DNA of 64,000 nucleotides from Acidisphaera sp. Lineage in GTDB: Bacteria > Pseudomonadota > Alphaproteobacteria > Acetobacterales > Acetobacteraceae. The translations under genes were made by a program, and so were the position numbers. The notes below the pieces were generated by a model. It saw only the letters and a program-made list of their open reading frames with translations, was not told the origin of the DNA and did no database searches. Position 1 is the stretch's first letter. Every line of letters starts with the position of its first letter. Shown piece after piece: positions 1 through 64,000 of this stretch. Location of the stretch: the NCBI GenBank assembly GCA_019240395.1, contig JAFAYM010000267.1, forward strand, positions 1-64,000, in the 5' to 3' direction.

Positions 1-2079
1 CGCCATTTCGAAGAAGGCGATCGCCTCCCGCCAGGCGGAGCGGGCGTTGGCGCGCAACCCGGCCTGCTGGGCGTGCACGGCCGCGCGATCCCAGACCTCG
101 CCATGCAGGGCGTGATGCGCGAGATGCTCGGGAATGACCCCTTCGTCGACTTCCAGGGCCGCGAGCACGCGTCCGTGCAGCTCCCGGCGGTTGCGCCGGA
201 GCATTCCCTCATAGGCGACCGCGCGGGTCAGCGCGTGCTTGAAGGTGTATTCGATGCCGAGCGGCAGATCGATTTCGTAAAGGAACTCGCCGGCGCAGAG
301 CCCGGCAAGCTCCGCCTGCAAAGCCCGCTCCCCCATGCCCGACACCGATCGCAGCAGGGAAAGGGGCACGTCCTTGCCGATCACCGAGGCCAGTTGCAGC
401 AATCCCCGCCGCGGCGGCGATAGCCGGTCGATGCGCGAGGCCAGCACGCCTTGCACCGATGCCGGGATTTCCACCTCCGCCAGCCGCCGGGTGAGGCGCA
501 GCCGCGTCGGCTCCTCGACGACGACCCCGGTTTCCCGCAGCGACCGGGCAATCTCCTCGAGGAAGAGCGGCGTGCCCTCGGTCTGCGCGACGATCTGCCG
601 GCGCAACGCCGCCAGCTCGGGCGCCGTGCCGAGCAGCTCGTGCAGCACCGCCTCGGCACAGCTCTCATCGAGCGGGGGCAGGCGGATTTCGGTGCACCAG
701 CCGTGGCTGCACCAGTCGTGGGTCGCTTCGGGGCGGGTGGTCGCCACCATCAGCAGGCGGGCGCCGGCGAGAGCGGCCACGGTTTCGCTCAGCGCCTCGA
801 GGCTCGCGGCGTCGATCCAGTGCAGATCCTCGACCACGACCACCAGCGGCCGGAGGCGGGCCTCCGCCAGCAGCAGCAGACGCAGCGCCGCGCCGATGCG
901 CGGCCGTCGGCGCGCCGGCGCCAGCCGCTCCCAATCGGCATCGTGGACCGGCAGGTCGAGCAGGGCGCGCAGCGCCGAGGCTTCGCCGACCAGCCTGGCA
1001 TCCCCGAGCGCCAGCGCCTGCTGCAACCGGCGCTCCACCGTCGCCGGATCGGCCCCCGCCTCCAGACCGAGCCATCCCCGCACCAGGGCGCCGGCGAGGC
1101 GATAGGCAATGCCGCTGTCATGCGGCAAGGCCGCCGCTCGCAGCACCGTCCATCCCGCCGGCACGCCGCGCAGGAATTCCTGCGTCAGGCGCGACTTGCC
1201 CATCCCGGCATCGGCGCGGATCGTCACCGCCTGACCGCGCCCGAGCCCGGCCCGGCGCAGCGCGTCCTCCAGCAGCCCGAGCTCGGCGCCGCGGCCGACG
1301 AAGCGGGTCAGCGGATGTGCGCTCGCCCGCACCTCCCAGGAGGCACGCTCGGCCGCCGAAAGCAGCTCGAAGGCCTCGATCGGGGCAGCCAGGCCGCGCA
1401 CCTCCACGGTACCAAGCGGTGCCGTGTCGATGAAGCCGAAGGCGAGCCGCGCCGTCTCGGCGCTCAGGACGGCGGTGCCGGGCCTGGCCAGCTGCTCCAT
1501 CCGGCTCGCCAGATGCGCCGCCACCCCGACCGCATCCCAGTCCGAGGGATCGTTGCCGGTCGGGCGCACCACGACGGTGCCGGAATGCATGCCGATGCGG
1601 ATCTGCGGCGCCGCCGCGCCGAGCTTGGCCACCGCGCGCACCATCGCCTGCGCGGCGAGGCAGGCATTGGCGGCATGGTCCTCCTGGGCCAGCGGCGCGC
1701 CGAACATCGCCATGATGCCGTCGCCCTGTACCCGGTTCACCGTGCCGCCGTAGCGGCGCACCGACTGCTTCATCGCCTCCAGCGACGGATCGAGCTGCTC
1801 GATGGCCTGCTCGGGATCGAGGCCGCGGATCAACTCGGTGGACCCGCGGATGTCGGCGAACAGGATGGTGACGTGCTTGCGCTCGCCCGGTTCAGCGGAG
1901 AACGGAGCGGCGGCGTTGACGGCCTCCTGCACCAGTGCGGCGCCGCACTGGCCGCAGAAGCGCGCGCTCGCGCGGAACGGCGCGCCGCAGGTCGGGCAGC
2001 CCGGATCGAACGCCGCGCCGCAGGCGTCGCAGAACCGGCTGCCCTCTGCGTTTTGCGCAGCGCAGCGGCCGCATTCCAT
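1..2079 (-). CDS. Class III adenylyl/guanylyl cyclase fused to an AAA-type ATPase (3' end outside window)
   Basis: The reading frame is open from an ATG at 2079 to the window edge, about 693 codons. Residues 1-46 form a double zinc ribbon with CxxC pairs at 3/6, 17/20, 28/31 and 42/45. A class III cyclase domain follows at about 66-235, with metal-binding Asp76 (FADI) and Asp120 (GDGIMAMFG). The catalytic-site Asn expected near residue 189 is His, while Arg193 is kept; from memory this is common in the ATPase-linked subtype. Next comes an NTPase with Walker A (ADAGMGKS, about 289-296) and Walker B (VVVEDLHWID, about 414-423), then helical sequence like the MalT/LuxR-type and TPR parts of this family. 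It probably makes cAMP, or uses the fold as a sensor. It is divergent from the S41 gene across 80 bp. The C-terminus is not visible. Confidence 0.88.
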   Translation of the reverse strand, partial: MECGRCAAQNAEGSRFCDACGAAFDPGCPTCGAPFRASARFCGQCGAALVQEAVNAAAPFSAEPGERKHVTILFADIRGSTELIRGLDPEQAIEQLDPSLEAMKQSVRRYGGTVNRVQGDGIMAMFGAPLAQEDHAANACLAAQAMVRAVAKLGAAAPQIRIGMHSGTVVVRPTGNDPSDWDAVGVAAHLASRMEQLARPGTAVLSAETARLAFGFIDTAPLGTVEVRGLAAPIEAFELLSAAERASWEVRASAHPLTRFVGRGAELGLLEDALRRAGLGRGQAVTIRADAGMGKSRLTQEFLRGVPAGWTVLRAAALPHDSGIAYRLAGALVRGWLGLEAGADPATVERRLQQALALGDARLVGEASALRALLDLPVHDADWERLAPARRRPRIGAALRLLLLAEARLRPLVVVVEDLHWIDAASLEALSETVAALAGARLLMVATTRPEATHDWCSHGWCTEIRLPPLDESCAEAVLHELLGTAPELAALRRQIVAQTEGTPLFLEEIARSLRETGVVVEEPTRLRLTRRLAEVEIPASVQGVLASRIDRLSPPRRGLLQLASVIGKDVPLSLLRSVSGMGERALQAELAGLCAGEFLYEIDLPLGIEYTFKHALTRAVAYEGMLRRNRRELHGRVLAALEVDEGVIPEHLAHHALHGEVWDRAAVHAQQAGLRANARSAWREAIAFFEMA

Positions 2080-2159
2080 CGGGACCCCCGTTCACCGCGC
2101 CCGTTGTACCGGCGTATCCTTACAGCATCGCGCCGGTGCGCGAAACCGCGGAGGGAGCG

Positions 2160-4109
2160 ATGGCCGGCAAGACGGGATCGGACCTCGGCTGGCAGAAGCA
2201 GGAACGCCTGTCCAGCTTCCTCGAGCGGGTGCCCAGCCTGACCCCCCGAGAACGCGAGCGCATCGTCGAGCAGGCGCTGCTGCTGGTCGAACAGTATTAC
2301 GTCCACCTGCCCTTCAAGCGCGAGGTGCACGACGTCGAGCCGGCCGGCGAGCTTCGCTTCCTGCAACGACGCTTGCCGGCGATCGACGGCGACCGGCTGT
2401 TCCACGGCATGATGTGCGACATCTTCAACCGGCTGCGCGACTTCCATACCGCCTACCACCTGCCCAGCCCCTACGCCGCGAACTTCGCCTTCCTGCCCTT
2501 CCAGATCGGTGCGCTCGGCGAACCCGGAGACCGGCGGTATATCGTGACCCACGTCCTCAAGCCGGTCGGCGACCGGCGGCTGCGTCCCGGGCTGGATGTC
2601 GAGACCTGGAACGGCAGCGCCGTGCATCGCGTGGTGGCGCGCGACGCGCAGGCCAACGCCGGCGCCAATCCGGACGCGCAATACGCCCGCGCCCTCGACG
2701 CCATGACGATCCGGCCCATGGTGCGCATGCTGCCCCCGGCCGAGCCGGTGGTGCACGTGGGATTCCGTGACGCCGGCGGCCACCGCTTCACCCTGGCTTT
2801 CCCCTGGCGGATCGGCCGACCCGCACCGGAACCGAGCCATCAGCGCGTGCATGACCATTCCGCGCGCCACCATTTGGCACTCGACAGCGACAGCGACCTG
2901 CTGCGCCAGGCGCGCAAGACGCTGTACGCCCCGCACGTCGTGGCCGCCGAGCGGCGCACGACGAAACCGGCACCGCCCGGCCACAGACCGCGCCGTCGCG
3001 ACGACTCCCCGGAGCAGGTCGCCAGCCGGATGCCCGGGCTGTTCACTGCGGCAATCGTGCGGCATGGCGGCCAGGAGTACGGCTACATCCGCATCCGCAG
3101 CTTCAAGGTCCGGAGCGCGGATCACTTCCTCCAGGAGTTCCTGCACCTGACCCGCGGGTTGCCGGCGAGCGGGCTGATCCTCGACGTGCGCGGCAATTCC
3201 GGCGGCCTCGTCGCAGCGGCGGAACGGCTGCTGCAGTTGCTGACGCCGCGCCCGATCGAGCCGCAAGGCTTCCAGTTCCTCGCCACCGACGCGGTGCTGC
3301 AGATCTGCAAGCGACAGGCTCGGCCGAACTCCGATCCCGACCTGTCGGTCTGGGTGCCGCTGGTGAAGCGGGCGATCGCCGAGCGCCGCACCTGGTGCGA
3401 GCCGCACCCCATGACCTCGCCCGAAGACTGCAACAGGATAGGTCAGCGCTATCACGGGCCGGTCGCGCTGATCGTCGATGCACGGTGCTACAGCGCTTGC
3501 GACATCTTCATCGCCGGCTTCGCCGATCACGCGATCGGCCGCATCATCGGCACGTCAGGCGCGACCGGCGCCGGCGGTGCCAATGTCTGGCAGCAGGCGG
3601 ACCTGCGCAGCTTTGCGGACCCAGGCAGCTCGGCCTTCGCGGCCTTGCCGAAAGGCGGCGAGCTGCGCGTCGCGATCCGGCGCAGCCTGCGCGTCGGGCC
3701 GCGGGCGGGGATCGTGCTGGAGGAGCGCGGCGTCACCCCCGACGAAGTCTATCGGCTGACCGAGAACGATCTGCTGGGAGGCGATCGCGATCTGCTGGCG
3801 CACGCATGTGAATATCTATCAGGGCAGCCGTACTACGCGTTGGATGCAAGCCTTCGCCGCAGTCGCGGCACGCCGACGACTCTGAAAGTGCAAAGCCGCA
3901 ACCTCGACTCGCTCCTGGTCGAGGTGCAAGGCCGGGTGCTGGACCCGGCCCGGGGCGGCACCGACAAATTCATCATCGAAGAAGCGGCGTCCGGCAGGAT
4001 CGACGTGCTGGGGCTATCCCGCGGTGCGCCGGTCGCAGCAAGGCGCTTGTGGCTCGCGCCGCCGGAACGACACCCGTCAACGCCGCCGGTCAAGTGCCGC
4101 GCAGCCTAG
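2160..4109 (+). CDS. S41-family peptidase-like protein
   Basis: A 649-residue protein starting at an ATG preceded by gagggag. The open frame extends upstream, but that part overlaps the divergent cyclase gene and has no ribosome binding site. The S41 core lies in the second half: GLILDVRGNSGG at about 330 and the nucleophile region with CYSACDIF at about 445, followed by GTSGATGAGGA. The Lys of the CtpA-type Ser/Lys dyad (GKG) is not there, so it fits the tricorn/IRBP-like S41 branch, or is inactive. No signal peptide and no clear PDZ domain are visible, which suggests a cytoplasmic location. The middle (about 220-290) is rich in Arg, His and Pro. Substrate unknown. The stop overlaps the end of the convergent Crp gene by 4 bp. 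Confidence 0.75.
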   Translation: MAGKTGSDLGWQKQERLSSFLERVPSLTPRERERIVEQALLLVEQYYVHLPFKREVHDVEPAGELRFLQRRLPAIDGDRLFHGMMCDIFNRLRDFHTAYHLPSPYAANFAFLPFQIGALGEPGDRRYIVTHVLKPVGDRRLRPGLDVETWNGSAVHRVVARDAQANAGANPDAQYARALDAMTIRPMVRMLPPAEPVVHVGFRDAGGHRFTLAFPWRIGRPAPEPSHQRVHDHSARHHLALDSDSDLLRQARKTLYAPHVVAAERRTTKPAPPGHRPRRRDDSPEQVASRMPGLFTAAIVRHGGQEYGYIRIRSFKVRSADHFLQEFLHLTRGLPASGLILDVRGNSGGLVAAAERLLQLLTPRPIEPQGFQFLATDAVLQICKRQARPNSDPDLSVWVPLVKRAIAERRTWCEPHPMTSPEDCNRIGQRYHGPVALIVDARCYSACDIFIAGFADHAIGRIIGTSGATGAGGANVWQQADLRSFADPGSSAFAALPKGGELRVAIRRSLRVGPRAGIVLEERGVTPDEVYRLTENDLLGGDRDLLAHACEYLSGQPYYALDASLRRSRGTPTTLKVQSRNLDSLLVEVQGRVLDPARGGTDKFIIEEAASGRIDVLGLSRGAPVAARRLWLAPPERHPSTPPVKCRAA

Positions 4110-4801
4110 GGCCGGACGGCGTCCGGCAGCAGTGCGGCAAGAGCAGCTGCATCGCGGAGGATGACGCGGCCGGGCGTCAGCTCGACATGGCCGGCGACTT
4201 CCCACTCCCGCAGCTTCTTGTTCACCGTCTCGCGGGTGGCGCCGACGATCTCGCCGAGCGCGCTCTGCGTCAGATCGACGCGCGGCGTCGGCCGGCCGCT
4301 CGCCAAATGCAGCAGCGTGTCCGCGAGGCGCGCCGAAATGTCGTGGAACAGCAGCGTCTCGAGCTGCCGGCTCGTAGTGCGCAGCCGATCGCAGAGCATG
4401 CCGATGATGCGCAGCGCCAGGCTGGCATCCGCCTCCATCCGGGCCAGCAGGTCGCGCCGCTCCAGCACCAGCAGCCGGCCATTGGTCAGCGCCGTCGCGT
4501 CAGCGGTGCGCGGCCGGCCATCGAGCAGGGCGATTTCGCCGAACACCTCGCCGGGCTTGAGGATGCGCAGCACCTGCTCGCGCCCGGTGGCGCTGGCCAG
4601 TGCGATGCGAACCTCGCCGGCGAGGATCGCCAGCATGCCGGAACCCGGGTCGCCGCGGCGGAACAGCGTCTCGCCGCGGTGCATCGTGCGCTCCTGGGTG
4701 CGGGCCGCCAGCGCCTGCAAATCCAGCTCCGGCAGGCCGCCGAACAGCGGATTGCTGGCCAGGACCTGCATGGCAGCCGATGCCCCGTGTCTCAGCGCCA
4801 A
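4106..4801 (-). CDS. Crp/Fnr-family transcriptional regulator
   Basis: A 231-residue regulator. The N-terminal cyclic-nucleotide-binding fold is clear: a GxLFRRGDPGSGMLAILAG strand region at about 45-62 and KPGEVFGEIALLDGRPRTADA at about 82-102, which matches the phosphate-binding cassette including Glu and Arg. A dimerisation helix follows, then a winged helix-turn-helix at about 178-205 (TQSALGEIVGATRETVNKKL). There are no N-terminal cysteines for an FNR-type iron-sulfur cluster, so it should be a CRP-like sensor of a nucleotide or another ligand. A cyclase gene lies 2 kb away, which makes a cAMP link attractive but unproven. It is divergent from the dehydrogenase at 4906 and overlaps the S41 gene tail to tail by 4 bp. 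Confidence 0.9.
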   Translation of the reverse strand: MALRHGASAAMQVLASNPLFGGLPELDLQALAARTQERTMHRGETLFRRGDPGSGMLAILAGEVRIALASATGREQVLRILKPGEVFGEIALLDGRPRTADATALTNGRLLVLERRDLLARMEADASLALRIIGMLCDRLRTTSRQLETLLFHDISARLADTLLHLASGRPTPRVDLTQSALGEIVGATRETVNKKLREWEVAGHVELTPGRVILRDAAALAALLPDAVRP

Positions 4802-4905
4802 GCAGTCCTCCTCGCGCCGCTACCCATCGTAGGGTCCGCGGCGGCGCTTGCAAACCGCCGGTGACGCGGGCCACGCTCCGCCCTCCAGCAAGGGAGAGTG
4901 CGCGG

Positions 4906-5889
4906 ATGTCGGCGTCGAACAGGAAGAAGCTGCTGCTGCCCGGTACGATGGGACGCGCGGGCTGGGACGTGGTGCGGGCGCGCGCCGATATCGAAGCGGT
5001 CAGCTATGCGGTCGACATGCCGACGCCGGAGTTCCGCGCCATCCTCGCCGACGCCGACGGCATCGCGCTCTCGGTGACGCCGTTCCGCGAGGCGGAGATC
5101 GCCGCCGCGCCGCGCCTGGCCGTCGTCGCGCGCATCGGCGTCGGCTATGACGCTGTCGAGGTGCCGGCGCTGACGCAGCGGCGGATACCGCTGATGGTGG
5201 CCGGCCTCGCCAATGCGGTGAGCGTCGCCGAGCATGCCGTGTTCCTGATGATGGCGCTGGCCAAACGCGGCGCCAGGCTGCACGAGCTGGTGCAGCAGGG
5301 CAAATGGCCGGAGCGCTTCGCCAACCTGCCCGTCGATCTGTTCGAGCGGACGGTGCTGATCGTCGGCTTCGGGCGCATCGGCACCCGCACCGCCGCACGC
5401 TGCCGGGCGATGGAGATGCGCGTGCTGATCTATGACCCGTACGTTCCTGCCGCGGCGATCCGGGCCGCCGGCTGCGAGCCCGCCGCCGACCTCGACGCGG
5501 CCGTCGCGGAGGCGGATTTCATCACCATTCACTGCCCGAAAAACCCGGAGACCACGGGCATGTTCGATGCCGCACGGCTGGCGCGCATGAAGCCGACCGC
5601 CTTTCTCGTCAACACGGCGCGCGGCGGCATCATCGACGAGACGGCGCTGCATGGGGCGCTGACCTCGGGCAGGCTGGCCGGCGCCGGCCTCGACGTATTC
5701 GAGCAGGAGCCGACACCGGTGGACAATCCGCTGTTGCATCTGCCCAACGTGATCACCGCTCCGCATGTCGCCGGCGTGACCCGCGAATCGCTGGAGCGGA
5801 TGGCCGTGGCAACCGCCAGGAATCTCCTGAGCGTCCTGGACGGCACGCCTATCCGCGAGAACGTGATCAATAAGGAGGTCCTTTCATGA
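4906..5889 (+). CDS. D-isomer-specific 2-hydroxyacid dehydrogenase (phosphoglycerate-dehydrogenase-like)
   Basis: A 327-residue NAD-dependent dehydrogenase. ATG at 4906 follows aagggag at a good distance. The catalytic and cofactor domains are those of the SerA/glyoxylate-reductase family: ARIGVGYDAVEV near residue 80, the Rossmann motif VGFGRIGTRTAARC at about 150, NTARGGIIDETAL at about 235 with the conserved Arg, and the His of the Glu/His pair in APHVAGVT at about 288. The C-terminal ACT regulatory domain of full-length SerA is absent, so this is the short form that reduces or oxidises 2-hydroxy acids. Substrate not predictable. The end runs into a 16-bp tandem repeat at 5887-5940. Confidence 0.88.
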   Translation: MSASNRKKLLLPGTMGRAGWDVVRARADIEAVSYAVDMPTPEFRAILADADGIALSVTPFREAEIAAAPRLAVVARIGVGYDAVEVPALTQRRIPLMVAGLANAVSVAEHAVFLMMALAKRGARLHELVQQGKWPERFANLPVDLFERTVLIVGFGRIGTRTAARCRAMEMRVLIYDPYVPAAAIRAAGCEPAADLDAAVAEADFITIHCPKNPETTGMFDAARLARMKPTAFLVNTARGGIIDETALHGALTSGRLAGAGLDVFEQEPTPVDNPLLHLPNVITAPHVAGVTRESLERMAVATARNLLSVLDGTPIRENVINKEVLS

Positions 5890-5940
5890 AAGGCTCTGGT
5901 CGTGAAGGGCTCTGGTCGTGAAGGGTTTGGTCGCGAAGGG
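5887..5940 (+). repeat. 16-bp tandem repeat at the end of the dehydrogenase gene
   Basis: Two 16-bp units (tgaaaggctctggtcg and tgaagggctctggtcg) and a third 15-bp unit (tgaagggtttggtcg) follow head to tail, then a fragment cgaaggg. The first unit contains the TGA stop of the upstream gene. Copies two and three are non-coding. Confidence 0.85.
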
Positions 5941-5975
5941 CCGGGGGTCGGCGGACCGCAGCTTGTCCACCCTCT

Positions 5976-6323
5976 CTATTGCCCCACCACCACACCCTGA
6001 GCGGTGTCGGGGTGAAACTCGCCCATGAAGGGATAGCGTCCGGCCGGCACGCGACGCAGATGCACGACGGCTTCGCTGTTGCCGGGGATCACCTTCTCCA
6101 CGTTCAGCGCGCTGGAACCGAACTCCTCAACGGTCGGATCGAGGTTCCTGACGTGGATCGACGCGGGCTCCCCGGCCTTCAGATGCAGTTCCGGCGGCTC
6201 GAACTGATGGTTGCGGATCTCGAGCTCCTGCATCGGCGCCGGTGTCGGGCCGGTGGCGGCGAGACAGCATCCCGCCACAACCGGCAGAATGATCCGTAAC
6301 CCCGGGACGGTTCCGATCCTCAT
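5976..6323 (-). CDS. Cupredoxin-like lipoprotein
   Basis: A 115-residue exported protein. The chosen start at 6323 follows GAGG with a 6-nt gap and yields a short n-region, a hydrophobic stretch and the lipobox VAGC, so it should be a lipoprotein. An in-frame extension upstream lacks a signal-like structure. The mature part resembles the cupredoxin_1 family: NHQFEPPELHLKAGEP near residues 45-60 and a C-terminal stretch with MGEFHPDTAQG. That C-terminal loop has His but no Cys, so the full blue-copper ligand set is not obvious. Such small cupredoxin-like proteins often accompany iron or copper transport genes, but none is adjacent here. Its start lies within the region also used by the divergent gene at 6376. 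Confidence 0.72.
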   Translation of the reverse strand: MRIGTVPGLRIILPVVAGCCLAATGPTPAPMQELEIRNHQFEPPELHLKAGEPASIHVRNLDPTVEEFGSSALNVEKVIPGNSEAVVHLRRVPAGRYPFMGEFHPDTAQGVVVGQ

Positions 6324-6375
6324 GACATGCCTCGTTATGCGACGCATTCGCATCTTGGGCTGCAAGCCACCCTCA

Positions 6376-6909
6376 GTGTCAAGCCGCCGGCTCGGACCGC
6401 TCGTCCTCCTCCTCGTGTTGGCCGCCGGCCGGTGCCTGGCGGGCGAGCTGCCCTCCGTCACCATCGTCGCGTACGGCCTCTACGGCGCCAGCGCGCCGCT
6501 CGGGCCCCTCCCCGCCTTCTATCGACAGGACACGCTGGAGCGCGTGCAGATGACGGAGCTGCCGCCGCTCCTCGAAGAAACCGAGGGCATCGTGGCCAGG
6601 GCGTGCACGCGCTTCGGCCTGGAGTTCCGGGCGGATGATGCCGGTCCGGCGCCGGAGCCGCTGACCATCCGGGTCGACCACCCTCGCCTTCAGCAACCGG
6701 ACGGCAGCGCTTCCACCTCCGACAGCTTTGCCGTTCCGCTCGGTCCCGGCCTGCACTACGCCGGCTTCGATTTCGACGCGCCATGGGAGCTGGTCCCCGG
6801 CGACTGGATTTTCACCCTGAGCTATCGGGGGCGGACGATTGCGGAAAAGCGCTTTACCGTGACCCTGGCGCCGGACGCCGGCGGCGGATGCAGCAAGCCG
6901 ATCTCGTGA
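6376..6909 (+). CDS. Secreted protein, DUF3859-like
   Basis: Unknown function. GTG at 6376 gives 177 residues and a tidy signal peptide (SSRRLGPLVLLLVLAAGRCLA, cleavage before GELPS). ATG codons at 6322 and 6337 are in frame but would give an awkward long n-region and overlap the divergent cupredoxin gene; no strong ribosome binding site decides between them. The mature protein has an early VAYGLYGA motif, a Cys near the middle (ARACTRFGLEF) and a C-terminal beta-rich part ending in GDWIFTLSYRGRTIAEKRFTV. This arrangement recalls the DUF3859 family, by memory only. Confidence 0.6.
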   Translation: MSSRRLGPLVLLLVLAAGRCLAGELPSVTIVAYGLYGASAPLGPLPAFYRQDTLERVQMTELPPLLEETEGIVARACTRFGLEFRADDAGPAPEPLTIRVDHPRLQQPDGSASTSDSFAVPLGPGLHYAGFDFDAPWELVPGDWIFTLSYRGRTIAEKRFTVTLAPDAGGGCSKPIS

Positions 6910-6967
6910 AGCCATGACCGGCGTTGCGCTGATGCAAGGCAGCACCAAGGCAGAGCAGGAGGACGGA

Positions 6968-7758
<791 letters not shown>

Positions 7759-7762
<4 letters not shown>

Positions 7763-8103
7763 GCGACGCTGCCGCCGTGCCCCTGCTCGTCACCCTGGGC
7801 GAGGCCGCCGCGGCGCCGCTGCAGCCCGGACGCGCCTCGGCGCTGCTGCTGAGGCATGGCACGCTGGAGCTGCGCTACTACGCCCCGCGCGGCCATGACC
7901 CGCAGCAGCCTCACGACCAGGACGAGCTGTACGTCATCGCCGCGGGCACCGGCGTGTTCGTGCGCGAGGAGGAGCGCGTCCGCTTCGGCCCGGGCGACGC
8001 ATTGTTCGTGCCCGCGGGCGCCGTCCACTGCTTTGAGGGGTTCAGTGACGATTTCGCGGCGTGGGTGGTGTTCTACGGCCCGATTGGCGGCGAGCGGCCC
8101 TGA
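7759..8103 (+). CDS. Small cupin-domain protein
   Basis: A 114-residue single-domain cupin. The GTG start overlaps the TGA of the enoyl-CoA hydratase gene (gtga). Cupin motif 1 is seen as HDQDELYVIAAGTGVF (about 52-67) with His and Glu metal ligands, and motif 2 as GDALFVPAGAVHCFEG (about 77-92) with His. The protein could be a metal-dependent isomerase or oxygenase or only a sugar- or acid-binding cupin. Coupling to a crotonase gene suggests a shared catabolic route; the substrate is unknown. Confidence 0.8.
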
Positions 8104-8191
8104 GCCGCCAGCCCCGCGACAGGGCGCGTCCCGGGGTCAGGTGAAGGGCAGCGATCCGCTCGCTTGCCCGGGTTAATCCAGATTGGGCCGG

Positions 8192-8216
8192 GGAACTCAG
8201 GACCGCATTATAGGTT
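8192..8216 (+). promoter_or_regulatory. Putative EcfG-type general stress promoter of the Mn-catalase gene
   Basis: GGAAC at 8192-8196, a 17-bp spacer, then GTT at 8214-8216 (GGTT from 8213), 26 bp before the ATG. Alphaproteobacterial EcfG-dependent promoters are described as GGAAC with 16-17 bp to CGTT or GTT. The match and the stress function downstream support each other; transcription was not tested. Confidence 0.7.
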
Positions 8217-8242
8217 CTGCCCTCATCCAGGAGGCGATCTGC

Positions 8243-9010
8243 ATGTACCACCACGTCAAGCAGCTCATGTACACCGTCAAGGTGGGCGAGGCCGATCCGC
8301 GCTTCGGCAACATGCTGCTGGAGCAGTTCGGTGGCGCCAACGGCGAACTCGCGGCTGCCATGCAATACACGATACAGGGTATCAATACCCCAGACCCCCA
8401 GCTCAAGGATGTGCTGATGGACATTGGCACGGAGGAGCTCAGCCATTTGGAGGTCATAGGCACGCTGGCGCGCATGCACCTGAAGCCTGCGGCAGCGGCG
8501 CGCAAGGCCGCGGAGGCTGATCCGCTGCTCGCCATAACCGGCGGCGGGGGCGTGAACCTCTACAATTCCCAGGGCAGTGCCTGGACCGCCGACTATCTGA
8601 AGATCACCGGCCAGCCCGAAGTGGATCTGCGCAACAACATCGCCGCCGAAGCCCGCGCCAAGATAACCTACGAGCGATTGCTGGCCTTCACCGACGACCA
8701 GGGCAGCAAGGACGCGCTGCAATTCCTGATGACCCGCGAAATCACCCATATGAAGGCCTTCATGCAAGCGCTGGAGGGTCTGGGCAAAGGTCCCCTGGAG
8801 ATCGGCATGCTGCCGCCGACGCCGGGGCTGGTCGATCAATTCTTCAACGACTCCACGGGCGAGGGCCAGGAGGGCGCAGTCGATATGTCGACCACGTGGG
8901 CCAGGCAGAACGGCTTCGAGGTGGTGGAGAGCCCGGCCTTCCATGCCGACCAGATGGAGGTCGACGGTCCGACCGGGGCCCGCCGGCGCAGATCCTCGGC
9001 GAAGAAGTAG
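8243..9010 (+). CDS. Manganese (non-haem) catalase
   Basis: A 255-residue ferritin-like protein; ATG at 8243 follows aggaggcgatctgc. It should dismutate hydrogen peroxide at a di-manganese centre. The ligand pattern of the family is visible: Glu in LLEQFGGANGELAAA (about 27-41), Glu and His in GTEELSHLE (about 66-74), Glu in EARAKITYERL (about 142-152) and His in TREITHMKAFM (about 170-180). The C-terminus is shorter and less acidic than in Thermus or Lactobacillus enzymes and ends in a basic run (RRRRSSAKK). The gene appears monocistronic, behind the EcfG-type promoter and before a hairpin at 9096-9115. Confidence 0.93.
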   Translation: MYHHVKQLMYTVKVGEADPRFGNMLLEQFGGANGELAAAMQYTIQGINTPDPQLKDVLMDIGTEELSHLEVIGTLARMHLKPAAAARKAAEADPLLAITGGGGVNLYNSQGSAWTADYLKITGQPEVDLRNNIAAEARAKITYERLLAFTDDQGSKDALQFLMTREITHMKAFMQALEGLGKGPLEIGMLPPTPGLVDQFFNDSTGEGQEGAVDMSTTWARQNGFEVVESPAFHADQMEVDGPTGARRRRSSAKK

Positions 9011-9095
9011 CCGATCTCGGGCGTCCGGCCGGGTGTGAACGCCCGACCGGATAGCTGCCTCATACGAGGTCCCACCGAGCGCCACCATTATCGTC

Positions 9096-9115
9096 ACTCC
9101 CGCGAAAGCGGGGGT
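9096..9115. repeat. GAAA-capped hairpin, REP-like or terminator
   Basis: An 8-bp stem (one wobble pair) closed by a GAAA tetraloop: actcccgc gaaa gcgggggt. It lies in the 174-bp gap between the convergent catalase and doeB-like genes. The sequence around it (cgtcactcccgcgaaagcgg) is like a palindromic repeat often found between genes of alphaproteobacteria. It may stop transcription from one or both sides; no T-run follows. Confidence 0.6.
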
Positions 9116-9184
9116 CCACGCGGCACATGGGGATCCCGCTTCGCTGATATGGCGTCCATGAGACCGCGCGCCCAAGGACCGGTG

Positions 9185-10198
9185 TCAGCCCTTTTGCTCG
9201 ACGCCGATCACGGCGAGACAGTCGCCGGGCTTGACCAGGCCCGGGAAGTGCCGGGCCACCAGCATGCCGTCGAGCGCGGAAGCATGCTCGATGGGCGCCG
9301 ATCCGGTTCGGCCGACCGGGTGGATGCGGGCGACGATCTGTCCTGAGGACACGTCTTCCCCGATATCGAGACAGGTCTCGACCAGCCCATCATCCCCGGC
9401 GAAGATGAAGCAGTCGTCCGAAGGCATGTCCAGCCAGCGGCTCGATCCGGCAGCGACAGTGCCCGCCAGAATGCCCGCATGCGTCAGCACATTGCGCACG
9501 CCGCGCCTGGCGATGGCGATCGTCGACGCTCGTGCCGTGCCGCCGCCGCCCAGTTCGGTGGTAACGAAGATCTTGCCCTGGCTCTCGGCCGCGGTGTCGT
9601 ACATGCCGACGGCGTCGATCTCGCGCATGCGCATGGCGAACGGCGCCCCGAATGCCCTGACCGCATCGAAGCAGGCCGTCTCCTGCCGCTTATCGGCAAG
9701 CGCGTGGAAAGCGGCATAGGGGAGGAAGTCGAGCGTCCGTCCGCCGGAATGGAAGTCGAGGACGATAGTGGCCAGCGGCAGGAGGAAACGCTGGAAGTAA
9801 TCGGCGACCTTCTCGGTGATCGTGCCGTCCGGCCGCCCGGGAAAGGCGCGGTTGAGGTTGCCCTTGTCGATCGGCGAGGTGCGGGTGCCCGCGCGAAAGG
9901 CCGGATAGTTCATCGCGGGGACGATGATCACCCGACCGGTCACCTGATCCGCCGACAGCGTCCTCGCCAGCTCGAAAAGCGCGATCGGTCCTTCGTATTC
10001 GTCGCCGTGGTTGCCGCCGGTCAGCAGCGCCGTCGGGCCGGTGCCGCGCTTGACGACGCTGATCGGGATCAGCACCGATCCCCAGGCCGAGTCGTCGCGG
10101 CTGTGCGGCAGCCGCAGGAAGCCGTGCTGCACGCCGTCCCGCTCGAAATCGACGCTCGGCGTCACCGGAGAAGGCGGCGCAGCGGCGCTCATCGCCAT
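9185..10198 (-). CDS. doeB: N2-acetyl-L-2,4-diaminobutyrate deacetylase (ectoine degradation, DoeB/EutE type)
   Basis: A 337-residue zinc deacylase of the succinylglutamate desuccinylase/aspartoacylase family. The zinc-binding motif GGNHGDEYEG lies at about 55-64 and the second ligand region in VLDFHSGGRT at about 145. In ectoine breakdown, DoeB removes the acetyl group left after ring opening by DoeA, giving diaminobutyrate. Start: ATG at 10198 or 10192; the first is 5 bp beyond the doeA stop and neither has a strong ribosome binding site. A longer frame would overlap doeA. It is the last gene of an eight-gene minus-strand operon. The assignment relies on family plus context. Confidence 0.87.
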   Translation of the reverse strand: MAMSAAAPPSPVTPSVDFERDGVQHGFLRLPHSRDDSAWGSVLIPISVVKRGTGPTALLTGGNHGDEYEGPIALFELARTLSADQVTGRVIIVPAMNYPAFRAGTRTSPIDKGNLNRAFPGRPDGTITEKVADYFQRFLLPLATIVLDFHSGGRTLDFLPYAAFHALADKRQETACFDAVRAFGAPFAMRMREIDAVGMYDTAAESQGKIFVTTELGGGGTARASTIAIARRGVRNVLTHAGILAGTVAAGSSRWLDMPSDDCFIFAGDDGLVETCLDIGEDVSSGQIVARIHPVGRTGSAPIEHASALDGMLVARHFPGLVKPGDCLAVIGVEQKG

Positions 10199-10202
10199 GC
10201 GC

Positions 10203-11384
10203 TCACGGCTTGACGAATAGCTGGCGGGGCACGTCCGCCAGGCATTCGACACCGGTCTCGGTGATGGCGATGCTCTCGGTGATCTCGAGGCCCATGGTCT
10301 CCAGCCAGAGCCCGGTCATGAAATGGAAGGTCATGCCGGGCTCGAGCACGGTGCGGTCGCCGGGGCGCAGGCTCATGGTGCGCTCGCCCCAGTCCGGCGG
10401 GTATGAGAGTCCGATCGAATAGCCGGTGCGGTTGTCCTTGACGATGCCGTAGCGCTTCAGCACGGCGAAGAAGGCGCCGGCGATGTCCTCGCAAGTATTG
10501 CCCGGCCGCGCCGCCTGCAGCCCCGCTTCCATGCCTTCGAGCGTCGCCTTCTCCGCTTCGAGGAACGCGGTGCTCGGCTTGCCGAGGAACACCGTCCGCG
10601 AGAGCGGGCAGTGGTAGCGGCGATAGCAGCCGGCGATCTCGAAGAAGGTCCCCTCCCCGGCTCGCATCGGCTTGTCGTCCCACGTCAGATGCGGCGCCGC
10701 GGCGTCGGCGCCCGAGGGCAGAAGCGGCACGATTGCGGGATAGTCGCCGCCGAAGCCGTCCGCGCCGCGAATGCCGGCGTCGTAGATTTCGGCGACCAGG
10801 TCGCATTTGCGCATGCCGACTTCGATGCGGTCGAAAATGCGCTGATGCATCTTCTCGACGATGCGGGCGGCGCGACGCATATAGGCGAGTTCCTGCCCGC
10901 TCTTCACCGCACGCTGCCAGTTCACCAGCGCCGTCGCATCCTTGATGCGCGCATTCGGCAGATGCGTCTGCAGCGAGACGAAGGCGGCGGCCGAGAACCA
11001 GTAATTGTCCATCTCGACGCCGATCGGCAGGCGCCCCCAGCCGCGCTCCTCGATGATGGAGGAGAGCAGGTCCATAGGATGGCGCTCGGTCGACTGCACA
11101 TAGATGTCGGGATAACCGATGATGTTGTCGTCGCCGAGATAGGCGGTGCGCCGCGCGCCGTTGGCATCCTGGCCGCGCCCGTACCAGATCGGCTCTCCGT
11201 CGGGCGGCACCAGCACGCATTGATGCACATAGAACGACCAGCCGTCATAGCCGGTGAGCCAGGCCATGTTCGAGGGATCGCTGACGAGCAGGAGCTCGAT
11301 ACCGGCCTTCTCCATGGCCCGGCGGGTCTTCGCCAGGCGCTGCGCATATTCCTGGCGGCCGAAGGGCAGATCGCTGGAGGTCAT
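10203..11384 (-). CDS. doeA: Ectoine hydrolase (M24 peptidase family, DoeA/EutD type)
   Basis: A 393-residue protein of the creatinase/aminopeptidase P fold. The N-terminal domain has the motif SNMAWLTGYDGWSFYVHQ at about 39-56, typical of ectoine hydrolases. The C-terminal pita-bread domain carries GEGTFFEIAGCYRRYHCPLS at about 260 and LEPGMTFHFMTGLW at about 358. In place of the full metal-ligand set of M24 peptidases several positions differ, as in DoeA, which opens the ectoine ring without a classical dimetal peptidase site. ATG at 11384 is preceded by ccggagtgacc. An upstream extension would overlap eutB and is rejected. It is followed within 5 bp by doeB. Confidence 0.92.
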   Translation of the reverse strand: MTSSDLPFGRQEYAQRLAKTRRAMEKAGIELLLVSDPSNMAWLTGYDGWSFYVHQCVLVPPDGEPIWYGRGQDANGARRTAYLGDDNIIGYPDIYVQSTERHPMDLLSSIIEERGWGRLPIGVEMDNYWFSAAAFVSLQTHLPNARIKDATALVNWQRAVKSGQELAYMRRAARIVEKMHQRIFDRIEVGMRKCDLVAEIYDAGIRGADGFGGDYPAIVPLLPSGADAAAPHLTWDDKPMRAGEGTFFEIAGCYRRYHCPLSRTVFLGKPSTAFLEAEKATLEGMEAGLQAARPGNTCEDIAGAFFAVLKRYGIVKDNRTGYSIGLSYPPDWGERTMSLRPGDRTVLEPGMTFHFMTGLWLETMGLEITESIAITETGVECLADVPRQLFVKP

Positions 11385-11403
11385 GGTCACTCCGGGTTGA
11401 TGG

Positions 11404-12375
11404 TCAGGAAAGCGGCCCCGCGATGATCCGGCGATGCAGCTGCGGGTCGATATTGCCGCCGCTGAGGACGACGATTGTCGGACCGGCGGGATGTATCTTG
11501 CCGGCGAGAATCGCGGCCAGGCCAACCGCGCCGGCGCCTTCGACGATTTCGCCTTCGCTGCGCCAGGCATGCGCAATCGCGGCGGCGATCTCGGCTTCCT
11601 CGACCAGCACCACGTCGTCGAGCAGGTCGCGTGCCATGGCGAAGGTGAGACGGTTCTCCAGGCCGATGCCGCCGCCGAGCGCGTCGGCCAAGGTCGGCAA
11701 CTCCTCCACCTCGATGGGGCGCCCCGCCCTCAGGCTTTCCGCCATCGCCGCGCCGCGCGCCATGCTCACGCCGATCACCCGCAACTCCGGCTTCGCCGTC
11801 TTCGCCGCCAGCGCCACGCCAGCCGCCAGGCCGCCCCCGGACAGCGGCACCAGGAGGCATTCGAGCTCCGGCGCCGCCTCGATGATCTCGAGGCCGAGAG
11901 TGCCCTGTCCGGCGATGATTTCGCTCTGGTCGAAGGGGTGGACCATCACCAATTTCTGCTCGCGGGCGAGCGCCTTGGCGCCGATCTCCGCCTCGTCCTG
12001 CGAGCGTCCGAAGATCCTTATCGCGGCGCCGAGTGCGGCGATGCCGTCCCGCTTGTTCTGCGGCACCAAGCTCGACATGCAGACGGTGCAGGGCACGCCG
12101 TCCAGCGCCGCCGCATGGGCGAGCCCGCGCCCATGATTGCCGGTCGAGACGGTGACGACGCCGCGCCCGCGTTGCTCGGCGGTCAGCGACAGCACCGCGT
12201 TCACCGCGCCCCGCAGCTTGAAGCTGCCCGTGATCTGGCGCTGCTCATGCTTGAGCAGCACCGGCAGCCCGGCGCGCTCCGACAGCGAGGCCGAGGGTCG
12301 AAGCGGCGTGCGCAGCACGCGTCCGGCGATGCGCCGGCGCGCCGCCTCGATATCGGCGAAGGTAACCCCGCTCAC
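11404..12375 (-). CDS. eutB: Hydroxyectoine utilisation dehydratase EutB (PLP, threonine dehydratase-like)
   Basis: A 323-residue fold-type II PLP enzyme. GTG at 12375, with GAGGACG upstream. The PLP lysine lies in ITGSFKLRGA (about 49-58), the phosphate-binding glycine loop in VPLSGGGLAAG (about 173-183), and STGNHGRGLA at about 76 also fits the family. In hydroxyectoine catabolism EutB works on a hydroxylated diaminobutyrate-type intermediate and is thought to act with EutC. Here eutC is not between eutB and doeA, where it is found in other ehu-eut operons. By itself the sequence could be called serine/threonine dehydratase; the operon decides. Confidence 0.9.
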   Translation of the reverse strand: MSGVTFADIEAARRRIAGRVLRTPLRPSASLSERAGLPVLLKHEQRQITGSFKLRGAVNAVLSLTAEQRGRGVVTVSTGNHGRGLAHAAALDGVPCTVCMSSLVPQNKRDGIAALGAAIRIFGRSQDEAEIGAKALAREQKLVMVHPFDQSEIIAGQGTLGLEIIEAAPELECLLVPLSGGGLAAGVALAAKTAKPELRVIGVSMARGAAMAESLRAGRPIEVEELPTLADALGGGIGLENRLTFAMARDLLDDVVLVEEAEIAAAIAHAWRSEGEIVEGAGAVGLAAILAGKIHPAGPTIVVLSGGNIDPQLHRRIIAGPLS

Positions 12376-12388
12376 GCCACAATCGTCC

Positions 12389-13156
12389 TCATGCTGCTCC
12401 GGCCGGCAATGGCAGACGCAGCAGCCGCGCCCCTTCCGTCATGGCGCCAAGCCCGGCGAGCCCCCGACACATCCACGCAGTCGCAAGATTGCTGGTGACG
12501 ACGGGGCGCGCGATGGCCTCCTCGATCGCCGCCGCGGCTTCGGCGGCCCGCAGCGCCGTGCACGATATGAACAGCGCGTCGGCATCCCGCGCCATCGCCT
12601 CCTGGGCCGCGGCGACGATAGTCTCGGGCGTAATCCGCGCCATGACGCGATCGTCCTCGAGCCCGAAGCAGGTGAGCCCGGCCACGTCGAAGCCGTGGTC
12701 GACGAAATACTGCGCCATCGGCGTGCTGGTCTCGACGGTATAGGGCGTGAGGATGCTGATGCGGCGAGCGTGAAGGGCACGCAAGCCGGCACGTGCGGCG
12801 GCCGGCGGCGTGACCACCGGTGTGCCGGGCTTGGCGCCGCCGATCGCTGCCTCCACCGCAGCATCGCCGATCACCACCGACGCCGACGTGCAGGAATAGC
12901 AGATGGCATCGAGCTTTTCTTCCGGGAGGATAAGCGCCGCCGCCTCGGCCAGATACGGTTGCATCTTGCGCAGATTGGTGGGGTTGGTCGGATTCTCATT
13001 GGCGAGGCGGCTCGAATGGACCGCCACGCCTTGCGTCGCCACAAGGCGTGCGAAATCGCGCTCCGAGGTGTGGTCGGTCGCCAGCAGCATCAGGCCGATC
13101 AGGCGTGGTGCGCGATCATAGGCGAGCGCCGTCGTACCCAGGCGGATTTCGGTCAT
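12389..13156 (-). CDS. eutA: Ectoine utilisation protein EutA (Asp/Glu racemase, arylmalonate decarboxylase-like)
   Basis: A 255-residue protein of the Asp/Glu/hydantoin racemase superfamily. Two conserved cysteine motifs are present, CYSCTSASV at about 85-93 and FISCTALRAAE at about 193-203, as expected for a two-cysteine racemase-type site. The N-terminal LGTTALAYDRAPRLIG and the ANENPTNPTNL segment resemble EutA of ehu-eut operons. It probably inverts the stereocentre of a (hydroxy)ectoine-derived intermediate so that later enzymes can act. It starts 11 bp after ehuD and ends 13 bp before eutB, consistent with one transcript. Confidence 0.88.
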   Translation of the reverse strand: MTEIRLGTTALAYDRAPRLIGLMLLATDHTSERDFARLVATQGVAVHSSRLANENPTNPTNLRKMQPYLAEAAALILPEEKLDAICYSCTSASVVIGDAAVEAAIGGAKPGTPVVTPPAAARAGLRALHARRISILTPYTVETSTPMAQYFVDHGFDVAGLTCFGLEDDRVMARITPETIVAAAQEAMARDADALFISCTALRAAEAAAAIEEAIARPVVTSNLATAWMCRGLAGLGAMTEGARLLRLPLPAGAA

Positions 13157-13166
13157 CGTGCGTGCC

Positions 13167-13823
13167 TCAATTCAAGCGCCCGTAGCGCCGCTCCAGCATC
13201 CGCAATCCCGCTACCGACACCAGGCTGATCGCCAGGAAGAAGGCACCGACCAAGGTCATCGGTTCGAGATAGCGGTAGTTGAAATTGGCGACGCTGCGCG
13301 CCTGGTTCATCAGCTCGAGCACGGTGATCGCCGAGAGCAGCGGCGTCTCCTTGAACATGGCGACGAAGTAGTTGGCGAGCGCCGGGATCATCGGCGGGAT
13401 CGCCTGCGGCAGGATGATGTGGCGCCAGGTTTGCGCGGTGGTCAGGTTGCATGCCTTCGCCGCCTCCCATTGGCCACGCGCCACATTGTCGATGCCGGCG
13501 CGGTAGACCTCCGACATGTATGTCGCATAATGCACACCGAACCCAATCACGCCGGCGCCCAGCGGCGGCAGCAGGATGCCGAGATCGGGCAGCACGTAGA
13601 ACAGGAAATAGAGCTGCACGAGAAGCGGCGTGCCACGCACGAATTCCACGAGAGACGCCACCGGCACGGCAACCGCCCTCCGCCGGGAGCGCCGCAGCAG
13701 CGCGAAGACGAGGCCAAGCACCAGGGCGAGCGCTGTGCCGAGGATGGTCGCCTTGATCGTGATCACCACGCCCTGCAGCAGGGCCGGCAGGATCTCCCAT
13801 ACGAAGCTCCAGTCCCAATCCAT
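13167..13823 (-). CDS. ehuD: Ectoine/hydroxyectoine ABC transporter permease EhuD
   Basis: A 218-residue inner-membrane permease of the polar-amino-acid type. About five hydrophobic segments are visible (for example ILPALLQGVVITIKATILG at about 12-30 and AVAVPVASLVEFVRGTP at about 60-76). The EAA loop that contacts the ATPase is seen as QWEAAKACNLTTAQTWRHII at about 134-153. It forms a heterodimer with EhuC. ATG at 13823, 3 bp after the ehuC stop. Confidence 0.88.
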   Translation of the reverse strand: MDWDWSFVWEILPALLQGVVITIKATILGTALALVLGLVFALLRRSRRRAVAVPVASLVEFVRGTPLLVQLYFLFYVLPDLGILLPPLGAGVIGFGVHYATYMSEVYRAGIDNVARGQWEAAKACNLTTAQTWRHIILPQAIPPMIPALANYFVAMFKETPLLSAITVLELMNQARSVANFNYRYLEPMTLVGAFFLAISLVSVAGLRMLERRYGRLN

Positions 13824-13826
13824 CGC

Positions 13827-14486
13827 TCAGGCTCGCGCGCCGTCCAGGCCGCGGGCGAGCCGACGCTCCAGACCGCGCGTCGCCAGCGAGATGAGCAGGG
13901 CAAACAGAAAATAGATGAGAAGGATGCTCAGGAACGGGAAAGCCGTCGAGCCGGTCTGCGCCCGCACCACCTGCGCCTGGAAGGTCAGGTCGGCGAGCGA
14001 GATCAGCGAGACGACTGCCGTTCCCTTGAGCAGCTCGATGGCGTTGTTGCCAAAGGTCGGCAGCATGACCACGAAGGCCTGCGGCAGGACGATATGGCGC
14101 AGACTCTGGCGGCGCGTAAGATTGAGAGCGGTGCAGGCCTCGTACTGCTCCTTCGGCACGGTCAGGATGGCGCCACGCACCACCTCTGCCGCGTAGGCCC
14201 CGACATTGAGGCCGAGCGCGAGCACCCCCGCTTCGAGCGGCGTCAGCGTCAGGCCGAACAGCGGCAGCACAAAATACACCCAGAAAAGCTGCACGAAGAT
14301 CGAGGTGCCGCGGAAGAACTCGATATAGACGCTGGCCAGCGCGCGGACGATACCGTGGCGCGACAGCCGGCCGAGCCCGGCGGCGAAGGCGACGGCGAAG
14401 GCGAGAGCGCAGCCATAGACGGTGAGCTGCGCGGTGACCCAAGCGCCCTGCAGGATGAGCGGCAGGTAGCCGGTCCAGTCGATCAT
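13827..14486 (-). CDS. ehuC: Ectoine/hydroxyectoine ABC transporter permease EhuC
   Basis: A 219-residue permease related to EhuD. It begins with MIDWTGYLPLILQGAWVTAQ and has hydrophobic helices at about 20-45, 55-80, 90-110 and 185-205. The cytoplasmic EAA loop is seen as EQYEACTALNLTRRQSLRHI at about 132-151. Its gene lies between ehuB and ehuD in the order found in the characterised ehuABCD operon. No unusual feature. Confidence 0.88.
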   Translation of the reverse strand: MIDWTGYLPLILQGAWVTAQLTVYGCALAFAVAFAAGLGRLSRHGIVRALASVYIEFFRGTSIFVQLFWVYFVLPLFGLTLTPLEAGVLALGLNVGAYAAEVVRGAILTVPKEQYEACTALNLTRRQSLRHIVLPQAFVVMLPTFGNNAIELLKGTAVVSLISLADLTFQAQVVRAQTGSTAFPFLSILLIYFLFALLISLATRGLERRLARGLDGARA

Positions 14487-14531
14487 CCCGGTCCGCCATC
14501 CCCGTCTGGCTAGTACCTTTGGCGTGATGCT

Positions 14532-15404
14532 TTAGTTCGGACCACCGCAGAGCTTCTCCCGGCTGGTCTGCATGGCGGCGGCGGCCGAGAAGCCATAGGG
14601 CTCGACGATCTTGGCGAACTCGCCGGATTGCTTCATTTCGGCGAGCACCTTGTCGAAGGCATCGCGCAGCGACGCGTCCTGCTTGCGGAACGCGGCGCCG
14701 TCGCAGGAGATGGGCGCGCCCTGCACGGGAGCCACCATTTCGATCGACGGATCATTGGCCTTTTTCAGGAGATCGGAGATCGACAGCACCGGCAGGGTAT
14801 AGACATCGATGCGCCCGTCCTGGAGCATCTTGATGCCGCTCTGGCCGTCCGGAACGACGATGGCGCGGTCGCGCGGCACGCCGGCGGCGAGCGACAGCTT
14901 CTCCTCCACGCCACCGCCCGGCACGCCGATCCTGGCCTTCGGGTTCTTGCCGACATCCTCGTAGCTGAGCAGCTTGTCAGGATTACCCTTCTTCACCGCG
15001 AAGGCCTCGGTGTCGCACAGGATGGGCTCCGAATAGGCGACGGCGCGGCAGCGCTCGGGCTTCATGAACAGGCCGGCGGTGATGGCGTCGAACCGCCTGG
15101 CCTGCAAGCCGGGGATCATCGCGCCATATTCGGAAATCGAGGCGACCACGTCGTCGACGCCGAGTTTCTTGAACACGGCGCGGGCGACATCGGGACCGGC
15201 GCCCGACACCTTGCCATCCGGATTGACGGCGGTGAACGGCGGCTCGTTGGCGATGGCGATCCGGCAGAAACCCTGCTCCTTTAGCCGCGCCAGGGCGTCC
15301 TGCGCCCGCGCCGGCGCCGGCGCCACTGCGGCGACTGCCGCGACACCGGCAATTAATGCGGCGCGACGCAGCGCCCCATCCCACTTTCCCAGGCATCTCG
15401 TCAT
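14532..15404 (-). CDS. ehuB: Ectoine/hydroxyectoine-binding periplasmic protein EhuB
   Basis: A 290-residue family 3 solute-binding protein. ATG at 15404 is preceded by GGAGACAGCA; an in-frame GTG four codons upstream overlaps that site and is less likely. The signal peptide is LRRAALIAGVAAVAAVAPAP with cleavage after ARA, before QDAL. Mature features typical of EhuB are NEPPFTAVNPDGKVSGAGPD (about 57-76), a RFDAITAGLFMKPERC stretch (about 109-124) and a late GFSAAAAM. It should capture ectoine and hydroxyectoine in the periplasm with high affinity. 42 bp separate it from ehuA upstream and 45 bp from ehuC downstream. Confidence 0.9.
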   Translation of the reverse strand: MTRCLGKWDGALRRAALIAGVAAVAAVAPAPARAQDALARLKEQGFCRIAIANEPPFTAVNPDGKVSGAGPDVARAVFKKLGVDDVVASISEYGAMIPGLQARRFDAITAGLFMKPERCRAVAYSEPILCDTEAFAVKKGNPDKLLSYEDVGKNPKARIGVPGGGVEEKLSLAAGVPRDRAIVVPDGQSGIKMLQDGRIDVYTLPVLSISDLLKKANDPSIEMVAPVQGAPISCDGAAFRKQDASLRDAFDKVLAEMKQSGEFAKIVEPYGFSAAAAMQTSREKLCGGPN

Positions 15405-15446
15405 TGCTGTCTCCACGGTTGGTCGAGAGGGTCTCTATCGCGAGGG

Positions 15447-16244
15447 TCAGATCCGCTGCCCGGCGGCGATGATCTTGCGCAGGAATGCCTGCGTCCGCTC
15501 TTCCCTGGGGTTGCGGAAAATGTCGTCGGGGCCGCCCTCTTCGACGATCCTGCCGCGATCGAAGAACAGGACACGGTCGGCGAAATCATGGGCGAAGCTC
15601 ATCTCATGGGTGACCAGAAGCATCGTCATGTCGGTCTCATGGGCGAGACGGCGCATCACGTTGAGCACCTCCTCGACGAGCTCGGGATCGAGCGCCGAGG
15701 TCACTTCATCGAACAGCATGATCTTCGGTTGCAGCGCCAGGGCGCGCGCAATCGCGGCCCGCTGCTTTTGCCCGCCCGAGAGCTGCGCCGGCATCGCCCT
15801 CGCCTTGTCGGCCAGCCCGACCATATCCAGCAGTTCCATTGCGCGCCGCTCGGCTTCCGCGCGTGGCACGCGCCCGGTCAGGATCGGCGCCAGCGTGACG
15901 TTGTCGAGCACGCATTTATGCGGAAACAGATTGAAGAGCTGGAATACCATGCCGATCTTCGAGCGCATCCGATGCAGGTGACGCTCATCCGCCGGCAGGA
16001 GACGCCCGTCGCGCTCCATGTGGAACAGCTGCTCGCCGTCGATCCTGATATGCCCCCCATTGATCGTCTCAAGCGTCATCAGGATGCGCAGAATGGTCGT
16101 CTTGCCGGAACCGGACGGACCGATGAGGGCGAGCTTCTCGCCGGGTGCCACGGCAAAGGACAGATCGTTCAGCACCGTCAGCGGGCCGAAGCTCTTCGCC
16201 ACGCGATCGACCTCGATGATCGGCTGCTTCGCCGACGTGCCCAT
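15447..16244 (-). CDS. ehuA: Ectoine/hydroxyectoine ABC transporter ATP-binding protein EhuA
   Basis: A 265-residue ABC ATPase, first gene of the operon. ATG at 16244 is preceded by gcgaggcggcggc; the GTG five codons upstream is a poorer choice. Walker A is GPSGSGKTT (about 41-49), the Q-loop [10 protein letters not shown] (about 102-111), the signature LSGGQKQR (about 162-169), Walker [13 protein letters not shown] (about 182-193) and the switch His in LVTHE. The [20 protein letters not shown] insertion is characteristic of EhuA. A Val replaces the usual Pro after the catalytic Glu (DEVTS); this occurs in polar-amino-acid ATPases. No regulator gene (EnuR or AsnC type) precedes it. Confidence 0.9.
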
Positions 16245-16611
16245 GCCGCCGCCTCGCACAGGGTTCTATTGCGCTGACGATGCGCCACAAGAACAACTGC
16301 GTCAATGGTGCTACGCCTCGCGCGACATGCGCCATCGTCTCATCGACCTCATTACCCCAGCCAACTGCGCCAACATATTCGCCGCCGCAGGGCTACGCAC
16401 GGAGATCCGACCTACTCGCCCAGAGCCCGTGCCGGTTCACGGTCGCGGCTCACGTGACCTGGAAGGCCTTCCCCGTTGCATCCCCATCGGGCCCTAGCGC
16501 CACCGGGATCGACGATGGCTCGCGAAGCCCGGGGGCTTGCGAGTGGTTGCCGCGTGAATCGTCTTATCATAAGAAGGTGGACATGTTCCGACCGGCCAGC
16601 AGTGAGGGCTC
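16245..16611. other. 367-bp divergent intergenic region between ehuA and the second cluster
   Basis: Contains the promoters for both clusters and probably debris of an insertion sequence (see next entry). Near the right end, cttatcataag at 16563-16573 is a perfect 11-bp palindrome, 39 bp before the ATG at 16612, and could be an operator. A bulged stem-loop (ctcgcgaagcc / ggcttgcgag) lies at about 16519-16542. On the minus strand a TTGACG lies at 16300-16305, about 55 bp before ehuA, without a convincing -10. Confidence 0.5.
16263..16497 (+). pseudogene. Possible remnant of an IS630-type transposase C-terminus
   Basis: One plus-strand frame here reads through a segment of the form RLIDLITPANCANIFAAAGL (near 16332-16391). 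It resembles the last part of IS630-family transposases, where a short helix with Pro-x-x-Cys-x-x-x-Phe-x-x-x-Gly-Tyr is common. There is no DDE core, no start codon with a ribosome binding site and no inverted repeats that I could find. It could be chance. Confidence 0.3.
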
Positions 16612-17772
16612 ATGAAAATCGAGCAGGCCGATATCTACCTGGTTCCGACCGGGAATCGTCGCGCCGTTTTGGTCGAGCTCACCTCTGACGACGGGATTAC
16701 CGGCGTTGGCGAGGCGGGCGTTGCCTATGGTATCGGGCACCGTGCGGCTGCGGAAATGCTGAGGGGAATGATCGAAGCGCACGTTCTGGGACGCGATCCA
16801 AGTTCCATCAATGCAATCTGGCACGACATTTATGATCTCTCATTCTGGGCCCGCAATGGAGGTGTGATCAGCTATGCGGCACTGAGCGCGATCGAAATTG
16901 CGCTCTGGGACATGAAGGCGAAGGCGCTCGGTGTACCCATTTACGAGTTGTTGGGTGGTGCGCTGCGCCACGCCCTCCCGGTTTATGCCAACGGCTGGTG
17001 GATCGGCTGTGACACTCCTGATGAACTCGCCCGCGCAGGCGCGGCGACTGTCGAGCGCGGATTTGCAGGTTTGAAATTCTATCCGCTCGGCGTCGCGGAC
17101 CCGGTAAGCGTGGTCCGTCACCCGACCCGACGCGCGCTCGATGCGCGTTTGATCCCGCTTGTGTGCGACCGTGTTGCCGCGCTCCGGAACGCCGTCGGTC
17201 CGGATATCGAAATCATGCTGGATTTTGGCGGTGGGCTGACCATCGATCAGGTGCTCCGCATCTGCCGCAGGATCGAGCAATTCGACGTGCTCTTCATCGA
17301 GGAGGCCGTCGATCCCTCCAACCCAGACGCGCTTGCCGCGGTCGCTCGCGATACAACGATCCCAATGGCGGCAGGAGAGAGATGCTACGGCCGAACCCAA
17401 TTCGAACGCCTGATTCGCGCCGGTGCGGTCTCGATCGTGCAGCCCGACATTTGCAATACCGGCGGCCTCATGGAGGCGCGGATCATTTCGGCGATGGCGG
17501 AGGCGAGCAACCTTCGCGTCGCGCCGCACAATTACGGCAGCACGGTTGCGACAGCCGCCTCCGTCCAGCTTGCCGCGTGCATACCCAATTTCATGGTGCT
17601 GGAATGCTTCCCGGATTTCGACAAGGAGCCGAGTTATCTTGGGATCGTCAAAAATCCCTTGGAGGCTACGGTCGAGCGCGGAACAATGCCGATCCCCACC
17701 ACGCCCGGTCTCGGAGTTACATTGGATCATACCGCGTTGCAGCCGCATCGCTATGCACGCTGCCGCGCGTGA
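16612..17772 (+). CDS. Mandelate racemase/muconate lactonizing enzyme family protein (enolase superfamily)
   Basis: A 386-residue enolase-superfamily enzyme, ATG at 16612 after gtgaggg. The capping domain (about 1-125) is followed by a TIM barrel. Visible active-site parts: Lys in FAGLKFYP (about 151-158), metal ligands Asp in IMLDFGG (about 202-208), Glu in FIEEAV (about 229-234) and Glu in AAGERC (about 254-259), Asp in QPDICNTGG (about 280) and His in APHNYGS (about 304-310). The His-Asp pair places it in the mandelate-racemase subgroup, near acid-sugar dehydratases such as galactonate dehydratase. Genetic partners are an amino-acid-type transporter and an OCD-like enzyme, which is unusual for a sugar-acid enzyme. 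Substrate unknown. Confidence 0.87.
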   Translation: MKIEQADIYLVPTGNRRAVLVELTSDDGITGVGEAGVAYGIGHRAAAEMLRGMIEAHVLGRDPSSINAIWHDIYDLSFWARNGGVISYAALSAIEIALWDMKAKALGVPIYELLGGALRHALPVYANGWWIGCDTPDELARAGAATVERGFAGLKFYPLGVADPVSVVRHPTRRALDARLIPLVCDRVAALRNAVGPDIEIMLDFGGGLTIDQVLRICRRIEQFDVLFIEEAVDPSNPDALAAVARDTTIPMAAGERCYGRTQFERLIRAGAVSIVQPDICNTGGLMEARIISAMAEASNLRVAPHNYGSTVATAASVQLAACIPNFMVLECFPDFDKEPSYLGIVKNPLEATVERGTMPIPTTPGLGVTLDHTALQPHRYARCRA

Positions 17773-17809
17773 GACCTAAAACCGCAGCCGCAGTGCAGGA
17801 GCCAACCCC

Positions 17810-18793
17810 TTGCAGACGATCGATGCCGCCCGCGTCCACGAATTGCTTGAACACGGAAAGCTCGTCGAGGCTTTGAGGCAGGCGCATCTCGGGCCGATGC
17901 CCGCAATATCAGATCGCCAGATCTACTCGCAGCCCCACGAGGATGGTGATCCGGACGTTCTCATCCTGCTGCCCGCCTGGGAACCACAAGAGGGTATCCT
18001 TGCAAAGCTGGTTACATCCTTCCCACGGAACAAGACTCGCTTCGGCGCTCCGACAGTCAACTCGCTTTATGTTTTCCTGAACGGTCAATCAGGGGTTCCC
18101 GAGGCCATCTTTGATGGCGAGGCAGTCATCTTTCGCAAGACTTCTGCCGATTCCGCGCTTGGCGCCAGCATATTGGCGCGCAAGGATGCCAAGACGTTGC
18201 TCATGATCGGGTCCGGCGGGCTGGCACCCTATCTCGTGCGGGCCCACTGCACGGTGCGCCCGTCCATCCGGGATGTTCTCATCTGGAATCGCACACTATC
18301 CACGGCCGCAAAACTCGCCGGCACGCTCGTGGCGGAAGGAATACCGGCTAGGCAGGTGAGTGATCTTGACCAGGCTGTCCCGTGTGCGGATATCATTTCC
18401 TGCGCGACGATGGCGACCTCGCCGCTCCTGAAAGGCAAGCTCTTGTCGCCCGGCGTGCATGTCGACCTTGTGGGCTCGTTCACGCCCGAGATGCGCGAAG
18501 CCGACGATGACGTCCTGCTGCGAGGGAAAATCTTCGTCGATCATCGGCAGATCACCAAACGGTCCGGTGAGTTCATTGGGCCACTCGCCAGGGGCATCAT
18601 CACGCCGGACGATGTCAGGGGCGACATGTTCGAACTCTGTCAGGGAAAGGTCGGGGGCCGCGAATCCGACCACGACATTACGGTGATGAAAAATGGCGGC
18701 GGCAGCTATCTCGATTATTTCGTTACCAGGTATCTGATGAGCCGGCTAAGAGGTGGGGGCCCTGCCAAGACGTTGGAGCCCGCCCGACCATAA
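17810..18793 (+). CDS. Ornithine cyclodeaminase/mu-crystallin family protein
   Basis: A 327-residue NAD(P)-binding protein. TTG at 17810 is preceded by gcaggag at 8 nt. The family layout is seen: a substrate-domain segment FRKTSADSALGASILAR at about 105-121, a Rossmann motif LLMIGSGGLAPYLVRAH at about 127-143, and VDLVGSFTPEMREADDDV at about 219-236. The family includes ornithine cyclodeaminase, ketimine (pyrroline-2-carboxylate) reductases, alanine dehydrogenase and EutC. The stop overlaps the ATG of the ABC ATPase gene (taatg). It could either serve the local pathway or supply the EutC activity missing from the neighbouring ectoine operon; neither is shown. Confidence 0.85.
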   Translation: MQTIDAARVHELLEHGKLVEALRQAHLGPMPAISDRQIYSQPHEDGDPDVLILLPAWEPQEGILAKLVTSFPRNKTRFGAPTVNSLYVFLNGQSGVPEAIFDGEAVIFRKTSADSALGASILARKDAKTLLMIGSGGLAPYLVRAHCTVRPSIRDVLIWNRTLSTAAKLAGTLVAEGIPARQVSDLDQAVPCADIISCATMATSPLLKGKLLSPGVHVDLVGSFTPEMREADDDVLLRGKIFVDHRQITKRSGEFIGPLARGIITPDDVRGDMFELCQGKVGGRESDHDITVMKNGGGSYLDYFVTRYLMSRLRGGGPAKTLEPARP

Positions 18794-19674
18794 TGGCTCA
18801 GCCGGCCCGGGGAGACGGATTGGACGAGGCGTTCGACCGCGCATTGCCTGCGTGCGCCGACCAGGATCCACGCGCCACTCTGCCATCACGAGACGGCACC
18901 AGTAGCGAGGTACCCTGTCTACGGGTCGAGGGTCTCACAAAGCGCTACGGTCCTTCTGTCGTCCTTGACGGCGTGACGTTGAACGTTGCCAAAGGCGAGG
19001 TCCTCGCCGTGATCGGCCCGAGCGGTTCGGGCAAGAGCACACTGCTTCGCTGTCTAAACTACTTGGAGCTTCCCGAAGCCGGGCGTGTGTACCTGAATGG
19101 CGAACTGGTTGGACAAGACCAGGATCCTGGCGGCGAGATGCGGCTCTGGAGGGCGGGACAGTTTGCTCCTCTTCGACGGCAAATCGGGATGGTGTTCCAG
19201 CAATTCAATCTTTTCCCGCATCTGCGCGTCGACGAAAACATCATGCTCGGCCAGATCAAGGCACTCGGGCGGAGCCGGAAAGAGGCATACGACCGCACCG
19301 CGCGTTTGTTGGCCAGCGTCGGTCTGGAGCATAAGATTCACGCCCGGCCAATCGAATTATCCGGTGGCGAGCAGCAGCGCGTCGCGATAGCACGGGCCCT
19401 GGCGCTGGATCCGCAAGCCATGCTCTTCGACGAGCCGACCTCGGCACTGGATCCTGAAATCCGGAGGGAGGTCCTGAACGTCATGCAACGGCTCGCCGAG
19501 CAGGGCATGACGATGATCGTCGTGAGCCACGAGCTGCGCTTCGCGGAGCGTGTCTCGAATCGGGTGCTCTTCATGGCGCAGGGCCGTGTGCAGGAGGAAG
19601 GTCCCCCGGCTCAGGTGCTGCGCAATCCGGTAAACTCGCGCACGCGGCAGTTCATCGAGGCTCTGGAAACATAG
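18793..19674 (+). CDS. Polar-amino-acid-type ABC transporter ATP-binding protein
   Basis: A 293-residue ABC ATPase. The ATG overlaps the stop of the OCD-like gene. An unusual N-terminal extension of about 45 residues (Asp- and Ala-rich, without recognisable domain) precedes the ABC core; a later start is possible but none has a good ribosome binding site. Core motifs: GPSGSGKSTLLRCLN (about 76-90), VFQQFNLFPHL (about 134-144), LSGGEQQRVAIARAL (about 193-207) and MLFDEPTSALD (about 213-223). It belongs to the GlnQ/HisP-like group and should energise the two permeases that follow. Confidence 0.9.
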   Translation: MAQPARGDGLDEAFDRALPACADQDPRATLPSRDGTSSEVPCLRVEGLTKRYGPSVVLDGVTLNVAKGEVLAVIGPSGSGKSTLLRCLNYLELPEAGRVYLNGELVGQDQDPGGEMRLWRAGQFAPLRRQIGMVFQQFNLFPHLRVDENIMLGQIKALGRSRKEAYDRTARLLASVGLEHKIHARPIELSGGEQQRVAIARALALDPQAMLFDEPTSALDPEIRREVLNVMQRLAEQGMTMIVVSHELRFAERVSNRVLFMAQGRVQEEGPPAQVLRNPVNSRTRQFIEALET

Positions 19675-19684
19675 GCGAGCAACC

Positions 19685-20341
19685 GTGAACTGGGGGGAAG
19701 CGGCCAGGATCCTGGCACTGGGCTTGCCGAACACCGTCGTGATCACACTCGGAGCGTTCGCCATCGGCTTGGTTTTGGGCCTGCCCCTCGCGCTGGCGCG
19801 GCTGTCACGCTGGTCTGCGTTGAACGGACCAGCCACGATTTTCATTGAGATTGTGCGCGGCATACCTCCGCTCGCCTGGATATTCGTAACCTTCTACGGT
19901 GTCGGAAAAGTCGTGGGGCGGTTGGATCCGGTGTTCACTGCAATAGCGTCCCTCGGCTTCGTCGCGATCGCCTACATGGCCGAGATCTACCGGGCGGCAT
20001 TGCAGTCGGTCTCGCCGGGGCAGCTGGCCGCAGGGCGAGCGATCGGCCTTGGCGACGGCAGCGTGCTTGTTCACATTTTGCTGCCGCAAGCTGCGGTCCT
20101 CGCCATTCCGTCTGCGGCGACCTACTGCATCGGGCTACTCAAGGAGAGCGCCCTCGCTTCAGTCATCGGAGCGGGCGAGATCACCTATCGCGCGATGCTT
20201 CTGACTGATCGGACGCTTCATGGCCTGGATGTCTTCGCGATCGCGGCGGTGCTCTATGTCGCGCTGAGCGTTCCGCTCGCCATCTTCGCGCGATGGGCGG
20301 GCCGTCGCTTCGGCGCCCACTTCCGACGCAGGACGGCGTAA
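19685..20341 (+). CDS. Polar-amino-acid-type ABC transporter permease (first)
   Basis: A 218-residue permease of the HisM/GlnP group, GTG at 19685, 10 bp after the ATPase gene. Hydrophobic helices are seen at about 15-40, 55-78, 88-105, 140-165 and 180-205. The EAA loop is QLAAGRAIGLGDGSVLVHIL at about 117-136, in which the usual first Glu-Ala is Ala-Ala-Gly. The TAA stop overlaps the ATG of the next permease gene, so the two subunits are coupled. Confidence 0.88.
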   Translation: MNWGEAARILALGLPNTVVITLGAFAIGLVLGLPLALARLSRWSALNGPATIFIEIVRGIPPLAWIFVTFYGVGKVVGRLDPVFTAIASLGFVAIAYMAEIYRAALQSVSPGQLAAGRAIGLGDGSVLVHILLPQAAVLAIPSAATYCIGLLKESALASVIGAGEITYRAMLLTDRTLHGLDVFAIAAVLYVALSVPLAIFARWAGRRFGAHFRRRTA

Positions 20342-20997
20342 TGTTCTCGTATTGGGCGGAATGGCTCCCAAGCCTGCTCGGAGCCCTGGTCACCAGCGTG
20401 ACGCTCACGGCAGGTGCGCTCGCGATTGGGCTGCCGCTCGGCGTGCTGATTGCGATCACGGCAACGGCGTCGCAGCGTTCGATCCGCTATCTGGTGATTG
20501 CGTTCGTCGAGCTCGGCCGGGGCGTTCCCGCGCTCATCCTGCTCTACTTCATGTATTTCGGGTTGACGCAGGTACGTATCAGGCTTTCCGATACGGTGGC
20601 GGTGATGGCCGCTTTGGGGCTGAACTGTGCTGCATACGCCAGCGAGATATTCCGTGGCGCGCTCGAGACGATACCGCACGGCCAGTGGGAGGGAGCGCGC
20701 GCGATCGGGCTTTCGCGTCGCGCGATATGGACGTATGTCATCCTGCCACAAATGCAGCGAAACGCGGTCCCGCCCATCATCGGCCTGTCGATCCTCGTGT
20801 TCCAGACGACATCTTTGGCGATGACCATCGGCGCCAGTGATCTCATGGGACTGGCGGCCAATATCGGATCGGTCACATTCCGATATATGTCCGTCATCAT
20901 GCTTGCAGGTTTGCTTTACGCGGCGGTCAGCATCCCCGCATCGCAGGTGGCGGGTGTGCTCCAACGGCGCCGTGAGCGGCGACCGGCGCAGCGGTGA
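20341..20997 (+). CDS. Polar-amino-acid-type ABC transporter permease (second)
   Basis: A 218-residue permease, ATG at 20341 overlapping the previous stop. It has five or so membrane helices and the EAA loop GQWEGARAIGLSRRAIWTYV at about 117-136, plus the ELGRGVPALILLYFMYFG segment at about 57-74. It should form the channel with the preceding permease. 105 bp without a gene separate it from the binding-protein gene. Confidence 0.88.
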   Translation: MFSYWAEWLPSLLGALVTSVTLTAGALAIGLPLGVLIAITATASQRSIRYLVIAFVELGRGVPALILLYFMYFGLTQVRIRLSDTVAVMAALGLNCAAYASEIFRGALETIPHGQWEGARAIGLSRRAIWTYVILPQMQRNAVPPIIGLSILVFQTTSLAMTIGASDLMGLAANIGSVTFRYMSVIMLAGLLYAAVSIPASQVAGVLQRRRERRPAQR

Positions 20998-21102
20998 TGA
21001 ATACCTCGTCCATGAATGCCGTCGGTCGCCTGTCCCCCGTTCAGCCGCTGGTGACGTTCGACCGTTGATGATGATCCCAGGGAAAAGAAGGAGAAGGTCC
21101 CT

Positions 21103-21960
21103 ATGCTCCGACTTGGTCGCATTTTACCGAATGGTGGCATCTCTGTCGCCGCGGTGATGCTGGTGGCGTCGGTATCTTCGCCGTCGAGCGCCGGGGCTCA
21201 ACAAGCAGCCTCCGGCTGTCACCCGGCGCACCAGTTTCCGACGGTTAAGCAAGGCGCATTGACTGTTTCGGCCCACCCGTCACTGCCATATCTCGACTAT
21301 GATCAGGCGACCGGTGCTGTCGGCGGGGTGGATGGCGACGTTCTCAAAAACATCGCAGCCATGGAATGCTTGCGTCTGGATCTGCAGGTGGTTCCCGGTG
21401 CGGGGGCTCTTCAGGGCATTGAGAGCGGGATCTTCGATACGTCTGGGGCGGGTTGGTATATCACACCGAAGCGCACCGAGGTGATGGGCATGACGCAGCC
21501 ATTCTATTACGACTTTACGTCGATTGTCTCAACGCAAGGCTATGCCTCGATCAGCCAGCTGAAGGGCAAGACCGTCGGTATCGTGGCCGGCTCGATCTTC
21601 GTCGAGCCACTCCAGCAGATGCTCGGCTCTGATCACGTGCGGACCTATCAGCTCGCAGACGCTGTCATGAATGATCTCCTGGCAGGGCGCATCGAGGCTG
21701 CGGTTCTTGGGTCTGGTCAAGCGGGCTACCTTGCGCAGCACAAAGGCGGGAACTTGAAGGTTGAGAAAGCAGTCAGTGAGCAGGGATTTGATGCCGAGCA
21801 GCAGAACGGAAAGATCGGGTTTCCGTATCCAAAGACGAATGCCGCGCTCGGTAAGGCGCTCGACGATGATATTTCGACACTGCGGGAGAATGGCGCCATC
21901 AAGAGCATCCTCGAAAGATATGGGATGACAAACCCGAACAACTATAACCCCGCGCAGTGA
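21103..21960 (+). CDS. Family 3 extracellular solute-binding protein
   Basis: A 285-residue periplasmic binding protein; ATG follows gaaggagaaggtccct. The signal peptide ISVAAVMLVASVSSPSSAGA ends near residue 32. The mature protein has the type 2 fold of amino-acid receptors: PYLDYDQATGAVGGVDGDVL (about 63-82), GWYITPKRTEVMGMTQPFYY (about 121-140) and LKGKTVGIVAGSIFVEPLQQ (about 156-175). The ligand-pocket Arg-Asp pattern of plain amino acid receptors (typically SxTxxR plus DG.D) is not obvious, so the ligand may be a modified amino acid or a betaine. Visibly lower in GC than genes outside the cluster; line 21781-21840 is near 52%. Confidence 0.86.
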   Translation: MLRLGRILPNGGISVAAVMLVASVSSPSSAGAQQAASGCHPAHQFPTVKQGALTVSAHPSLPYLDYDQATGAVGGVDGDVLKNIAAMECLRLDLQVVPGAGALQGIESGIFDTSGAGWYITPKRTEVMGMTQPFYYDFTSIVSTQGYASISQLKGKTVGIVAGSIFVEPLQQMLGSDHVRTYQLADAVMNDLLAGRIEAAVLGSGQAGYLAQHKGGNLKVEKAVSEQGFDAEQQNGKIGFPYPKTNAALGKALDDDISTLRENGAIKSILERYGMTNPNNYNPAQ

Positions 21961-22254
21961 CTCATGAGCCCCTATGCGCGACACTGTCACTTGCTAGGTC
22001 GGCTGCAGAGTGACGCGAATTGAGCGAAGCTGACCGCGCACATCCGCTCGCTCGAACTACCAGCTCATCGGTTCCCGGCCGAGATCATCCACGCCCACAA
22101 CGCTTTCGGCCCGAGCCCTTCGCGGCCTCAAACTGATGTTCGTGGAGTGGGGGGGGCGGCAGTTCGGCGAAATGCTCCGACAATACGCGAACCCGTCTCT
22201 CCGCTTGGCTTGCGGGCCACCGCAGGCGCGGTGGTGCCCTGTTTCGTTCGGGAG
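21961..22254. other. 294-bp gene-free stretch between the binding-protein gene and tRNA-Glu
   Basis: No frame here has a ribosome binding site or a recognisable domain. The stretch has mixed composition and a run of nine G near 22150. It lies at the 3' side of the tRNA, where an integration junction would be expected. I looked for a second copy of the tRNA 3' end at the left border of the cluster and did not find one. Confidence 0.5.
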
Positions 22255-22330
22255 TGGCGTCCCGTAGGGGATTCGAACCCCTGTTACCGCCGTGAGAGGG
22301 CGGTGTCCTGGGCCTCTAGACGAACGGGAC
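22255..22330 (-). tRNA. tRNA-Glu (anticodon CTC)
   Basis: On the minus strand a 76-nt cloverleaf can be drawn. The acceptor stem GTCCCGT pairs with ACGGGAC, the anticodon stem CCGCC/GGCGG holds the loop CTCTCAC with anticodon CTC, and the T arm has GGTTCGAATCCC. A G discriminator and an encoded CCA end are present. It reads codon GAG. Its 3' end faces the low-GC cluster to the left. Confidence 0.95.
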
Positions 22331-22379
22331 GCAGTGCGGGGCCTTCTAGGCTACGGGCACACCGACAGCAAGGGTCGCC

Positions 22380-22652
22380 TCAGCGCGCCAGGCTCACGTG
22401 GCCGAGCACGCGGAGCGCGTGCGGGTCGAGCAGCACCACGCGGTCGGGGCCGCCACCGGCCAGCTGCACCACCAGGCGGTCGCCGGAAATCGACGCCGCG
22501 GCGATCCGCGTCCCCGCCGGCTCGTCGAGCACCAGCGTGGCGCCGGGCGTGCCGCGGGCGGTGATCCGGTGGCCGATCACCACGAACAGGCCGATCGTCC
22601 CGGCGACGATCAGCACACCCATCACCACGGTCGCGATCTGCAGTGCGCGCAT
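22380..22652 (-). CDS. Small single-pass membrane protein, DUF6476-like
   Basis: A 90-residue protein starting at 22652 with MRALQIATVVMGVLIVAGTI: one transmembrane helix at about 5-29, then a small beta-rich domain (VLDEPAGTRIAAASISGDRL, about 43-62) ending in HVSLAR. Size, helix and the position next to an RluD-type gene and rpoH match the alphaproteobacterial DUF6476 family. Function unknown. It is divergent from the pseudouridine synthase gene, 42 bp apart. Confidence 0.75.
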   Translation of the reverse strand: MRALQIATVVMGVLIVAGTIGLFVVIGHRITARGTPGATLVLDEPAGTRIAAASISGDRLVVQLAGGGPDRVVLLDPHALRVLGHVSLAR

Positions 22653-22694
22653 CGCCGCCTCCCACTCTCCGGCGAACCGCGCTATCGGACCGCC

Positions 22695-23693
22695 ATGGCC
22701 GCGCCCGACCTCCCGGCGTTTTCCGTCATCGCCCCGGCCGAAGCCGACGGGGAGCGTGTCGACCGCTTCCTCGCGGCCGCCATCGGCACGCTTTCGCGCT
22801 CGCGCGTCAAGGCGCTGATCGAGGCCGGCCGCGCCCGGCGCGACCAGGAGGTGCTGACGGAACCGTCGGAAAGCGTCCGGCCCGGTCGCTGCTACAGCCT
22901 CGCGGTGCCGGCCCCGGTCGCCGCGTTGCCCCAGGCGCAACCGATCCCGCTGGCCATCCTCTATGAGGACGCCGAGCTGATCGTGCTGGACAAGCCGCCC
23001 GGCCTGGTCGTGCATCCCGCGCCCGGCAACCCCGACGGCACGCTGGTCAACGCCCTCCTCGCGCACTGCGGCGATACCTTGCCCGGCATCGGCGGGGAGC
23101 GGCGGCCGGGCATCGTGCATCGGCTCGACAAGGACACCTCGGGCGTCATGGTAGTCGCCAAGACCGAGCGCGCCCTGGCCGCCCTCTCGGCCGCCTTTGC
23201 CGCCCGCGACCTCGATAGGGCCTATCTCGCCCTCTGCTGGGGGGTGCCGTCGCCGGCTCGCGGCGACATCGCCGCGCCGATCGGCCGCGACCCGCGCGAC
23301 CGCAAGCGCATGGCTGTGGTCGCCCGCGGCAAGCCGGCGCTCACCCGCTACCGCACCTTGCGGCAGTGGCAGCTCGCCGCGGCGTGGCTGGAGTGCCGGT
23401 TGGCCTCCGGACGCACCCACCAGATCCGCGTGCATCTCGCGCATGCCGGGCACCCGCTGGTCGGCGACCCGGTTTATCTCCGCCGGACGCCGGCGAAGGC
23501 TGCGGGCCTGCCCGAGCCGCTACGGCGCGCCCTGCTGGATTTTCCCCGCCAGGCGCTGCACGCGACCCGACTCGGGTTCGCCCATCCCGCGACCGGCGAG
23601 CCGCTCAGCTTCGAGAGTCCCCCGCCCGCGGACATGACTGCCCTGCTCGGGATGCTCGACGCGGGCGCCCCGGGCGAGGAGCCAAATGATTGA
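22695..23693 (+). CDS. RluA/RluD-family 23S rRNA pseudouridine synthase
   Basis: A 332-residue protein, ATG at 22695. An S4 RNA-binding domain (about 20-80, [17 protein letters not shown]) precedes the catalytic domain. Motif I is [18 protein letters not shown] (about 94-111) and motif [22 protein letters not shown] (about 138-157) with the catalytic Asp in [10 protein letters not shown] later [20 protein letters not shown] (about 241-260) is typical. S4 domain and length suggest RluD-type modification of helix 69 of 23S rRNA rather than RluA or RluC, but this is inference. The stop codon lies inside the rpoH promoter region. Confidence 0.9.
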
Positions 23694-23718
23694 CAGGACC
23701 GCGACGGTCCTGTATAAG
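23690..23718 (+). promoter_or_regulatory. Sigma-70-type promoter of rpoH with a palindrome in the spacer
   Basis: TTGACA at 23690-23695, 17 bp, TATAAG at 23713-23718. The spacer is almost entirely a perfect inverted repeat: acaggaccg (23693-23701) and cggtcctgt (23705-23713) around cga. It overlaps the ends of both hexamers, so a dimeric protein bound there would block polymerase. The -35 also contains the stop of the upstream gene. Confidence 0.75.
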
Positions 23719-23917
23719 CTGCCCACCGGCAAGGATTGGTGCGCAGTGCCGGCCGGCCTGTCCGGAAAGGTTCCGCCCGATCGGGAAACATCCCGGGGGG
23801 ACGTATCCGGGACGTGATGCGCCGCTGAGCGCCCTGTTATCTAGCAGTCGAAACCGATCGCATTCCTCGCCGTAAGAAGCGGAGGAAGTCTGCCGGTCAG
23901 ACGAAAGGAGCCGCCAA
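23719..23917 (+). other. Long 5' leader of rpoH
   Basis: If the promoter above is right, the rpoH transcript has about 190 nt of untranslated leader ending in the ribosome binding site aaaggagccgcca. Short inverted repeats such as atcccgg/ccggga at about 23789-23813 could fold. I see no known riboswitch or clear thermometer. Confidence 0.4.
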
Positions 23918-24808
23918 ATGGCTGCTGCCGTCATCAACGTTGCCCCGGAGGGCAACCTCTCGCGGTATCTCCAGGAGATCCGCAAGTTCCCGATGCTCCA
24001 ACCCGAGGAGGAGCTGGCCCTGTCGCGTGCCTGGCGCGACCGCCACGATATGGAGGCGGCGCACAAGCTTGTCACCTCCCACCTGCGCCTCGTCGCAAAA
24101 ATCGCCATGGGCTATCGCGGCTACGGCCTGCCGGTCGGCGAGCTGATCAGCGAGGGCAATGTCGGCATGATGCAGGCGGTGAAGCGGTTCGACCCGGACC
24201 GCGGCTTCCGCTTGGCCACCTACGCCATGTGGTGGATCCGCGCCGCCATCCAGGAATACATCCTGCACAGCTGGTCGCTCGTGAAGATGGGCACCACCGC
24301 CGCGCAGAAGAAGCTCTTCTTCAACCTGCGCCGGCTGAAGGGGCAGATGCAGGCCATCGAGGATGGCGACCTGCAGCCCGAGCAGGTGGCGAAGATCGCC
24401 CGCATGCTCGACGTGCCGGAGCAGGACGTGGTCAGCATGAACCGCCGCCTCGCCGCGCCGGACCACAGCCTGAACGCCCCGGTACGCATGGACAGCGAGG
24501 GCGAGTGGCAGGACTGGCTGGTCGACGAGAGCGAGAGCCAGGAGACCACGATCGCCGAGCGCGAGGAGATGTCCGGGCGCAAGGCCCTGCTCGACGGCGC
24601 GCTGAAGACGCTGAACGAGCGCGAGCGGCATATCCTCATCGAGCGCCGGCTCAAGGACAACCCGACCACGCTCGAGGAGCTCTCGCAGCAATACGGCATC
24701 TCGCGCGAGCGGGTCCGCCAGATCGAGGTGCGCGCCTTCGAGAAGCTGCAGAAGTCGATGAAGTCGCAGGTCGCGGAGCGTCGCCTCGCCCACCAAGCGC
24801 ACGCTTAG
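23918..24808 (+). CDS. rpoH: RNA polymerase sigma-32 factor (heat shock)
   Basis: A 296-residue sigma factor. Region 1.2/2 begins with NLSRYLQEIRKFPMLQPEEE (about 13-32), region 2.3-2.4 is RGFRLATYAMWWIRAAIQEY (about 95-114), and the RpoH box is QKKLFFNLRRLK (about 129-140), which separates it from other group sigma factors. Region 4.2 ends with GISRERVRQIEVRAFEKLQ (about 265-283). It directs polymerase to heat-shock promoters and is normally controlled by DnaK and FtsH. Here it lies downstream of an RluD-type gene with its own promoter and a long leader. The gene ends before a strong palindrome. Confidence 0.95.
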   Translation: MAAAVINVAPEGNLSRYLQEIRKFPMLQPEEELALSRAWRDRHDMEAAHKLVTSHLRLVAKIAMGYRGYGLPVGELISEGNVGMMQAVKRFDPDRGFRLATYAMWWIRAAIQEYILHSWSLVKMGTTAAQKKLFFNLRRLKGQMQAIEDGDLQPEQVAKIARMLDVPEQDVVSMNRRLAAPDHSLNAPVRMDSEGEWQDWLVDESESQETTIAEREEMSGRKALLDGALKTLNERERHILIERRLKDNPTTLEELSQQYGISRERVRQIEVRAFEKLQKSMKSQVAERRLAHQAHA

Positions 24809-24814
24809 AGCCGC

Positions 24815-24844
24815 GTGCGATCAGGTGGAATCACCTGATCGCAC
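24815..24844. repeat. Perfect 13-bp inverted repeat after rpoH
   Basis: gtgcgatcaggtg (24815-24827) and cacctgatcgcac (24832-24844) around gaat. It is 6 bp past the rpoH stop, followed by aaagctgctcgccaaaacaaagcg. It could terminate both rpoH and the convergent gene. The sequence resembles a palindromic repeat that I recall as common between genes of alphaproteobacteria; copy number in this genome cannot be judged from the window. Confidence 0.7.
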
Positions 24845-24868
24845 AAAGCTGCTCGCCAAAACAAAGCG

Positions 24869-25348
24869 TTAGAGGGGCGGTCGTGAACGCGAGTTCGCGC
24901 CCATCCCTTCGTCCCGGCCGGGCGGGGCGTGCGGCGGTTGTGCGCCGCGCCTCTCAAGCACCAGGCTGACCAGCACCGGGACGAGTTCGGCCAGCAGCCA
25001 CCCGCCGAAGCAGGCGCCCCAGGCGAGCACCAGCACGCGCGGCTCCCCGAGCAGCCGCAGGCCGAGCTGCATGTCCATTCCGCCGCTCCAGAGCCGGCGC
25101 GCCGGCGCGATGCTGGCGGCGAGGCCGCAGAACAGCATGGCGCGCGCGACCGGCCGGCCCGGTGCCCGATCGAGCACCAGCGCCAGCACTCCAGGCCAGA
25201 GCAGGAAGAGCAGCAGGATCGCCATCGGCGTGGCAAGCGTCGCCAGGGCGCCCCAGAGCATGCCGTGGACCCAGGCAAGCGAGCGCCTCTGACGGGCGCT
25301 GCCCTTCGGGGAAATGGTCGTGGGGCCCGGCCCCGGAAAGCTTGCCAT
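24869..25348 (-). CDS. Hypothetical membrane protein
   Basis: Not recognised. 159 residues, ATG at 25348. Hydrophobic helices at about 29-58 (LWGALATLATPMAILLLFLL), a weaker one at 70-85 and a third at about 103-130 (VLVLAWGACFGGWLLAELVP). Both termini are basic and rich in Pro, so they are probably cytoplasmic or disordered. It lies 74 bp downstream of purA on the same strand and could be its last co-transcribed gene. Confidence 0.55.
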   Translation of the reverse strand: MASFPGPGPTTISPKGSARQRRSLAWVHGMLWGALATLATPMAILLLFLLWPGVLALVLDRAPGRPVARAMLFCGLAASIAPARRLWSGGMDMQLGLRLLGEPRVLVLAWGACFGGWLLAELVPVLVSLVLERRGAQPPHAPPGRDEGMGANSRSRPPL

Positions 25349-25422
25349 GGTGCGTCGATTGCGGCGGACGCGGCATGGTCGGCGGACTTCATTGACGAAA
25401 CGGCAACGCCGTCCGCCCGGAC

Positions 25423-26712
25423 TCAGCCCTCGAAGGGATCGCGGACCATGATGGTGTCGTCGCGCTCCGGGCTGGTCGAGAGTAGCGTGACCGGCGCCTC
25501 GGTCAGCTCCTCGATGCGGCGCACGTATTTGATCGCCGCGGCCGGCAGATCGGCCCAGGAGCGGGCGCCGCGGGTCGATTCCGGCCAGCCCGCAAGGGTC
25601 TCGTACACCGGCTCCGCCGCCGCCTGGGCGCCCTGCGCCGCCGGAAGGTAGTGGAAGCTGTCGCCGCCGATCCGGTAGCCCGTGCAGACCTTCAGCTCCG
25701 CCAGCCCGTCCAGCACGTCGAGCTTGGTCAGGGCGAGACCCTGGATGCCGCCGACCTTGACCGCCTGACGGACCAGCGCCGCATCGAACCAGCCGCAGCG
25801 GCGCCGGCGGCCGGTGACCACGCCATACTCGCGCCCGCGATCCCCCAGGCGCTCGCCGATCGCGTCGGTCAGCTCGGTCGGGAACGGGCCGGAGCCGACC
25901 CGTGTCGCATACGCCTTGCAGATGCCGAGCACGAAGCCGATGGCGTTCGGCCCGATACCCGAGCCGCTGGCGGCATTGCCGGCCACCGCGTTCGAGGAGG
26001 TGACGAACGGATACGTGCCGTGATCGACATCCAGCATCACCGCCTGCGCGCCCTCGAACAGGATGCGGGTGCCCGCCCGCCGCGCCTCGTCCAGCCGCTC
26101 CCAGACCGGCTCGGCATGGGGCAGGATCGCCGGCGCGTGCCGGAGCAGCCCATCGAGCAGCTCCTGCTTGGTGAAGGCTTCAGCGCCAAGGCCTTTGAGC
26201 AGCGTGTTGTGGTGCAACAGGAGCTCGTCGAGCTTGCGCGCCAGGGTGTCGGGCTCGGCCAGGTCACACACCCGGATCGCCCGGCGCGCCACCTTGTCTT
26301 CATAGGCCGGACCGATCCCGCGCCCCGTCGTGCCGAGCTTGCGCTCCCCCCGCGCCGCCTCCCGCGCCCGGTCGATGGCGCCGTGCAGCGGCAGGATCAG
26401 CGCCGCATTCTCGGCGATCCGCAAGGTCGCGGGGGTGACCCGCAGGCCCTGGGCGCCGACCTTGGCGATCTCCTCGGCCAGCGCCTGCGGATCGATCACC
26501 ACGCCGTTGCCGATGATGCCGAGCTTGCCGCGCACCAGGCCGCTCGGCAGCAAGGACAGCTTGTAGGTCTCGCCGCCGACCACCAGGGTGTGGCCGGCAT
26601 TGTGGCCGCCGTGAAAGCGCACGACGATCTCCGCGCGACTGGCCAGCCAGTCGACGATCTTGCCCTTGCCCTCATCGCCCCACTGGGCGCCGATCACCGC
26701 GACGTTGGCCAT
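25423..26712 (-). CDS. purA: Adenylosuccinate synthetase
   Basis: A 429-residue enzyme of the usual length. It joins IMP and aspartate with GTP to give adenylosuccinate, the first step toward AMP. Seen: the P-loop [10 protein letters not shown] (about 12-21), [11 protein letters not shown] (about 35-45) with the catalytic His, the IMP loop [13 protein letters not shown] (about 128-140), VTSSNAVAG (about 238-246) and the C-terminal guanine-binding [13 protein letters not shown] at 26712 begins 6 bp after the hisZ stop, so the two are co-transcribed. Confidence 0.97.
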
Positions 26713-26717
26713 CCCGG

Positions 26718-27863
26718 CTATTCCAGCGCGATCAGCGCGCCGCCGTCCAGCATGTGGGTGCAGAGCAGCCGGCGCGCCTCGGCCCGGTCGTCGTCACAGC
26801 CCGCCAAGGCCGCCACCGTGGCGTAGCCCTGCTGCCGCATGGCCTGCGCGCCGGCGGCGTCCGCGCCGGCGGGCACGAACACTCGGGTCCGCGGCTGGCG
26901 CGGCGGCGCCGCACGGAGCACCGCATCCGGATACAGGGTCAGGCCGGTCGCCGGCTCCGCCGCGCCGCAGACATACCGGCCGCCGCGGCCGAGCTCCTCG
27001 TGGCGCCCGGGGGCGTAGACCGTGCTGCAAACCCCGGTGTGATAGCGGATGCCGCGGAACTCCACGGGGTCGATCGTCAGCTTGACCCCGGGTGCCCGCG
27101 CCTCGATGGCGGCAACCGTCGCCTCCAGGCGCCCCGCCATGTCGCGCACCGGCGGCGGCAGGGCGGCCGCACGCAGGGCCGTCAGCGCCCCGGGCGCCCC
27201 ACCGGCGGCCAGCAGCAGCTCGATCAGCGTGCCGGCGAGCCCGCCGCCATGCCGGCGCACGGCGGCGGCGTCCTTGCGGTCGAGCGCCCGGGCCAGCGCC
27301 GCCTGGTCGGATGCCGCGAGTCCCGAGCCGGCGAGCAGCGCCGGTACCAAGGTTGGCAGGGTGAGATCGAAGCTGATGCGGCTCAGGCCGACCGCGGCCA
27401 GCGCCTCGGCGCCGATCACCACCAGCTCGGCATCCGCCTCCGGACTGTCGATGCCGATCAGCTCGACGCCGGCCTGGGCGATCTGCCGGTCCGGCGTCAG
27501 CTGGTTGCCGCGCACCCGCAGGCACTGTCCGGCATAGGACAGCCGCAGCGGCCGCGGCGCGGTGGCCAGCCGCGTCGTGGCGATGCGGGCGACCTGCGGC
27601 GTGGTGTCGGCGCGCAGGCCCATCATCCGGTGGCTGACCGGGTCCATCAGCCGGAACGTCTGGTCGGCGACCGCCTGGCCGGAGCCGGCGAACAGGCTGT
27701 CCTCGAACTCCAGCAGAGGCGGCTTGACGCGCTGGTAGCCGTGCGCGGCGAAGACGTCCATCAGCGCCTCGACCGCCGCCGCCTCAGTCTCGGCCTCGGG
27801 CGGCAGCAGGTCGCGAAGGCCGGCGGGGAGCAGGGCCGGATGGGGAGGCGGATCGTCGCTCAA
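26718..27863 (-). CDS. hisZ: ATP phosphoribosyltransferase regulatory subunit
   Basis: A 381-residue HisRS-like protein. TTG at 27863 is the only reasonable start before [15 protein letters not shown], the family N-terminus. Motif 2-like [13 protein letters not shown] (about 83-95) and a later [16 protein letters not shown] / [12 protein letters not shown] region (about 270-305) are present, while the class II tRNA-synthetase motif 3 and the anticodon domain of true HisRS are missing. It should bind a short-form HisG and make it active and histidine-sensitive; hisG is not in this window. Confidence 0.9.
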
Positions 27864-27903
27864 TCGGCACCCGGGCCCACTGGGGTCACCGGAACCTAAA
27901 CCC

Positions 27904-28344
27904 TCAGCGCAGCCTCAGCTCTATCCCGTCCGCCGAGCCGGACAGCCGGGCGCCCCGGGTGACTTCGTCCACCCGTATCTCCACACCATTGCCGTTCTTC
28001 AGGAACTGGCCGCCGATGCCGTTGACCAGGGTCGCCTCGCCGGTCGCCGCCCCATACGTGCCGTCGAAATCATGGAGATGGTGCAGGTTGTACACCCGCC
28101 CGCGCCCGGTGATGTTGGCGTAGCCGACATCGGCGACGGTCACCCCCTTGACCGTGAAATGATAGCTGCGCCCGCGATAGCGCAGCACGCCATCGCCCCA
28201 GGTGTAGCCCACCCCGACGGCGGCGGCGTGCGCGTGGATGAGAATGGTGGCGTCTACCGGGCCCGGCGCGCCCGGATCGGTCGCGGCGGCAACCGGCGCT
28301 GCCGAAAGCACCAGGCCGAGCAAAGCGAGAAAGTGTCGGCGCAT
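27904..28344 (-). CDS. Secreted protein of unknown function
   Basis: 146 residues from ATG 28344, seven bases after AAGGAG; another ATG directly upstream at 28347 is also possible. A signal peptide is clear (RRHFLALLGLVLSAAPVAAA). The mature part is beta-rich with several Gly-Tyr pairs: AVGVGYTWGDGVLRYRG, DVGYANITGRGRVYNLHHL and NGIGGQFLKNGNGVEIRV. I do not recognise a family with confidence; the VGVGY start recalls EipA (DUF1134)-like envelope proteins. It follows the lipoprotein-like hydrolase gene by about 20 bp, so it may work with it. Confidence 0.6.
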   Translation of the reverse strand: MRRHFLALLGLVLSAAPVAAATDPGAPGPVDATILIHAHAAAVGVGYTWGDGVLRYRGRSYHFTVKGVTVADVGYANITGRGRVYNLHHLHDFDGTYGAATGEATLVNGIGGQFLKNGNGVEIRVDEVTRGARLSGSADGIELRLR

Positions 28345-28366
28345 CATCGAACTCCTTGTGGGTGGG

Positions 28367-29209
28367 TCACGGTGCCGAGCTAACGCGCCTCACGGATTCG
28401 CGTTCAGCGAGATAGCGCGCGACGATCGGGCCCCAGATCGCCGGACCGCCCGGCCCGGAGAACAGGCGATGCCCCTCGCCGTCGTACGGCCCGACCTGCG
28501 CCAGCTCGGCCCGGCCGCCGGCGCGCACGAAGGCGGCGTGCATCGCCGCCGCGAGATCGGGGGGGAAGTAGGAGTCGTTGGCGGCGTAGATCCAGAGCAT
28601 CGGCGTGGTGGCGACAGCGCCGAAGCGGCCGGCCGCCTGCACCAGCCGATCGGGGCGGCAGTTCCGCCGGGGAACACCGCCAGCCCAGCCGCCGCGCCCG
28701 CCGGCCATGCTGATCAGCGCCGCGACTCTCGGATGCGGCACGCCGTCATAGGCGACCGTCGCCCAGCCGCCCGACGACTGCCCCACCACCACCGCCCCGT
28801 CCGGCCGCGCGTAGGGCAGCGACGTCGCGTAGCTCACCGTCGCCGCGATGTCCTCGGCCCCGACGAGCCCCGCGCGATCATAGTCCGGGTCGACGCACAG
28901 GCCGCTGTTCTCCACCTCCGTCCCGCCGGTCGCACCGTAGCCGCGCCGCATGGCGAAGACGACGAGAAAGCCGTGGGAGAGAAACCACTGGGCGGCGGCG
29001 GTGTCGCAGGAAGCCGGCTGCATCATGGTGGGCCCGATCCCGGGCGGCGGGGCGCCGTGATTGATCACGGCGACCGGCGCCGGCGTAGCGCCCTGGGGCC
29101 GGCAGATCCGCGCAAAGAGCAGCGCGTCGCCCCCCGGCTGATGCAGGGGGATCCAATGGATCTGCTCGCGCCACCGGCCGGCCGGCGTGCCCACCGGCCC
29201 GGGCGCCAA
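28367..29209 (-). CDS. Alpha/beta hydrolase, probably lipoprotein (start uncertain)
   Basis: A hydrolase of about 280 residues. Nucleophile elbow VVVGQSSGGWA at about 140-150, acid in YAANDSYFP at about 209 and His in DGEGHRLF at about 247 form a catalytic triad of the dienelactone-hydrolase/prolyl-oligopeptidase type. The first usual start is TTG at 29209. However, the frame upstream encodes CVAILLLALAACTARLA, a textbook lipoprotein signal with lipobox LAAC, back to an in-frame stop, and contains no ATG, GTG or TTG. The real start may be a rare ATC at 29260 (or 29245). Substrate unknown. Confidence 0.75.
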   Translation of the reverse strand: MAPGPVGTPAGRWREQIHWIPLHQPGGDALLFARICRPQGATPAPVAVINHGAPPPGIGPTMMQPASCDTAAAQWFLSHGFLVVFAMRRGYGATGGTEVENSGLCVDPDYDRAGLVGAEDIAATVSYATSLPYARPDGAVVVGQSSGGWATVAYDGVPHPRVAALISMAGGRGGWAGGVPRRNCRPDRLVQAAGRFGAVATTPMLWIYAANDSYFPPDLAAAMHAAFVRAGGRAELAQVGPYDGEGHRLFSGPGGPAIWGPIVARYLAERESVRRVSSAP

Positions 29210-29264
29210 TCGCGCCGTGCAAGCCGCCAGCGCCAGCAGCAGGATGGCAACGCAGCGGATCGCG

Positions 29265-29756
29265 TCAGCCCCGGGTGCGCATCAGCCTCGCCTTGTCACG
29301 CTGCCAGTCCCGCGCGGCGATGGCGCGCCGCTTGTCGGCTTTCTGCCGCCCCTCGCCGAGGCCGAGCAGCACCTTCGCCCGGCCGCGGTCGTTGAAATGG
29401 ATCTGCAACGGCACCAAGGTCAGGCCGGTGCGCGTCACCGCGCCGGCGAGCTCGCCGATCTGCTTGCGCTTCAGCAGCAGCTTGCGCGGCGCGCGCGGCT
29501 CGAAGCGCGACAGCACGCCGCCCTGATATTCCGGGATATAGGCGTTGAAGAGATACATCTCGCCATCGCGCTCGCCCGCCCAGGCCTCGGTCAGGGTGGC
29601 GCGGCCGTGGCGCAAGGACTTCACCTCCGCCCCTTTCAGCACCAGCCCGGCCTCCACCGTGCTCTTGATCGTGTAGTCGAACCGCGCCTTGCGGTTCTGC
29701 GCCGCGACGCCGTGGGAGATCAGGCCGGATTTCTTCTTCGTCTTGCTGTCGGCCAT
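29265..29756 (-). CDS. smpB: SsrA-binding protein SmpB
   Basis: A 163-residue OB-fold protein that brings tmRNA to stalled ribosomes. From ATG 29756: basic N-terminus (DSKTKKKSG), then NRKARFDYTIKSTVEAGLVL (about 20-39), KGAEVKSLRHG (about 40-50), and the C-terminal RQKADKRRAIAARDWQRDKA (about 138-157), all characteristic. An N-terminal extension in the same frame overlaps dapA and is rejected. It starts 6 bp after the dapA stop. Confidence 0.96.
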   Translation of the reverse strand: MADSKTKKKSGLISHGVAAQNRKARFDYTIKSTVEAGLVLKGAEVKSLRHGRATLTEAWAGERDGEMYLFNAYIPEYQGGVLSRFEPRAPRKLLLKRKQIGELAGAVTRTGLTLVPLQIHFNDRGRAKVLLGLGEGRQKADKRRAIAARDWQRDKARLMRTRG

Positions 29757-29761
29757 GGCGG

Positions 29762-30640
29762 TCAGTTCAGCAGGCCGACCCCGGTCATCGCGTCGCGCAC
29801 GCGCGCGCAAGTCGCCTCGGCTGGCGGCGCGAGCGGCAGGCGGCATCTGCCGCTGCCGTGCCCGAGCAGGCTCGCCGCGTATTTCACCGGGCCGGGGCTG
29901 GTTTCCGCGAAAAGACTGTCGTGCAGCGGCAGCAGCCGGTCCTGGATCTCGATCGCGGTGCCGATGCGGCCCTCCGCCCAGGCGCCGTGCATGTCGCGGC
30001 AGAGACGCGGCGCGACATTGGCGGTGACGCTGATGCAGCCGTCGCCGCCGGCGCCCAGGAAGGCGATGGCAGTGTGATCCTCGCCGGAAAGCTGGCAGAA
30101 ATCCTTGCCGCAGAAACGCCGGGTGTGCAGCGGCCGCGCCAGATTCGCCGTCGCATCCTTGACGCCGACGATGTTGGGATGCCGGGCCAGCCGCGCCATC
30201 GTCTCGACGGTCATGTCGACGACGCTGCGCGGCGGGATGTTGTAGATGATGATCGGCAGATCGACAGCGTCGGCGATGGCGCTGAAATGCAGGAACAGGC
30301 CTTCCTGCGTCGGCTTGTTGTAATAAGGGGTGACCACCAGGGCGGCCGTCGCCCCCGCCTTGCCGGCGTGGCGGGTCAGCGCGATCGCCTCCTCGGTGCT
30401 GTTCGAGCCCGTGCCGGCGATCACCGGCACCCGACCCTTGGCCACGGCGACGGTGATTTCCACCACGCGCTTGTGCTCGTCATGGCTCAGCGTCGGGCTC
30501 TCGCCGGTGGTGCCGACGGGCACCACGCCCTGCGAGCCTTCGCGGATCTGCCAATCGACGAAGCGCGCGAAGGCCTCCTCGTCGATCGAGCCGTCGCGGC
30601 GCATGGGCGTGATGAGGGCGACCAGGGAGCCGCTGAACAT
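29762..30640 (-). CDS. dapA: 4-hydroxy-tetrahydrodipicolinate synthase
   Basis: A 292-residue class I aldolase for the first committed step to lysine and diaminopimelate (pyruvate plus aspartate semialdehyde). Seen: VPVGTTGESPTL (about 41-52) with the Thr pair, the proton-relay Tyr in IIYNIPPRS (about 131-139) and the Schiff-base Lys in VGVKDAT (about 158-164). The C-terminal fifth is typical. It is divergent from the lytic transglycosylase gene across a gap that holds palindromic elements. Confidence 0.95.
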   Translation of the reverse strand: MFSGSLVALITPMRRDGSIDEEAFARFVDWQIREGSQGVVPVGTTGESPTLSHDEHKRVVEITVAVAKGRVPVIAGTGSNSTEEAIALTRHAGKAGATAALVVTPYYNKPTQEGLFLHFSAIADAVDLPIIIYNIPPRSVVDMTVETMARLARHPNIVGVKDATANLARPLHTRRFCGKDFCQLSGEDHTAIAFLGAGGDGCISVTANVAPRLCRDMHGAWAEGRIGTAIEIQDRLLPLHDSLFAETSPGPVKYAASLLGHGSGRCRLPLAPPAEATCARVRDAMTGVGLLN

Positions 30641-30690
30641 GGCGTTCCTCCTTCGCGGGCGAGGCGTGTCGCCAGCCGGGCGAAGCTAGT

Positions 30691-30808
30691 GTGCCGGTTC
30701 AGAAGTTCGTCGCACTTCGCGACGGGCTTCTGGACGGTCGGCACGCTGAAAACAAAGGCTCTGGTGGCACGGATCTGAAGCTCGTCAGGCATGACGAATT
30801 TCAGATTC
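30691..30808. repeat. Pair of palindromic elements between dapA and the transglycosylase gene
   Basis: First element 30691-30744: nested arms gtgccg/cggcac, cagaag/cttctg and cgtcgc/gcgacg around acttc, separated by short internal loops. Second element 30772-30807: gatctgaa, tcgtca, loop ggca, tgacga, ttcagatt. Together they look like a REP-pair type intergenic repeat. They lie in the region where two divergent promoters are expected. Confidence 0.7.
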
Positions 30809-30865
30809 GGGACACTAGGCGTGCGGGGGGTGCGCCGCAAGGTTGCGCTGCGCTATGAAGCGGGG

Positions 30866-32872
30866 ATGCGTCGCGCCGAAATCCTGGTGCTGGCCGTCCT
30901 GTGGTTCGTGCCGGCCGCAGCCTCGGCGGCAGTGGAAACGGCACCGGCCGCAAGGGGGCCGGCGATCATCGCCGCGATGCGGGCGAACCGCTGGGCGGAT
31001 GCCGCGGCGGCGGCGGCCCGCTCGCCCGATCCGATCGCGGAGAAGCTCGTTACCTTCTATCGGCTGCTCACCCCGGGCGGCGCCGGGGCGGGCGAGATCG
31101 CGGCGTTCCTCGCCGACAACCCGGACTGGCCGCTGGCCTCGCTGCTGGCGCGCCGCCGCGACGAGGCGCTCGCCGCGGAGCCGGACGACGGCGCGGCGCT
31201 CGAGCAATGCGCCCGCACGCCACCACCGGCCGCCGCGCCGGCCCTGCTGCGCTGCGCCAACACCTACGCAAACAGCGGCAGGATGCCGGAAGCGACCGCC
31301 GATGCGCGCCGCGCCTGGCTCACCGGCCTCGTCGATGCCGGCGCCGAGACGCTCTTCATGCAGCGCTGGGGATCAGTGATCACCCCGGAAGACCAGTGGC
31401 GGCGCTTCGACGCGCTCGCCTGGTCCGATACCGACGCAGCCTCGCGCCAGGAGGCGCGGCTGGCGGCGGCCGACAAGCCACGCGCCGAGGCGCGGCTGGC
31501 GCTGCGCCGCGACGAGGCTTCGGCCCCCGCCCTGGTGGCCGCCCTCCCCGCCGCCCAGCGCGCCGATCCGGCGCTGTTCCTCGAACAGGCAGCCTGGCTG
31601 CGCCGCGCCGGACAGGACGACGACGCCCGAACACTGTGGCGCAGCGGCGGGGAGGCCGCCGAGCGCGGCGCGCCGCTCGAGCACCTCGCCGCATTCTGGG
31701 GCGAGCGCAATCGGCTGGCCCGCCGGCTGCTGCGCGACGGCGACGCTGCCGGCGCCTATGCGCTGGCCGACGACCCGGCTCAGCGCGCGCCCGAGCAGGT
31801 CGCCGACGCCGGCTTTCTCGCCGGTTTCATCGCGCTCCGCCGACTGCACGATCCTGCCACTGCCGCCACGCATTTCCGGGAGATGGCTACGGTCTCGAAG
31901 GCGGCGATCACCCAGGCGCGGGCGCATTACTGGCTCGGTCGCGCGGCCGAGGCGCGGCGGGACGGCGCCGCCGCGGCGGTGGAATACGCCGCCGCGGCAG
32001 CCTGGCCGACCACCTTCTACGGCCAGCTCGCGGCATTTGCCCTCGGCACGCGGCCGGAGCAGCTGGCGGCGCGCATACGCGGCATCCGCGACCCGGGCTG
32101 GACGCCGGCGCAGGCGCTCGGCTTCGCCGGCGACGAATTGGCGCGGGCGGCCACCGAACTGGTGGCCTGGGGCGACAAACGGCGCGCCCGCGTCTTCCTG
32201 CTGCAACTCGGAGAGCTGGCGGCGGACGGCGCGGACCGGTCGCTCGCGGCGCGGCTGGCCCTCGGCTTTGGCCTGCCCGACCAGGCGGTGGCGATCGCCC
32301 GCCGGGCCGGGCGCGAGGGAGTGATGCTGCCCGACAGCGGCTGGCCGATGGCCGCACCGGTTGCCGAGGACGGCGCCGCCGGCGCGGTGATGCCGGCGGT
32401 GACCCTGGGTCTAATCCGCCAGGAGAGCAGTTTCGATGCCGGGGCGCTGAGCCCAGCCGGCGCGCGCGGGCTCATGCAGCTGATGCCGGCGACCGCCGTG
32501 GCGGTGGCGCAGCGCATCGGCGCAGCGCCCTCGCTGGCGGCGCTGACCGGCGACCCGAGCTACAACGTGCGGCTGGGCACCGCCTATCTCGGCAGCCTGC
32601 TGGAGCAGTTCGAAGGCGTCCTGCCCTTCGCGCTCGCCGCCTACAATGCCGGGCCGAACCGGGTGCAGGACTGGCTGGCCGAGAACGGCGACCCGACCGC
32701 GCCGGCGCGGCCGGATCAGCCCGACATCATCGATTGGATCGAGCTGATCCCCTTCGCCGAGACGCGCAACTACGTCCAGCGGGTGATCGAGAATGTGGTG
32801 ATCTATCAAGCCAAGCGGAAGCAGGCGCCGGCGCATCCACTCGCCCCCTATCTGCTGCGCGCGGCGCCTTGA
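30866..32872 (+). CDS. slt: Soluble lytic murein transglycosylase
   Basis: A 668-residue periplasmic protein. ATG at 30866 gives a short basic n-region and signal peptide (ILVLAVLWFVPAAASAA); the open frame further up runs through the palindromic repeat. About residues 40-470 form the helical superhelix of the Slt70 U-domain. The catalytic SLT domain covers about 510-640: LIRQESSFDAGALSPAGARG (Glu as catalytic acid), LMQLMPATA, and AYNAGPNRVQDWL. It cleaves peptidoglycan to 1,6-anhydro products. Its stop overlaps the TTG start of pgpA. Confidence 0.93.
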   Translation: MRRAEILVLAVLWFVPAAASAAVETAPAARGPAIIAAMRANRWADAAAAAARSPDPIAEKLVTFYRLLTPGGAGAGEIAAFLADNPDWPLASLLARRRDEALAAEPDDGAALEQCARTPPPAAAPALLRCANTYANSGRMPEATADARRAWLTGLVDAGAETLFMQRWGSVITPEDQWRRFDALAWSDTDAASRQEARLAAADKPRAEARLALRRDEASAPALVAALPAAQRADPALFLEQAAWLRRAGQDDDARTLWRSGGEAAERGAPLEHLAAFWGERNRLARRLLRDGDAAGAYALADDPAQRAPEQVADAGFLAGFIALRRLHDPATAATHFREMATVSKAAITQARAHYWLGRAAEARRDGAAAAVEYAAAAAWPTTFYGQLAAFALGTRPEQLAARIRGIRDPGWTPAQALGFAGDELARAATELVAWGDKRRARVFLLQLGELAADGADRSLAARLALGFGLPDQAVAIARRAGREGVMLPDSGWPMAAPVAEDGAAGAVMPAVTLGLIRQESSFDAGALSPAGARGLMQLMPATAVAVAQRIGAAPSLAALTGDPSYNVRLGTAYLGSLLEQFEGVLPFALAAYNAGPNRVQDWLAENGDPTAPARPDQPDIIDWIELIPFAETRNYVQRVIENVVIYQAKRKQAPAHPLAPYLLRAAP

Positions 32873-33321
32873 CCCCTGCCCGCCTCGTGGCGAGCGGGTT
32901 CTGCAGCGGCTTCGCACCCGTGGCTCCCGGCACTGTCGGCAGCCTCGCGGCGTTGCTGCTGGGGGCCGGGCTGATGACGCTTTCGCCCTGGGCGCTGCCG
33001 GCCGCGGCGCTCGCGGCCTGCGGCGGCGGGGTCTGGGCGGTGGCGAGGGCGGATGCGCTGGACGACCCGGGATGGGTGGTGATCGACGAGTTCGCGGGCC
33101 AGTTCATCGCCATGCTCTGCCTTGCCCGGCCGACCTTGCGCGGCCTGTGCGCCGCCTTTCTCCTGTTCCGGCTGGTCGACGTCGCCAAGCCCGGCCCGGT
33201 GGGGTGGGCCGACCGGCAGCGCAGCGCGCTCGGCGTGATGGGCGACGATATTCTCGCGGGACTGATCACCGCCGGCATCATCTGGGCAGCCCGGACGCGC
33301 TGGCCCGGGTTGCTCGATTGA
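32869..33321 (+). CDS. pgpA: Phosphatidylglycerophosphatase A
   Basis: A 150-residue inner-membrane phosphatase that converts phosphatidylglycerophosphate to phosphatidylglycerol. TTG at 32869 overlaps the upstream stop (ttga). Family motifs: APGTVGSLAA (about 19-28), VVIDEFAGQF (about 64-73), DVAKPGPVGWAD (about 104-115) and GVMGDDILAGL (about 122-132). Hydrophobic stretches lie at about 23-55, 75-95 and 128-142. Slightly shorter than the E. coli protein. Confidence 0.92.
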   Translation: MTPARLVASGFCSGFAPVAPGTVGSLAALLLGAGLMTLSPWALPAAALAACGGGVWAVARADALDDPGWVVIDEFAGQFIAMLCLARPTLRGLCAAFLLFRLVDVAKPGPVGWADRQRSALGVMGDDILAGLITAGIIWAARTRWPGLLD

Positions 33322-33335
33322 GGAGACGATCCACG

Positions 33336-33833
33336 ATGATCGACGAGACAATCCTGGGCGAGGCCGCCGCGCTGCTGGCGGACTGCCGCGCCCGCAGGCT
33401 GCTGCTGGCGACCGCGGAGAGCTGCACCGGCGGGCTGATCGCCGCCACGCTCACCGCCATCGCCGGATCGAGCGACGTGGTGGAGCGCGGCTTCGTGACC
33501 TACAGCAACGCCGCGAAGACCGAGCTGCTGGGGGTTCCCGCCGGGCTCATCGCCGAAGTCGGGGCGGTCAGCGAGGCCGTGGCGCGGCGCATGGCCGAGG
33601 GGGCGGTGCAGCACTCGCCGGCCGACCTGGCGATCGCCGTGACCGGCGTTGCCGGGCCGGGCGGCGCCACTCCGGATAAGCCGGTCGGGCTGGTCTGGTT
33701 CGGTCTCGCCCGACGCGACGGGCCGGTGCGCGCGGAGTCGCGGGTCTTTCCCGGCGACCGGACCGAGGTGCGCCGCGCGACGGTGGCGCACGCGCTCGGG
33801 CTGTTGCGCGCGGCTATTGCTGGGTCGTCGTAG
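33336..33833 (+). CDS. pncC: Nicotinamide-nucleotide amidohydrolase (CinA C-terminal type)
   Basis: A 165-residue stand-alone CinA C-domain protein that deamidates NMN to NaMN in pyridine nucleotide salvage. ATG after gaggagacgatccacg. Motifs: ATAESCTGGLIAATLT at about 26-41 with the active-site Ser, VTYSNAAKTELLGV at about 54-67, and AVTGVAGPGGATPDKPVGLV at about 103-122. The last 20 bp overlap the end of the convergent EF-hand gene. Confidence 0.93.
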   Translation: MIDETILGEAAALLADCRARRLLLATAESCTGGLIAATLTAIAGSSDVVERGFVTYSNAAKTELLGVPAGLIAEVGAVSEAVARRMAEGAVQHSPADLAIAVTGVAGPGGATPDKPVGLVWFGLARRDGPVRAESRVFPGDRTEVRRATVAHALGLLRAAIAGSS

Positions 33834-34200
33834 CCGGGGCGGCGGTGCGGGCGGCGCGGCGCTGCGCGTAGCGGGCGCGGTTATAGGCGTGCAGGTCGTC
33901 GATGGTGACGTAGCCCTTGTGGTCGGTGTCGATCTCGGAGAAGTGCCGGGCGACCGCGATCATGTGCCCATCCTGCGCCTGCTGCTGCGTGAGGTGGCCG
34001 TCATGCGTGGTGTTGGCGGCGTCGAAGCGCTCCTGCATGGAGCGGCGGGTATGGCGAGGCGCGGTGCGATGCGGTGCGGTGGTGCCCGTGGCGGGGGGCG
34101 GGCTCAGCTGCGGCGTCGGTGTCGCCGGGGAGGTCATGGTCTGGGCGTGGGCGCCGGCCGCCAGGAAGATCGCTGCGGCGAGGGGAAGGAATTGGCGCAT
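33814..34200 (-). CDS. Secreted EF-hand protein
   Basis: A 128-residue exported protein. ATG at 34200 follows aaggagctgccag and gives the signal peptide FLPLAAAIFLAAGAHAQ. A Pro/Thr-rich linker is followed by two EF-hand calcium loops, AANTTHDGHLTQQQ and EIDTDHKGYVTIDD (around residues 68 and 96); the second fits DxDxxG well, the first has Asn at position one. The tail is rich in Arg and Ala. Probably a small periplasmic calcium-binding protein; partner unknown. It overlaps pncC tail to tail by 20 bp. Confidence 0.8.
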   Translation of the reverse strand: MRQFLPLAAAIFLAAGAHAQTMTSPATPTPQLSPPPATGTTAPHRTAPRHTRRSMQERFDAANTTHDGHLTQQQAQDGHMIAVARHFSEIDTDHKGYVTIDDLHAYNRARYAQRRAARTAAPATTTQQ

Positions 34201-34310
34201 CTGGCAGCTCCTTATGTGCGCGATTCGTAGATCAGCATACCATGCGCTTCGCCAGGGGGTTGAGAAAGACAGCTCTCGACCGGCAAAGGGGGTGCCGCCC
34301 CTGCACCCCT

Positions 34311-35381
34311 TCACTCACCTTCCTTGATTGCCGTCCTGAAGCAGGCAAGCGCCGTGTCCACGTCCTCGCGGCTGACATCCAGGTGCAGGCAAGCGCGCGA
34401 GCGGTATCCGCCGATCTCCGAAATCTGCACGCCGCGCCGTCGCAGGCGCGCCGACAGCTCGGACGAGGTGATGCCGGCGCCCTCGCTGTCGAAGAAGACG
34501 AGGTTGGTGTCCGGCGTCTCGACGGTGATGCCGGGCAGCTGCGCCAGGCCGCGCGCCAGGATGCGGGCATTCTCGTGGTCTTCGGCAAGGCGCTCGATAT
34601 TGTTGTCGAGGGCATAGAGACAGGCCGCGGCGCAAATCCCGGCCTGGCGCAGCGCGCCGCCGAGGCGCTGCTTCCAGCGCCATGCCGCGTCGATGAACGC
34701 GCTCGACCCGGCGAGCACGGCGCCGAGCGGCGCTCCGAGCCCCTTGGTGAAGTCGAGCCAGACGCTGTCGTAGCCTTCGGTCATCTCGCTGGCGGGGCAG
34801 CCGGCCGCGACGGCGGCGTTCATCAGCCGCGCACCGTCCATGTGCGTGGCCATGCCGTGCGCGTGCGCGAACTCGGCCACCGCGCGCAGCGCCGTCCCCG
34901 GCCAGATGGCGCCGCCGCCGAAATTGGCGGTCTGCTCGACCTCGACGAGGGTCTGCGGAGGCGCGTAGCGCGAATGCGGCCGCAGCGCCGCGCGCAGTGT
35001 CTCGACATCGAACTGGCCGCGCGCGCCGGGCAGGCCGTTGACCTGCACGCCGGCCAGTGCCCAGGGCGCGCCGCCCTCGCTGGTGGCGATGTGGGCGGTG
35101 TGGTGCGCCAGGATCTCGTCGCCGGGACGGCAGTGCGTGAGGATGGCGATTTCGTTGCACATCGTGCCGCTCGGCAGGAACATCGCCGCCGGCTTGCCGA
35201 GCAGCTCGGCCATTCGATCGCAGAGCTCGTGCACCGTCGGATCATCGCCGTGCTGCTCGTCCCCGACCTCCGCATCGAGCATCGCCTCGCGCATGGCGCG
35301 GCTGGGGCGGGTCTGGGTGTCGGAATAGAGGTTGACGCGCAGTTGCGGCAGCGACGGGTCCGGGCGCGGCGGCGCGAGCAT
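34311..35381 (-). CDS. Threonine-aldolase-family PLP enzyme (low-specificity)
   Basis: A 356-residue fold-type I PLP enzyme. Seen: NLYSDTQTRPSRAMREAM (about 17-34), GDDPTVHELCDRMAELLGK (about 45-63), the Asp of the cofactor site in THMDGARLMNA (about 174-184) and the PLP Lys in LDFTKGLGAPLGAV (about 204-217). The pattern is that of L-threonine (L-allo-threonine) aldolase, splitting threonine to glycine and acetaldehyde. Related aldolases for 3-hydroxy amino acids cannot be excluded. It lies 6 bp after ratA and may close the pdh-lipA operon. Confidence 0.87.
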   Translation of the reverse strand: MLAPPRPDPSLPQLRVNLYSDTQTRPSRAMREAMLDAEVGDEQHGDDPTVHELCDRMAELLGKPAAMFLPSGTMCNEIAILTHCRPGDEILAHHTAHIATSEGGAPWALAGVQVNGLPGARGQFDVETLRAALRPHSRYAPPQTLVEVEQTANFGGGAIWPGTALRAVAEFAHAHGMATHMDGARLMNAAVAAGCPASEMTEGYDSVWLDFTKGLGAPLGAVLAGSSAFIDAAWRWKQRLGGALRQAGICAAACLYALDNNIERLAEDHENARILARGLAQLPGITVETPDTNLVFFDSEGAGITSSELSARLRRRGVQISEIGGYRSRACLHLDVSREDVDTALACFRTAIKEGE

Positions 35382-35387
35382 TCCGTC

Positions 35388-35867
35388 TCAAGCCCCCGAC
35401 TTGGCTTCGACGGCGGGCGACACGCCGACGGCCGGTGCCGGCCCGTAGACCTGTCGGGCGCGACGCAGGAAGGCATTGACCATGCGCCGCACCGCCTCGT
35501 TGAACACCACGCCGATCGCCGCCTGCAGCAGGCGGCTGCGGAATTCGAAATCGACGAAGAAGTCGACGGCACAGCCGCGCGGGTCGGGCGAGAAGCGCCA
35601 CTGGTTGTTGAGGTAGCGGAAAGGGCCGTTCTCGTAGCGGACCCGGATCAGCTGCGGCCGTTCGAGGGTGACGCGACTGGTGAAGCTCTCGCGGAACGGG
35701 CCGAAGCCGATGGTCAGGTCGGCGACCTCCTCGGTATCGCTGCGGCTGCGCACGTTCGCGCCGACGCACCAGGGCAGGAATTCCGGGTATTTCCCGACAT
35801 CCGCCACCAGCTCGAACAGCTGCTCAGGCCGATAGCTGACGATCTTGCGCTCGGCGTGGGTGGGCAT
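35388..35867 (-). CDS. RatA/Coq10-type START-domain protein (ubiquinone-binding)
   Basis: A 159-residue SRPBCC protein. The start RPEQLFELVADVGKYPEFLP (about 13-32), the middle PQLIRVRYENGPFRYLNNQW (about 71-90) and the C-terminal helix FNEAVRRMVNAFLRRARQVY (about 122-141) match the Coq10/RatA family. In alphaproteobacteria it commonly follows lipA, as here, and is thought to bind ubiquinone for respiration; the toxin name RatA comes from E. coli and need not apply. The ATG overlaps the lipA stop (atga). Confidence 0.88.
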   Translation of the reverse strand: MPTHAERKIVSYRPEQLFELVADVGKYPEFLPWCVGANVRSRSDTEEVADLTIGFGPFRESFTSRVTLERPQLIRVRYENGPFRYLNNQWRFSPDPRGCAVDFFVDFEFRSRLLQAAIGVVFNEAVRRMVNAFLRRARQVYGPAPAVGVSPAVEAKSGA

Positions 35868-36847
35868 CAGCGTTTCGCCGCGCGCGCATCGCGCAGCTTC
35901 GCGAAATCGGCATCCGCGTGATAGGAGCTGCGGGTCAGCGGCGAGGCGGAGGCCATCAGGAACCCCTTGGCGTGCGCCAGCGATGCGAGCTCGGCGAATT
36001 CCTGGGGCGTGACAAAGCGGTCGATGGCGGCGTGCTTGACCGTGGGCTGCAGATACTGGCCGATGGTGATGAAATCGACGTCGGCGATGCGCAGATCGTC
36101 CATCACCTGCATGATCTCGGTGCGCTGCTCGCCGAGCCCGACCATCAGGCCGGATTTCGTGAAGATCGTCGGATCCAGCGCCTTCATCCGATCGAGCAGG
36201 CGCAGCGACTGGTAGTAGCGCGCACCCGGGCGGATCGTCGGATAGAGCCGCGGCACGGTTTCCAGATTGTGGTTGAACACGTCGGGCCGCGCCTCGGCGA
36301 CGATCTCCGCGGCGCCCTTCTTGCGCAGGAAGTCCGGTGTCAGCACCTCGATGGTGGTCGCCGGCGCCGCCGCGCGCACGGCGCGGATCACCGCGGCGAA
36401 ATGCGCCGCCCCGCCATCGGCAAGATCATCGCGATCGACCGAGGTGATGACGACGTGGCGCAGGCCGAGCCGGGCGATGGCATCGGCGACGCGGTCGGGC
36501 TCGCCCACATCCAGCATCCCCGGCACGCCGGTCCGCACGTTGCAGAAGGCGCAGGCGCGGGTGCAGGTGTCGCCCATGATCATCATGGTGGCGTGACGCT
36601 GCGACCAGCACTCGCCGATGTTCGGGCAGGCCGCCTCCTCGCACACCGTGTGCAGGCGGTTCTCGCGCATCAGCGCGCGGGTCTCGTGGTAGATCGGATG
36701 GCTCGGCGCGCGCACGCGGATCCAGTCCGGCTTGCGCTGGATCGGGTTGTCCGGCCGGTTCGCCTTCTCGGGATGGCGCAGCACGTGCAGAGTGCTGCCC
36801 GGAGAGGGGCTCCCGGTGCGGTGATCGATGAGAACCCGGGTGGCCAT
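35867..36847 (-). CDS. lipA: Lipoyl synthase
   Basis: A 326-residue radical SAM enzyme that inserts two sulfur atoms into octanoyl groups on E2 subunits. The auxiliary cluster motif [12 protein letters not shown] (CX4CX5C) is at about 69-80 and the SAM cluster motif CTRACAFC (CX3CX2C) at about 95-102. The C-terminal RSSY motif is present ([11 protein letters not shown], about 304-314). ATG at 36847; an in-frame extension has no better ribosome binding site. It sits in the operon with the pyruvate dehydrogenase genes whose product it matures. Confidence 0.96.
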
Positions 36848-36920
36848 CGCCCTCTGCCCCATGCTCGCGGGATGGCGAGATGTGGATGGCCCGGAGGGAA
36901 CCGTCAAGCGCGGGCGGCCA

Positions 36921-38321
36921 TCAGAAGTGGATCGCCCGGTCGTAGGCGGCGAGCACCGCCTCGTGCATGGTCTCGCTCACCGTGGGATGCGGGAAGATCG
37001 TGCGCATCAGCTCGGCCTCGGTGGTCTCCAGGGTGCGGGCGATGACGTAGCCCTGGATCAGCTCGGTGACCTCGGCGCCCACCATGTGCGCGCCCAGCAG
37101 CTCGCCGGTCTCGGCGTCGAACACGGTCTTCACCATGCCCTCCGGCTCGCCGAGGGCGATCGCCTTGCCGTTGCCGATGAAGGGGAAGCGGCCGACCTTG
37201 AGCGTGTGCCCGGCCTCGCGGGCGCCCGCCTCGGTAAGGCCGACGGACGCGATCTGCGGCCGGCAATAGGTGCAAGCCGGGACGTTGCTCCAGTCGATGG
37301 CATGCACGTCGTTGAGCCCGGCGATCTTCTCGACGCAGACCACCCCCTCGTGGCTCGCCTTGTGGGCGAGCCAGGGCGGGCCGGCGAGGTCGCCGATGGC
37401 GAAGACGCCGGGCTCGCCGGTGCGGCAGTATTCGTCGATCCGCACGTGCGTGCGCTCGACAACCACCCCGGTGCCCTCGAGGCCGATATCCTCGACATTG
37501 CCGACGATGCCGATCGCCGAGATCACCCGCTCGACGGTGATCTCCTCGCGCCGTCCGCCCGCCTCGACGGTCGCGGTGACGCTGTCGGCGTGCTTGACCA
37601 GCCCGGAGACCTTGGCGCCGGTGAAAATCCTGATCCCCTGTTTCTCGAAGGCCTTGCGGGCGAAACCGCCGATCTCCTCGTCTTCGACGGGCAGGATGCG
37701 GTCGACCATTTCGGCCACCGTCACCTCGGCACCCATGTTGCGGAAGAAACTGGCGAACTCGATGCCGATCGCGCCGGAGCCGACCACCAGCAGGGATTTC
37801 GGCATGGCCGGAGGCACCATCGCCTCCTTGTAGGACCAGACGAGCTTGCCGTCGGTCTCCAGCCCCGGGAGCTGGCGGGCGCGCGCTCCGGTCGCCAGGA
37901 TGATGTTCGGGGCGGTGAGCGTGGCGACGGGTTTGCCGTCTTTCTCGACGGCGAGAGTCTGCTTGCCGGCGAGCCGGCCGCTGCCGTCGATCACCGTCAC
38001 CTTGTTCTTCTTCAGGAGATAGCCAACGCCGGAAGACAGCTGCTTGGCGACGGCGCGCGAGCGCTTCACCACGCGATCGAGATCGAAGCGGACATTGTCG
38101 GCGGAGAACCCGAAATCGGGGAGATGATGCAGCAGGTGGTTGATCTCGGAGCTGCGCAGCAGCGCCTTCGTCGGGATGCAGCCCCAGTTCAGGCAGATGC
38201 CGCCGAGATGCTCGCGCTCCACCACGGCGGTCTTCATGCCGAGCTGTGCCGCACGGATCGCCGCGACATAGCCGCCGGGTCCGCTGCCCAGCACGATGAT
38301 GTCGAATGTCGCGTCCGCCAT
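36921..38321 (-). CDS. lpdA: Dihydrolipoyl dehydrogenase (E3)
   Basis: A 466-residue flavoprotein that reoxidises dihydrolipoamide of the pyruvate dehydrogenase complex with NAD. FAD motif [17 protein letters not shown] (about 13-29), redox cysteines in [16 protein letters not shown] (about 41-56), NAD motif [15 protein letters not shown] (about 183-197) and interface [12 protein letters not shown] with the catalytic His and Glu near the end. The redox motif has NW where NV is common; otherwise standard. ATG at 38321, 8 bp after the acetyltransferase stop. Confidence 0.96.
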
Positions 38322-38329
38322 GATGCGTC

Positions 38330-38815
38330 CTAGGCCGCCAATGCATGCAGCGCCGGCCCGCTCAGCCGCTGCACCGTCCACTCGTCGAGACCGGTGGCGC
38401 CGATGGCGCGATAGAAGCGGATCGCCGGCTCGTTCCAGTCCAGCACCGACCATTCCAGCCGGGCGCAGCCCTCGGCCAGCGCACGCTGCGCGAGGTAACG
38501 GAACAGGGCGCGGCCGATGCCGCGACCGCGCTGCGTGGGCTGCACGAACAGGTCCTCGAGATAGATGCCCGGCCGTCCGGTGAAGGTGCTGAAATTGTAG
38601 AACCAGAGCGCCAGCCCGATCGCCTCGCCCTGGCTTTCCGCGAGCACCGCGTGCGCCCGCGCCGGCGTGCCGAACAGCGCCGCGCCGAGATCCGCCTCGG
38701 TGGCCTGGCATTCATGCGCGAGCTTCTCGTATTCCGCGAGCGCGCGGATCAGGCCGAGGATCGCCGACAGGTCGGCCGGCGCCGCCTCGCGCAGGGTGAA
38801 GCCCGGATGGTTCAC
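38330..38815 (-). CDS. GNAT-family N-acetyltransferase
   Basis: A 161-residue acetyltransferase, GTG at 38815 overlapping the pdhC stop (gtga). The acetyl-CoA loop is [19 protein letters not shown] at about 95-113. A motif [20 protein letters not shown] (about 69-88) and [20 protein letters not shown] (about 119-138) are like the diamine/thialysine acetyltransferase (SSAT-like) branch. Translational coupling to E2 suggests a link to acetyl-CoA supply or to lysine-side-chain substrates, but this is a guess. Confidence 0.85.
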
Positions 38816-40173
38816 AGCATCAGGCTCAGTGGGTCATCGAGGATGGCCTTGAAGGCCCCCAGCCACTCCGCGCCGAGCGCGCCGTCGACCACGCGGTGAT
38901 CGACGCTCAACGTGCAGGTCATCATCGTCGCGATGGCGAGCGCGCCGTCGCGCACCACCGGCCGCTGCTCGCCGGCGCCGACCGCCAGGATGGCGGCCTG
39001 CGGCGGGTTGATGATGGCGGCGAAATCGCGCACGCCATACATCCCCATGTTGGAGATCGAGAAGCCGCCGCCCTGGAATTCCTCCGGCTTCAGTTTTCCC
39101 GCGCGCGCGCGAGCGATCAGGTCCTTCGCTTCGTTGCTGATGGCAGCGAGGCCTTTCTGGTCGGCGCGGCGGATGATCGGCGTGATCAGCCCATCGGGGA
39201 TCGACACCGCCACGCTGATGTCCACGTCATCGAAATAGGCGATGCCCTCCTCGGTGTAGCTGGCATTCACCTTCGGCACGCGGCGCAGCGCGATCGCCGC
39301 CGCCTTGATGAGCAGATCGTTGACCGAGAGCTTGAACGCCGCCGGCCCGTCTGCCGCCGACCGCGCGTTGAGCTGGGTGCGCAGCTTCAGCAGCGCATCC
39401 AGCCCGATCTCCATCGACACGTAGAAATGCGGGATCTGCTGCTTCGCCTCGGTCAGCCGCCGCGCGATGACTCTTCGCACACTCGTGTGCGGTTCCAGGC
39501 GGTGCGGCGCGGTAATCGGCGACGGCCTGGGCGCCGGGGCCGCCGCCGGCGCCGGGGCTTCGGCGGCTGGTTCCGGGGCCGGTCCGGCCGGCGCAGGTGC
39601 GCCTTTCCGGGCCGCCTCGATGTCGGCCTTGACGATGCGGCCGTTCGGGCCGCTGCCCTTGATTGCGCCGAGATCGATGCCGGCCTGCTTGGCCATGCGG
39701 CGGGCCAGCGGCGAGGCAAAGACCCGTTCCGCCGCCTGGTCGTGGCCGTTTCCCTGCGGCACTTCGGGCGCTGCCTCCTGGGGTGCTGCGGTCTCAGCAG
39801 CCGGCTGCCCGGAGGGCGGCGCCTCGCCGGTTTCGCCGGCCTCTTGCGATGGCGCGCTCTCCTGCACCTGCGCGGGCTCTGGCGCGGGCGCCGCTTGCGC
39901 GGCCTCGGCCTCGCCCTCGGGCACCGCCTCGCCTTCCTCCACCAGCACGGCGATCGGCGCGTTCACCTTCACCCCGGCGGTGCCATCGGGCACCAGGATC
40001 TTGCCGAGCACGCCCTCGTCGACCGCCTCGACCTCCATGGTCGCCTTGTCGGTCTCGATCTCGGCGATGACGTCCCCGGCGACGACCTTCTCGCCCTCTT
40101 TCTTCAGCCAGCGGGCGAGCGTGCCTTCGGTCATCGTCGGGCTGAGCGCCGGCATCAGGATGTTGGTCGGCAT
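38812..40173 (-). CDS. pdhC: Pyruvate dehydrogenase E2, dihydrolipoamide acetyltransferase
   Basis: A 453-residue core enzyme. One lipoyl domain (about 1-80, lysine in [17 protein letters not shown]), a long Ala/Pro/Glu-rich linker (about 80-140), a peripheral subunit-binding domain ([20 protein letters not shown], about 152-171), a second linker, and the catalytic domain with the final [14 protein letters not shown] (about 426-439) holding the active His and Asp. Pyruvate rather than 2-oxoglutarate is chosen because the E1 genes lie immediately upstream. Starts 9 bp after pdhB. Confidence 0.95.
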
Positions 40174-40182
40174 CGCGGCCCC

Positions 40183-41595
40183 TCAGACGATCTTCTTGAC
40201 GGCGTCGACGACCCAGTCCGGCTGCGGCAGCGCCAGCTTCTCGAGGTTCGCGGCGTAGGGCAGCGGCACGTCCGCGCCGCTGACGCGCATCGGCGGCGCA
40301 TCCAGCCAGTCGAAGCAGTTCTCGATGACCTGCATGCTGATCTCCGCGCCGATGCCGGCGAACGGCCAGCCCTCCTCGAGCGAGACGACGCGGCTGGTCT
40401 TCTTGACGCTCTCGACGATGGCCGCGGTATCCAGCGGCCGCAGCGAGCGCAGGTTGATCACCTCCGCCTCGATACCCTGCCCGGCCAGCGCCTCGGCCGC
40501 CTTCATCGCCACACCGACCATGGCGCTGAAGGCGACCAGGGTGACGTCGCCGCCTTCGCGCTCGACTTTCGCGCGGCCGATCGGCAGGACGAAATCGTCG
40601 GCGATCGGGCACTCGAAGCTCTGGCCGTAGAGGATCTCGTTCTCCAGGAACACCACCGGGTTCGGGTCGCGGATCGCCGCGCGCAGCAATCCCTTGGCGT
40701 CCGCCGAGGACCATGGTGCAACCACCTTCAGGCCGGGAACGTGCGCGTACCAGCTGGCATAGCACTGGCTGTGCTGTGCCGCGACGCGCGAGGCAGCGCC
40801 GTTCGGCCCGCGGAACACGATCGGGCAGCCCATCTGCCCGCCCGACATGTAGCGCGTCTTGGCCGCCGAATTGATGATCTGGTCCATCGCCTGCATGGCG
40901 AAGTTGAACGTCATGAACTCGAGAATCGGCTTCAACCCGTTCATCGCCGCGCCGATGGCGAGTCCGGAAAAACCGTGCTCGGTGATCGGCGTGTCGATCA
41001 CCCGGCGCTCGCCGAATTCTTCCAATAGGCCCTGGCTGACCTTGTAGGCCCCCTGGTACTGGGCGACCTCCTCGCCCATCAGGAACACGTCGGGGTCGGC
41101 GCGCATCTCCAGCGCCATGGCGTCGCGCAGCGCCTCGCGCACGGCGATCGGCTTCGTCGGTCCCCAATCCTTTTCCGGGGCCGAGGCGACCGGGATCTGC
41201 GGGGCGGGCTTTGGCGTAGCCGGCTTGGCGGCCGGCGTTGCATCGCGCGCCTCGGCGGCGGGTTTCGGCTCCGCCGGCGCGGTCTTTTCAGGTTCGGCCG
41301 TTTCCGCGGGTGCGGCACCGTTGCCGGACGGCTTGGCGCTCGCCGGCTCCTCGCCATCGCCGGCCAGCTCGGCGATCGGGGTGTTGACCGCCACACCCTC
41401 GGTGCCCTCCTCGACAAGGATCTTCGCCAGCTTGCCCTCGTCGACCGCCTCCACTTCCATGGTCGCCTTGTCGGTCTCGATCTCGGCGATCACCTCGCCG
41501 GCGGTCACGTCGTCCCCGACCTTCTTCAGCCAGCGTGCCAGCTTTCCCTCGGTCATCGTCGGCGAGAGCGCGGGCATCAGGATCTGCGTCGACAT
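40183..41595 (-). CDS. pdhB: Pyruvate dehydrogenase E1 beta with N-terminal lipoyl domain
   Basis: 470 residues. An extra lipoyl domain at about 1-78 (lysine in [18 protein letters not shown]) precedes an Ala/Pro/Lys linker and the usual E1 beta transketolase-type domain from about 145: [37 protein letters not shown] and [21 protein letters not shown] lipoylated E1 beta is a known feature of alphaproteobacterial complexes, so the extra domain is not an error. 3 bp separate it from pdhA. Confidence 0.95.
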
Positions 41596-41598
41596 GGC

Positions 41599-42651
41599 TC
41601 AGGCCCCCACCGGAGCCTCGGCCAGCACGTCGGTCCAGAGCTCGTCGGCCTCCGGTTCCGGGCTGGACTGCGCGAAATCGGCGGCGTCCTGGACCGTCTT
41701 CTTGATCCCGTCGTCGATGCGCTTCAGCTCGGCCTCTTCCACCCCGAGCTCGGTCAGGCGATGGCGCGCTTGCTCGATGCAGTCGTGCTCGGTGCGCACC
41801 TTCTGGATTTCTTCGCGGGTGCGGTACTTGCCGGGATCGGACATCGAGTGGCCGCGGTAGCGATAGGTCTTGACCTCCAGCAGGAACGGCCCGTTGCCGG
41901 CCCGGCAATAGGCGATGGCGGCATCGGCCGCCTGGCGCACCGCCAGCACGTCCATCCCGTCCACCTGCTTGCCGGGAATGCCCCAGGCCTCGCCATTGCG
42001 CGACAGATCCTTCGAGGCGGAGGCACGATCGACGCTGGTGCCCATGCCGTAGCGGTTGTTCTCGATGACATAGACCACGGGAAGGCGCATCAGCGCCGCC
42101 AGGTTGAAGCTCTCATAGACCTGGCCCTGGTTGGAGGCGCCCTCGCCGAAATAGGTGACGCAGACCCGATCGTTGCCGCGGTATCGGTTGGCGAAAGCGA
42201 TGCCGGTGCCGATCGGCACCTGGGCGCCGACGATGCCGTGGCCGCCGAAGAAGTTCTTCTCGCGCGAGAACATGTGCATCGAGCCGCCCTTGCCGCGCGA
42301 ATAGCCGTCGCGCCGGCCGGTCAGCTCGGCCATCACGCCGCGCGGCTCCATGCCGGTCGCCAGCATGTGTCCGTGGTCGCGATAGGAGGTGACGATTTCG
42401 TCGCCTTCGGTGAGGCCCATCTGGATGCCGACGACGACGGCTTCCTGACCGATGTAGAGGTGGCAGAAGCCGCCGATCAGGCCCATGCCATAGAGCTGTC
42501 CGGCCTTTTCCTCGAAGCGGCGGATCAGCAGCATGTCCCCGAACGCCTTCAGGAGCTGCTGCTTCTCCGTCTCCCCCTTTTGCGGATCGGGCGGTTCCGC
42601 GCGGCTCTGGCGACCGGTGCCGCGCTTGCCGACTTCGACCGCCTTGGCCAT
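41599..42651 (-). CDS. pdhA: Pyruvate dehydrogenase E1 alpha
   Basis: 350 residues, ATG at 42651. The thiamine diphosphate motif is seen as FGEGASNQGQVYESFNLAAL (about 171-190) through NNRYGMGTS (about 202-210), with the phosphorylation-loop-like segment YRYRGHSMSDPGKYRT (about 274-289). FCHLYIGQEAVVVG at about 61-74 is also conserved. It decarboxylates pyruvate and hands hydroxyethyl groups to lipoyl domains together with PdhB. The frame could extend upstream, without ribosome binding site, into the gap before the ftsB-like gene. Confidence 0.96.
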   Translation of the reverse strand: MAKAVEVGKRGTGRQSRAEPPDPQKGETEKQQLLKAFGDMLLIRRFEEKAGQLYGMGLIGGFCHLYIGQEAVVVGIQMGLTEGDEIVTSYRDHGHMLATGMEPRGVMAELTGRRDGYSRGKGGSMHMFSREKNFFGGHGIVGAQVPIGTGIAFANRYRGNDRVCVTYFGEGASNQGQVYESFNLAALMRLPVVYVIENNRYGMGTSVDRASASKDLSRNGEAWGIPGKQVDGMDVLAVRQAADAAIAYCRAGNGPFLLEVKTYRYRGHSMSDPGKYRTREEIQKVRTEHDCIEQARHRLTELGVEEAELKRIDDGIKKTVQDAADFAQSSPEPEADELWTDVLAEAPVGA

Positions 42652-42748
42652 CGCCTGGTCCCCCACCCTGCGCCGGATGTACGGCAGAGGTAGCCTCTGC
42701 GCAGCAGGGCGACAAGGCGGGGGCGGCAAGGCGGGAGAAGCGGTCCGG

Positions 42749-43078
42749 CTAGGGGCGCGGCGGGGACGCGCCGTACGGCACCACGATGTCCTCGGGATCG
42801 GCCCGGTTGAGCATCGCCCGCGCCCGCTCGTCCAGCGCATCCGGGTCGAGGTGGTTGGGCCGCAGCGCATTCACCCGACGCTCCCAGGCGGCGAGCTCGG
42901 CCCGGCTTTCGGCGAGAGCGGCCTGCGCATTGCGCAGATCCTGCTGGCGCTGCGCATAGGATTGCAGCCCGAGATCGCCCTGGGTGGCGTTCCAGGCGAA
43001 ATAGCCGACCAGCAGCAGGAACAACAGCGGCGGAATGGCCGCCTTGCTCCGCCGCTTCACCTCACGTGCGAAGGACAA
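42749..43078 (-). CDS. Septum formation initiator family protein (FtsB/DivIC-like)
   Basis: A 109-residue single-pass membrane protein: short basic cytoplasmic part (SFAREVKRRSKA), one helix (IPPLLFLLLVGYFAWNAT, about 15-32), then a coiled coil (QRQQDLRNAQAALAESRAEL, about 43-62) and a conserved DALDERARAML. This is the layout of FtsB, which joins FtsL and FtsQ in the divisome. Its location just upstream of pdhA is usual in alphaproteobacteria. Confidence 0.85.
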   Translation of the reverse strand: MSFAREVKRRSKAAIPPLLFLLLVGYFAWNATQGDLGLQSYAQRQQDLRNAQAALAESRAELAAWERRVNALRPNHLDPDALDERARAMLNRADPEDIVVPYGASPPRP

Positions 43079-43137
43079 TCCGGATCTCCCGAGAACAGGG
43101 CCCTTCTACCACGCTGCCCTGGGGGGATGAACAGATT

Positions 43138-44193
43138 TCACCCGTGACCCGGCCCAGCCGGGCGGCACGGCTGGAGCGCGCCACCCGGCCCGGAGGCCGT
43201 GAGACCGTTGCGCGCGACCCACAGGGCGACGCTGTTGATGCTGTCGGGATTGCGGTAGTCGGGTTCGATCTGCACGCCGACCTGGTTGAAGGACTGGACG
43301 ACGTACTCCGTCGGCGCGACTCCATGGGCCCGGAGATAGTTGAGCCAGTCCTGCGTGTCGGTGAGGAAGCCGCTGGCCTGACCGTAGGTGTCCAGGCTCA
43401 GGCTCGAGCGCAGGGAGTGTGCGGCCGCCCATCGCAGAGCGGCGACCACGAACTGGCGATACGCTTCCTCCCGCGACAGCGCGTAGGCAGGCGGCGCGTC
43501 GAGCGCGATCCCGCGGCCGTAGAGCGCGACCGCCTTGGCGTTTGCCCAATAGGGATCGTCGAACGACGTGTGCACCAAGTCCTGGTCCGGCGTGATGTAC
43601 GGAGCGTTCGAGGAGAGGCCGGCCGCATTCGCCCGATCGAACTGTAGCTCTGCCGCCGGGACCTGGGTGTCGTCGAGCGCCGCGCTGCCGTTCAGGGGAG
43701 CCGGAAGATCCCAGTTGGCAGCATGCGGGACGGCTCCCTGCGACGTGTAGTCCTGCTTCCACTCTCCGGTCGCGCTGACGAAATCGAGTGAGCAGCAACC
43801 CAGCTCGGCCAGTTCCCCGGCACTGTGGAATTGCGCCAGGATCGCGGGAACGGTGCCGTCGGGCGCGTACGGATAGGGCTTGGGATACGGCCAGGGCGGG
43901 GACCCGGCGCGCGACGCCGGACGATCGGCAAACTGCATCATGACGCCGTGCTCGTACAAGCCGATGCAACCCGTTGCGAGGAGCGGCGCGGTGACCCCGG
44001 GCAGGCGCAGATTGTCGAAGGAGATGAGGCCGCCGATGAACACCGTATTCCGGCGGGCGAGCCCTGGTGGCTGCGACGCCGCGCCGGAGCTTTGTGCTTG
44101 CACCGTCGGGACGGAAACGATCGTGGCCAGGAGCAGCGCGAAGAAGGCCCTGTTCACGCCTTTCCGGGGTACGAGCCTTGCCGGCTTACGCAT
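43138..44193 (-). CDS. Secreted protein of unknown function
   Basis: 351 residues, not recognised. ATG at 44193 gives a basic n-region and the signal peptide FFALLLATIVSVPTVQAQ. The mature part alternates hydrophobic strands and helices with Asp/Glu clusters: NTVFIGGLISFDNLRLPG, LGCCSLDFVSATGEWKQDY, AYRQFVVAALRWAAAHSLRS and YVVQSFNQVGVQIEPDYRNP. This could be a TIM-barrel glycosidase-like fold, but no catalytic signature is certain. It overlaps the end of the glycosyltransferase gene by 8 bp, which suggests a role on the same glycan. Confidence 0.6.
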   Translation of the reverse strand: MRKPARLVPRKGVNRAFFALLLATIVSVPTVQAQSSGAASQPPGLARRNTVFIGGLISFDNLRLPGVTAPLLATGCIGLYEHGVMMQFADRPASRAGSPPWPYPKPYPYAPDGTVPAILAQFHSAGELAELGCCSLDFVSATGEWKQDYTSQGAVPHAANWDLPAPLNGSAALDDTQVPAAELQFDRANAAGLSSNAPYITPDQDLVHTSFDDPYWANAKAVALYGRGIALDAPPAYALSREEAYRQFVVAALRWAAAHSLRSSLSLDTYGQASGFLTDTQDWLNYLRAHGVAPTEYVVQSFNQVGVQIEPDYRNPDSINSVALWVARNGLTASGPGGALQPCRPAGPGHG

Positions 44194-45604
44194 GTTCGGT
44201 CGATACCGCTCGCGCGAGCGCCCTGAGATACTCACGCATCCGCGTCGTCTTCCGAGCCGCGTTCCCGACGCCACCGGCGAAGTGCGCAAGACCTCGGCGG
44301 CCGGCCGGCACCGGGTCGGAAACATGGAAGATCCCGGTCGACCATGGCTGCAACGTCTCGAGGTCGAAGCCGCCCATCTTATGAGCGATGTAGTTGGCGA
44401 AAGGCTGGTCGAACTCGGCGAAAAAGTCGCGGCGATTGATGGAGCTGGCGAAATCATAGGCGCACCGGACGATCCCGTCGAACAGCGGCTCCACGTCCCG
44501 TACGCGGCGGAAGCCCAATATCCCCGTTGAGAAACCGCGCTCGCCCGGCACGGCGTTGCGGCCGTCACGCTCGAAGAGGGTTTTGCCGTAATGGTCGTTC
44601 TCGATCATAAGGTCGAATTCCGGGACGGCCATGAGATCGTGCGAGAAGACCATGCCGGCGAGAAGGGAATCCAGAGGAGCGTCGCAGATGACGTCGGTGT
44701 CCAGGTAGAGCAGGGGTTGGTATTCCCTTGCGAGGGGCACCTGGCCCACCTTGTAGCGGGCAAGCGTGTAGTCCAGCGTGTCATCGGCTTGCAGTACCGC
44801 CACATGCATCGAGGCGCGCAACGTCTCGGGGAAGCGCTGAGCGAAATCGCGGTGCCGGGCATCGGTCAGGAGCAGGACGTCGCCGCGCCATTCGCCCATC
44901 CCGAACAGCGACCTGATGGCGAGCTCGGCGCAGTCGAAGATTTCCGGTTTGCCGAACGCCGCGAAATAGGCGAGCGGCCGGTACAGTCGAAGATACTCGC
45001 AGTCACCTCCGTCCTGCTCGATCAGCAATTCAAGGTCCGTCCGGCAGCGAGCGGAACCGCCCCTCCGATCGTCGGCGTTCAGGAACTGCTCGATGCCGAA
45101 CTCGGCGAAGTTCGATCTGAGGCGTCGATCCGCTTGCGCCGCAAAGGAGTGGCGGCGAGCGGCGTAGCCTGGATGCGACATCCACTCATGCCTGAGGAAA
45201 AAACGCAGGCTGTCGAGCTGCTCCGGCGCGAGCAGCAGGAAGCTTTCCCAGACGAGGCCGACGTTACGGGTGAAGCTGACCTCACCATCCGGCTCGGCAG
45301 ACAGGAAGCGGCCATCCCCCTCGTACTGCGCCTCGACCGCGCGCTTGCCGATCCACGTCAGCCGACGCGTGGCGTTCTCCGGGCCGGCAAGTCCGCAGCC
45401 GCCCGCATCGAAGCGGTCCACGACCACGGGCGCCTGGCCGTTCCTGACGAACCGGAAGGCGGCTTTGTCGCCTTCGCAGGTGACGAAGAGATTGGCCGGA
45501 ACGGTGGCGATCGGGCCATGGCGCAGGGTGCCCGTCGCCTCGTCCAGGTAGACCAGCGTGCCGTGTGCCGTGCACATCAAGGCGCCGCGCACATCCCGCG
45601 CCAT
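44186..45604 (-). CDS. Glycosyltransferase, GT8-like
   Basis: A 472-residue protein with no signal peptide. The N-terminal 150 residues are beta-rich and unfamiliar (possibly a sugar or actin-crosslinker-like beta-trefoil part). The second half resembles family 8 transferases: DVLLLTDARHRDFAQRF at about 232, then QPLLYLDTDVICDAPLDSLL at about 283 with the DxD metal site, and NDHYGKTLFERDGR. A donor such as UDP-sugar is likely; the acceptor is unknown. ATG at 45604 is 20 bp after the GST gene; longer starts would overlap it. Confidence 0.65.
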   Translation of the reverse strand: MARDVRGALMCTAHGTLVYLDEATGTLRHGPIATVPANLFVTCEGDKAAFRFVRNGQAPVVVDRFDAGGCGLAGPENATRRLTWIGKRAVEAQYEGDGRFLSAEPDGEVSFTRNVGLVWESFLLLAPEQLDSLRFFLRHEWMSHPGYAARRHSFAAQADRRLRSNFAEFGIEQFLNADDRRGGSARCRTDLELLIEQDGGDCEYLRLYRPLAYFAAFGKPEIFDCAELAIRSLFGMGEWRGDVLLLTDARHRDFAQRFPETLRASMHVAVLQADDTLDYTLARYKVGQVPLAREYQPLLYLDTDVICDAPLDSLLAGMVFSHDLMAVPEFDLMIENDHYGKTLFERDGRNAVPGERGFSTGILGFRRVRDVEPLFDGIVRCAYDFASSINRRDFFAEFDQPFANYIAHKMGGFDLETLQPWSTGIFHVSDPVPAGRRGLAHFAGGVGNAARKTTRMREYLRALARAVSTEHA

Positions 45605-45623
45605 CAGCGAACCCGCGCGTTGC

Positions 45624-46313
45624 TCAGGCGACCGCCGCCGCTGCGGCCAGGCCGTCGAACAGGCCCAGCATGCGGCCGCGCCACTCGGCGATCGGGTCGT
45701 CCTCGGCGAGGAGCGCAAAACGGCTCGCGCAGCGCGCCCATTGGAAGCCGCTGAACAGGATGTAGTCGGCATAGCTCGGCGCATCGCCGCCGAACCAGGG
45801 CTGCGCCGCCAGCACCGCCCGCAGGGGAGACAGGGAACGGCGGAAATCCTCCCGGCGGGCTTCGCGGTCCTGCTGCACCTGCTCCAGCCGCATGCCGAAG
45901 CGGGCCTCCCTGCTCGCCCGAAAGTACTCCTGGTCGCCGGGGTCCAGCACCGTCCAGATATCGTGAAGGATCAGGCGAGCGATCGCCGGGTTCATCACGC
46001 TGTCGGCCCAGGCATTGATGAACCGGGCATGCGCCATCCCGCCGGCGCCGGAGAACAGGCTGGGCCGGTCGGCCCGGGTGTGTTCGAGATAGACCGCAAT
46101 CGCCCAGGAATCCGCCACCGCTCGACCGTCATCGACGATGACCGGCACCTTTTCGCTGCCGGAAAAGGCGATCCGCTCACCCTCGGTGAACCGCCAGGGC
46201 AAGGTTTGCGTCGGCAGGCCCTTGTGCGCCAGCGCCAGCCGGGCTCGCCAGCAATAGGGGCTGAAGCGCAACGCCGGATCGGCGCCGGCCAGGTCGTAGA
46301 GCAGGATGGACAT
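45624..46313 (-). CDS. Glutathione S-transferase family protein (LigE-like N-terminus)
   Basis: A 229-residue protein. The thioredoxin-like N-domain reads FSPYCWRARLALAHKGL (about 18-34), EKVPVIVDDGRAVADSWAIA (about 54-73, the glutathione gamma-Glu site) and AVYLEHTRADRPSLF. The SPYCWRAR start is like LigE/LigP-type beta-etherases and related GSTs of proteobacteria. The C-domain is all-helical. Substrate unknown; no lignin-related gene is nearby. Confidence 0.85.
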   Translation of the reverse strand: MSILLYDLAGADPALRFSPYCWRARLALAHKGLPTQTLPWRFTEGERIAFSGSEKVPVIVDDGRAVADSWAIAVYLEHTRADRPSLFSGAGGMAHARFINAWADSVMNPAIARLILHDIWTVLDPGDQEYFRASREARFGMRLEQVQQDREARREDFRRSLSPLRAVLAAQPWFGGDAPSYADYILFSGFQWARCASRFALLAEDDPIAEWRGRMLGLFDGLAAAAAVA

Positions 46314-46393
46314 GCCCCGGAGTGTGCTGCGGCGCCACCCACCCGTAAAGCTTTCGCCGTGACGGGGGATGACCCCCCAACTAAAGTATCGGC

Positions 46394-47062
46394 ATGAACG
46401 TCCTGGCTCCGCCCCGCGCCCGTCTGCCGATCGAGGTGGTCCATGACCTGGTCTGCCCGTGGTGCTTCCTGGGAGTGCGGCGGCTGTTCCGCACTTTGCG
46501 CCGCCGCCCCGACCTGACCTTCGAGCTGAGCTGGCGGCCGTTCCTGCTCAACCCCGACATGCCGCGGGCCGGCATGGCGCGCACCGACTACGTGATCCGG
46601 AAATTCGGCGGCGAGGACCGGGCGCGACGGCTCTATGCCTCGATAGCCGAGATCGGCCGGACCGAGGGCGTGCTGTTCCGCTTCGACCGCATCCGCCGCA
46701 CCTCAAGCAGCGTCGACGCGCATCGGCTGGTCCGCCTCGCCGCGGGCTACGGGCGCGCGGCGGAAATGGTCGAGGCGCTGTTCTCCGCGCACTTCACCGA
46801 CGGGCACGACATCGGCGAGCTCTCGGTACTGCTGGCGGTCGCCGGCGCCTGCGGGCTCGACACCGGCGTGGCGCGCCGCTTCCTGCTCAGCGATGACGAC
46901 GTGGACGCGGTGCACGCCGACAACCTCCGCGCCCACCGCCTTGGGATCAACGGCGTGCCCTGCTTCGTGGTGTCCGGGCGCCACGCCATCGCCGGCGCGC
47001 AGGAGCCCGAAGTCATCGAGCGGCTGCTCGATGTCGCAGCCGTCGAGGCGACCGGGAGCTGA
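46394..47062 (+). CDS. FrnE-type DsbA-family oxidoreductase
   Basis: A 222-residue thioredoxin-fold protein with an inserted helical domain. The active site is VCPWCFLG at about 20-27 (CPWC). Later GINGVPCFVVSGRHAIAGAQ (about 189-208) has the cis-Pro loop. No signal peptide, so it is cytoplasmic like FrnE of Deinococcus, linked there to oxidative stress; a 2-hydroxychromene-2-carboxylate isomerase-like relative is the alternative. It is divergent from the GST gene by 80 bp. Confidence 0.87.
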   Translation: MNVLAPPRARLPIEVVHDLVCPWCFLGVRRLFRTLRRRPDLTFELSWRPFLLNPDMPRAGMARTDYVIRKFGGEDRARRLYASIAEIGRTEGVLFRFDRIRRTSSSVDAHRLVRLAAGYGRAAEMVEALFSAHFTDGHDIGELSVLLAVAGACGLDTGVARRFLLSDDDVDAVHADNLRAHRLGINGVPCFVVSGRHAIAGAQEPEVIERLLDVAAVEATGS

Positions 47063-47083
47063 GCGGAGCTCGGCGGCCTCCAG

Positions 47084-48103
47084 CTATCCCGGCGCCGGGC
47101 TTTCAGAGGGAACGGCGGACAGCGCGCTCTGCCGCGCCGCCTCCGCTCGGGCGGCATAGCGGCGGGCCAGCCAGGCGCAGACCATCAGCTGCATCTGGTG
47201 GAAGATCATCAGCGGCAGCACGGTCATGCCGACGGTCGGGCCGGCGAACAGCACGTTGGCCATCGGCACGCCGCTCGCCAGCGTCTTCTTCGAGCCGCAG
47301 AAGACGATCGCCACCTCGTCGCGCCGACTGAAGCCGAGCGCCCGGCTGCCATGGGTGGTGGCCAGCAGCACCAGGCCCAGGATCACCGCGTTGATGATGA
47401 TCAGCACGGCGAAGCGGGTCGGCGGCAGCTGGTGCCAGATGCCCTGCACCACCGCCTCGCTGAAGGCGGTGTAGACCACCAGCAGGATCGAGCTGCGATC
47501 GGTCATCGCCAGGATGCGGCGGTTGCGCTGCGCCCATTCCCCGATCAGCGGCCGCAACAGCTGTCCGGCGGCGAACGGCACCAGGAGCTGCAGCACGATC
47601 TTCCAGATCTCCGTGAGCGAGATGCCGCTGCCGTGCAGGCTGAGCAGCAGGCCGACCAGCACCGGGGTGATCAGGATGCCGAGCAGGTTGGACGCCGTCG
47701 CCGCACAGATCGCCGCCGGCACGTTGCCCATGCCGATCGAGGTGAAAGCGATCGAGGACTGCACCGTCGAGGGCAGCGCGCAGACGAACAGCACGCCGAG
47801 CCAGAGCGGCGGCGTCAGCACCCCTGGCACCAGCGCGCGCAGCACCAGGCCGATGATCGGGAACAGCACGAAGGTGCTCGCCATGATCAGCAGGTGCAGC
47901 CGCCAGGCGGTCGCCCCGGAAATCACCGCCTGGCGCGACAGCCGGGCGCCCTGGAGGAAGAACAGGGCGGCGATGGCGATCACGGCCAGGACATTGAAGA
48001 CCCGGGCGCTTGCCCCGTGGCAGGGCAGGAACGTGGCCAGGATCACCGTGCCGACCAGGGCCATGGTGAAGCCGTCCGGGCGAAACCCTAGCAGACCGCG
48101 CAT
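47084..48103 (-). CDS. Bile acid:sodium symporter-family (BASS/YfeH-like) transporter
   Basis: A 339-residue inner-membrane protein with nine to ten hydrophobic helices. ATG at 48103 is preceded by gaggaggtgggcag. Family segments: FRPDGFTMALVGTVILATFL (about 7-26), CALPSTVQSSIAFTSIGMGN (about 116-135) with the unwound-helix Gly-Asn, and FCGSKKTLASGVPMANVLF (about 269-287). It should move an organic anion with sodium; substrate unknown. Upstream frame extension to 48433 would overlap the esterase promoter and is rejected. Confidence 0.88.
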   Translation of the reverse strand: MRGLLGFRPDGFTMALVGTVILATFLPCHGASARVFNVLAVIAIAALFFLQGARLSRQAVISGATAWRLHLLIMASTFVLFPIIGLVLRALVPGVLTPPLWLGVLFVCALPSTVQSSIAFTSIGMGNVPAAICAATASNLLGILITPVLVGLLLSLHGSGISLTEIWKIVLQLLVPFAAGQLLRPLIGEWAQRNRRILAMTDRSSILLVVYTAFSEAVVQGIWHQLPPTRFAVLIIINAVILGLVLLATTHGSRALGFSRRDEVAIVFCGSKKTLASGVPMANVLFAGPTVGMTVLPLMIFHQMQLMVCAWLARRYAARAEAARQSALSAVPSESPAPG

Positions 48104-48191
48104 CTGCCCACCTCCTCTCGGCGCCCCCACCCGGTTGCAGCCCTTGTGGCAAGACGGCCGCAGTCGCGGTCGGTTCCGCGGCGGGCGCGCA

Positions 48192-48216
48192 GGAACTTGA
48201 AGCGCCGTCTCATGTT
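48192..48216 (+). promoter_or_regulatory. Putative EcfG-type stress promoter of the esterase gene
   Basis: GGAAC at 48192-48196, 17 bp, GTT at 48214-48216; 32 bp before the ATG at 48249. Same pattern and spacing as in front of the Mn-catalase gene. The -10 part (TGTT) departs from CGTT in one base. Confidence 0.55.
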
Positions 48217-48228
48217 GCAGTGCAGCAT
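48212..48228. promoter_or_regulatory. Inverted repeat overlapping the -10 of the esterase promoter
   Basis: atgttgcagtgcagcat: 7-bp arms with one mismatch around agt. It overlaps the GTT of the stress promoter. TGC/GCA palindromes of this form resemble PhaR operator sites reported near polyhydroxyalkanoate genes, a suggestive fit with a PHB-depolymerase-type product. PhaR binding is not shown. Confidence 0.5.
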
Positions 48229-48248
48229 CGCGTCCCATATGGACGTCC

Positions 48249-49322
48249 ATGGAGCACGGCAACATGCATCTGGCGACACGGCTCAAGCTCGGGCGACGGG
48301 CCCTGCGCCATGCCTGGCGCAGCGCCGCGGCTTTCGGCACGGGGCGGCGCGCCTCGGCTCCGGTGGCCGTGGATGCCTCCGGCGCGCTGATCGAAGTGCC
48401 GGGATTCGGCTCGAATCCGGGGCGCCTGCGCATGCTGTTGTACGCGCCGGTTCACGCGCCCACCGCCGGAGCACCGCTGATCGTGGTGCTGCACGGCTGC
48501 GGCCAGTCGGCGGCGGAGTTCGCGCGGGATGCCGGGTGGATGGCCCTGGCGGAGCGGCTTGGCGTGCCGCTGCTGCTGCCCGAGCAGCGGGGCGACAATA
48601 ACCGGGGCGTCTGCTTCAACTGGTTCAGCCCCGGCGACAACCGTCGCAGCCGGGGCGAGGCGCTGTCGATCCGCCAGATGGTCATCGAGGCGAAGCGGCG
48701 ATTCCGCTCCAACCCCCACCGCATCTTCGTGGCCGGGCTCTCGGCCGGCGGCGCGATGGCGGCGGCACTGCTCGCGGCCTACCCCGAGGTGTTCGCCGGC
48801 GGCGCGGTGGTGGCCGCACTCCCGGTCGGCTGCGCCAGCACCGCCAGCCAGGCGCTGACCCGGATGGCCGATGGCGGCCACGCGCCACCCCCGGGCGACT
48901 GGGCCGACCAGGCGCGCGCCGTGGGGCCTGCCAGCTATGCCGGCCCGTGGCCCCGTCTGAGCATCTGGCATGGCATGCGCGATCGCACCGTCGACCCCGG
49001 CAACGCCGAGAACCTGGTGGCGCAATGGACGGCGCTGCACGGCCTGCCCGCCAGCGCGTATCACAATTCCGCCGAGCCCGGCGCCCACCGGCGCAGCTGG
49101 GGCGACTCCGATAACCCGGCGGTCGAGTGCTGGAGCATCGAGGGCCTGGCGCACGGCTTTCCCATCGCCGGCGAGTCCGGCGGACATCCCTCCACCTGGG
49201 TGCAGGACGTGGGAGTCGACGCCCCGGCGGCGATCGCCCGGTTCTGGGGCCTGGAAAGGCCGGCGAGGGCTCTGCCCGCGAGCCTGGAGGAGACCCTCGT
49301 CCCTTGCATCCCTCCGGGGTGA
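48249..49322 (+). CDS. PHB depolymerase-family esterase
   Basis: 357 residues, ATG at 48249 (another at 48264). Esterase PHB (LpqC/Fae-like) fold: oxyanion segment PLIVVLHGCGQSAAEFARDA (about 77-96), nucleophile in FVAGLSAGGAMAAAL (about 163-177, GxSxG), acid in WHGMRDRTVDPGN (about 240-252) and His in EGLAHGFPI (about 301-309). No classical Sec signal, though the N-terminus is basic and amphipathic. It may be an intracellular PHA depolymerase or a feruloyl-type esterase. The upstream stress promoter and palindrome support a role in storage or stress. Confidence 0.85.
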   Translation: MEHGNMHLATRLKLGRRALRHAWRSAAAFGTGRRASAPVAVDASGALIEVPGFGSNPGRLRMLLYAPVHAPTAGAPLIVVLHGCGQSAAEFARDAGWMALAERLGVPLLLPEQRGDNNRGVCFNWFSPGDNRRSRGEALSIRQMVIEAKRRFRSNPHRIFVAGLSAGGAMAAALLAAYPEVFAGGAVVAALPVGCASTASQALTRMADGGHAPPPGDWADQARAVGPASYAGPWPRLSIWHGMRDRTVDPGNAENLVAQWTALHGLPASAYHNSAEPGAHRRSWGDSDNPAVECWSIEGLAHGFPIAGESGGHPSTWVQDVGVDAPAAIARFWGLERPARALPASLEETLVPCIPPG

Positions 49323-49358
49323 AGTACGGGCAGCGGACGCAGGCCCGACTGATGTGGC

Positions 49359-52300
49359 CTATGCGGCGGCGGCCTGCTGAACCATCCGATTGAGGTTGCC
49401 CAGCACATCCCGCGCGGTCCGCAGCCGTGTCGCCAGGTCCATCTCGCGGGTGATGGCAAGCTTGTGGTCCGGGCGCAGGCGGATCTGGCCGGCCTTGGTG
49501 CCGAGCCAGGCGATCAGTCCGGCGGGATTGCGGAAGGCGTTGCCGCGGAACTGCAGCACCATCCCCTTCGGGCCGGCCTCCAGCTTCTCCACCCCGGCCT
49601 CGCGGCAGGCGCGCTTCAGCGCCACGACCTGGAGCAGGTTCTCGACCTCCTCGGGCAGCTTGCCGAACCGGTCCACCAGCTCGGCGGCCATTGCCTCGGT
49701 CTCGGCGTCCGAGGCGAGGCCGCCGATACGACGATAGAGGCCGAGGCGCACCGGCAAGTCGCGCACGTAATCCTCCGGGATCAGCACCGGCAGGCCGAGG
49801 GTGATGTTGGGCGTCCAGTCGCGGTCGGCGGAGTGCCGGCGGCCGCGCTCGGCCCGCATGTCGGCCACCGCATCCTCGAGCATCTGCTGATAGAGCTCGA
49901 TGCCGACCTCGCGGATGTGGCCGGACTGCTCGTCGCCGAGCAGGTTGCCGGCGCCGCGGATGTCGAGGTCGTGGCTCGCCAGGGTGAAGCCGGCGCCGAG
50001 ATTGTCGAGCGTCTGCATCACGGTCAGCCGCTTCTCCGCCGCAGGCGAGAGGCGATAGTTCGGCGGCCACGTCAGATAGGCATAGCCGCGCTGCTTGCCG
50101 CGCCCGACCCGGCCGCGCAGCTGATAGAGCTGGCCGAGGCCGAACATGTCGGCACGGTGGATCAGCAGCGTATTCACCGCCGGCATGTCGAGCCCGCTCT
50201 CGACGATGTTTGTCGAGAGCAGGATGTCGTATTTGCCGTCGCCGAACTCCGTCATCACCCGCTCGAGCTCGGTGGGCGCCAAGCGGCCATGGGCCTGGGC
50301 GGTGCGCGCCTCCGGCACGATGGCGGCGAGGCGCTCGGACATGCGGTCGAGATCCTCGATGCGCGGCACGACGCAGAACACCTGGCCGCCGCGGAAGCGC
50401 TCGCGCTGCAGGGCTTCGCGGATCACCACCGCGTCGAACGGCATGATGAAGGTGCGCACGGCGAGGCGATCCACTGGCGGCGTGGCGATCAGGCTCATCT
50501 CCCGCACTCCGGTCAGCGCCAGCTGCAGGGTGCGCGGGATCGGCGTGGCGGTGAGCGTCAGCACGTGGACGTCGGCCTTGAGCTGCTTCAGCTTCTCCTT
50601 ATGGGCGACGCCGAAATGCTGCTCCTCGTCGACCACCAGGAGGCCGAGCTCGGCGAAAATGGTGCCCTTGGCGAGCAGCGCGTGGGTGCCGATGACGATG
50701 TTGACGCGGCCGTCGGCAAGGCCCCGGCGCACCTCGGCCGCCTCCTTCGCCGTCACCATGCGCGAGAGCTGGGCGACGGTGACGGGCAGCCCGGCGAAGC
50801 GGGCGGAGAAGGTGCGGAAATGCTGGCGCGCCAGCAGGGTGGTCGGCACCACGACGGCAACCTGCGTGCCGGACATGGCGGCCACGAAGGCGGCGCGCAA
50901 CGCCACCTCGGTCTTGCCGAAGCCCACATCGCCGCAGACCAGCCGGTCCATCGGCCGCCCCGAGGCCAGGTCCTCCAGCACGTCGGCGATGGCGCGGGAC
51001 TGGTCCTCGGTCTCGGCGAAGGGGAAGCGGGCGCAGAACTCGTCCCAGCTGCCCTCGGGAGGCGCCATGCTCGGCGCCTCGCGCAGGCGCCGGGCCGCGG
51101 CGATGCGGATCAGCTCGCCCGCCATGTCGCGGATGCGCTGTTTGGCGCGCGCCTTGCGCGTCTGCCAGCTGGCGCCGCCGAGGCGATCGAGCGCCACGCC
51201 GGAGGTCTCGCTGCCGAAGCGGGAGAGCAGCTCGATGTTCTCGACGGGAAGGAAAAGCTTCTCGCCGCCGTCGTAGTTCAGGCGCAGGCAATCGTGGGGC
51301 GCGCCGCTGGCCACCAGCGTCTCCAGCCCGTCATAGCGGCCGATGCCGTATTCCTGGTGCACGACGAGGTCGCCCTCGGCGATCTCGGTGGCGTCGGCGA
51401 TGAACTGGTCGGCCCGCTTGCGTCGCCGCGGCGGCCGGCTGATGCGCTCGCCCAGCAGGTCCTGCTCGCTGACCACGGCCAGGCTGTCGGCGACGAAGCC
51501 GCGCTCCAGCCCGAGCACGACGACGCCGGCGACGCCCTTCTCCAGGCGCTGCGCCGCCGCCCAGTCCTCGACCTGCTCGGCACGCAGGCCGTGCTCGCGC
51601 AGCAGATGCGCCAGGCGCTCGCGCGAGCCGCGGGTCCAGGCGGCGACCAGCAGGCGCTTGCCCTGGCTCCAGCGCCCGGCTTGGCCGCGGAACTCATCGA
51701 AGCCTTTGGCGCCTGACACGGATTGCGCGAAGACCGGCCCGGGCCGGCCGCCGCCATCGATACCGGCACCCGACCCGTCGTCTGGACGGACGAAGGGGCT
51801 GAAGGCGAAGGCGCGACCCTGGGCGAGCATCGCGTCCCAGCCGGCCCGGTCGAGGTAGAGGCGATCGGGCGGCAGCGGCCGGTACGGCACCTCGCCGTCG
51901 CGCGGCGGTGCCTGGCGCGCGGCGTAGTGGTCGGCGACCATCTCCAGCCGGCCGGTCAGCACTTCGTCCGACTGGTGGTCGAGGCTGACCGCGGCACCCG
52001 GGAGATAGTCGAACAGCGTCTCCATGGCGGCGTGGAACAGCGGCACCCAGTGCTCCATCCCTGGATGGCGCCTGCCCTCCGATATGGACTGATAGAGCGG
52101 GTCGGCGGCGGCTTCCGGGCCGAACAGCTCGCGCCACTGCGTGCGGAAGCGGGCGACCGAGTCGCGATCCAGCGAGACCTCGGAGACTGGGCGCAGCACC
52201 AGGCGTTCGATCCGCCCGCTGCTGCGCTGGCTGGTCGGGTCGAAGCGTCGCATCGACTCGATAGTGTCGCCGAACAGGTCCAGCCGCACCGGATCGGGCT

Positions 52301-52802
52301 CGCCGGCGGGGAAGAGATCGATGATGCCGCCGCGGATGGCGTATTCGCCGTGCTCCATGACGGTGCCGGCGCGACCGTAGCCGTTGGCGTCGAGGAAGCG
52401 GGCCAGCGCCTCGGGCCGTACGCTGCCGCCGGTCACCAGTTCCATGCCGGCGCCGCGGAAGACGTGGCGGGGCGGCACACGCTGGACCAGCGCGTTGACG
52501 GTGGTCAGCACGATGCGCGGCCGCTGTTCCGGCTCCAGCAGGCGGGTAAGCGTGGTGATGCGCTCGGCCACCAGCTCGGGGTTCGGCGAGACGCGGTCGT
52601 AGGGCAGGCAGTCCCAGGCGGGGAAGCGCAACACGTCGATGGTCGGCGCGAAGAAGGCCAGAGCCTCGGCCAGCCGCGCCATGCGCGCATCGTCCCGGGC
52701 GACGTGGAGCAGCGGCGTGCCCGCCTCCAACTCGGCGCGACGACGGGAGAGCAGAATGGCGTCCCAGCCTTCGGGGGCGCCGTAAACGGTGCCGATGGTC
52801 AT
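49359..52802 (-). CDS. mfd: Transcription-repair coupling factor
   Basis: A 1147-residue SF2 translocase that removes polymerase stalled at lesions and recruits UvrA. From ATG 52802: N-terminal UvrB-homology domain (to about 450), RNA polymerase interaction domain around 480-560 (EGDLVVHQEYGIGRYDGLET), then helicase motifs: GDVGFGKTEVALRAAF (about 624-639), VDEEQHFG (about 727-734), TLTATPIPRTL (about 755-765) and the TRG region near LRGRVGRGKQRGYAYL (about 899-914). The C-terminal D7 domain is present. The start overlaps the sdhE stop by 4 bp. Confidence 0.96.
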   Translation of the reverse strand: MTIGTVYGAPEGWDAILLSRRRAELEAGTPLLHVARDDARMARLAEALAFFAPTIDVLRFPAWDCLPYDRVSPNPELVAERITTLTRLLEPEQRPRIVLTTVNALVQRVPPRHVFRGAGMELVTGGSVRPEALARFLDANGYGRAGTVMEHGEYAIRGGIIDLFPAGEPDPVRLDLFGDTIESMRRFDPTSQRSSGRIERLVLRPVSEVSLDRDSVARFRTQWRELFGPEAAADPLYQSISEGRRHPGMEHWVPLFHAAMETLFDYLPGAAVSLDHQSDEVLTGRLEMVADHYAARQAPPRDGEVPYRPLPPDRLYLDRAGWDAMLAQGRAFAFSPFVRPDDGSGAGIDGGGRPGPVFAQSVSGAKGFDEFRGQAGRWSQGKRLLVAAWTRGSRERLAHLLREHGLRAEQVEDWAAAQRLEKGVAGVVVLGLERGFVADSLAVVSEQDLLGERISRPPRRRKRADQFIADATEIAEGDLVVHQEYGIGRYDGLETLVASGAPHDCLRLNYDGGEKLFLPVENIELLSRFGSETSGVALDRLGGASWQTRKARAKQRIRDMAGELIRIAAARRLREAPSMAPPEGSWDEFCARFPFAETEDQSRAIADVLEDLASGRPMDRLVCGDVGFGKTEVALRAAFVAAMSGTQVAVVVPTTLLARQHFRTFSARFAGLPVTVAQLSRMVTAKEAAEVRRGLADGRVNIVIGTHALLAKGTIFAELGLLVVDEEQHFGVAHKEKLKQLKADVHVLTLTATPIPRTLQLALTGVREMSLIATPPVDRLAVRTFIMPFDAVVIREALQRERFRGGQVFCVVPRIEDLDRMSERLAAIVPEARTAQAHGRLAPTELERVMTEFGDGKYDILLSTNIVESGLDMPAVNTLLIHRADMFGLGQLYQLRGRVGRGKQRGYAYLTWPPNYRLSPAAEKRLTVMQTLDNLGAGFTLASHDLDIRGAGNLLGDEQSGHIREVGIELYQQMLEDAVADMRAERGRRHSADRDWTPNITLGLPVLIPEDYVRDLPVRLGLYRRIGGLASDAETEAMAAELVDRFGKLPEEVENLLQVVALKRACREAGVEKLEAGPKGMVLQFRGNAFRNPAGLIAWLGTKAGQIRLRPDHKLAITREMDLATRLRTARDVLGNLNRMVQQAAAA

Positions 52803-53089
52803 GCCAAAGCTGCGTCCTTGATCGCGCGGAGCATCGGGCTGTCGTGTTCGGGCGGGATCGGCCGGCGTCCGCAGAGCCAATCCGCGAGATCCGGATCGGC
52901 CAGCTCCAGCACGGCGTCCAGCCCGTCGAGTTCGGCGTCGCTGAAGGCGGCGATGCGCGAGCGGACGAAGCCACCGACCAGCAGATCGTTCTCGTGCGTG
53001 CCGCGATGCGTCGCGCGGAACAGCAGCCGGCGACGCCTGACGTCGAGCGGGGCTTCGGGGTTTTGTCCTGGCATCGGGTTGAGTGTCAT
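52799..53089 (-). CDS. sdhE: FAD assembly factor SdhE
   Basis: A 96-residue protein from ATG 53089. It helps attach FAD to succinate dehydrogenase. The RGxxE motif is seen as THRGTHENDLLVGGF (about 20-34), followed by the conserved ELDGLDAVLELADPDLADWL (about 45-64). The next gene (mfd) starts in its stop codon (atga), so the two are translationally coupled, an arrangement common in alphaproteobacteria. Confidence 0.92.
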   Translation of the reverse strand: MTLNPMPGQNPEAPLDVRRRRLLFRATHRGTHENDLLVGGFVRSRIAAFSDAELDGLDAVLELADPDLADWLCGRRPIPPEHDSPMLRAIKDAALA

Positions 53090-53147
53090 ATAGCCGCAGG
53101 TTTTTCCCCTGTCAGCCCGCCCCCCTCTCAGCCAATTTGGGCGCAAC

Positions 53148-55205
53148 GTGGATCACGACACGCTCGTCCCGCTCTTCGCGCCGCTGACGACGCTCGCCGG
53201 CGTGGGCGCGCAGGTCGCGGCGCTGCTGACGCGCGCCATCGGCGGCGAGCGCGTGCTCGATCTGCTGTTCCATCTGCCGGACTCCTACATCGACCGCCGC
53301 GACCGCCCGCGCATCCGCGACGCCCGGCCGGGCGGGATCGCCACGCTGGAAGTCGAAATCATCCGCCACGAAGCGCCGGCGACACCGCGGCAGCCCTGGA
53401 GGGTGATCGTCGGCGACGGCAGCGGCTTCGCCGAGCTGGCTTTCTTCAACTGCGCGCGGCAGCCGGCTCGGCTTCCCATGGGTGCGCGCGTGCTGGTCTC
53501 CGGACGGCTGGAGGGATTCGGCAACCGGCTCAGCATGGCGCATCCCGATCAGATCGTGCCGGTCGAGCGGGCGGAAACGCTGCCGCCCATCGAGCCGGTC
53601 TGGCCGCTCACCGCCGGGCTGTTTCCATGGCAGGTCCGCCGCGCCATGGCGCAGGCGCTGAAGCGGCTGCCGGCGCTGCCGGAGTGGCACGACCCGGCGC
53701 TGCTGCGGCGGGAGAAATGGCCCGGTTTCGCTGCGGCGCTGGCCGCCGTGCAGGCGCCGGAGGCGATCCCGGACCCGCCGGCGCGGGCCCGGCTCGCCTA
53801 TGACGAGCTGCTGGCCGGGCAGGTCATGCTGGCCCTGGTGCGCCGCCGCACCCGCACCCGGCTAGGCCGGGCGCTGGTCGGGTCGGGGAGCCTGCGCTCC
53901 CGGGCACTGGCGGCGTTCGGCCACGCCCTGACCGCATCGCAGACCGCGGCGCTGGCCGAGATCGACGCCGACCTCGCCGCACCCCGCCGCATGTTGCGGC
54001 TGTTGCAGGGGGATGTCGGCGCCGGCAAGACGCTGCTCGCCGTGCTGGCCATGCTGCGCGCCGTGGAGGCGGGTGCCCAGGCCGCGCTGATGGCGCCGAC
54101 CGAGCTTCTGGCCAAGCAGCATCACGCGACCCTCGCCCGGCTCTCGCCGGTGCCGGCAGCACTGCTGACCGGATCGGTCAAGGGGCGGGTTCGTGCGCGC
54201 ACGCTGCGCGGCCTGGCGGCGGGTGACATTCCGCTGGTCGTCGGCACGCACGCCCTGTTCCAGGAGGCCGTCGCCTACCATGATCTCGGGCTCGCGGTGA
54301 TCGACGAGCAGCACCGCTTCGGCGTCGCCGAGCGCCTGATGCTGGGCGAGAAGGGCGAGCGGACCGACCTGCTGGTGATGACGGCGACGCCGATCCCGCG
54401 CACCCTGCTGCTGACGCAATGGGGCGAGATGGAGGTCAGCCGCCTCACCGGGCGGCCGGCCGGCCGGCAGCCGATCCGCACCACCCTGCATTCGATGGCG
54501 ACGCTGCCAGAGCTGATCGACGCGGTCGCCCGGGCGATCGACGGCGATGCCCGGGTCTTTTGGGTCTGCCCGCTGGTCGCCGAGAGCGAGACCACCGACC
54601 TGGCGGCGGCGGAGGCGCGCTGGACGGCGCTGCGCGAGCGCTTCGGCCCGGCGGTCGGCCTGGCGCATGGCCGGCAGGAGGCGGCGCTGCGCGACGCCGC
54701 GCTGGCCGATTTCGCCGCCGGGCGCAGCCGCATCCTGGTCGCCACCACCGTCGTCGAGGTCGGGATCGACATCCCGGAGGCCAGCGTCATGGTGATCGAG
54801 CACGCCGAACGCTTCGGCCTGGCCCAGCTGCACCAGTTGCGCGGCCGGGTGGGGCGGGGAGCCGCCGCCAGCTACTGCCTGCTGCTGCACGCCGACGGCC
54901 TGACCGAAGCGGCGCGCCGCCGCCTGACCCTGCTGCGCGACACCGAGGACGGCTTCGCCATCGCCGACGAGGATTTCCGGCTGCGCGGCCCGGGCGAGCT
55001 GATGGGCACCCGCCAGTCCGGCGGCCCCGGCTTCCGCCTCGCCGATCCGGTCGAGCACGAGAAGCTGCTGCACGTGGCGTCGCGGGATGCGGCGGTGCTG
55101 CTGGACCGCGATCCCGGGCTGACCGGCGATCGCGGGCGGGCCGTGCGGATGCTGCTCCGGCTGTTCGACCGGGCGCGCGCGGCGCGAACCCTGCTCGCGG
55201 GCTGA
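53148..55205 (+). CDS. recG: ATP-dependent DNA helicase RecG
   Basis: A 685-residue branch-migration helicase for stalled forks. GTG at 53148. The wedge/OB domain spans about 50-200 (GDGSGFAELAFFNCARQPAR). Helicase motifs: LLQGDVGAGKTLLAVLAM (about 285-302), AVIDEQHRFGVAER (about 383-396), MTATPIPRTLLLT (about 411-423), and QLHQLRGRVGRGAAASYCLL (about 561-580). It is divergent from sdhE with only 58 bp between, so the two promoters overlap. Confidence 0.96.
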   Translation: MDHDTLVPLFAPLTTLAGVGAQVAALLTRAIGGERVLDLLFHLPDSYIDRRDRPRIRDARPGGIATLEVEIIRHEAPATPRQPWRVIVGDGSGFAELAFFNCARQPARLPMGARVLVSGRLEGFGNRLSMAHPDQIVPVERAETLPPIEPVWPLTAGLFPWQVRRAMAQALKRLPALPEWHDPALLRREKWPGFAAALAAVQAPEAIPDPPARARLAYDELLAGQVMLALVRRRTRTRLGRALVGSGSLRSRALAAFGHALTASQTAALAEIDADLAAPRRMLRLLQGDVGAGKTLLAVLAMLRAVEAGAQAALMAPTELLAKQHHATLARLSPVPAALLTGSVKGRVRARTLRGLAAGDIPLVVGTHALFQEAVAYHDLGLAVIDEQHRFGVAERLMLGEKGERTDLLVMTATPIPRTLLLTQWGEMEVSRLTGRPAGRQPIRTTLHSMATLPELIDAVARAIDGDARVFWVCPLVAESETTDLAAAEARWTALRERFGPAVGLAHGRQEAALRDAALADFAAGRSRILVATTVVEVGIDIPEASVMVIEHAERFGLAQLHQLRGRVGRGAAASYCLLLHADGLTEAARRRLTLLRDTEDGFAIADEDFRLRGPGELMGTRQSGGPGFRLADPVEHEKLLHVASRDAAVLLDRDPGLTGDRGRAVRMLLRLFDRARAARTLLAG

Positions 55206-55285
55206 GCACGGGCAACCAAACCGTAGGCATCATGCCGCGTTGGGGGCGCAACCGACCGCAGACAGGTCGGTGTCAAGGAGACCCT

Positions 55286-55795
55286 ATGAAAGCCATCGCA
55301 CTCGGCCTCACGGCCGCCAGCCTCGCCGTCGGCGTGGCCGCGGCGCAAGTCAACAATCCGCCGGGCGCCCATCCGGGCGGCACCACGGCGGCGCCGCTGG
55401 CACCCACCATGGGCGGCACCTTGGGAACCACCACGGGCACTGGCACGGGCACTGGCACGGGCACGGGCACCGGCGCGACCATGGGCACGACCACCGGCAC
55501 CACCATGGGGACGGGCATGGGGACGGGCATGGGGACCACCAACAACGGCCGGGCCGCGGCATCCGGTAACAACAACCAGGCGGTGGCCACCACCAATGCC
55601 AATGCGGCCACGCCGGCGCGCGGCGCCAACAGCTTCACCATGGGCGAGGCACGCCGCCGCATCGAGAGCAAGGGGTTCACCAACGTCGCCGGGCTGAGCA
55701 AGGACCACGACGGGGTGTGGCGGGGCCACGCCCAGCAGAACGGCGGTCCGGTGAACGTGTGGCTCGACTACAAGGGCAACGTCGGCCAGCAGTAA
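55286..55795 (+). CDS. Secreted low-complexity protein with PepSY-like C-terminus
   Basis: 169 residues, ATG after aaggagacccт-type spacing (aaggag). Signal peptide AIALGLTAASLAVGVAAAQ. The middle (about 45-85) is built almost only of Gly, Thr and Met, encoded by a simple repeat. The last 50 residues form a small domain: GEARRRIESKGFTNVAGLSK and DGVWRGHAQQNGGPVNVWLD, similar to PepSY-like modules. Probably a periplasmic or envelope protein; function unknown. A 7-bp stem (accgacc/ggtcggt) lies just before the ribosome binding site. Confidence 0.7.
   Translation: MKAIALGLTAASLAVGVAAAQVNNPPGAHPGGTTAAPLAPTMGGTLGTTTGTGTGTGTGTGTGATMGTTTGTTMGTGMGTGMGTTNNGRAAASGNNNQAVATTNANAATPARGANSFTMGEARRRIESKGFTNVAGLSKDHDGVWRGHAQQNGGPVNVWLDYKGNVGQQ
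55429..55540 (+). repeat. Simple-sequence tract (ggcacg/ggcact and atggggacgggc units)
   Basis: Within the preceding gene: repeated 6-bp units ggcact/ggcacg at about 55436-55470, then two copies of atggggacgggc near 55505-55528. All unit lengths are multiples of three, so slippage would lengthen or shorten the Gly-Thr linker without breaking the frame. Confidence 0.8.
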
Positions 55796-55818
55796 GCGAA
55801 GCAACAGGAGCAGCAATC

Positions 55819-56424
55819 ATGGCCACGCGCACCTTTACCCGGCTCTACGACAGCCACGACGATGCCGTTCAGGTCGTCAACGATCTGGAGGCCGCCGGCA
55901 TCCCGGCCTCCGACATCAGCCTGGTCGCCAGCAACCGGGACAACCGCTATCCCGGGACCGACGTGGACTCCACGCCCGGCGGCACCGGCGCCGGCGCCGG
56001 CGCCACGGTCGGAACCGTGCTGGGCGGTGGTGCCGGCCTGCTCGCCGGCATCGGTTCGCTGGCTATCCCCGGGGTCGGCCCGATCGTCGCGGCGGGCTGG
56101 CTGATCGCCACGATCACCGGCGCCGGGGTCGGCGCCGCTGTCGGCGGTGCCGCGGGGGGCCTGATCGGCGGACTGACCTCGGCCGGGGTCAGCGAGGACG
56201 AGGCGCATGTCTATGCCGAGGGGGTGCGCCGCGGCGGCTCCCTGATCACGGTGCGTGCCGACGACCCGCAGGCGGCGCGTGTCGAGAGCATCCTCGGCCA
56301 GCGGAGCTATGTCGATACGGCGGCACGCCGCCAGGAGTACGAGGAGGGCGGCTGGAGCCGCTTCGACGAGACGGCGGAGCCTTACGCTCCGACACTGTCG
56401 GTCGATCCGCTCGACCGGCCGTAG
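55819..56424 (+). CDS. General stress protein (YflT-like domain) with Gly-rich hydrophobic middle
   Basis: 201 residues, ATG after acaggagcagcaatc. The N-terminus TRLYDSHDDAVQVVNDLEAA (about 7-26) and SDISLVASN match the YflT/general-stress domain. A Gly/Ala-rich hydrophobic region (about 60-125, GVGPIVAAGWLIATITGAGV) looks like glycine-zipper membrane segments. The rest (SEDEAHVYAEGVRRGGSLIT, about 134-153) completes the domain. Such proteins are stress-induced in other bacteria. It follows the PepSY-like gene by 23 bp and precedes a strong hairpin. Confidence 0.8.
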   Translation: MATRTFTRLYDSHDDAVQVVNDLEAAGIPASDISLVASNRDNRYPGTDVDSTPGGTGAGAGATVGTVLGGGAGLLAGIGSLAIPGVGPIVAAGWLIATITGAGVGAAVGGAAGGLIGGLTSAGVSEDEAHVYAEGVRRGGSLITVRADDPQAARVESILGQRSYVDTAARRQEYEEGGWSRFDETAEPYAPTLSVDPLDRP

Positions 56425-56454
56425 CCCGGCTCCTTCAGCCCGCACGATGAGGCG

Positions 56455-56478
56455 GCGGCGGCGCGAAAGCGCCGCCGC
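56455..56478 (+). terminator. Strong GC hairpin after the stress-protein gene
   Basis: gcggcggcgc gaaa gcgccgccgc: a 10-bp stem with a GAAA tetraloop, 31 bp after the stop codon. No T-run follows, so it may be a transcript-stabilising end or a weak terminator. Confidence 0.6.
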
Positions 56479-56598
56479 AACTGCGTTTCGCCGGGGTTAA
56501 GAGAGCGCAACCCGCGCTTCGGCCTCTTGCCTTGGCCGGCATTTCCGCTATTCCGGCGCGCCCCCGCTGCCGTCGTGCGGGCCGGAGAGAGGATCGGC

Positions 56599-57330
56599 GT
56601 GAGTGCCCTGATCGAGATCGCGGGTCTGAGCAAGCGCTTCGGCAGCTTCACAGCGGTCGACGACGTCTCATTCTCCGTCGCCAAAGGCGAGGTGCTCGGC
56701 TTCCTCGGTCCGAACGGCGCCGGCAAGTCCACCACCATGAAGATGCTCGCCGGCTTCGTGACCCCCACCGCCGGCACCGCGCGCATCGGCGGCAACGACG
56801 TGCTGGAGGCGCCGGTCGCGGCCAAGCGCCTCCTCGGCTACCTGCCGGAAGGCGCGCCGACCTATCCCGACATGACGGTGATCGATTTCCTGCGGTTCGT
56901 CGCGCGCATCCGCGGCTTGCGCGGCGGCGAGGCGGCGGACCGGATCGCCCACGCGATCGACCTGACCACGCTCGCCACGGTCCGGCTGCAGCCGATCGAG
57001 ACGCTCTCCAAGGGCTTCAAGCGGCGTGTCGGCTTGGCGCAGGCGCTGATGCACGATCCGCCGGTGCTGGTGCTGGACGAGCCGACCGACGGGCTCGACC
57101 CCAACCAGAAGCACGAGGTGCGCGGCCTGATCGCGCAGATGGCGCCGGAAAAGGCGATCGTCATCAGCACCCATATCCTCGAGGAGGTCGATGCGGTCTG
57201 CTCCCGCGCCATCATCATCGCCGCCGGGCGGGTGGTGATCGATGCGACCCCGGCGGAGCTCGAGATGCGCCACCCCAGCGGTCGGCTGGAAGAAGTGTTC
57301 CGCGCGATGACCCTGCCGGCGGCCGCCTGA
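56599..57330 (+). CDS. ABC transporter ATP-binding protein (GldA-like)
   Basis: A 243-residue ATPase. GTG at 56599 preceded by gagaggatcggc. Walker A GPNGAGKSTTMKML (about 37-50), signature LSKGFKRRVGLAQAL (about 137-151), which is SKGFKRR in place of SGGQ, Walker B PPVLVLDEPTDGLDPNQ (about 154-170) and the His in VISTHILEE. The SKG-type signature and the partners downstream put it with the GldA-type exporters of the GldAFG-like group. First of a tight operon; transported substrate unknown. Confidence 0.87.
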   Translation: MSALIEIAGLSKRFGSFTAVDDVSFSVAKGEVLGFLGPNGAGKSTTMKMLAGFVTPTAGTARIGGNDVLEAPVAAKRLLGYLPEGAPTYPDMTVIDFLRFVARIRGLRGGEAADRIAHAIDLTTLATVRLQPIETLSKGFKRRVGLAQALMHDPPVLVLDEPTDGLDPNQKHEVRGLIAQMAPEKAIVISTHILEEVDAVCSRAIIIAAGRVVIDATPAELEMRHPSGRLEEVFRAMTLPAAA

Positions 57331-57331
57331 G

Positions 57332-58063
57332 ATGCGCAACACGCTGGCCATCGCCCGGCGCGAGCTCGGCGGCTATTTCGCGACGCCGGTCGCCTGGGTG
57401 TTCCTCGTCATCTTCCTCGCCCTGCAGGGCGTGCTGACGTTCAACCTCGGGCGCTTCTTCGACCGCGGCCAAGCCGACCTGATGCCGTTCTTCCAGTTCA
57501 TTCCCTGGGTGTTCCTGCTGCTGGTGCCGGCGATCACCATGCGACTCTGGGCCGACGAGCGCCGCCTCGGCACCATCGAGATGCTGCTGACCCTGCCGAT
57601 CACCCGCACGCAGGCGGTACTCGGGAAGTTCCTGGCGGCCTGGGCGTTCTGCGCCATCGCCCTGCTGCTGACCTTTCCCTTCGTCATCACGGTGAACGCG
57701 CTGGGCCGGCCGGACAATGGCGTGATCGCATCGGGGTATCTCGGCTGCCTTCTGGTGGCCGGCGCCTTTCTTTCCGTCGGTGCGGCGCTCTCGGCGGCGA
57801 CCAAGAACCAGGTGATCGCCTTCGTGCTGGCGGTCGCGGTGTGCTTCCTGTTCGCGGCGAGCGCCTATCCCATGGTCACCGACTTCCTCAGCCAGAACCT
57901 GCCCGCTCTGGGCGCGGTGGCCCGCCGGCTCTCCGTGGTCAGCCGTTTCGAGAGTTTCACCCGCGGCATCATCGAAGCCCGCGACCTCGTCTATTTCGCT
58001 TCGTTCATCGGCTTCTGGCTGTTCGTCAACACGCTCGTGGTGGCGCATCGGAGTGCCGCCTGA
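57332..58063 (+). CDS. ABC transporter permease (GldF-like, ABC-2 type)
   Basis: A 243-residue membrane protein with six helices. It starts MRNTLAIARRELGGYFATPV and has FIPWVFLLLVPAITMRLWAD (about 54-73) and a conserved cytosolic DERRLGTIEMLLTLPITRTQ (about 73-92), typical of ABC-2 permeases. ATG is 2 bp after the ATPase stop. The last helices (about 203-240) and VVSRFESFTRGIIEARDL match GldF-like proteins, also seen in bacteria without gliding. Confidence 0.85.
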   Translation: MRNTLAIARRELGGYFATPVAWVFLVIFLALQGVLTFNLGRFFDRGQADLMPFFQFIPWVFLLLVPAITMRLWADERRLGTIEMLLTLPITRTQAVLGKFLAAWAFCAIALLLTFPFVITVNALGRPDNGVIASGYLGCLLVAGAFLSVGAALSAATKNQVIAFVLAVAVCFLFAASAYPMVTDFLSQNLPALGAVARRLSVVSRFESFTRGIIEARDLVYFASFIGFWLFVNTLVVAHRSAA

Positions 58064-58064
58064 G

Positions 58065-59963
58065 ATGCGGCGCGCGTGGTCATCGATCCTCGGCGTCATC
58101 GCGCTGGCCGCCATCCTGGTCGGCGTCAACATGCTCGCGGACAGCCGGCTTGCCGGCGTGCAGCTCGACCTGACGCAGGGCCGGCTGTTCACGCTCTCCA
58201 AGGGCACGCGGGCGGTGCTGCGCGGCTTGAAGGAGCCGGTGACCCTGCGGCTCTACTATTCGCGCGCGCTCGGCGCACGGGTGCCGATCTACGGCAGCTA
58301 CGCCGACCGGGTGCGCGAGATGCTGGAACGCTACGCGCAGATCGCGCGCGGCAAGATCGTGCTGCGCTTCTACAACCCGGAGCCGTTCAGCGACACCGAG
58401 GACCGGGCGATGGCCTACGGGCTGCAGGGTGTGCCCGTCGACCAATCCGGCACGCCGGTCTATTTCGGCCTGGCCGGCACCAACCTGCTGGATGACGAGC
58501 GCACCATCGGCTTCTTCCAGCCGGAGCGCGAGCAGTTCCTGGAATACGATCTGACGCGGCTGGTCTACGAGCTCTCGAATCCCAAGCGGCCGGTGGTCGG
58601 CGTGATGTCGTCGCTGCCGCTCGATGGCGATCCGCGGATGATGATGATGCGCCAGGGCGCCGGCAGCCCGTGGGCGGTGATGCAGCTGCTGCGCCAGACC
58701 GACACGGTGCGCACCGTCAAGCCGGATGTCTGGACCATCGATCCGGACATCCAGGTGCTGCTGGTGGCTCAGGCGCAGCATCTGTCGGACGCGGCGCTCT
58801 ACGCGATCGACCAGTTCGTCATGCGCGGCGGCCGGCTGATGGCGATGGTCGATCCGGACAGCGAGGCGGAGACCGGGAACGCCGGACCGGAGGGCGAGCC
58901 GATCACCGACACGGCCTCGGATCTCAAGAAGCTGTTCGACGCCTGGGGCATCGACTACGACCCGAACGAGGTGGTCGGCGACCTGACCGGCGCCTGGCGG
59001 GTGCGCGCCAATCCCGGCGACCCCGTGCAGGCCGTCGACTTCATCGCCTGGTTCAACATCCGCGACGGCATTTCGCACGACGATCCGGCGACGGCCGACC
59101 TCAGCCAGGTGACGGTCGCGTCGGCGGGGTTCCTGACGAAGCGTCCGAATGCCGATATCAGCTTCACCCCGCTGCTCAGCAGCTCGCCGCAGAGCGGGCT
59201 GATCCCGGCTGACAAGGTTCGCGGCACCCCCGATCCTGCCCGCATCCTGGCCGACTTCAAGCCCCAGGGCGGGCCGCGGGTGATCGCGGCGCGGGTGCGC
59301 GGGGTGCTGAAATCGGCGTTCACCGGGCCGCCCGAGCCGGCAGCGGGGCAGCAGCGTCCGGCCGATCTGCCGCCGTTTCGTGCGCAGACCGACGGGCCGG
59401 CGAATCTGGTCGTGGCGGCGGACAGCGACATCCTGGCCGACCGCTATTGGGTGCGGGTCGGCGATTTCTTCGGCCAGCAGGAGGCGACGCCGTTCAGCGA
59501 CAACGGTCCGTTCGTCGTCAACCTGATCGGCACGCTCGCCGGCGGGGATGCGCTGCTGGGCCTGCGGGGGCGAGGCAGCAGCATCCGGCCGTTCACCCGC
59601 GTGGAGCACATCCAGCGACGCGCCGAGGCGCAGTTCCGCCGCACCGAGGAGACGCTGCAGAGCCATTTGCGGGACACCGAGAAGCAGCTTCAGGAGTTGC
59701 GTCAGGGTTCCGATCAGGGCGGCACGTCAGCGCAGGCGATGCTGACGCCCGAGCAGCAGGCGGCGATCGATGCGGCGCGGCGCGAGATCGTCGACACGCG
59801 CCAGAAGCTGCGCACGGTGCAGCTCGATCTGAACCGCGACATCGACCGGCTGGAGATGCAGACGCGGCTACTGGACATCGCCGCAGTGCCGGCCCTGCTG
59901 ACCGTGGTGGCGATCGGGCTGGGCCTGTTTCGTGCCCGCCGCCGCGCCAGGGCGCGCGCATGA
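58065..59963 (+). CDS. GldG-family ABC-transporter accessory protein
   Basis: 632 residues, ATG at 58065 just after the permease stop (a GTG at 58053 is in frame). An N-terminal helix (ILGVIALAAILVGVNMLA, about 8-25) anchors a large periplasmic part: LTQGRLFTLSKGTRAVLRGL (about 36-55), an IFT52/GldG-like domain with YALQGVPVDQSG-type and VVGVMSSLPLDGDPRMMMM segments (about 178-196), and a membrane-proximal coiled coil (about 520-600, ETLQSHLRDTEKQLQELRQG). A C-terminal helix (ALLTVVAIGLGLFRARRRAR) ends in basic residues. Function in this operon type is not established. Confidence 0.83.
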   Translation: MRRAWSSILGVIALAAILVGVNMLADSRLAGVQLDLTQGRLFTLSKGTRAVLRGLKEPVTLRLYYSRALGARVPIYGSYADRVREMLERYAQIARGKIVLRFYNPEPFSDTEDRAMAYGLQGVPVDQSGTPVYFGLAGTNLLDDERTIGFFQPEREQFLEYDLTRLVYELSNPKRPVVGVMSSLPLDGDPRMMMMRQGAGSPWAVMQLLRQTDTVRTVKPDVWTIDPDIQVLLVAQAQHLSDAALYAIDQFVMRGGRLMAMVDPDSEAETGNAGPEGEPITDTASDLKKLFDAWGIDYDPNEVVGDLTGAWRVRANPGDPVQAVDFIAWFNIRDGISHDDPATADLSQVTVASAGFLTKRPNADISFTPLLSSSPQSGLIPADKVRGTPDPARILADFKPQGGPRVIAARVRGVLKSAFTGPPEPAAGQQRPADLPPFRAQTDGPANLVVAADSDILADRYWVRVGDFFGQQEATPFSDNGPFVVNLIGTLAGGDALLGLRGRGSSIRPFTRVEHIQRRAEAQFRRTEETLQSHLRDTEKQLQELRQGSDQGGTSAQAMLTPEQQAAIDAARREIVDTRQKLRTVQLDLNRDIDRLEMQTRLLDIAAVPALLTVVAIGLGLFRARRRARARA

Positions 59964-60024
59964 GCGTCGTCGCCTCGCCAGGAGCGTGCAGCGGACGCGG
60001 CGGGGCCCGCGGCAGCGCCCGTCC

Positions 60025-61098
60025 ATGAAGCCGCGCGCGGCGCTGCTGCTGCTGATCGTGGGCGTGCTGGCGCTCGCCGGCGGGTGGTATTTCGGCGTCC
60101 GGTCGACGCCGGCGGCGCGCGAACGCAGTGCCGCCGGCGAGCTTGCCTTCCCCGGCTTGGCGCCGCGGTTGCAGCAGGCGGCGCGGCTGGAGATCGTCCA
60201 CGCCGGCAAGACGCTCACCATCGAGAGGCATGGGGACGTATGGGGGGTCGCCGACCGCTTCGACTACCCCGTGCAGCCGGGCAAGCTGCATGCAGTGCTG
60301 AGCGGGCTCACCGAATTGCGGCTGACCGAGCGGCGGACCACCGATTCGGGCGAGTTCAGCCGCCTCGGTGTCGAGGATGCGCAGGCGCCGACGGCGAGCT
60401 CGACGCTGCTGCGGGTGCTGGACGCGCAGGGGCAGGCGATCGCCGCGCTCATCGTCGGGCATCAGCGGATACGCGGGGGAACCAACCTGCCGCCGCAGAT
60501 CTATGTCCGGCGTCCGGGCGAGGACCAGGCGTGGCTCGCCGAGGGAACCTTGCAGGTCGATGCCGACCCGCAGCTCTGGTTCGACCGCGACCTGGTGAAC
60601 ATCGAGCAGTCCAGGATTGCCGAGGTGGCGATCACCCGCGGCGAGCAGCATCTTCAGCTCACCAGCCAGGGCGGGAAGCTGGCGGTGACGGCACCGGATG
60701 GGTTGCCGAAGCTGGATGAGAACAAGCTCGATGATGTCGGGCATGGGCTGGAGTTTCTGAGCTTCACCGATGTGAAGCCGGCGGCGCAGATCCCCGGCGA
60801 GCCGCTCGGGAAGAGCGTGTTCACCACCACCGACGGGCTGGTGCTGACGGTGGACGTCAACCAGGCGGGAAAAGATATCTGGGTGCATTTCACCGCGTCG
60901 GGCAAGGACGCCGCGAAGGCGCAGGCGGATCAGTTGACGGCGAGGCTGGCGGCCTGGTGCTACCAGGTCGGCGACTACAAGCGGGCGGCGCTGGTGCCAT
61001 CGCTCGACGATCTGAAGGCTGCGCCACCCGTCGTCACGCCGATTCCCGGCGCTCCCGGCACGCCGGCGCCTTCGCCCGCCCCTGCCCCGGCGCAGTGA
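60025..61098 (+). CDS. DUF4340 domain protein
   Basis: 357 residues, ATG at 60025. An N-terminal helix (AALLLLIVGVLALAGGWYFG, about 4-23) anchors repeated beta modules: KTLTIERHGDVWGVADRFDY (about 65-84), LWFDRDLVNIEQSRIAEVAI and GLPKLDENKLDDVGHGLEFL. These are DUF4340 units, which regularly follow gldG-like genes. A Pro/Ala-rich tail ends the protein. Probably periplasmic partner of the exporter; molecular role unknown. The Nudix gene begins in its stop codon. Confidence 0.83.
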   Translation: MKPRAALLLLIVGVLALAGGWYFGVRSTPAARERSAAGELAFPGLAPRLQQAARLEIVHAGKTLTIERHGDVWGVADRFDYPVQPGKLHAVLSGLTELRLTERRTTDSGEFSRLGVEDAQAPTASSTLLRVLDAQGQAIAALIVGHQRIRGGTNLPPQIYVRRPGEDQAWLAEGTLQVDADPQLWFDRDLVNIEQSRIAEVAITRGEQHLQLTSQGGKLAVTAPDGLPKLDENKLDDVGHGLEFLSFTDVKPAAQIPGEPLGKSVFTTTDGLVLTVDVNQAGKDIWVHFTASGKDAAKAQADQLTARLAAWCYQVGDYKRAALVPSLDDLKAAPPVVTPIPGAPGTPAPSPAPAPAQ

Positions 61099-61562
61099 CG
61101 GCGGCTGACGCCAGCGGCGACCGGGCCGGCCGGGAATATCCGCCGCGGCCGATCGTCGGCATCGGCGTCGCGTTGCTCAAGCCGGATGCCGTGCTGCTCG
61201 TGCGGCGCGGCCGCGCGCCGGCGCTCGGGTCCTGGAGCCTTCCCGGCGGCGCGCAGAAGCTCGGCGAGACCGCGGAGCAGGCGGCGCGACGGGAGCTGAC
61301 CGAGGAGACCGGCCTGGCCGCCGGCGCGCTCGTGCTGGCGGCGAATGTCGACAGCATCCACCGCGACCCCGACGGGCGCGTCCAATACCACTACACCATT
61401 CTCGATTTCGCCGGGCTCCACGTCGATGGGGATCCGGTGCCGGGGTCCGATGTCACGGAGGTGATCTGGGCGCCGTTCGACGGGCTGGAAGAGTTCGGCC
61501 TCTGGAGCGAGGCGCAGCGGGTGATCGCGCTGGCCAGGAGCCTGCTGCTCCGGGCCGAGTGA
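61095..61562 (+). CDS. Nudix hydrolase
   Basis: A 155-residue hydrolase, GTG at 61095 overlapping the upstream stop (gtga). The Nudix box is seen as GAQKLGETAEQAARRELTEE (about 53-72) followed by TGL, giving the full Gx5Ex7REUxEExGU pattern. Hydrolysis of a nucleoside diphosphate compound (ADP-ribose-like) is likely; N-terminal PRPIVGIGVALLKPDAVLLV resembles the ADP-ribose pyrophosphatase branch. Coupling to the transporter operon may be only positional. Confidence 0.9.
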   Translation: MTAADASGDRAGREYPPRPIVGIGVALLKPDAVLLVRRGRAPALGSWSLPGGAQKLGETAEQAARRELTEETGLAAGALVLAANVDSIHRDPDGRVQYHYTILDFAGLHVDGDPVPGSDVTEVIWAPFDGLEEFGLWSEAQRVIALARSLLLRAE

Positions 61563-61564
61563 CC

Positions 61565-61870
61565 TCAGCTGCGCCGGCGCGATCGCTGGGTGCCGCCGCC
61601 GGAGGCGAGGGTCGCGGCGGCGCCGCCGCAGATCACACCGAGGCAAGCGGGCATCAGCCAGGCCGGGCGGATCAGCAGGGAGACGGTGATCTGTGTCCAC
61701 ACCCATCCCGGCAGATAGGCGCGCTCCAAAGCCTGCAGGCGGCCGACCAGCGTCCTGTCGAGCATGGACAGCGCCTGTCCGAGGGACAGGTCCGGCGGCA
61801 GGACCGTCGCCAGAGCAAAGGCGCCCACCAGCAGAACGGCGGCGAGCACCGCGAGGGCACGCATGGCCAT
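61565..61870 (-). CDS. Small membrane protein of unknown function downstream of msrP
   Basis: 101 residues from ATG 61870, which overlaps the msrP stop (tgatg); ATG 61864 is an alternative. Two hydrophobic segments (ALAVLAAVLLVGAFALATVL at about 5-24 and LIRPAWLMPACLGVICGGAA at about 66-85) with TLVGRLQALERAYLPGWVWT between them. It is much too short for MsrQ, the haem-binding partner of MsrP. Not recognised. Confidence 0.6.
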   Translation of the reverse strand: MAMRALAVLAAVLLVGAFALATVLPPDLSLGQALSMLDRTLVGRLQALERAYLPGWVWTQITVSLLIRPAWLMPACLGVICGGAAATLASGGGTQRSRRRS

Positions 61871-62799
61871 CACATATACAGCTTTTCGCTCGTCAGGTTC
61901 GTGTAGAGGCTCGCGACCACCTCACCATAGCCGTTAAACAGCTTCGTCGGCACCCTCTCATCGCTGCCCAGCAGCCGCTCCGTCGCTTGGCTCCAGCGCG
62001 GGTGCGGCACCGCGGGATTGACATTGGCCCAGAAGCCGTACTCGTCGGGGTTGATAGCCTGCCAGAAATTCACCGGCCGCTGGTCGGTGAAGGTGATCTT
62101 GATGATCGCCTTGGCGGATTTGAAGCCGTATTTCCACGGCAGCAGAAGCCGGATCGGCCCGCCATCCTGCGGCGGCAGCTTCTTCCCATACATGCCGGTC
62201 GCCAGGAAGGGCAGCTCGTTGGCCGCTTCGGCCATCGTGACGCCCTCGATATAGGGCCAGGGATACCAGCTCTGCCGCAGGCCCGGCATGGTCTTGCGGT
62301 CCTGCACCGTCTCGAAGACGACATACTTCGCCGAAGCGGTCGGCTGGGCGATGCGCAGCAGGGCGGTCAGCGGAAAGCCGGTCCACGGCACCGTCATCGC
62401 CCAGGCCTCGACGCAACGATGGCGATAGACCCGCTCCTCGAGCGAGACCTGCGTGAGGAGATCCTCGAGCGCAATGGTGCGCGGCTTGTCGACCATTCCC
62501 GCGAGACTGATCGACCACGGAGCCTGCGGCAGTTTCTGCGCCTGCTGCACGATGTCCTTGGAATCGCCGAACTCGTAATAGTTGTTGTAGGTCGTGGAAT
62601 CAGCCTCCGCGGTGATGGCGCGGCCGGGACTGAAGCGCGGGTCCGTGACAGGCGCCGATTGTGCGCGGGCCGGCAGGGCGAGCCCCGTGGCGGCGACCCC
62701 AAGCGCCGCCTTGATCAGCGGCCGACGGGCGATCGCCACACGCTCCGGCGTCGCCCTGGCCTCGGCGATCTCCCAGCTGCGCGGGTTGCGAAGCAGCAT
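61870..62799 (-). CDS. msrP: Protein-methionine-sulfoxide reductase catalytic subunit MsrP
   Basis: A 309-residue periplasmic molybdoenzyme of the sulfite-oxidase fold that repairs oxidised methionines. ATG follows gcaggaggcaacg. A twin-arginine signal ARRPLIKAALGVAATGLALP (about 24-43) ends in ARA. YNNYYEFG (about 71-78) and the cofactor-binding Cys in YRHRCVEAWAMTVPW (about 125-139) are typical. Electrons normally come from MsrQ, which is not next to it here. Confidence 0.93.
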   Translation of the reverse strand: MLLRNPRSWEIAEARATPERVAIARRPLIKAALGVAATGLALPARAQSAPVTDPRFSPGRAITAEADSTTYNNYYEFGDSKDIVQQAQKLPQAPWSISLAGMVDKPRTIALEDLLTQVSLEERVYRHRCVEAWAMTVPWTGFPLTALLRIAQPTASAKYVVFETVQDRKTMPGLRQSWYPWPYIEGVTMAEAANELPFLATGMYGKKLPPQDGGPIRLLLPWKYGFKSAKAIIKITFTDQRPVNFWQAINPDEYGFWANVNPAVPHPRWSQATERLLGSDERVPTKLFNGYGEVVASLYTNLTSEKLYM

Positions 62800-63110
62800 C
62801 GTTGCCTCCTGCGGATCGCCGCATTCACTTGGTGCACTCTACCGGAGCCTGTCCTTCGCTGCTCTCACCGTTGCGTAACTCCGGCCGCCGCGGGGCAGGT
62901 CGCGGCAGCGGTCCGCAGACGGTGCCAGGGCGGTTGACACGCTTCATGAAGCCCAAGCATGTTAGCCATGAGTCCAGCGCATATAACCACGGCCTTGGAC
63001 ACCGCCAAGGGCTGCGTGGGGCTGTCGGGGGACGGTCTGCTGAGAGTGCTAGTAACGAGTGGCCTGCTCGGACAATCGTCCGGCGGCTTTGCAGCGGGGG
63101 ATGACAACAC
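62800..63110. other. 311-bp divergent intergenic region between msrP and the binding-protein gene
   Basis: No gene seen. TTGACA at 62934-62939 on the plus strand is a good -35, with only a weak -10 candidate (catgtt, 62958-62963; 18 bp). Between them gcttcatgaagc (62941-62952) is a perfect 12-bp palindrome, as in the rpoH promoter. The msrP ribosome binding site is at about 62806-62811. Confidence 0.5.
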
Positions 63111-64000
63111 ATGCGTAACACGGCTCGCGGCTTGCTGGCCGGCCTAGTAACGGGATTGGCCGCTTCCGGCGTCTTGCTGGGCGTGCCGCCGGCGATGGCG
63201 GCGACGGTCGGACCGGTGACGGACGACATCGGCGTGGTCCGCATCGCCAAGGGTGCGCCGATCCAGATCGGCGGCTACTGGGTGCTCTCCGGGCCCGACA
63301 CCGCGTTGGGTCTCGATGAAAGACGCGGCGTCGAGATCGCCATGAAGGACGCGGGCGACAGCCTGCTCGGCCATCCGCTGAAGCTGGTTGCCGAGGACGA
63401 CGGGTGCAACGCCGAGGGCGGGCAGACCGCGGCGACCAAGCTCGCCGCCAATCCGCAGATCGTCATCGTGCTCGGGCCCGCCTGCTCCAGCTCCAACACG
63501 CCGGCGGCGCCGATCCTCTGGCAGGCGGGAATCACCGATATCGACACGGCGGCGACCGCACCGGCACTGACGGCGGCAAACCGCAAGCCGGAATATGACG
63601 GCCTGGTGCGCACCGTGTTCAGCGACGCCGACCAGGGCAAGGCCGACGCCGCCTACATCTTCAACGTGCTGAAGGCCCGGCGGGCGGTCGCCATGCACGA
63701 CGGCAGCCCGTATGCGCAGCAGCTCGCCGCGGTGTTCGCCGCCAACTTCAAGCAGCTCGGCGGCGAGGTGCTGTCGACCGAGGCGGTGGCGCCGACCGAC
63801 GTCGACATGCACCCCGTGCTGACCCGCATCGCCAGCGAGAAGCCGGACGTGCTCTATCTGCCGATGTTCATCGCGGCGACGGCGCAGATCCTGCGCCAGG
63901 CGAAGGACACCTCGGGTCTCGAGCATACGCACATGTTCGGCGGCAGCTCGCTGGCCGCGGCCGACTTCATCGAGGCGGCCGGCCCGGCGGTGGTCGGCTT
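63111..64000 (+). CDS. Branched-chain amino acid-type ABC transporter substrate-binding protein (3' end outside window)
   Basis: The frame is open from ATG 63111 to the window edge, 296 codons. A signal peptide is clear (LLAGLVTGLAASGVLLGV, cleavage after AMA). The mature part is a type 1 periplasmic binding fold like LivJ: GGYWVLSGPDTALGLDERRG (about 62-81), LLGHPLKLVAEDDGCNAEGG (about 90-109), IVLGPACSSSNTPAAPILWQ and a second-lobe start RAVAMHDGSPYAQQLAAVF. It contains a Cys pair expected in LivJ-like proteins. Ligand may be an amino acid, amide or aromatic acid. The remaining transporter genes would be to the right. Confidence 0.88.
   Translation, partial: MRNTARGLLAGLVTGLAASGVLLGVPPAMAATVGPVTDDIGVVRIAKGAPIQIGGYWVLSGPDTALGLDERRGVEIAMKDAGDSLLGHPLKLVAEDDGCNAEGGQTAATKLAANPQIVIVLGPACSSSNTPAAPILWQAGITDIDTAATAPALTAANRKPEYDGLVRTVFSDADQGKADAAYIFNVLKARRAVAMHDGSPYAQQLAAVFAANFKQLGGEVLSTEAVAPTDVDMHPVLTRIASEKPDVLYLPMFIAATAQILRQAKDTSGLEHTHMFGGSSLAAADFIEAAGPAVVG

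What the first reader, a model, noticed from the sequence alone, without database searches (positions are those of the whole stretch)
8192..8216. Mn-catalase gene behind an EcfG general-stress promoter
GGAAC, 17 bp, GTT, located 26 bp before the start codon of a peroxide-detoxifying enzyme. The pattern fits the described alphaproteobacterial EcfG consensus and places the catalase in the general stress regulon.
Basis: partly seen in the sequence, partly recalled or inferred. Interest (0 to 1): 0.5.

Follow-up and report, generated by a model that had tools for sequence, protein, structure and literature searches.

The report
Stress-regulon promoter before manganese catalase
A gene for a peroxide-destroying enzyme sits directly behind a DNA switch that bacteria of its class use to turn on their general stress defences; comparison supports the link well, but it is an ordinary example of something already described.

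Summary
The motif alone is at chance frequency in the genome (69 sites against 63 for the reversed pattern), so the match by itself proves nothing. (1) Among the best 80 homologues, the dyad lies in the 100 nt before the start in 58 of 64 loci from records titled as alphaproteobacteria and 1 of 16 others; that one is Bradyrhizobium-like DNA titled Frankia. Spacer letters are not conserved. (2) In this genome 11 of 69 sites sit just before a gene start on the right strand, against 0 of 63 decoys. (3) The genome has a PhyR/NepR/ECF-sigma/histidine-kinase cassette. An RpoE4 (EcfG-group)-dependent putative Mn-catalase is already reported in Rhizobium etli. Verdict: a probable (about 0.85) EcfG promoter; a new member of a known kind, of low surprise.

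The parts
8192..8196 (+). -35 element GGAAC of the putative EcfG promoter
   Evidence: Sequence; GGAAC is the commonest 5-mer in the upstream 100 nt of dereplicated alphaproteobacterial loci, 43 of 45
8197..8213 (+). 17-base spacer, not conserved in sequence
   Evidence: 33 of the 40 dereplicated loci with the dyad have a 17-base spacer, 7 have 18; mean identity of the 17-base spacers 33%
8214..8216 (+). -10 element GTT (preceded by G, not the consensus C)
   Evidence: Sequence; in 40 dereplicated loci the base before GTT is C 19, G 12, T 6, A 3
8229..8234 (+). Shine-Dalgarno AGGAGG, 8 nt before the ATG
   Evidence: Read directly; supports ATG 8243 rather than the in-frame TTG at 8183 that the ORF listing gives
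8243..9010 (+). Manganese catalase gene, 255 aa
   Evidence: PF05067 193.8 bits; best solved relatives Alr3090 (6j42, 4r42), then 1jku and 1o9i; residues E35, E65, H68, E136, H169 align with chain positions 35, 66, 69, 148, 181 of 1jku (that these are the dimanganese ligands is recalled)
48192..48216 (+). Second GGAAC-N17-GTT in the window, 47 nt before the ATG (48264) of a PHB-depolymerase-type esterase; possible second EcfG promoter, not tested by comparison with relatives
   Evidence: PF10503 75.8 bits

Best explanation
The 25-base site is the promoter of the Mn-catalase gene, read by RNA polymerase carrying an EcfG-type (ECF15) sigma factor. Under stress a PhyK-like histidine kinase would phosphorylate PhyR; PhyR would bind the anti-sigma factor NepR; the freed EcfG would recognise GGAAC and GTT, start transcription a few bases downstream of 8216, and so raise a non-haem catalase that removes peroxide. 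Shown here: the site, its placement, its conservation in alphaproteobacterial homologues, and the presence of the PhyR/NepR/ECF/kinase genes. Inferred: which of the two ECF sigma factors reads it, the start site, the induction and its trigger.
For: The best 80 of 462 homologues found (66-80% identity), 100 nt upstream: GGAAC-N16-18-GTT in 58 of 64 loci with alphaproteobacterial record titles and 1 of 16 others; reversed and reverse-complement controls 0 of 64 and 0 of 16. The one exception, L088 'Frankia sp. RB7', is 77-89% identical to Bradyrhizobium loci over stretches of 0.8-4.9 kb. Of the six alphaproteobacterial misses, L083 is N-masked and L066, L075, L105 have GGAAC-N17-ATT. Other tiles further upstream in the same 64 loci: 30 of 1718 (Fisher p 3e-80 against 58 of 63). 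In an open count of 5-mer/3-mer dyads with 16-18 spacing, GGAAC/GTT ranks first, in 40 of 45 dereplicated loci, while spacer identity averages 33%. Position -48 to -72 in those 40; window -51. Own genome: 11 of 69 sites stand 8-80 nt before a gene start, decoy 0 of 63, p 0.0007; genes include EgtB (TIGR03440, 499.5 bits) and a Transgly_assoc protein. S. melonis Fr1 lists a TIGR03440 protein and catalases as EcfG-dependent (PMC6599016, passages; see the Against line for their motif scores). GSR cassette: NepR 26.5 bits, cut-off 25.7, PhyR 265.7 bits, cut-off 240, two ECFs whose best solved relative is 5uxx. No sigma-70-like pair at 8000-9200. Precedent: RpoE4-dependent putative Mn-catalase CH00462 in R. 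etli (PMC3188799, passages).
Against: No exact or one-mismatch GGAAC-N16-18-GTT lies upstream of phyR, nepR or either ECF gene, although such promoters are often autoregulated; a one-mismatch GCAAC-N16-GTT lies inside nepR, about 115 nt before the kinase gene. Raw counts show no genome-wide excess (69 against 63; 30 against 44 for the CGTT form), though the same count shows none in a Bradyrhizobium-like genome either (G384, 165 against 192). The same sites read on the wrong strand reach gene starts in 3 of 69 (p 0.045 against 11 of 69). The nearest homologue, L050 (80%), has GGAAC-N17-CTT, and its record is titled Solirubrobacterales. L099 and L122 lack the motif. In the roughly 50%-identity clade of the class search, 3 of 6 lack it near the start. 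In S. melonis the best motif scores of the TIGR03440 protein (6.61), the one tabled catalase seen (8.83) and the Cox small subunit (8.84) are below the paper's cut-off of 10 for direct targets. The base before GTT is G, not C. Five sigma region-4 (Sigma70_r4_2) matches pass the cut-off, three outside the cassette, so another ECF factor is possible. The window and the cassette are on different contigs (C280, C112) of a 303-contig assembly with 3.78% estimated contamination, so a binning error is not excluded. No expression data.
Confidence: 0.85

Rival explanations
1. The site is read by an ECF sigma factor outside the general stress cassette, or by only one of the two cassette factors in a separate circuit.
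For: Five region-4 matches over cut-off in this genome, two of them in the cassette. GGAAC-GTT-like boxes are shared by several ECF groups in other phyla (recalled). phyR, nepR and the ECF genes themselves lack the motif.
Against: Conservation tracks alphaproteobacterial hosts, where EcfG is the published reader of this dyad (passages). Motif-bearing homologues in the 385-genome class search lie in genomes with a NepR match in 4 of 4, and the two genomes without one have no exact motif near the start. The own-genome site list holds EgtB and a Transgly_assoc protein.
Confidence: 0.1
2. Chance match; the catalase is driven by a housekeeping promoter or by a peroxide- or manganese-responsive regulator.
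For: The pattern occurs about as often as expected by chance in the window (2 against 2.54) and genome (69 against 63).
Against: Conserved position in alphaproteobacterial homologues with divergent spacers; absent in 15 of 16 homologues from records titled otherwise; no sigma-70-like pair in 8000-9200. OxyR or MntR boxes were not searched for.
Confidence: 0.05

Closest known systems
EcfG (ECF15) general stress promoters of alphaproteobacteria, GGAAC-N16-CGTT (Rhizobium etli, Sphingopyxis granuli) and GGAAC-N17-20-GTT (Sphingomonas melonis Fr1)
   Same: Same -35, same spacing, same -10 core (passages of PMC3892343, PMC7083833, PMC6599016); many tabled S. melonis sites also lie within 100 nt of the CDS
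   Different: G rather than C before GTT; phyR, nepR and the ECF genes of this genome carry no exact copy
RpoE4-dependent putative Mn-catalase CH00462 of Rhizobium etli (PMC3188799, passages seen, which place RpoE4 in the ECF15/EcfG group)
   Same: A Mn-catalase gene under the class's general stress sigma factor; the six Rhizobium-titled loci in the 80-locus set carry the dyad at -52 to -55
   Different: The two homologues scanned with Pfam (one Bradyrhizobium, one Rhizobium) are Mn_catalase-DUF892 fusions of 421 and 422 aa; the window protein is 255 aa and its scan shows no DUF892. CH00462 itself was not fetched
Alr3090-type Mn-catalase (PDB 6j42, 4r42) and 1jku/1o9i-type
   Same: Same sequence family and aligned metal-site residues
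   Different: The window protein is below the NCBIfam equivalog cut-off NF052557 (150.4 against 350 bits); regulation of the solved enzymes was not compared

Membership tests
EcfG-type general stress promoter | -35 GGAAC | tested here: met
   8192-8196
EcfG-type general stress promoter | -10 (C)GTT, 16 bases before CGTT or 17 before GTT | tested here: met
   N17 then GTT; read as N16 then GGTT, so the first base of CGTT is G here
EcfG-type general stress promoter | Host encodes EcfG, NepR and PhyR | tested here: met
   NepR 26.5 bits, cut-off 25.7; PhyR 265.7 bits, cut-off 240; two ECFs with 5uxx as best solved relative (that 5uxx is a NepR-bound EcfG homologue is recalled). They lie on another contig of the same assembly
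EcfG-type general stress promoter | Conserved placement in homologues of alphaproteobacteria, not elsewhere | tested here: met
   58 of 64 against 1 of 16
EcfG-type general stress promoter | Start site and EcfG dependence in vivo | not testable with these tools
   No expression data
PhyR-NepR-EcfG system | EcfG promoter at its own regulator genes (common, not defining) | tested here: not met
   No exact or one-mismatch site upstream of phyR, ECF1, ECF2 or nepR in L034; one GCAAC-N16-GTT inside nepR before the kinase gene
Mn-catalase (PF05067) | Profile score over the curated cut-off | tested here: met
   193.8 against 27 bits
Mn-catalase (PF05067) | Dimanganese ligands Glu, Glu, His, Glu, His | tested here: met
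   E35, E65, H68, E136, H169 align with 35, 66, 69, 148, 181 of 1jku (ligand identity recalled)
NF052557 ManCatBAC equivalog | Score over 350 bits | tested here: not met
   150.4 bits

The most novel reading that the evidence does not exclude
Mn-catalase genes of this clade move between phyla, and each time one settles in an alphaproteobacterium it is captured by the general stress response through a newly gained GGAAC-GTT promoter; the promoter follows the host, not the gene lineage.
Probability: 0.3. Interest if true: 0.4.

Novelty: new member of a known kind. Interest (0 to 1): 0.2.

Why it matters
It places a non-haem catalase in the general stress regulon of an unnamed alphaproteobacterium, and gives a checked example of how to separate a real ECF promoter from a motif that occurs at chance frequency: conserved position in relatives, absence in hosts of other phyla, and placement against decoys in the same genome. 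The wider pattern, a catalase clade whose promoter tracks the host class, would be a small case of regulon capture after gene transfer if confirmed.

Tried and rejected
Raw genome-wide motif counts as a test: rejected as uninformative, because G384, whose catalase carries the motif (L130), also shows no excess. Relatives (same genus, family and class): 12 of 40 genomes, own included, have a Mn-catalase at E 1e-10. Besides the own one, G035 and G037 carry the N17 dyad at -60 and -59; none of the nine others has an N16-18 dyad in the 400 nt before the match (one further locus, L042, is a contig-end fragment without upstream DNA); L037 has an N19 one. A second, distant paralogue in G035 (L049) has none. 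A first class search at E 1e-60 found only the own genome among 289; the limit was too strict, and 1e-35 over 385 genomes gave 7 others. Several independent promoter gains as an established result: the careful tree of 37 proteins needs 6 label changes, at least 3 forced by starred branches, but an AU test does not reject 22 alphaproteobacterial rows as one clade against 12 others (p 0.164; L050, L118 and L122 were put on neither side). The 37 rows (window plus 36 of the 80) were chosen by hand; a 90-row tree finished only by the quick method. Two first-pass placement scripts were replaced by the stricter one; one search had counted the Mn-catalase site as inside an ORF because of the in-frame TTG at 8183. 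Ten proteins picked were scanned; two of them (CheB methylesterase, an HC2-like protein) are not among the 11.

Literature, all in the one held library: no paper holds EcfG, manganese catalase and general stress response together; PhyR with Mn-catalase gives three papers in the listing, of which PMC3188799 is the precedent. In PMC3892343 the passages on catalase concern katG and 'manganese' does not occur. In PMC8092242 the 12 of 24 places shown do not name a Mn-catalase; PMC3420878 names KatG; PMC8226930 names katG and katC under RpoE4 and RpoE2. Searches on katN in Azospirillum, on manganese catalase with general stress, and on manganese catalase with DUF892 gave nothing used.

Full report
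What is there. The window reads GGAAC at 8192-8196, 17 bases, GTT at 8214-8216, a Shine-Dalgarno AGGAGG at 8229-8234 and ATG at 8243. The ORF 8243-9010 encodes 255 aa that match Pfam Mn_catalase at 193.8 bits. The mechanical ORF list starts the frame at TTG 8183, which would swallow the motif; all 80 homologues match from query residue 1, and there 79 have ATG and one (L078) GTG, so ATG 8243 is the likely start. The residues that align with chain positions 35, 66, 69, 148 and 181 of 1jku are E35, E65, H68, E136 and H169; that these bind the manganese pair is recalled. The protein falls below the cut-off of the NCBIfam equivalog NF052557, and its best solved relatives are Alr3090 entries.

Is the motif more than chance? 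Not by number. Two copies of GGAAC-N15-18-GTT lie in the window where shuffles give 2.54 on average, and 69 GGAAC-N17-GTT sites lie in the 4.52-Mb genome against 63 for the reversed pattern. The stricter CGTT form gives 30 against 44. The same kind of count shows no excess in G384, a genome whose catalase is nested among Bradyrhizobium ones (165 against 192), so it is not a useful test either way.

Conservation. I split them by record title into 64 alphaproteobacterial and 16 other loci. In the 100 nt before the start, GGAAC-N16-18-GTT is present in 58 of 64 and 1 of 16; reversed and reverse-complement controls are 0 of 80. The single exception is L088, titled Frankia, whose DNA is 77-89% identical to Bradyrhizobium loci over 0.8-4.9 kb. 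The six alphaproteobacterial misses are L083 (upstream masked), L066, L075 and L105 (GGAAC-N17-ATT), and L099 and L122 (none). Leaving out L083 and keeping L088 as titled, the difference has p 4e-11. Further upstream in the same 64 loci, 30 of 1718 tiles hold the dyad.

The dyad was not picked by hand. After dropping near-copies and L083, 45 alphaproteobacterial upstream regions (window included) were searched for every 5-mer and 3-mer pair spaced 16-18; GGAAC with GTT ranks first, in 40 of 45. Spacers are 17 (33) or 18 (7), positions -48 to -72, and the 17-base spacers agree at only 33% on average, so the two boxes and not the whole stretch are conserved. Most of these loci are Bradyrhizobium, so they are not 45 independent observations.

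A second, more distant set. Among 385 genomes of the class, 7 besides the own one have a homologue at E 1e-35. Four of the 7 carry the dyad at -59 to -61 (L038, L039, L130, L134); three do not (L131, L132, L133), though L131 has GGAAC-N17-ATT at -81 and L133 GGAAA-N17-GTT at -99. A NepR match is found in the genomes of all four carriers (that of G035 with a stop in the frame) and in G343 (L133), and not in G118 (L131) and G327 (L132). The numbers are small but go the expected way.

The regulators. The genome has a cassette on contig C112 (locus L034): PhyR at 7070-7801 (+), and on the other strand ECF1 6311-6811, ECF2 5644-6243, NepR (profile match at 5381-5452; I read the frame from 5554, 79 aa) and a histidine kinase 3561-5318 with HisKA_2 and similarity to PhyK below its cut-off. 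Both ECFs have 5uxx as best solved relative. A second, weaker NepR-like match lies on C179. Neither an exact nor a one-mismatch GGAAC-N16-18-GTT stands upstream of phyR, nepR or the ECF genes; one GCAAC-N16-GTT stands inside nepR, about 115 nt before the kinase gene, and GGAAC and GCAAC are named as the two most frequent -35 boxes in Sphingopyxis granuli (PMC7083833, passage). The lack of sites counts against simple autoregulation here; it does not decide the catalase. The window is on a different contig (C280) of the same 303-contig assembly, so joint membership rests on the binning.

Placement in the own genome. For each of the 69 N17 sites I asked whether a gene start (ATG or GTG with a Shine-Dalgarno, coding-like by codon usage trained on six window genes, frame not coding before it) lies 8-80 nt downstream on the same strand. 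It does for 11 of 69, for 0 of 63 reversed decoys and for 3 of 69 when the same sites are read on the wrong strand; all three of those are sites that also precede a gene on the right strand, that is, divergent starts. Fisher p is 0.0007 against decoys and 0.045 against the wrong strand. The thresholds were set after a looser trial. The 11 are: the Mn-catalase; EgtB (TIGR03440, 499.5 bits); a Transgly_assoc protein, a DUF6496 protein, a 2Fe-2S oxidoreductase subunit and the PHB esterase at window 48264; three with no Pfam match (L005, L017, L032); and two not scanned (L004, L162). In Sphingomonas melonis Fr1 the EcfG-dependent list includes a TIGR03440 protein, a CO-dehydrogenase-type small subunit and catalases, but the motif scores tabled for the TIGR03440 protein, the Cox subunit and catalase #2489 lie below the paper's cut-off for direct targets (PMC6599016, passages).

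What it most likely does. EcfG, released from NepR by phosphorylated PhyR, would start transcription just after 8216 and raise the catalase under general stress. I give this 0.85. No sigma-70-like pair lies at 8000-9200.

Known or new. The published motif is GGAAC-N16-CGTT or GGAAC-N17-20-GTT (passages). A putative Mn-catalase, CH00462, is already named as RpoE4-dependent in Rhizobium etli, and RpoE4 is placed in the ECF15/EcfG group there (PMC3188799, passages). So this is a new member of a known kind.

A side result. The tree label 'motif present' needs 6 changes on a 37-protein tree, at least 3 forced by well-supported branches. The window's clade (window, L050, L051, L078; 99/94) lies apart from the Bradyrhizobium and Rhizobium clades, with homologues of other phyla between, but the separating branches (88/78 and lower) are not starred. 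That would fit repeated capture of a moving gene by the general stress response. An AU test does not reject one clade of 22 alphaproteobacterial rows (p 0.164), and host titles of metagenome bins may be wrong. I keep it as the most novel reading, at 0.3.

Noticed in passing
window 48192-48216, gene from 48264: A second GGAAC-N17-GTT, between divergent gene starts, 47 nt before a PHB-depolymerase-type esterase; possibly another EcfG target.
   Followed up: partly
L089 3001-4263, L086 3001-4266: The Bradyrhizobium and Rhizobium homologues scanned carry a DUF892 domain fused behind the Mn-catalase; the window protein does not.
   Followed up: partly
L088 (record titled Frankia sp. RB7): The contig is Bradyrhizobium-like over kilobases, so the record looks mislabelled or contaminated.
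   Followed up: partly
L050 (record titled Solirubrobacterales bacterium 70-9): Nearest homologue of the window catalase (80%), with GGAAC-N17-CTT at the matching place; either a mis-binned alphaproteobacterial contig or a transfer with a changed -10.
   Followed up: partly
L118 (record titled Bryobacterales bacterium RYN_16): A long (418 aa) homologue from an acidobacterial bin that falls within the Bradyrhizobium-side clade of the tree but has no GGAAC-GTT dyad upstream.
   Followed up: partly
L035 about 2960-3141 (-): A second NepR-like small protein on C179, below the Pfam cut-off; no PhyR-sigma2 or sigma region-4 match of the genome lies on that contig. GGAAC stands upstream but not at the right spacing from CGTT.
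   Followed up: partly
window 9099-9112: CCCGC-GAAA-GCGGG, a 5-bp stem with a GAAA loop, downstream of the catalase gene; one copy in the window with up to one mismatch (0.19 expected); the terminator scan did not list it.
   Followed up: partly

Follow-up and report, generated by a model that had tools for sequence, protein, structure and literature searches.

A co-inherited pair of enolase-superfamily and OCD-superfamily enzymes beside an ABC importer in Acidisphaera sp.

Gene content and organization of the cluster

The window analyzed here is a stretch of 64,000 nucleotides of Acidisphaera sp. DNA (contig JAFAYM010000267.1). Six plus-strand genes at positions 16612-21960 encode an enolase-superfamily enzyme of the mandelate racemase (MR) subgroup, an OCD-superfamily reductase and a four-gene ABC importer of the polar amino acid type (Table 1). 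All six open reading frames of the original prediction were found and belonged to the families it had named. It had also described overlapping stop and start codons between the OCD, ATPase and permease genes. One-base overlaps were present between the OCD and ATPase genes (TAATG, 18791-18795) and between the two permease genes (TAATG, 20339-20343), so that the description holds at only two of the three junctions, because 10 bases separate the ATPase gene from the first permease gene. The MR and OCD genes are 37 bases apart. For the second permease, the most likely start is the ATG that overlaps the preceding stop codon, not the in-frame ATG farther upstream (20293). The G+C content of the cluster stretch was 61%, versus 69% for the window, and the stretch was probably acquired horizontally. 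Directly upstream, on the divergent strand, lies an ectoine/hydroxyectoine cluster encoding EhuA, EhuB, EhuC, EhuD, EutA, EutB, DoeA (EutD) and DoeB (EutE), all of which scored above the cut-off of their models.

Table 1. Genes of the cluster and basis of their assignment.
Product	Position	Strand	Basis
MR-subgroup enolase-superfamily enzyme, probable dehydratase, 386 aa	16612..17772	+	Pfam MR_MLE_N/MR_MLE_C; NCBIfam; PDB 2poz; active-site residues
OCD/mu-crystallin-superfamily reductase, probable cyclic ketimine reductase, 327 aa, TTG start	17810..18793	+	PRK06141 score
ABC importer ATPase, GlnQ/HisP type, 293 aa, 40-residue N-terminal extension	18793..19674	+	family/profile matches
First ABC importer permease, polar amino acid type, GTG start	19685..20341	+	TIGR01726 HEQRo_perm_3TM above cut-off
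Second ABC importer permease, probable ATG start 20341	20341..20997	+	TIGR01726 above cut-off; TAATG junction
Solute-binding protein family 3, 285 aa, divergent, lineage-specific	21103..21960	+	Pfam SBP_bac_3, 62 bits

The presence of a HEQRo permease domain and of a family 3 binding protein fits a polar amino acid ABC importer. On the EhuABCD models (TIGR03005/3004/3003/2995) its components scored 270, 120, 134 and 38 bits, all below the respective cut-offs of 345, 197, 205 and 191 bits. The binding protein keeps a carboxylate-type Arg (in ITPKR) and has Gly in place of Asp; in amino acid receptors the Arg is taken to hold the carboxylate and the Asp the alpha-amino group. The claim that it departs from plain amino acid receptors is thus borne out at the alpha-amino site and not at the carboxylate site. 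Its identity to plasmid-encoded homologues was at most 36%, and the remaining genomes of a 372-genome sample of the class gave no match at E<=1e-30.

Conservation of the enzyme pair and diversity of its transporters

An OCD orthologue (63-69% identity) was located no more than 6.5 kb from the MR gene (56-76%) in all eight orthologous loci found, which belong to several families. Given that the Acidisphaera genome itself has only three OCD-like places, this linkage is above chance. The OCD gene was adjacent and co-directional in two of the eight loci, and on the opposite strand past a Pot-type operon in the other six. The nine core MR enzymes formed one clade (support 100/99). The same six-gene arrangement, which the original prediction proposed to look for in other genomes, was not recovered: the transporter of the cluster was missing from all eight loci. 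Transporters at MR-OCD loci were of the Pot type, of the dipeptide type or the lineage-specific one of the window. The six genes were therefore rejected as one conserved system; the real unit is a co-inherited pair of MR and OCD enzymes with an interchangeable transporter, and the adjacent transporter is a poor guide to the substrate of the pair.

The OCD search of the own order (397 genomes) found the gene in this genome only, and the MR search of the class (385 genomes, E<=1e-95) gave nothing above 47% identity elsewhere. In the same family only MRs of 49-50% identity were obtained, with no OCD gene in the stretches examined. On the basis of the order and class searches, the cluster is considered rare and its donor was most likely Rhizobiales-like.

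The two enzymes and their possible reactions

The MR enzyme contains the MR_MLE N- and C-terminal domains, with acidic metal ligands D204, E230/E231 and E256, K155 at strand 2, a His-Asp dyad formed by H306 and D279 (strands 7 and 6), and also Y157 and E331. The Lys, the three acidic ligands and the His-Asp pair that had been read from the sequence are thus all in place. A K-x-Y-P motif is invariant in its subfamily, and in every member the MR-type KxK motif has Tyr in place of its second Lys. Among curated models, the best NCBIfam score was for galactonate dehydratase (NF010624; 264.1 bits, below the cut-off of 311), an enzyme that resembles it in fold, metal ligands and His-Asp dyad, while the cis-3-hydroxyproline dehydratase model gave only 71.2 bits. 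No characterized equivalog was matched among the curated models, and with scores below every cut-off we rejected an assignment as a known sugar-acid dehydratase or as LhpJ. The best solved relative was PDB 2poz, a 'putative dehydratase' similar over its full length (388 bits, 47% identity), which shares the subfamily motif and is functionally uncharacterized. The homologue on M. japonicum pMLa (L034) is 47% identical to the MR enzyme of the window, and no OCD gene was present in the pMLa neighbourhood.

With respect to the OCD enzyme, the pyrroline/piperideine-2-carboxylate reductase model PRK06141 (NF004793) gave 310.3 bits, and 321.6 bits for the orthologue of locus L009, both just under the cut-off of 322. 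The scores were far too low for a true ornithine cyclodeaminase (PRK07589; 93.1 bits, cut-off 350) or a EutC (TIGR02992; 99.8 bits, cut-off 471.65). The Arg that precedes a conserved Thr in mu-crystallin and in the other reductases of the alignment is Lys in this enzyme, and therefore its substrate may differ from a proline ketimine.

We judge the chances evenly balanced that the MR and OCD enzymes form a two-step catabolic pair, in which a hydroxylated amino or imino acid is dehydrated and the resulting ketimine is reduced. In this scheme, the metal-dependent MR enzyme, with the His306-Asp279 dyad or K155/Y157 as base, would take the alpha-proton of the carboxylate and expel the beta-hydroxyl. 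A 3-hydroxy imino or amino acid, or a 2,3-dihydroxy-omega-amino acid, would so give an enamine or 2-keto acid, which would tautomerize or cyclize to a ketimine. The OCD enzyme, with NAD(P)H, would then reduce the ketimine to an ordinary L-amino or imino acid (proline-, pipecolate- or similar) for central metabolism, and the importer would take up the starting compound, free or as a conjugate. In favour of this proposal are the OCD orthologue near every orthologous MR gene, the single clade of the core MR enzymes and the single branch of the MR-linked OCDs, the PRK06141 score close to its cut-off, the gene neighbours of related loci described below, and the published chemistry of dehydration, tautomerization and OCD reduction. 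Counting against it are the sugar-acid dehydratase models that score best on the MR enzyme, the low score of the cis-3-hydroxyproline dehydratase model, several MRs of 42-50% identity with no OCD gene nearby (L028, L030, L031, L034 and L035) and the Lys-for-Arg exchange in the OCD enzyme.

The catabolism of trans-3-hydroxy-L-proline follows the same reaction logic, with dehydration by t3HypD, tautomerization and reduction by an OCD-type pyrroline-2-carboxylate reductase, and an OCD-family gene in the gene neighbourhood; however, its dehydratase belongs to the proline racemase superfamily and not to the enolases (PMC4113996). In the cis-3-hydroxy-L-proline catabolism of Labrenzia aggregata, LhpJ is an enolase-superfamily dehydratase within a hydroxyproline gene cluster, and it yields pyrroline-2-carboxylate, on which OCD-type reductases act. 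LhpJ was assigned to the muconate-lactonizing subclass (PMC5144071), whereas the window enzyme is of the MR subgroup. The catabolism of a nitrogen-containing hydroxylated acid, as originally suggested, is supported, and none of the close orthologues is a characterized protein. The statement that no described pathway has this gene set should be qualified, as the logic of a dehydratase with an OCD-type pyrroline-2-carboxylate reductase has been published (PMC4113996; PMC5144071). A literature search for the set of mandelate racemase, OCD and transporter gave nothing relevant.

Alternative readings and a wider group of enolases

It is possible, though rather unlikely, that the MR enzyme belongs to the ordinary sugar-acid dehydratases of the D-galactonate type and that the OCD enzyme handles a separate amino acid moiety, freed from a sugar/amino acid conjugate, for instance an Amadori compound or an opine. 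Besides the galactonate and gluconate dehydratase models nearest to the MR enzyme, this would agree with the next-nearest OCDs (45-48%), which are found in fructosamine-catabolism-like clusters with a SIS deglycase-like protein, a PfkB kinase and an amino acid importer. An MR relative on S. meliloti pSymA is near such fructosamine-type genes and opine-oxidase-like subunits, and the binding protein of the cluster (SBP2) and fructosamine-type binding proteins have Gly-Ser in common at the alpha-amino Asp site. However, the MR-linked OCDs formed one branch (support 94/90) separate from those of the SIS/fructosamine-type clusters, neither an SIS nor a kinase gene was recovered from the neighbours that the nine core loci share, and the operon has neither an aldolase nor a sugar kinase. 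In addition, the galactonate-like paralogue of the same genome (L001) carries K-F-D-P and D-x-H, where members of the MR subfamily show K-x-Y-P and D-x-G/S-type sequences.

That the MR enzyme is a racemase or epimerase, with the OCD enzyme as an NAD-dependent amino acid or opine-type dehydrogenase acting on one epimer, appears improbable. Racemases do occur in the MR subgroup and dehydrogenases in the OCD superfamily (PMC4113996), and D-amino-acid dehydrogenases flank relatives L035 and L045, but the Tyr at the second Lys of KxK and the best-scoring characterized families, which are dehydratases, argue against it.

It is very improbable that the cluster serves hydroxyectoine breakdown with the OCD enzyme standing in for EutC: the ehuABCD-eutABCDE system likewise joins a polar amino acid importer to an OCD-family gene (PMC5924519), EutC itself being of the OCD family, the adjoining cluster is complete except for eutC, no EutC scored above the cut-off anywhere in the genome, and a family relative (L058) has a eutC (545 bits) between eutB and eutD; but a genome of the same genus (L057) has eutB-eutD-eutE with neither eutC nor adjoining MR/OCD genes, ectoine genes were present in none of the eight orthologous loci, and the window OCD is of another clade and far from a EutC-level score (100 versus 472 bits).

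The dehydration-reduction reading of the pair draws support from further gene neighbourhoods and may extend to a wider group. FAD amine oxidases, OYE-type flavoproteins and D-amino-acid dehydrogenases were found as gene neighbours of MR relatives, and their substrates therefore look like amino or imino compounds and not sugar acids. An M20 deacylase lies between a dipeptide importer and the MR gene in two orthologous operons (L009 and, as a homologue, L010), and in one related OCD locus an OYE-type flavoprotein is annotated as 'N-methylproline demethylase'. We tentatively suggest, with limited confidence, that the K-x-Y-P 'galactonate-dehydratase-like' enolases are a branch devoted to amino and imino acids. 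Combined with an imine reductase and, at certain loci, deacylases, N-demethylase-like flavoproteins or amine oxidases, they could constitute a catabolic module, so far undescribed, that acts on N-substituted hydroxy-amino acids and has plug-in transporters. Its carriers would be mainly Alphaproteobacteria, many of which are associated with plants. If true, a group of annotated galactonate dehydratases would move to nitrogen metabolism. Many MR-subgroup enolases, the solved 2poz included, have no assigned function, and the MR-OCD linkage offers a concrete, testable prediction of dehydration followed by ketimine reduction of an amino or imino acid. In Methylobacterium nodulans (L044), an unrelated ProC-like imine reductase adjoins a more distant MR, as though the fold were of less importance than the reduction step.

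Gene set, base composition and neighbouring cluster

The six plus-strand genes of the original prediction are present as ORFs, and their Pfam domains (in order, MR_MLE_N/C, OCD_Mu_crystall, ABC_tran, two BPD_transp_1 and SBP_bac_3) confirmed the families assigned to them: an MR-subgroup enolase, an OCD-superfamily reductase and an ABC importer with a family-3 solute-binding protein (SBP). Overlapping stop and start codons, also predicted at ATPase/permease, were found at OCD/ATPase and permease/permease (TAATG), while a 10-base gap separates ATPase and permease; the remaining gaps were 37 bases (MR/OCD) and about 105 bases (permease/SBP). The G+C content of the six-gene stretch was 61.1% (58% in the SBP gene), lower than that of the window (69.1%) and of the DNA directly downstream (71%), which suggests acquisition from elsewhere.

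Coordinates of the MR-OCD-transporter genes and of other features
Feature	Location	Coordinates	Strand	Remarks
MR gene	window	16612-17772	plus	
OCD gene	window	17810-18793	plus	
SBP gene	window	21103-21960	plus	last gene of importer
Six-gene stretch	window	16612-21960	plus	
Low-G+C stretch	window	16000-22000		58-64% (window 69%), coincident with MR-OCD-transporter genes
Ectoine/hydroxyectoine uptake and utilisation cluster, near-complete	window	9185-16259	minus	ehuABCD, eutA, eutB, doeA, doeB; divergent from MR operon
ORF just past ectoine cluster	window	8183-9010	plus	partial manganese-catalase match, 150 bits (cut-off 350)
M20 deacylase/peptidase homologue	L009	6568-8004		
M20 deacylase/peptidase homologue	L010	6771-7970		
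Proline-racemase-family protein	L061, own genome (G000), contig 151	1468-2499		
Stretch of about 14 kb without gene annotation	L043, S. meliloti Rm41 pSymA	5765-19389		fructosamine-like cluster, OYE flavoprotein, LAO-type importer, ThiO/SoxA-like subunits resembling opine oxidases, MR relative

All eight proteins of the ectoine cluster scored above their NCBIfam cut-offs (EhuA 458, EhuB 397, EhuC 322, EhuD 339, EutA 337, EutB 485, DoeA 803 and DoeB 587 bits). No eutC was found in this cluster, nor any EutC above cut-off in the whole genome. A same-genus genome (L057) likewise carries eutB-eutD-eutE without eutC and with no MR/OCD adjoining, so the absence is not peculiar to the genome bearing the MR-linked OCD; in a same-family genome (L058), eutC (545 bits) lies between eutB and eutD.

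Co-inheritance of MR and OCD, and variation in transport

Exact peptide patterns, run against about 85,000 species genomes in a non-exhaustive scan, revealed at least eight MR orthologues, with 56-76% identity, from Bosea, Mesorhizobium, Nitratireductor (two), Rhizobiaceae, Tepidamorphaceae, Pelagibius and another alphaproteobacterium. An OCD orthologue (63-69%) was near MR in all eight loci. L009 and L010 share the arrangement of the window, with OCD immediately downstream of MR, and in L011-L016, where a LysR gene precedes MR, OCD is on the opposite strand at a distance of 5.4-6.5 kb. Given that linkage was preserved while gene order was rearranged, there is good evidence that MR and OCD are functionally coupled. 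The nine core MRs (the eight orthologues and that of the window) formed a single clade (support 100/99). The MR-linked OCDs, with those of the more distant loci L029 and L032, formed one branch (94/90), apart from eight OCDs of fructosamine-type clusters with a SIS deglycase-like protein (82/96), and both trees separated L029/L032 from the nine core members.

The transporter type varies among these loci, with a Pot-type importer adjoining OCD in L010-L016 and a dipeptide-type importer ahead of MR in L009 and L010. In the latter two, the dipeptide-type importer is separated from the MR-OCD pair by an M20 homologue, a hint that what is taken up is an N-acyl or peptide conjugate. The system is a co-inherited putative dehydratase/ketimine-reductase pair with a plug-in transporter. 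The proposed search for the arrangement in other genomes upheld the coupled enzymes and not the transporter as a common component. Overall, the six-gene observation is confirmed, and its interpretation is upheld in part.

Relatives of the window SBP showed only 36% identity and were plasmid-borne, with no other match at E<=1e-30 in a 372-genome class sample. Partly as predicted, the window SBP departs from plain amino acid receptors: the Arg of the T-x-x-R motif is kept, and Gly occupies the site of the Asp that in canonical receptors serves the alpha-amino group. This Asp is also absent from EhuB and fructosamine-type SBPs. Read with general knowledge of the fold, these residues suggest that the ligand, in this lineage only, probably bears a carboxylate and lacks a free primary alpha-amino group.

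Putative chemistry of the enzyme pair

The window MR has K155, Y157, D204, E230/E231, E256, D279, H306 and E331. Its K-x-Y-P motif was invariant in the 22 subfamily members examined, while a galactonate-like paralogue in the same genome (L001) has K-F-D-P and D-x-H instead. The best curated models were sugar-acid dehydratases, every one below cut-off; the cis-3-hydroxyproline dehydratase model gave 71 of 500, and the closest solved structure was 2poz, an uncharacterised "putative dehydratase". Distant MR relatives (41-47% identity) adjoin nitrogen-handling enzymes, which suggests amino or imino acids rather than sugar acids as substrates. These neighbours include an FAD oxidoreductase and an OYE-type flavoprotein, with OCD in Neorhizobium L032 and alphaproteobacterial L029, or with a ProC-like reductase and a polar-amino-acid importer in Methylobacterium nodulans (L044); opine-oxidase-like subunits and a LAO-type importer in S. 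meliloti (L043); D-amino-acid dehydrogenase in L035 and L045; and a class-V PLP enzyme in L046, likewise found in core loci L011 and L013. The flavoprotein of a related OCD locus (L063) is annotated, by annotation only, as N-methylproline demethylase.

On the equivalog model for pyrroline-/piperideine-2-carboxylate reductase, with its cut-off of 322, the window OCD reached 310 bits and its L009 orthologue 321.6. By comparison, the window OCD gave 93 of 350 for ornithine cyclodeaminase and 100 of 472 for EutC. Its best solved relative was 7rbp, followed by 6t3e, a pyrroline-2-carboxylate reductase. Aligned with 7rbp, 6t3e and mu-crystallin, all with Arg just ahead of the conserved Thr, the window OCD shows Lys at that position, and for this reason its exact ketimine may differ from theirs.

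Trans-3-hydroxy-L-proline undergoes dehydration, tautomerisation and reduction by an OCD enzyme (PMC4113996), and LhpJ is an enolase-superfamily dehydratase within a hydroxyproline cluster (PMC5144071). By analogy, the best reading is that MR would dehydrate its substrate, the product would tautomerise and OCD would reduce the ketimine, a logic shared with 3-hydroxyproline routes but using a dehydratase from a different branch.

OCD homologues (42-48%) were also found on rhizobial, agrobacterial and roseobacter plasmids (L033, L036, L038, L039, L047-L049, L062 and L064), together with a fructoselysine-6-phosphate-deglycase-like SIS protein and a PfkB kinase. The same loci hold regulators of the GntR or LacI type and either an amino-acid importer or a TRAP transporter, apparently a fructosamine-type cluster that also carries an OCD. 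Elsewhere in the own genome, the proline-racemase-family protein (L061) would belong to a pathway that requires a pyrroline-2-carboxylate reductase, and the window OCD is a candidate for this step.
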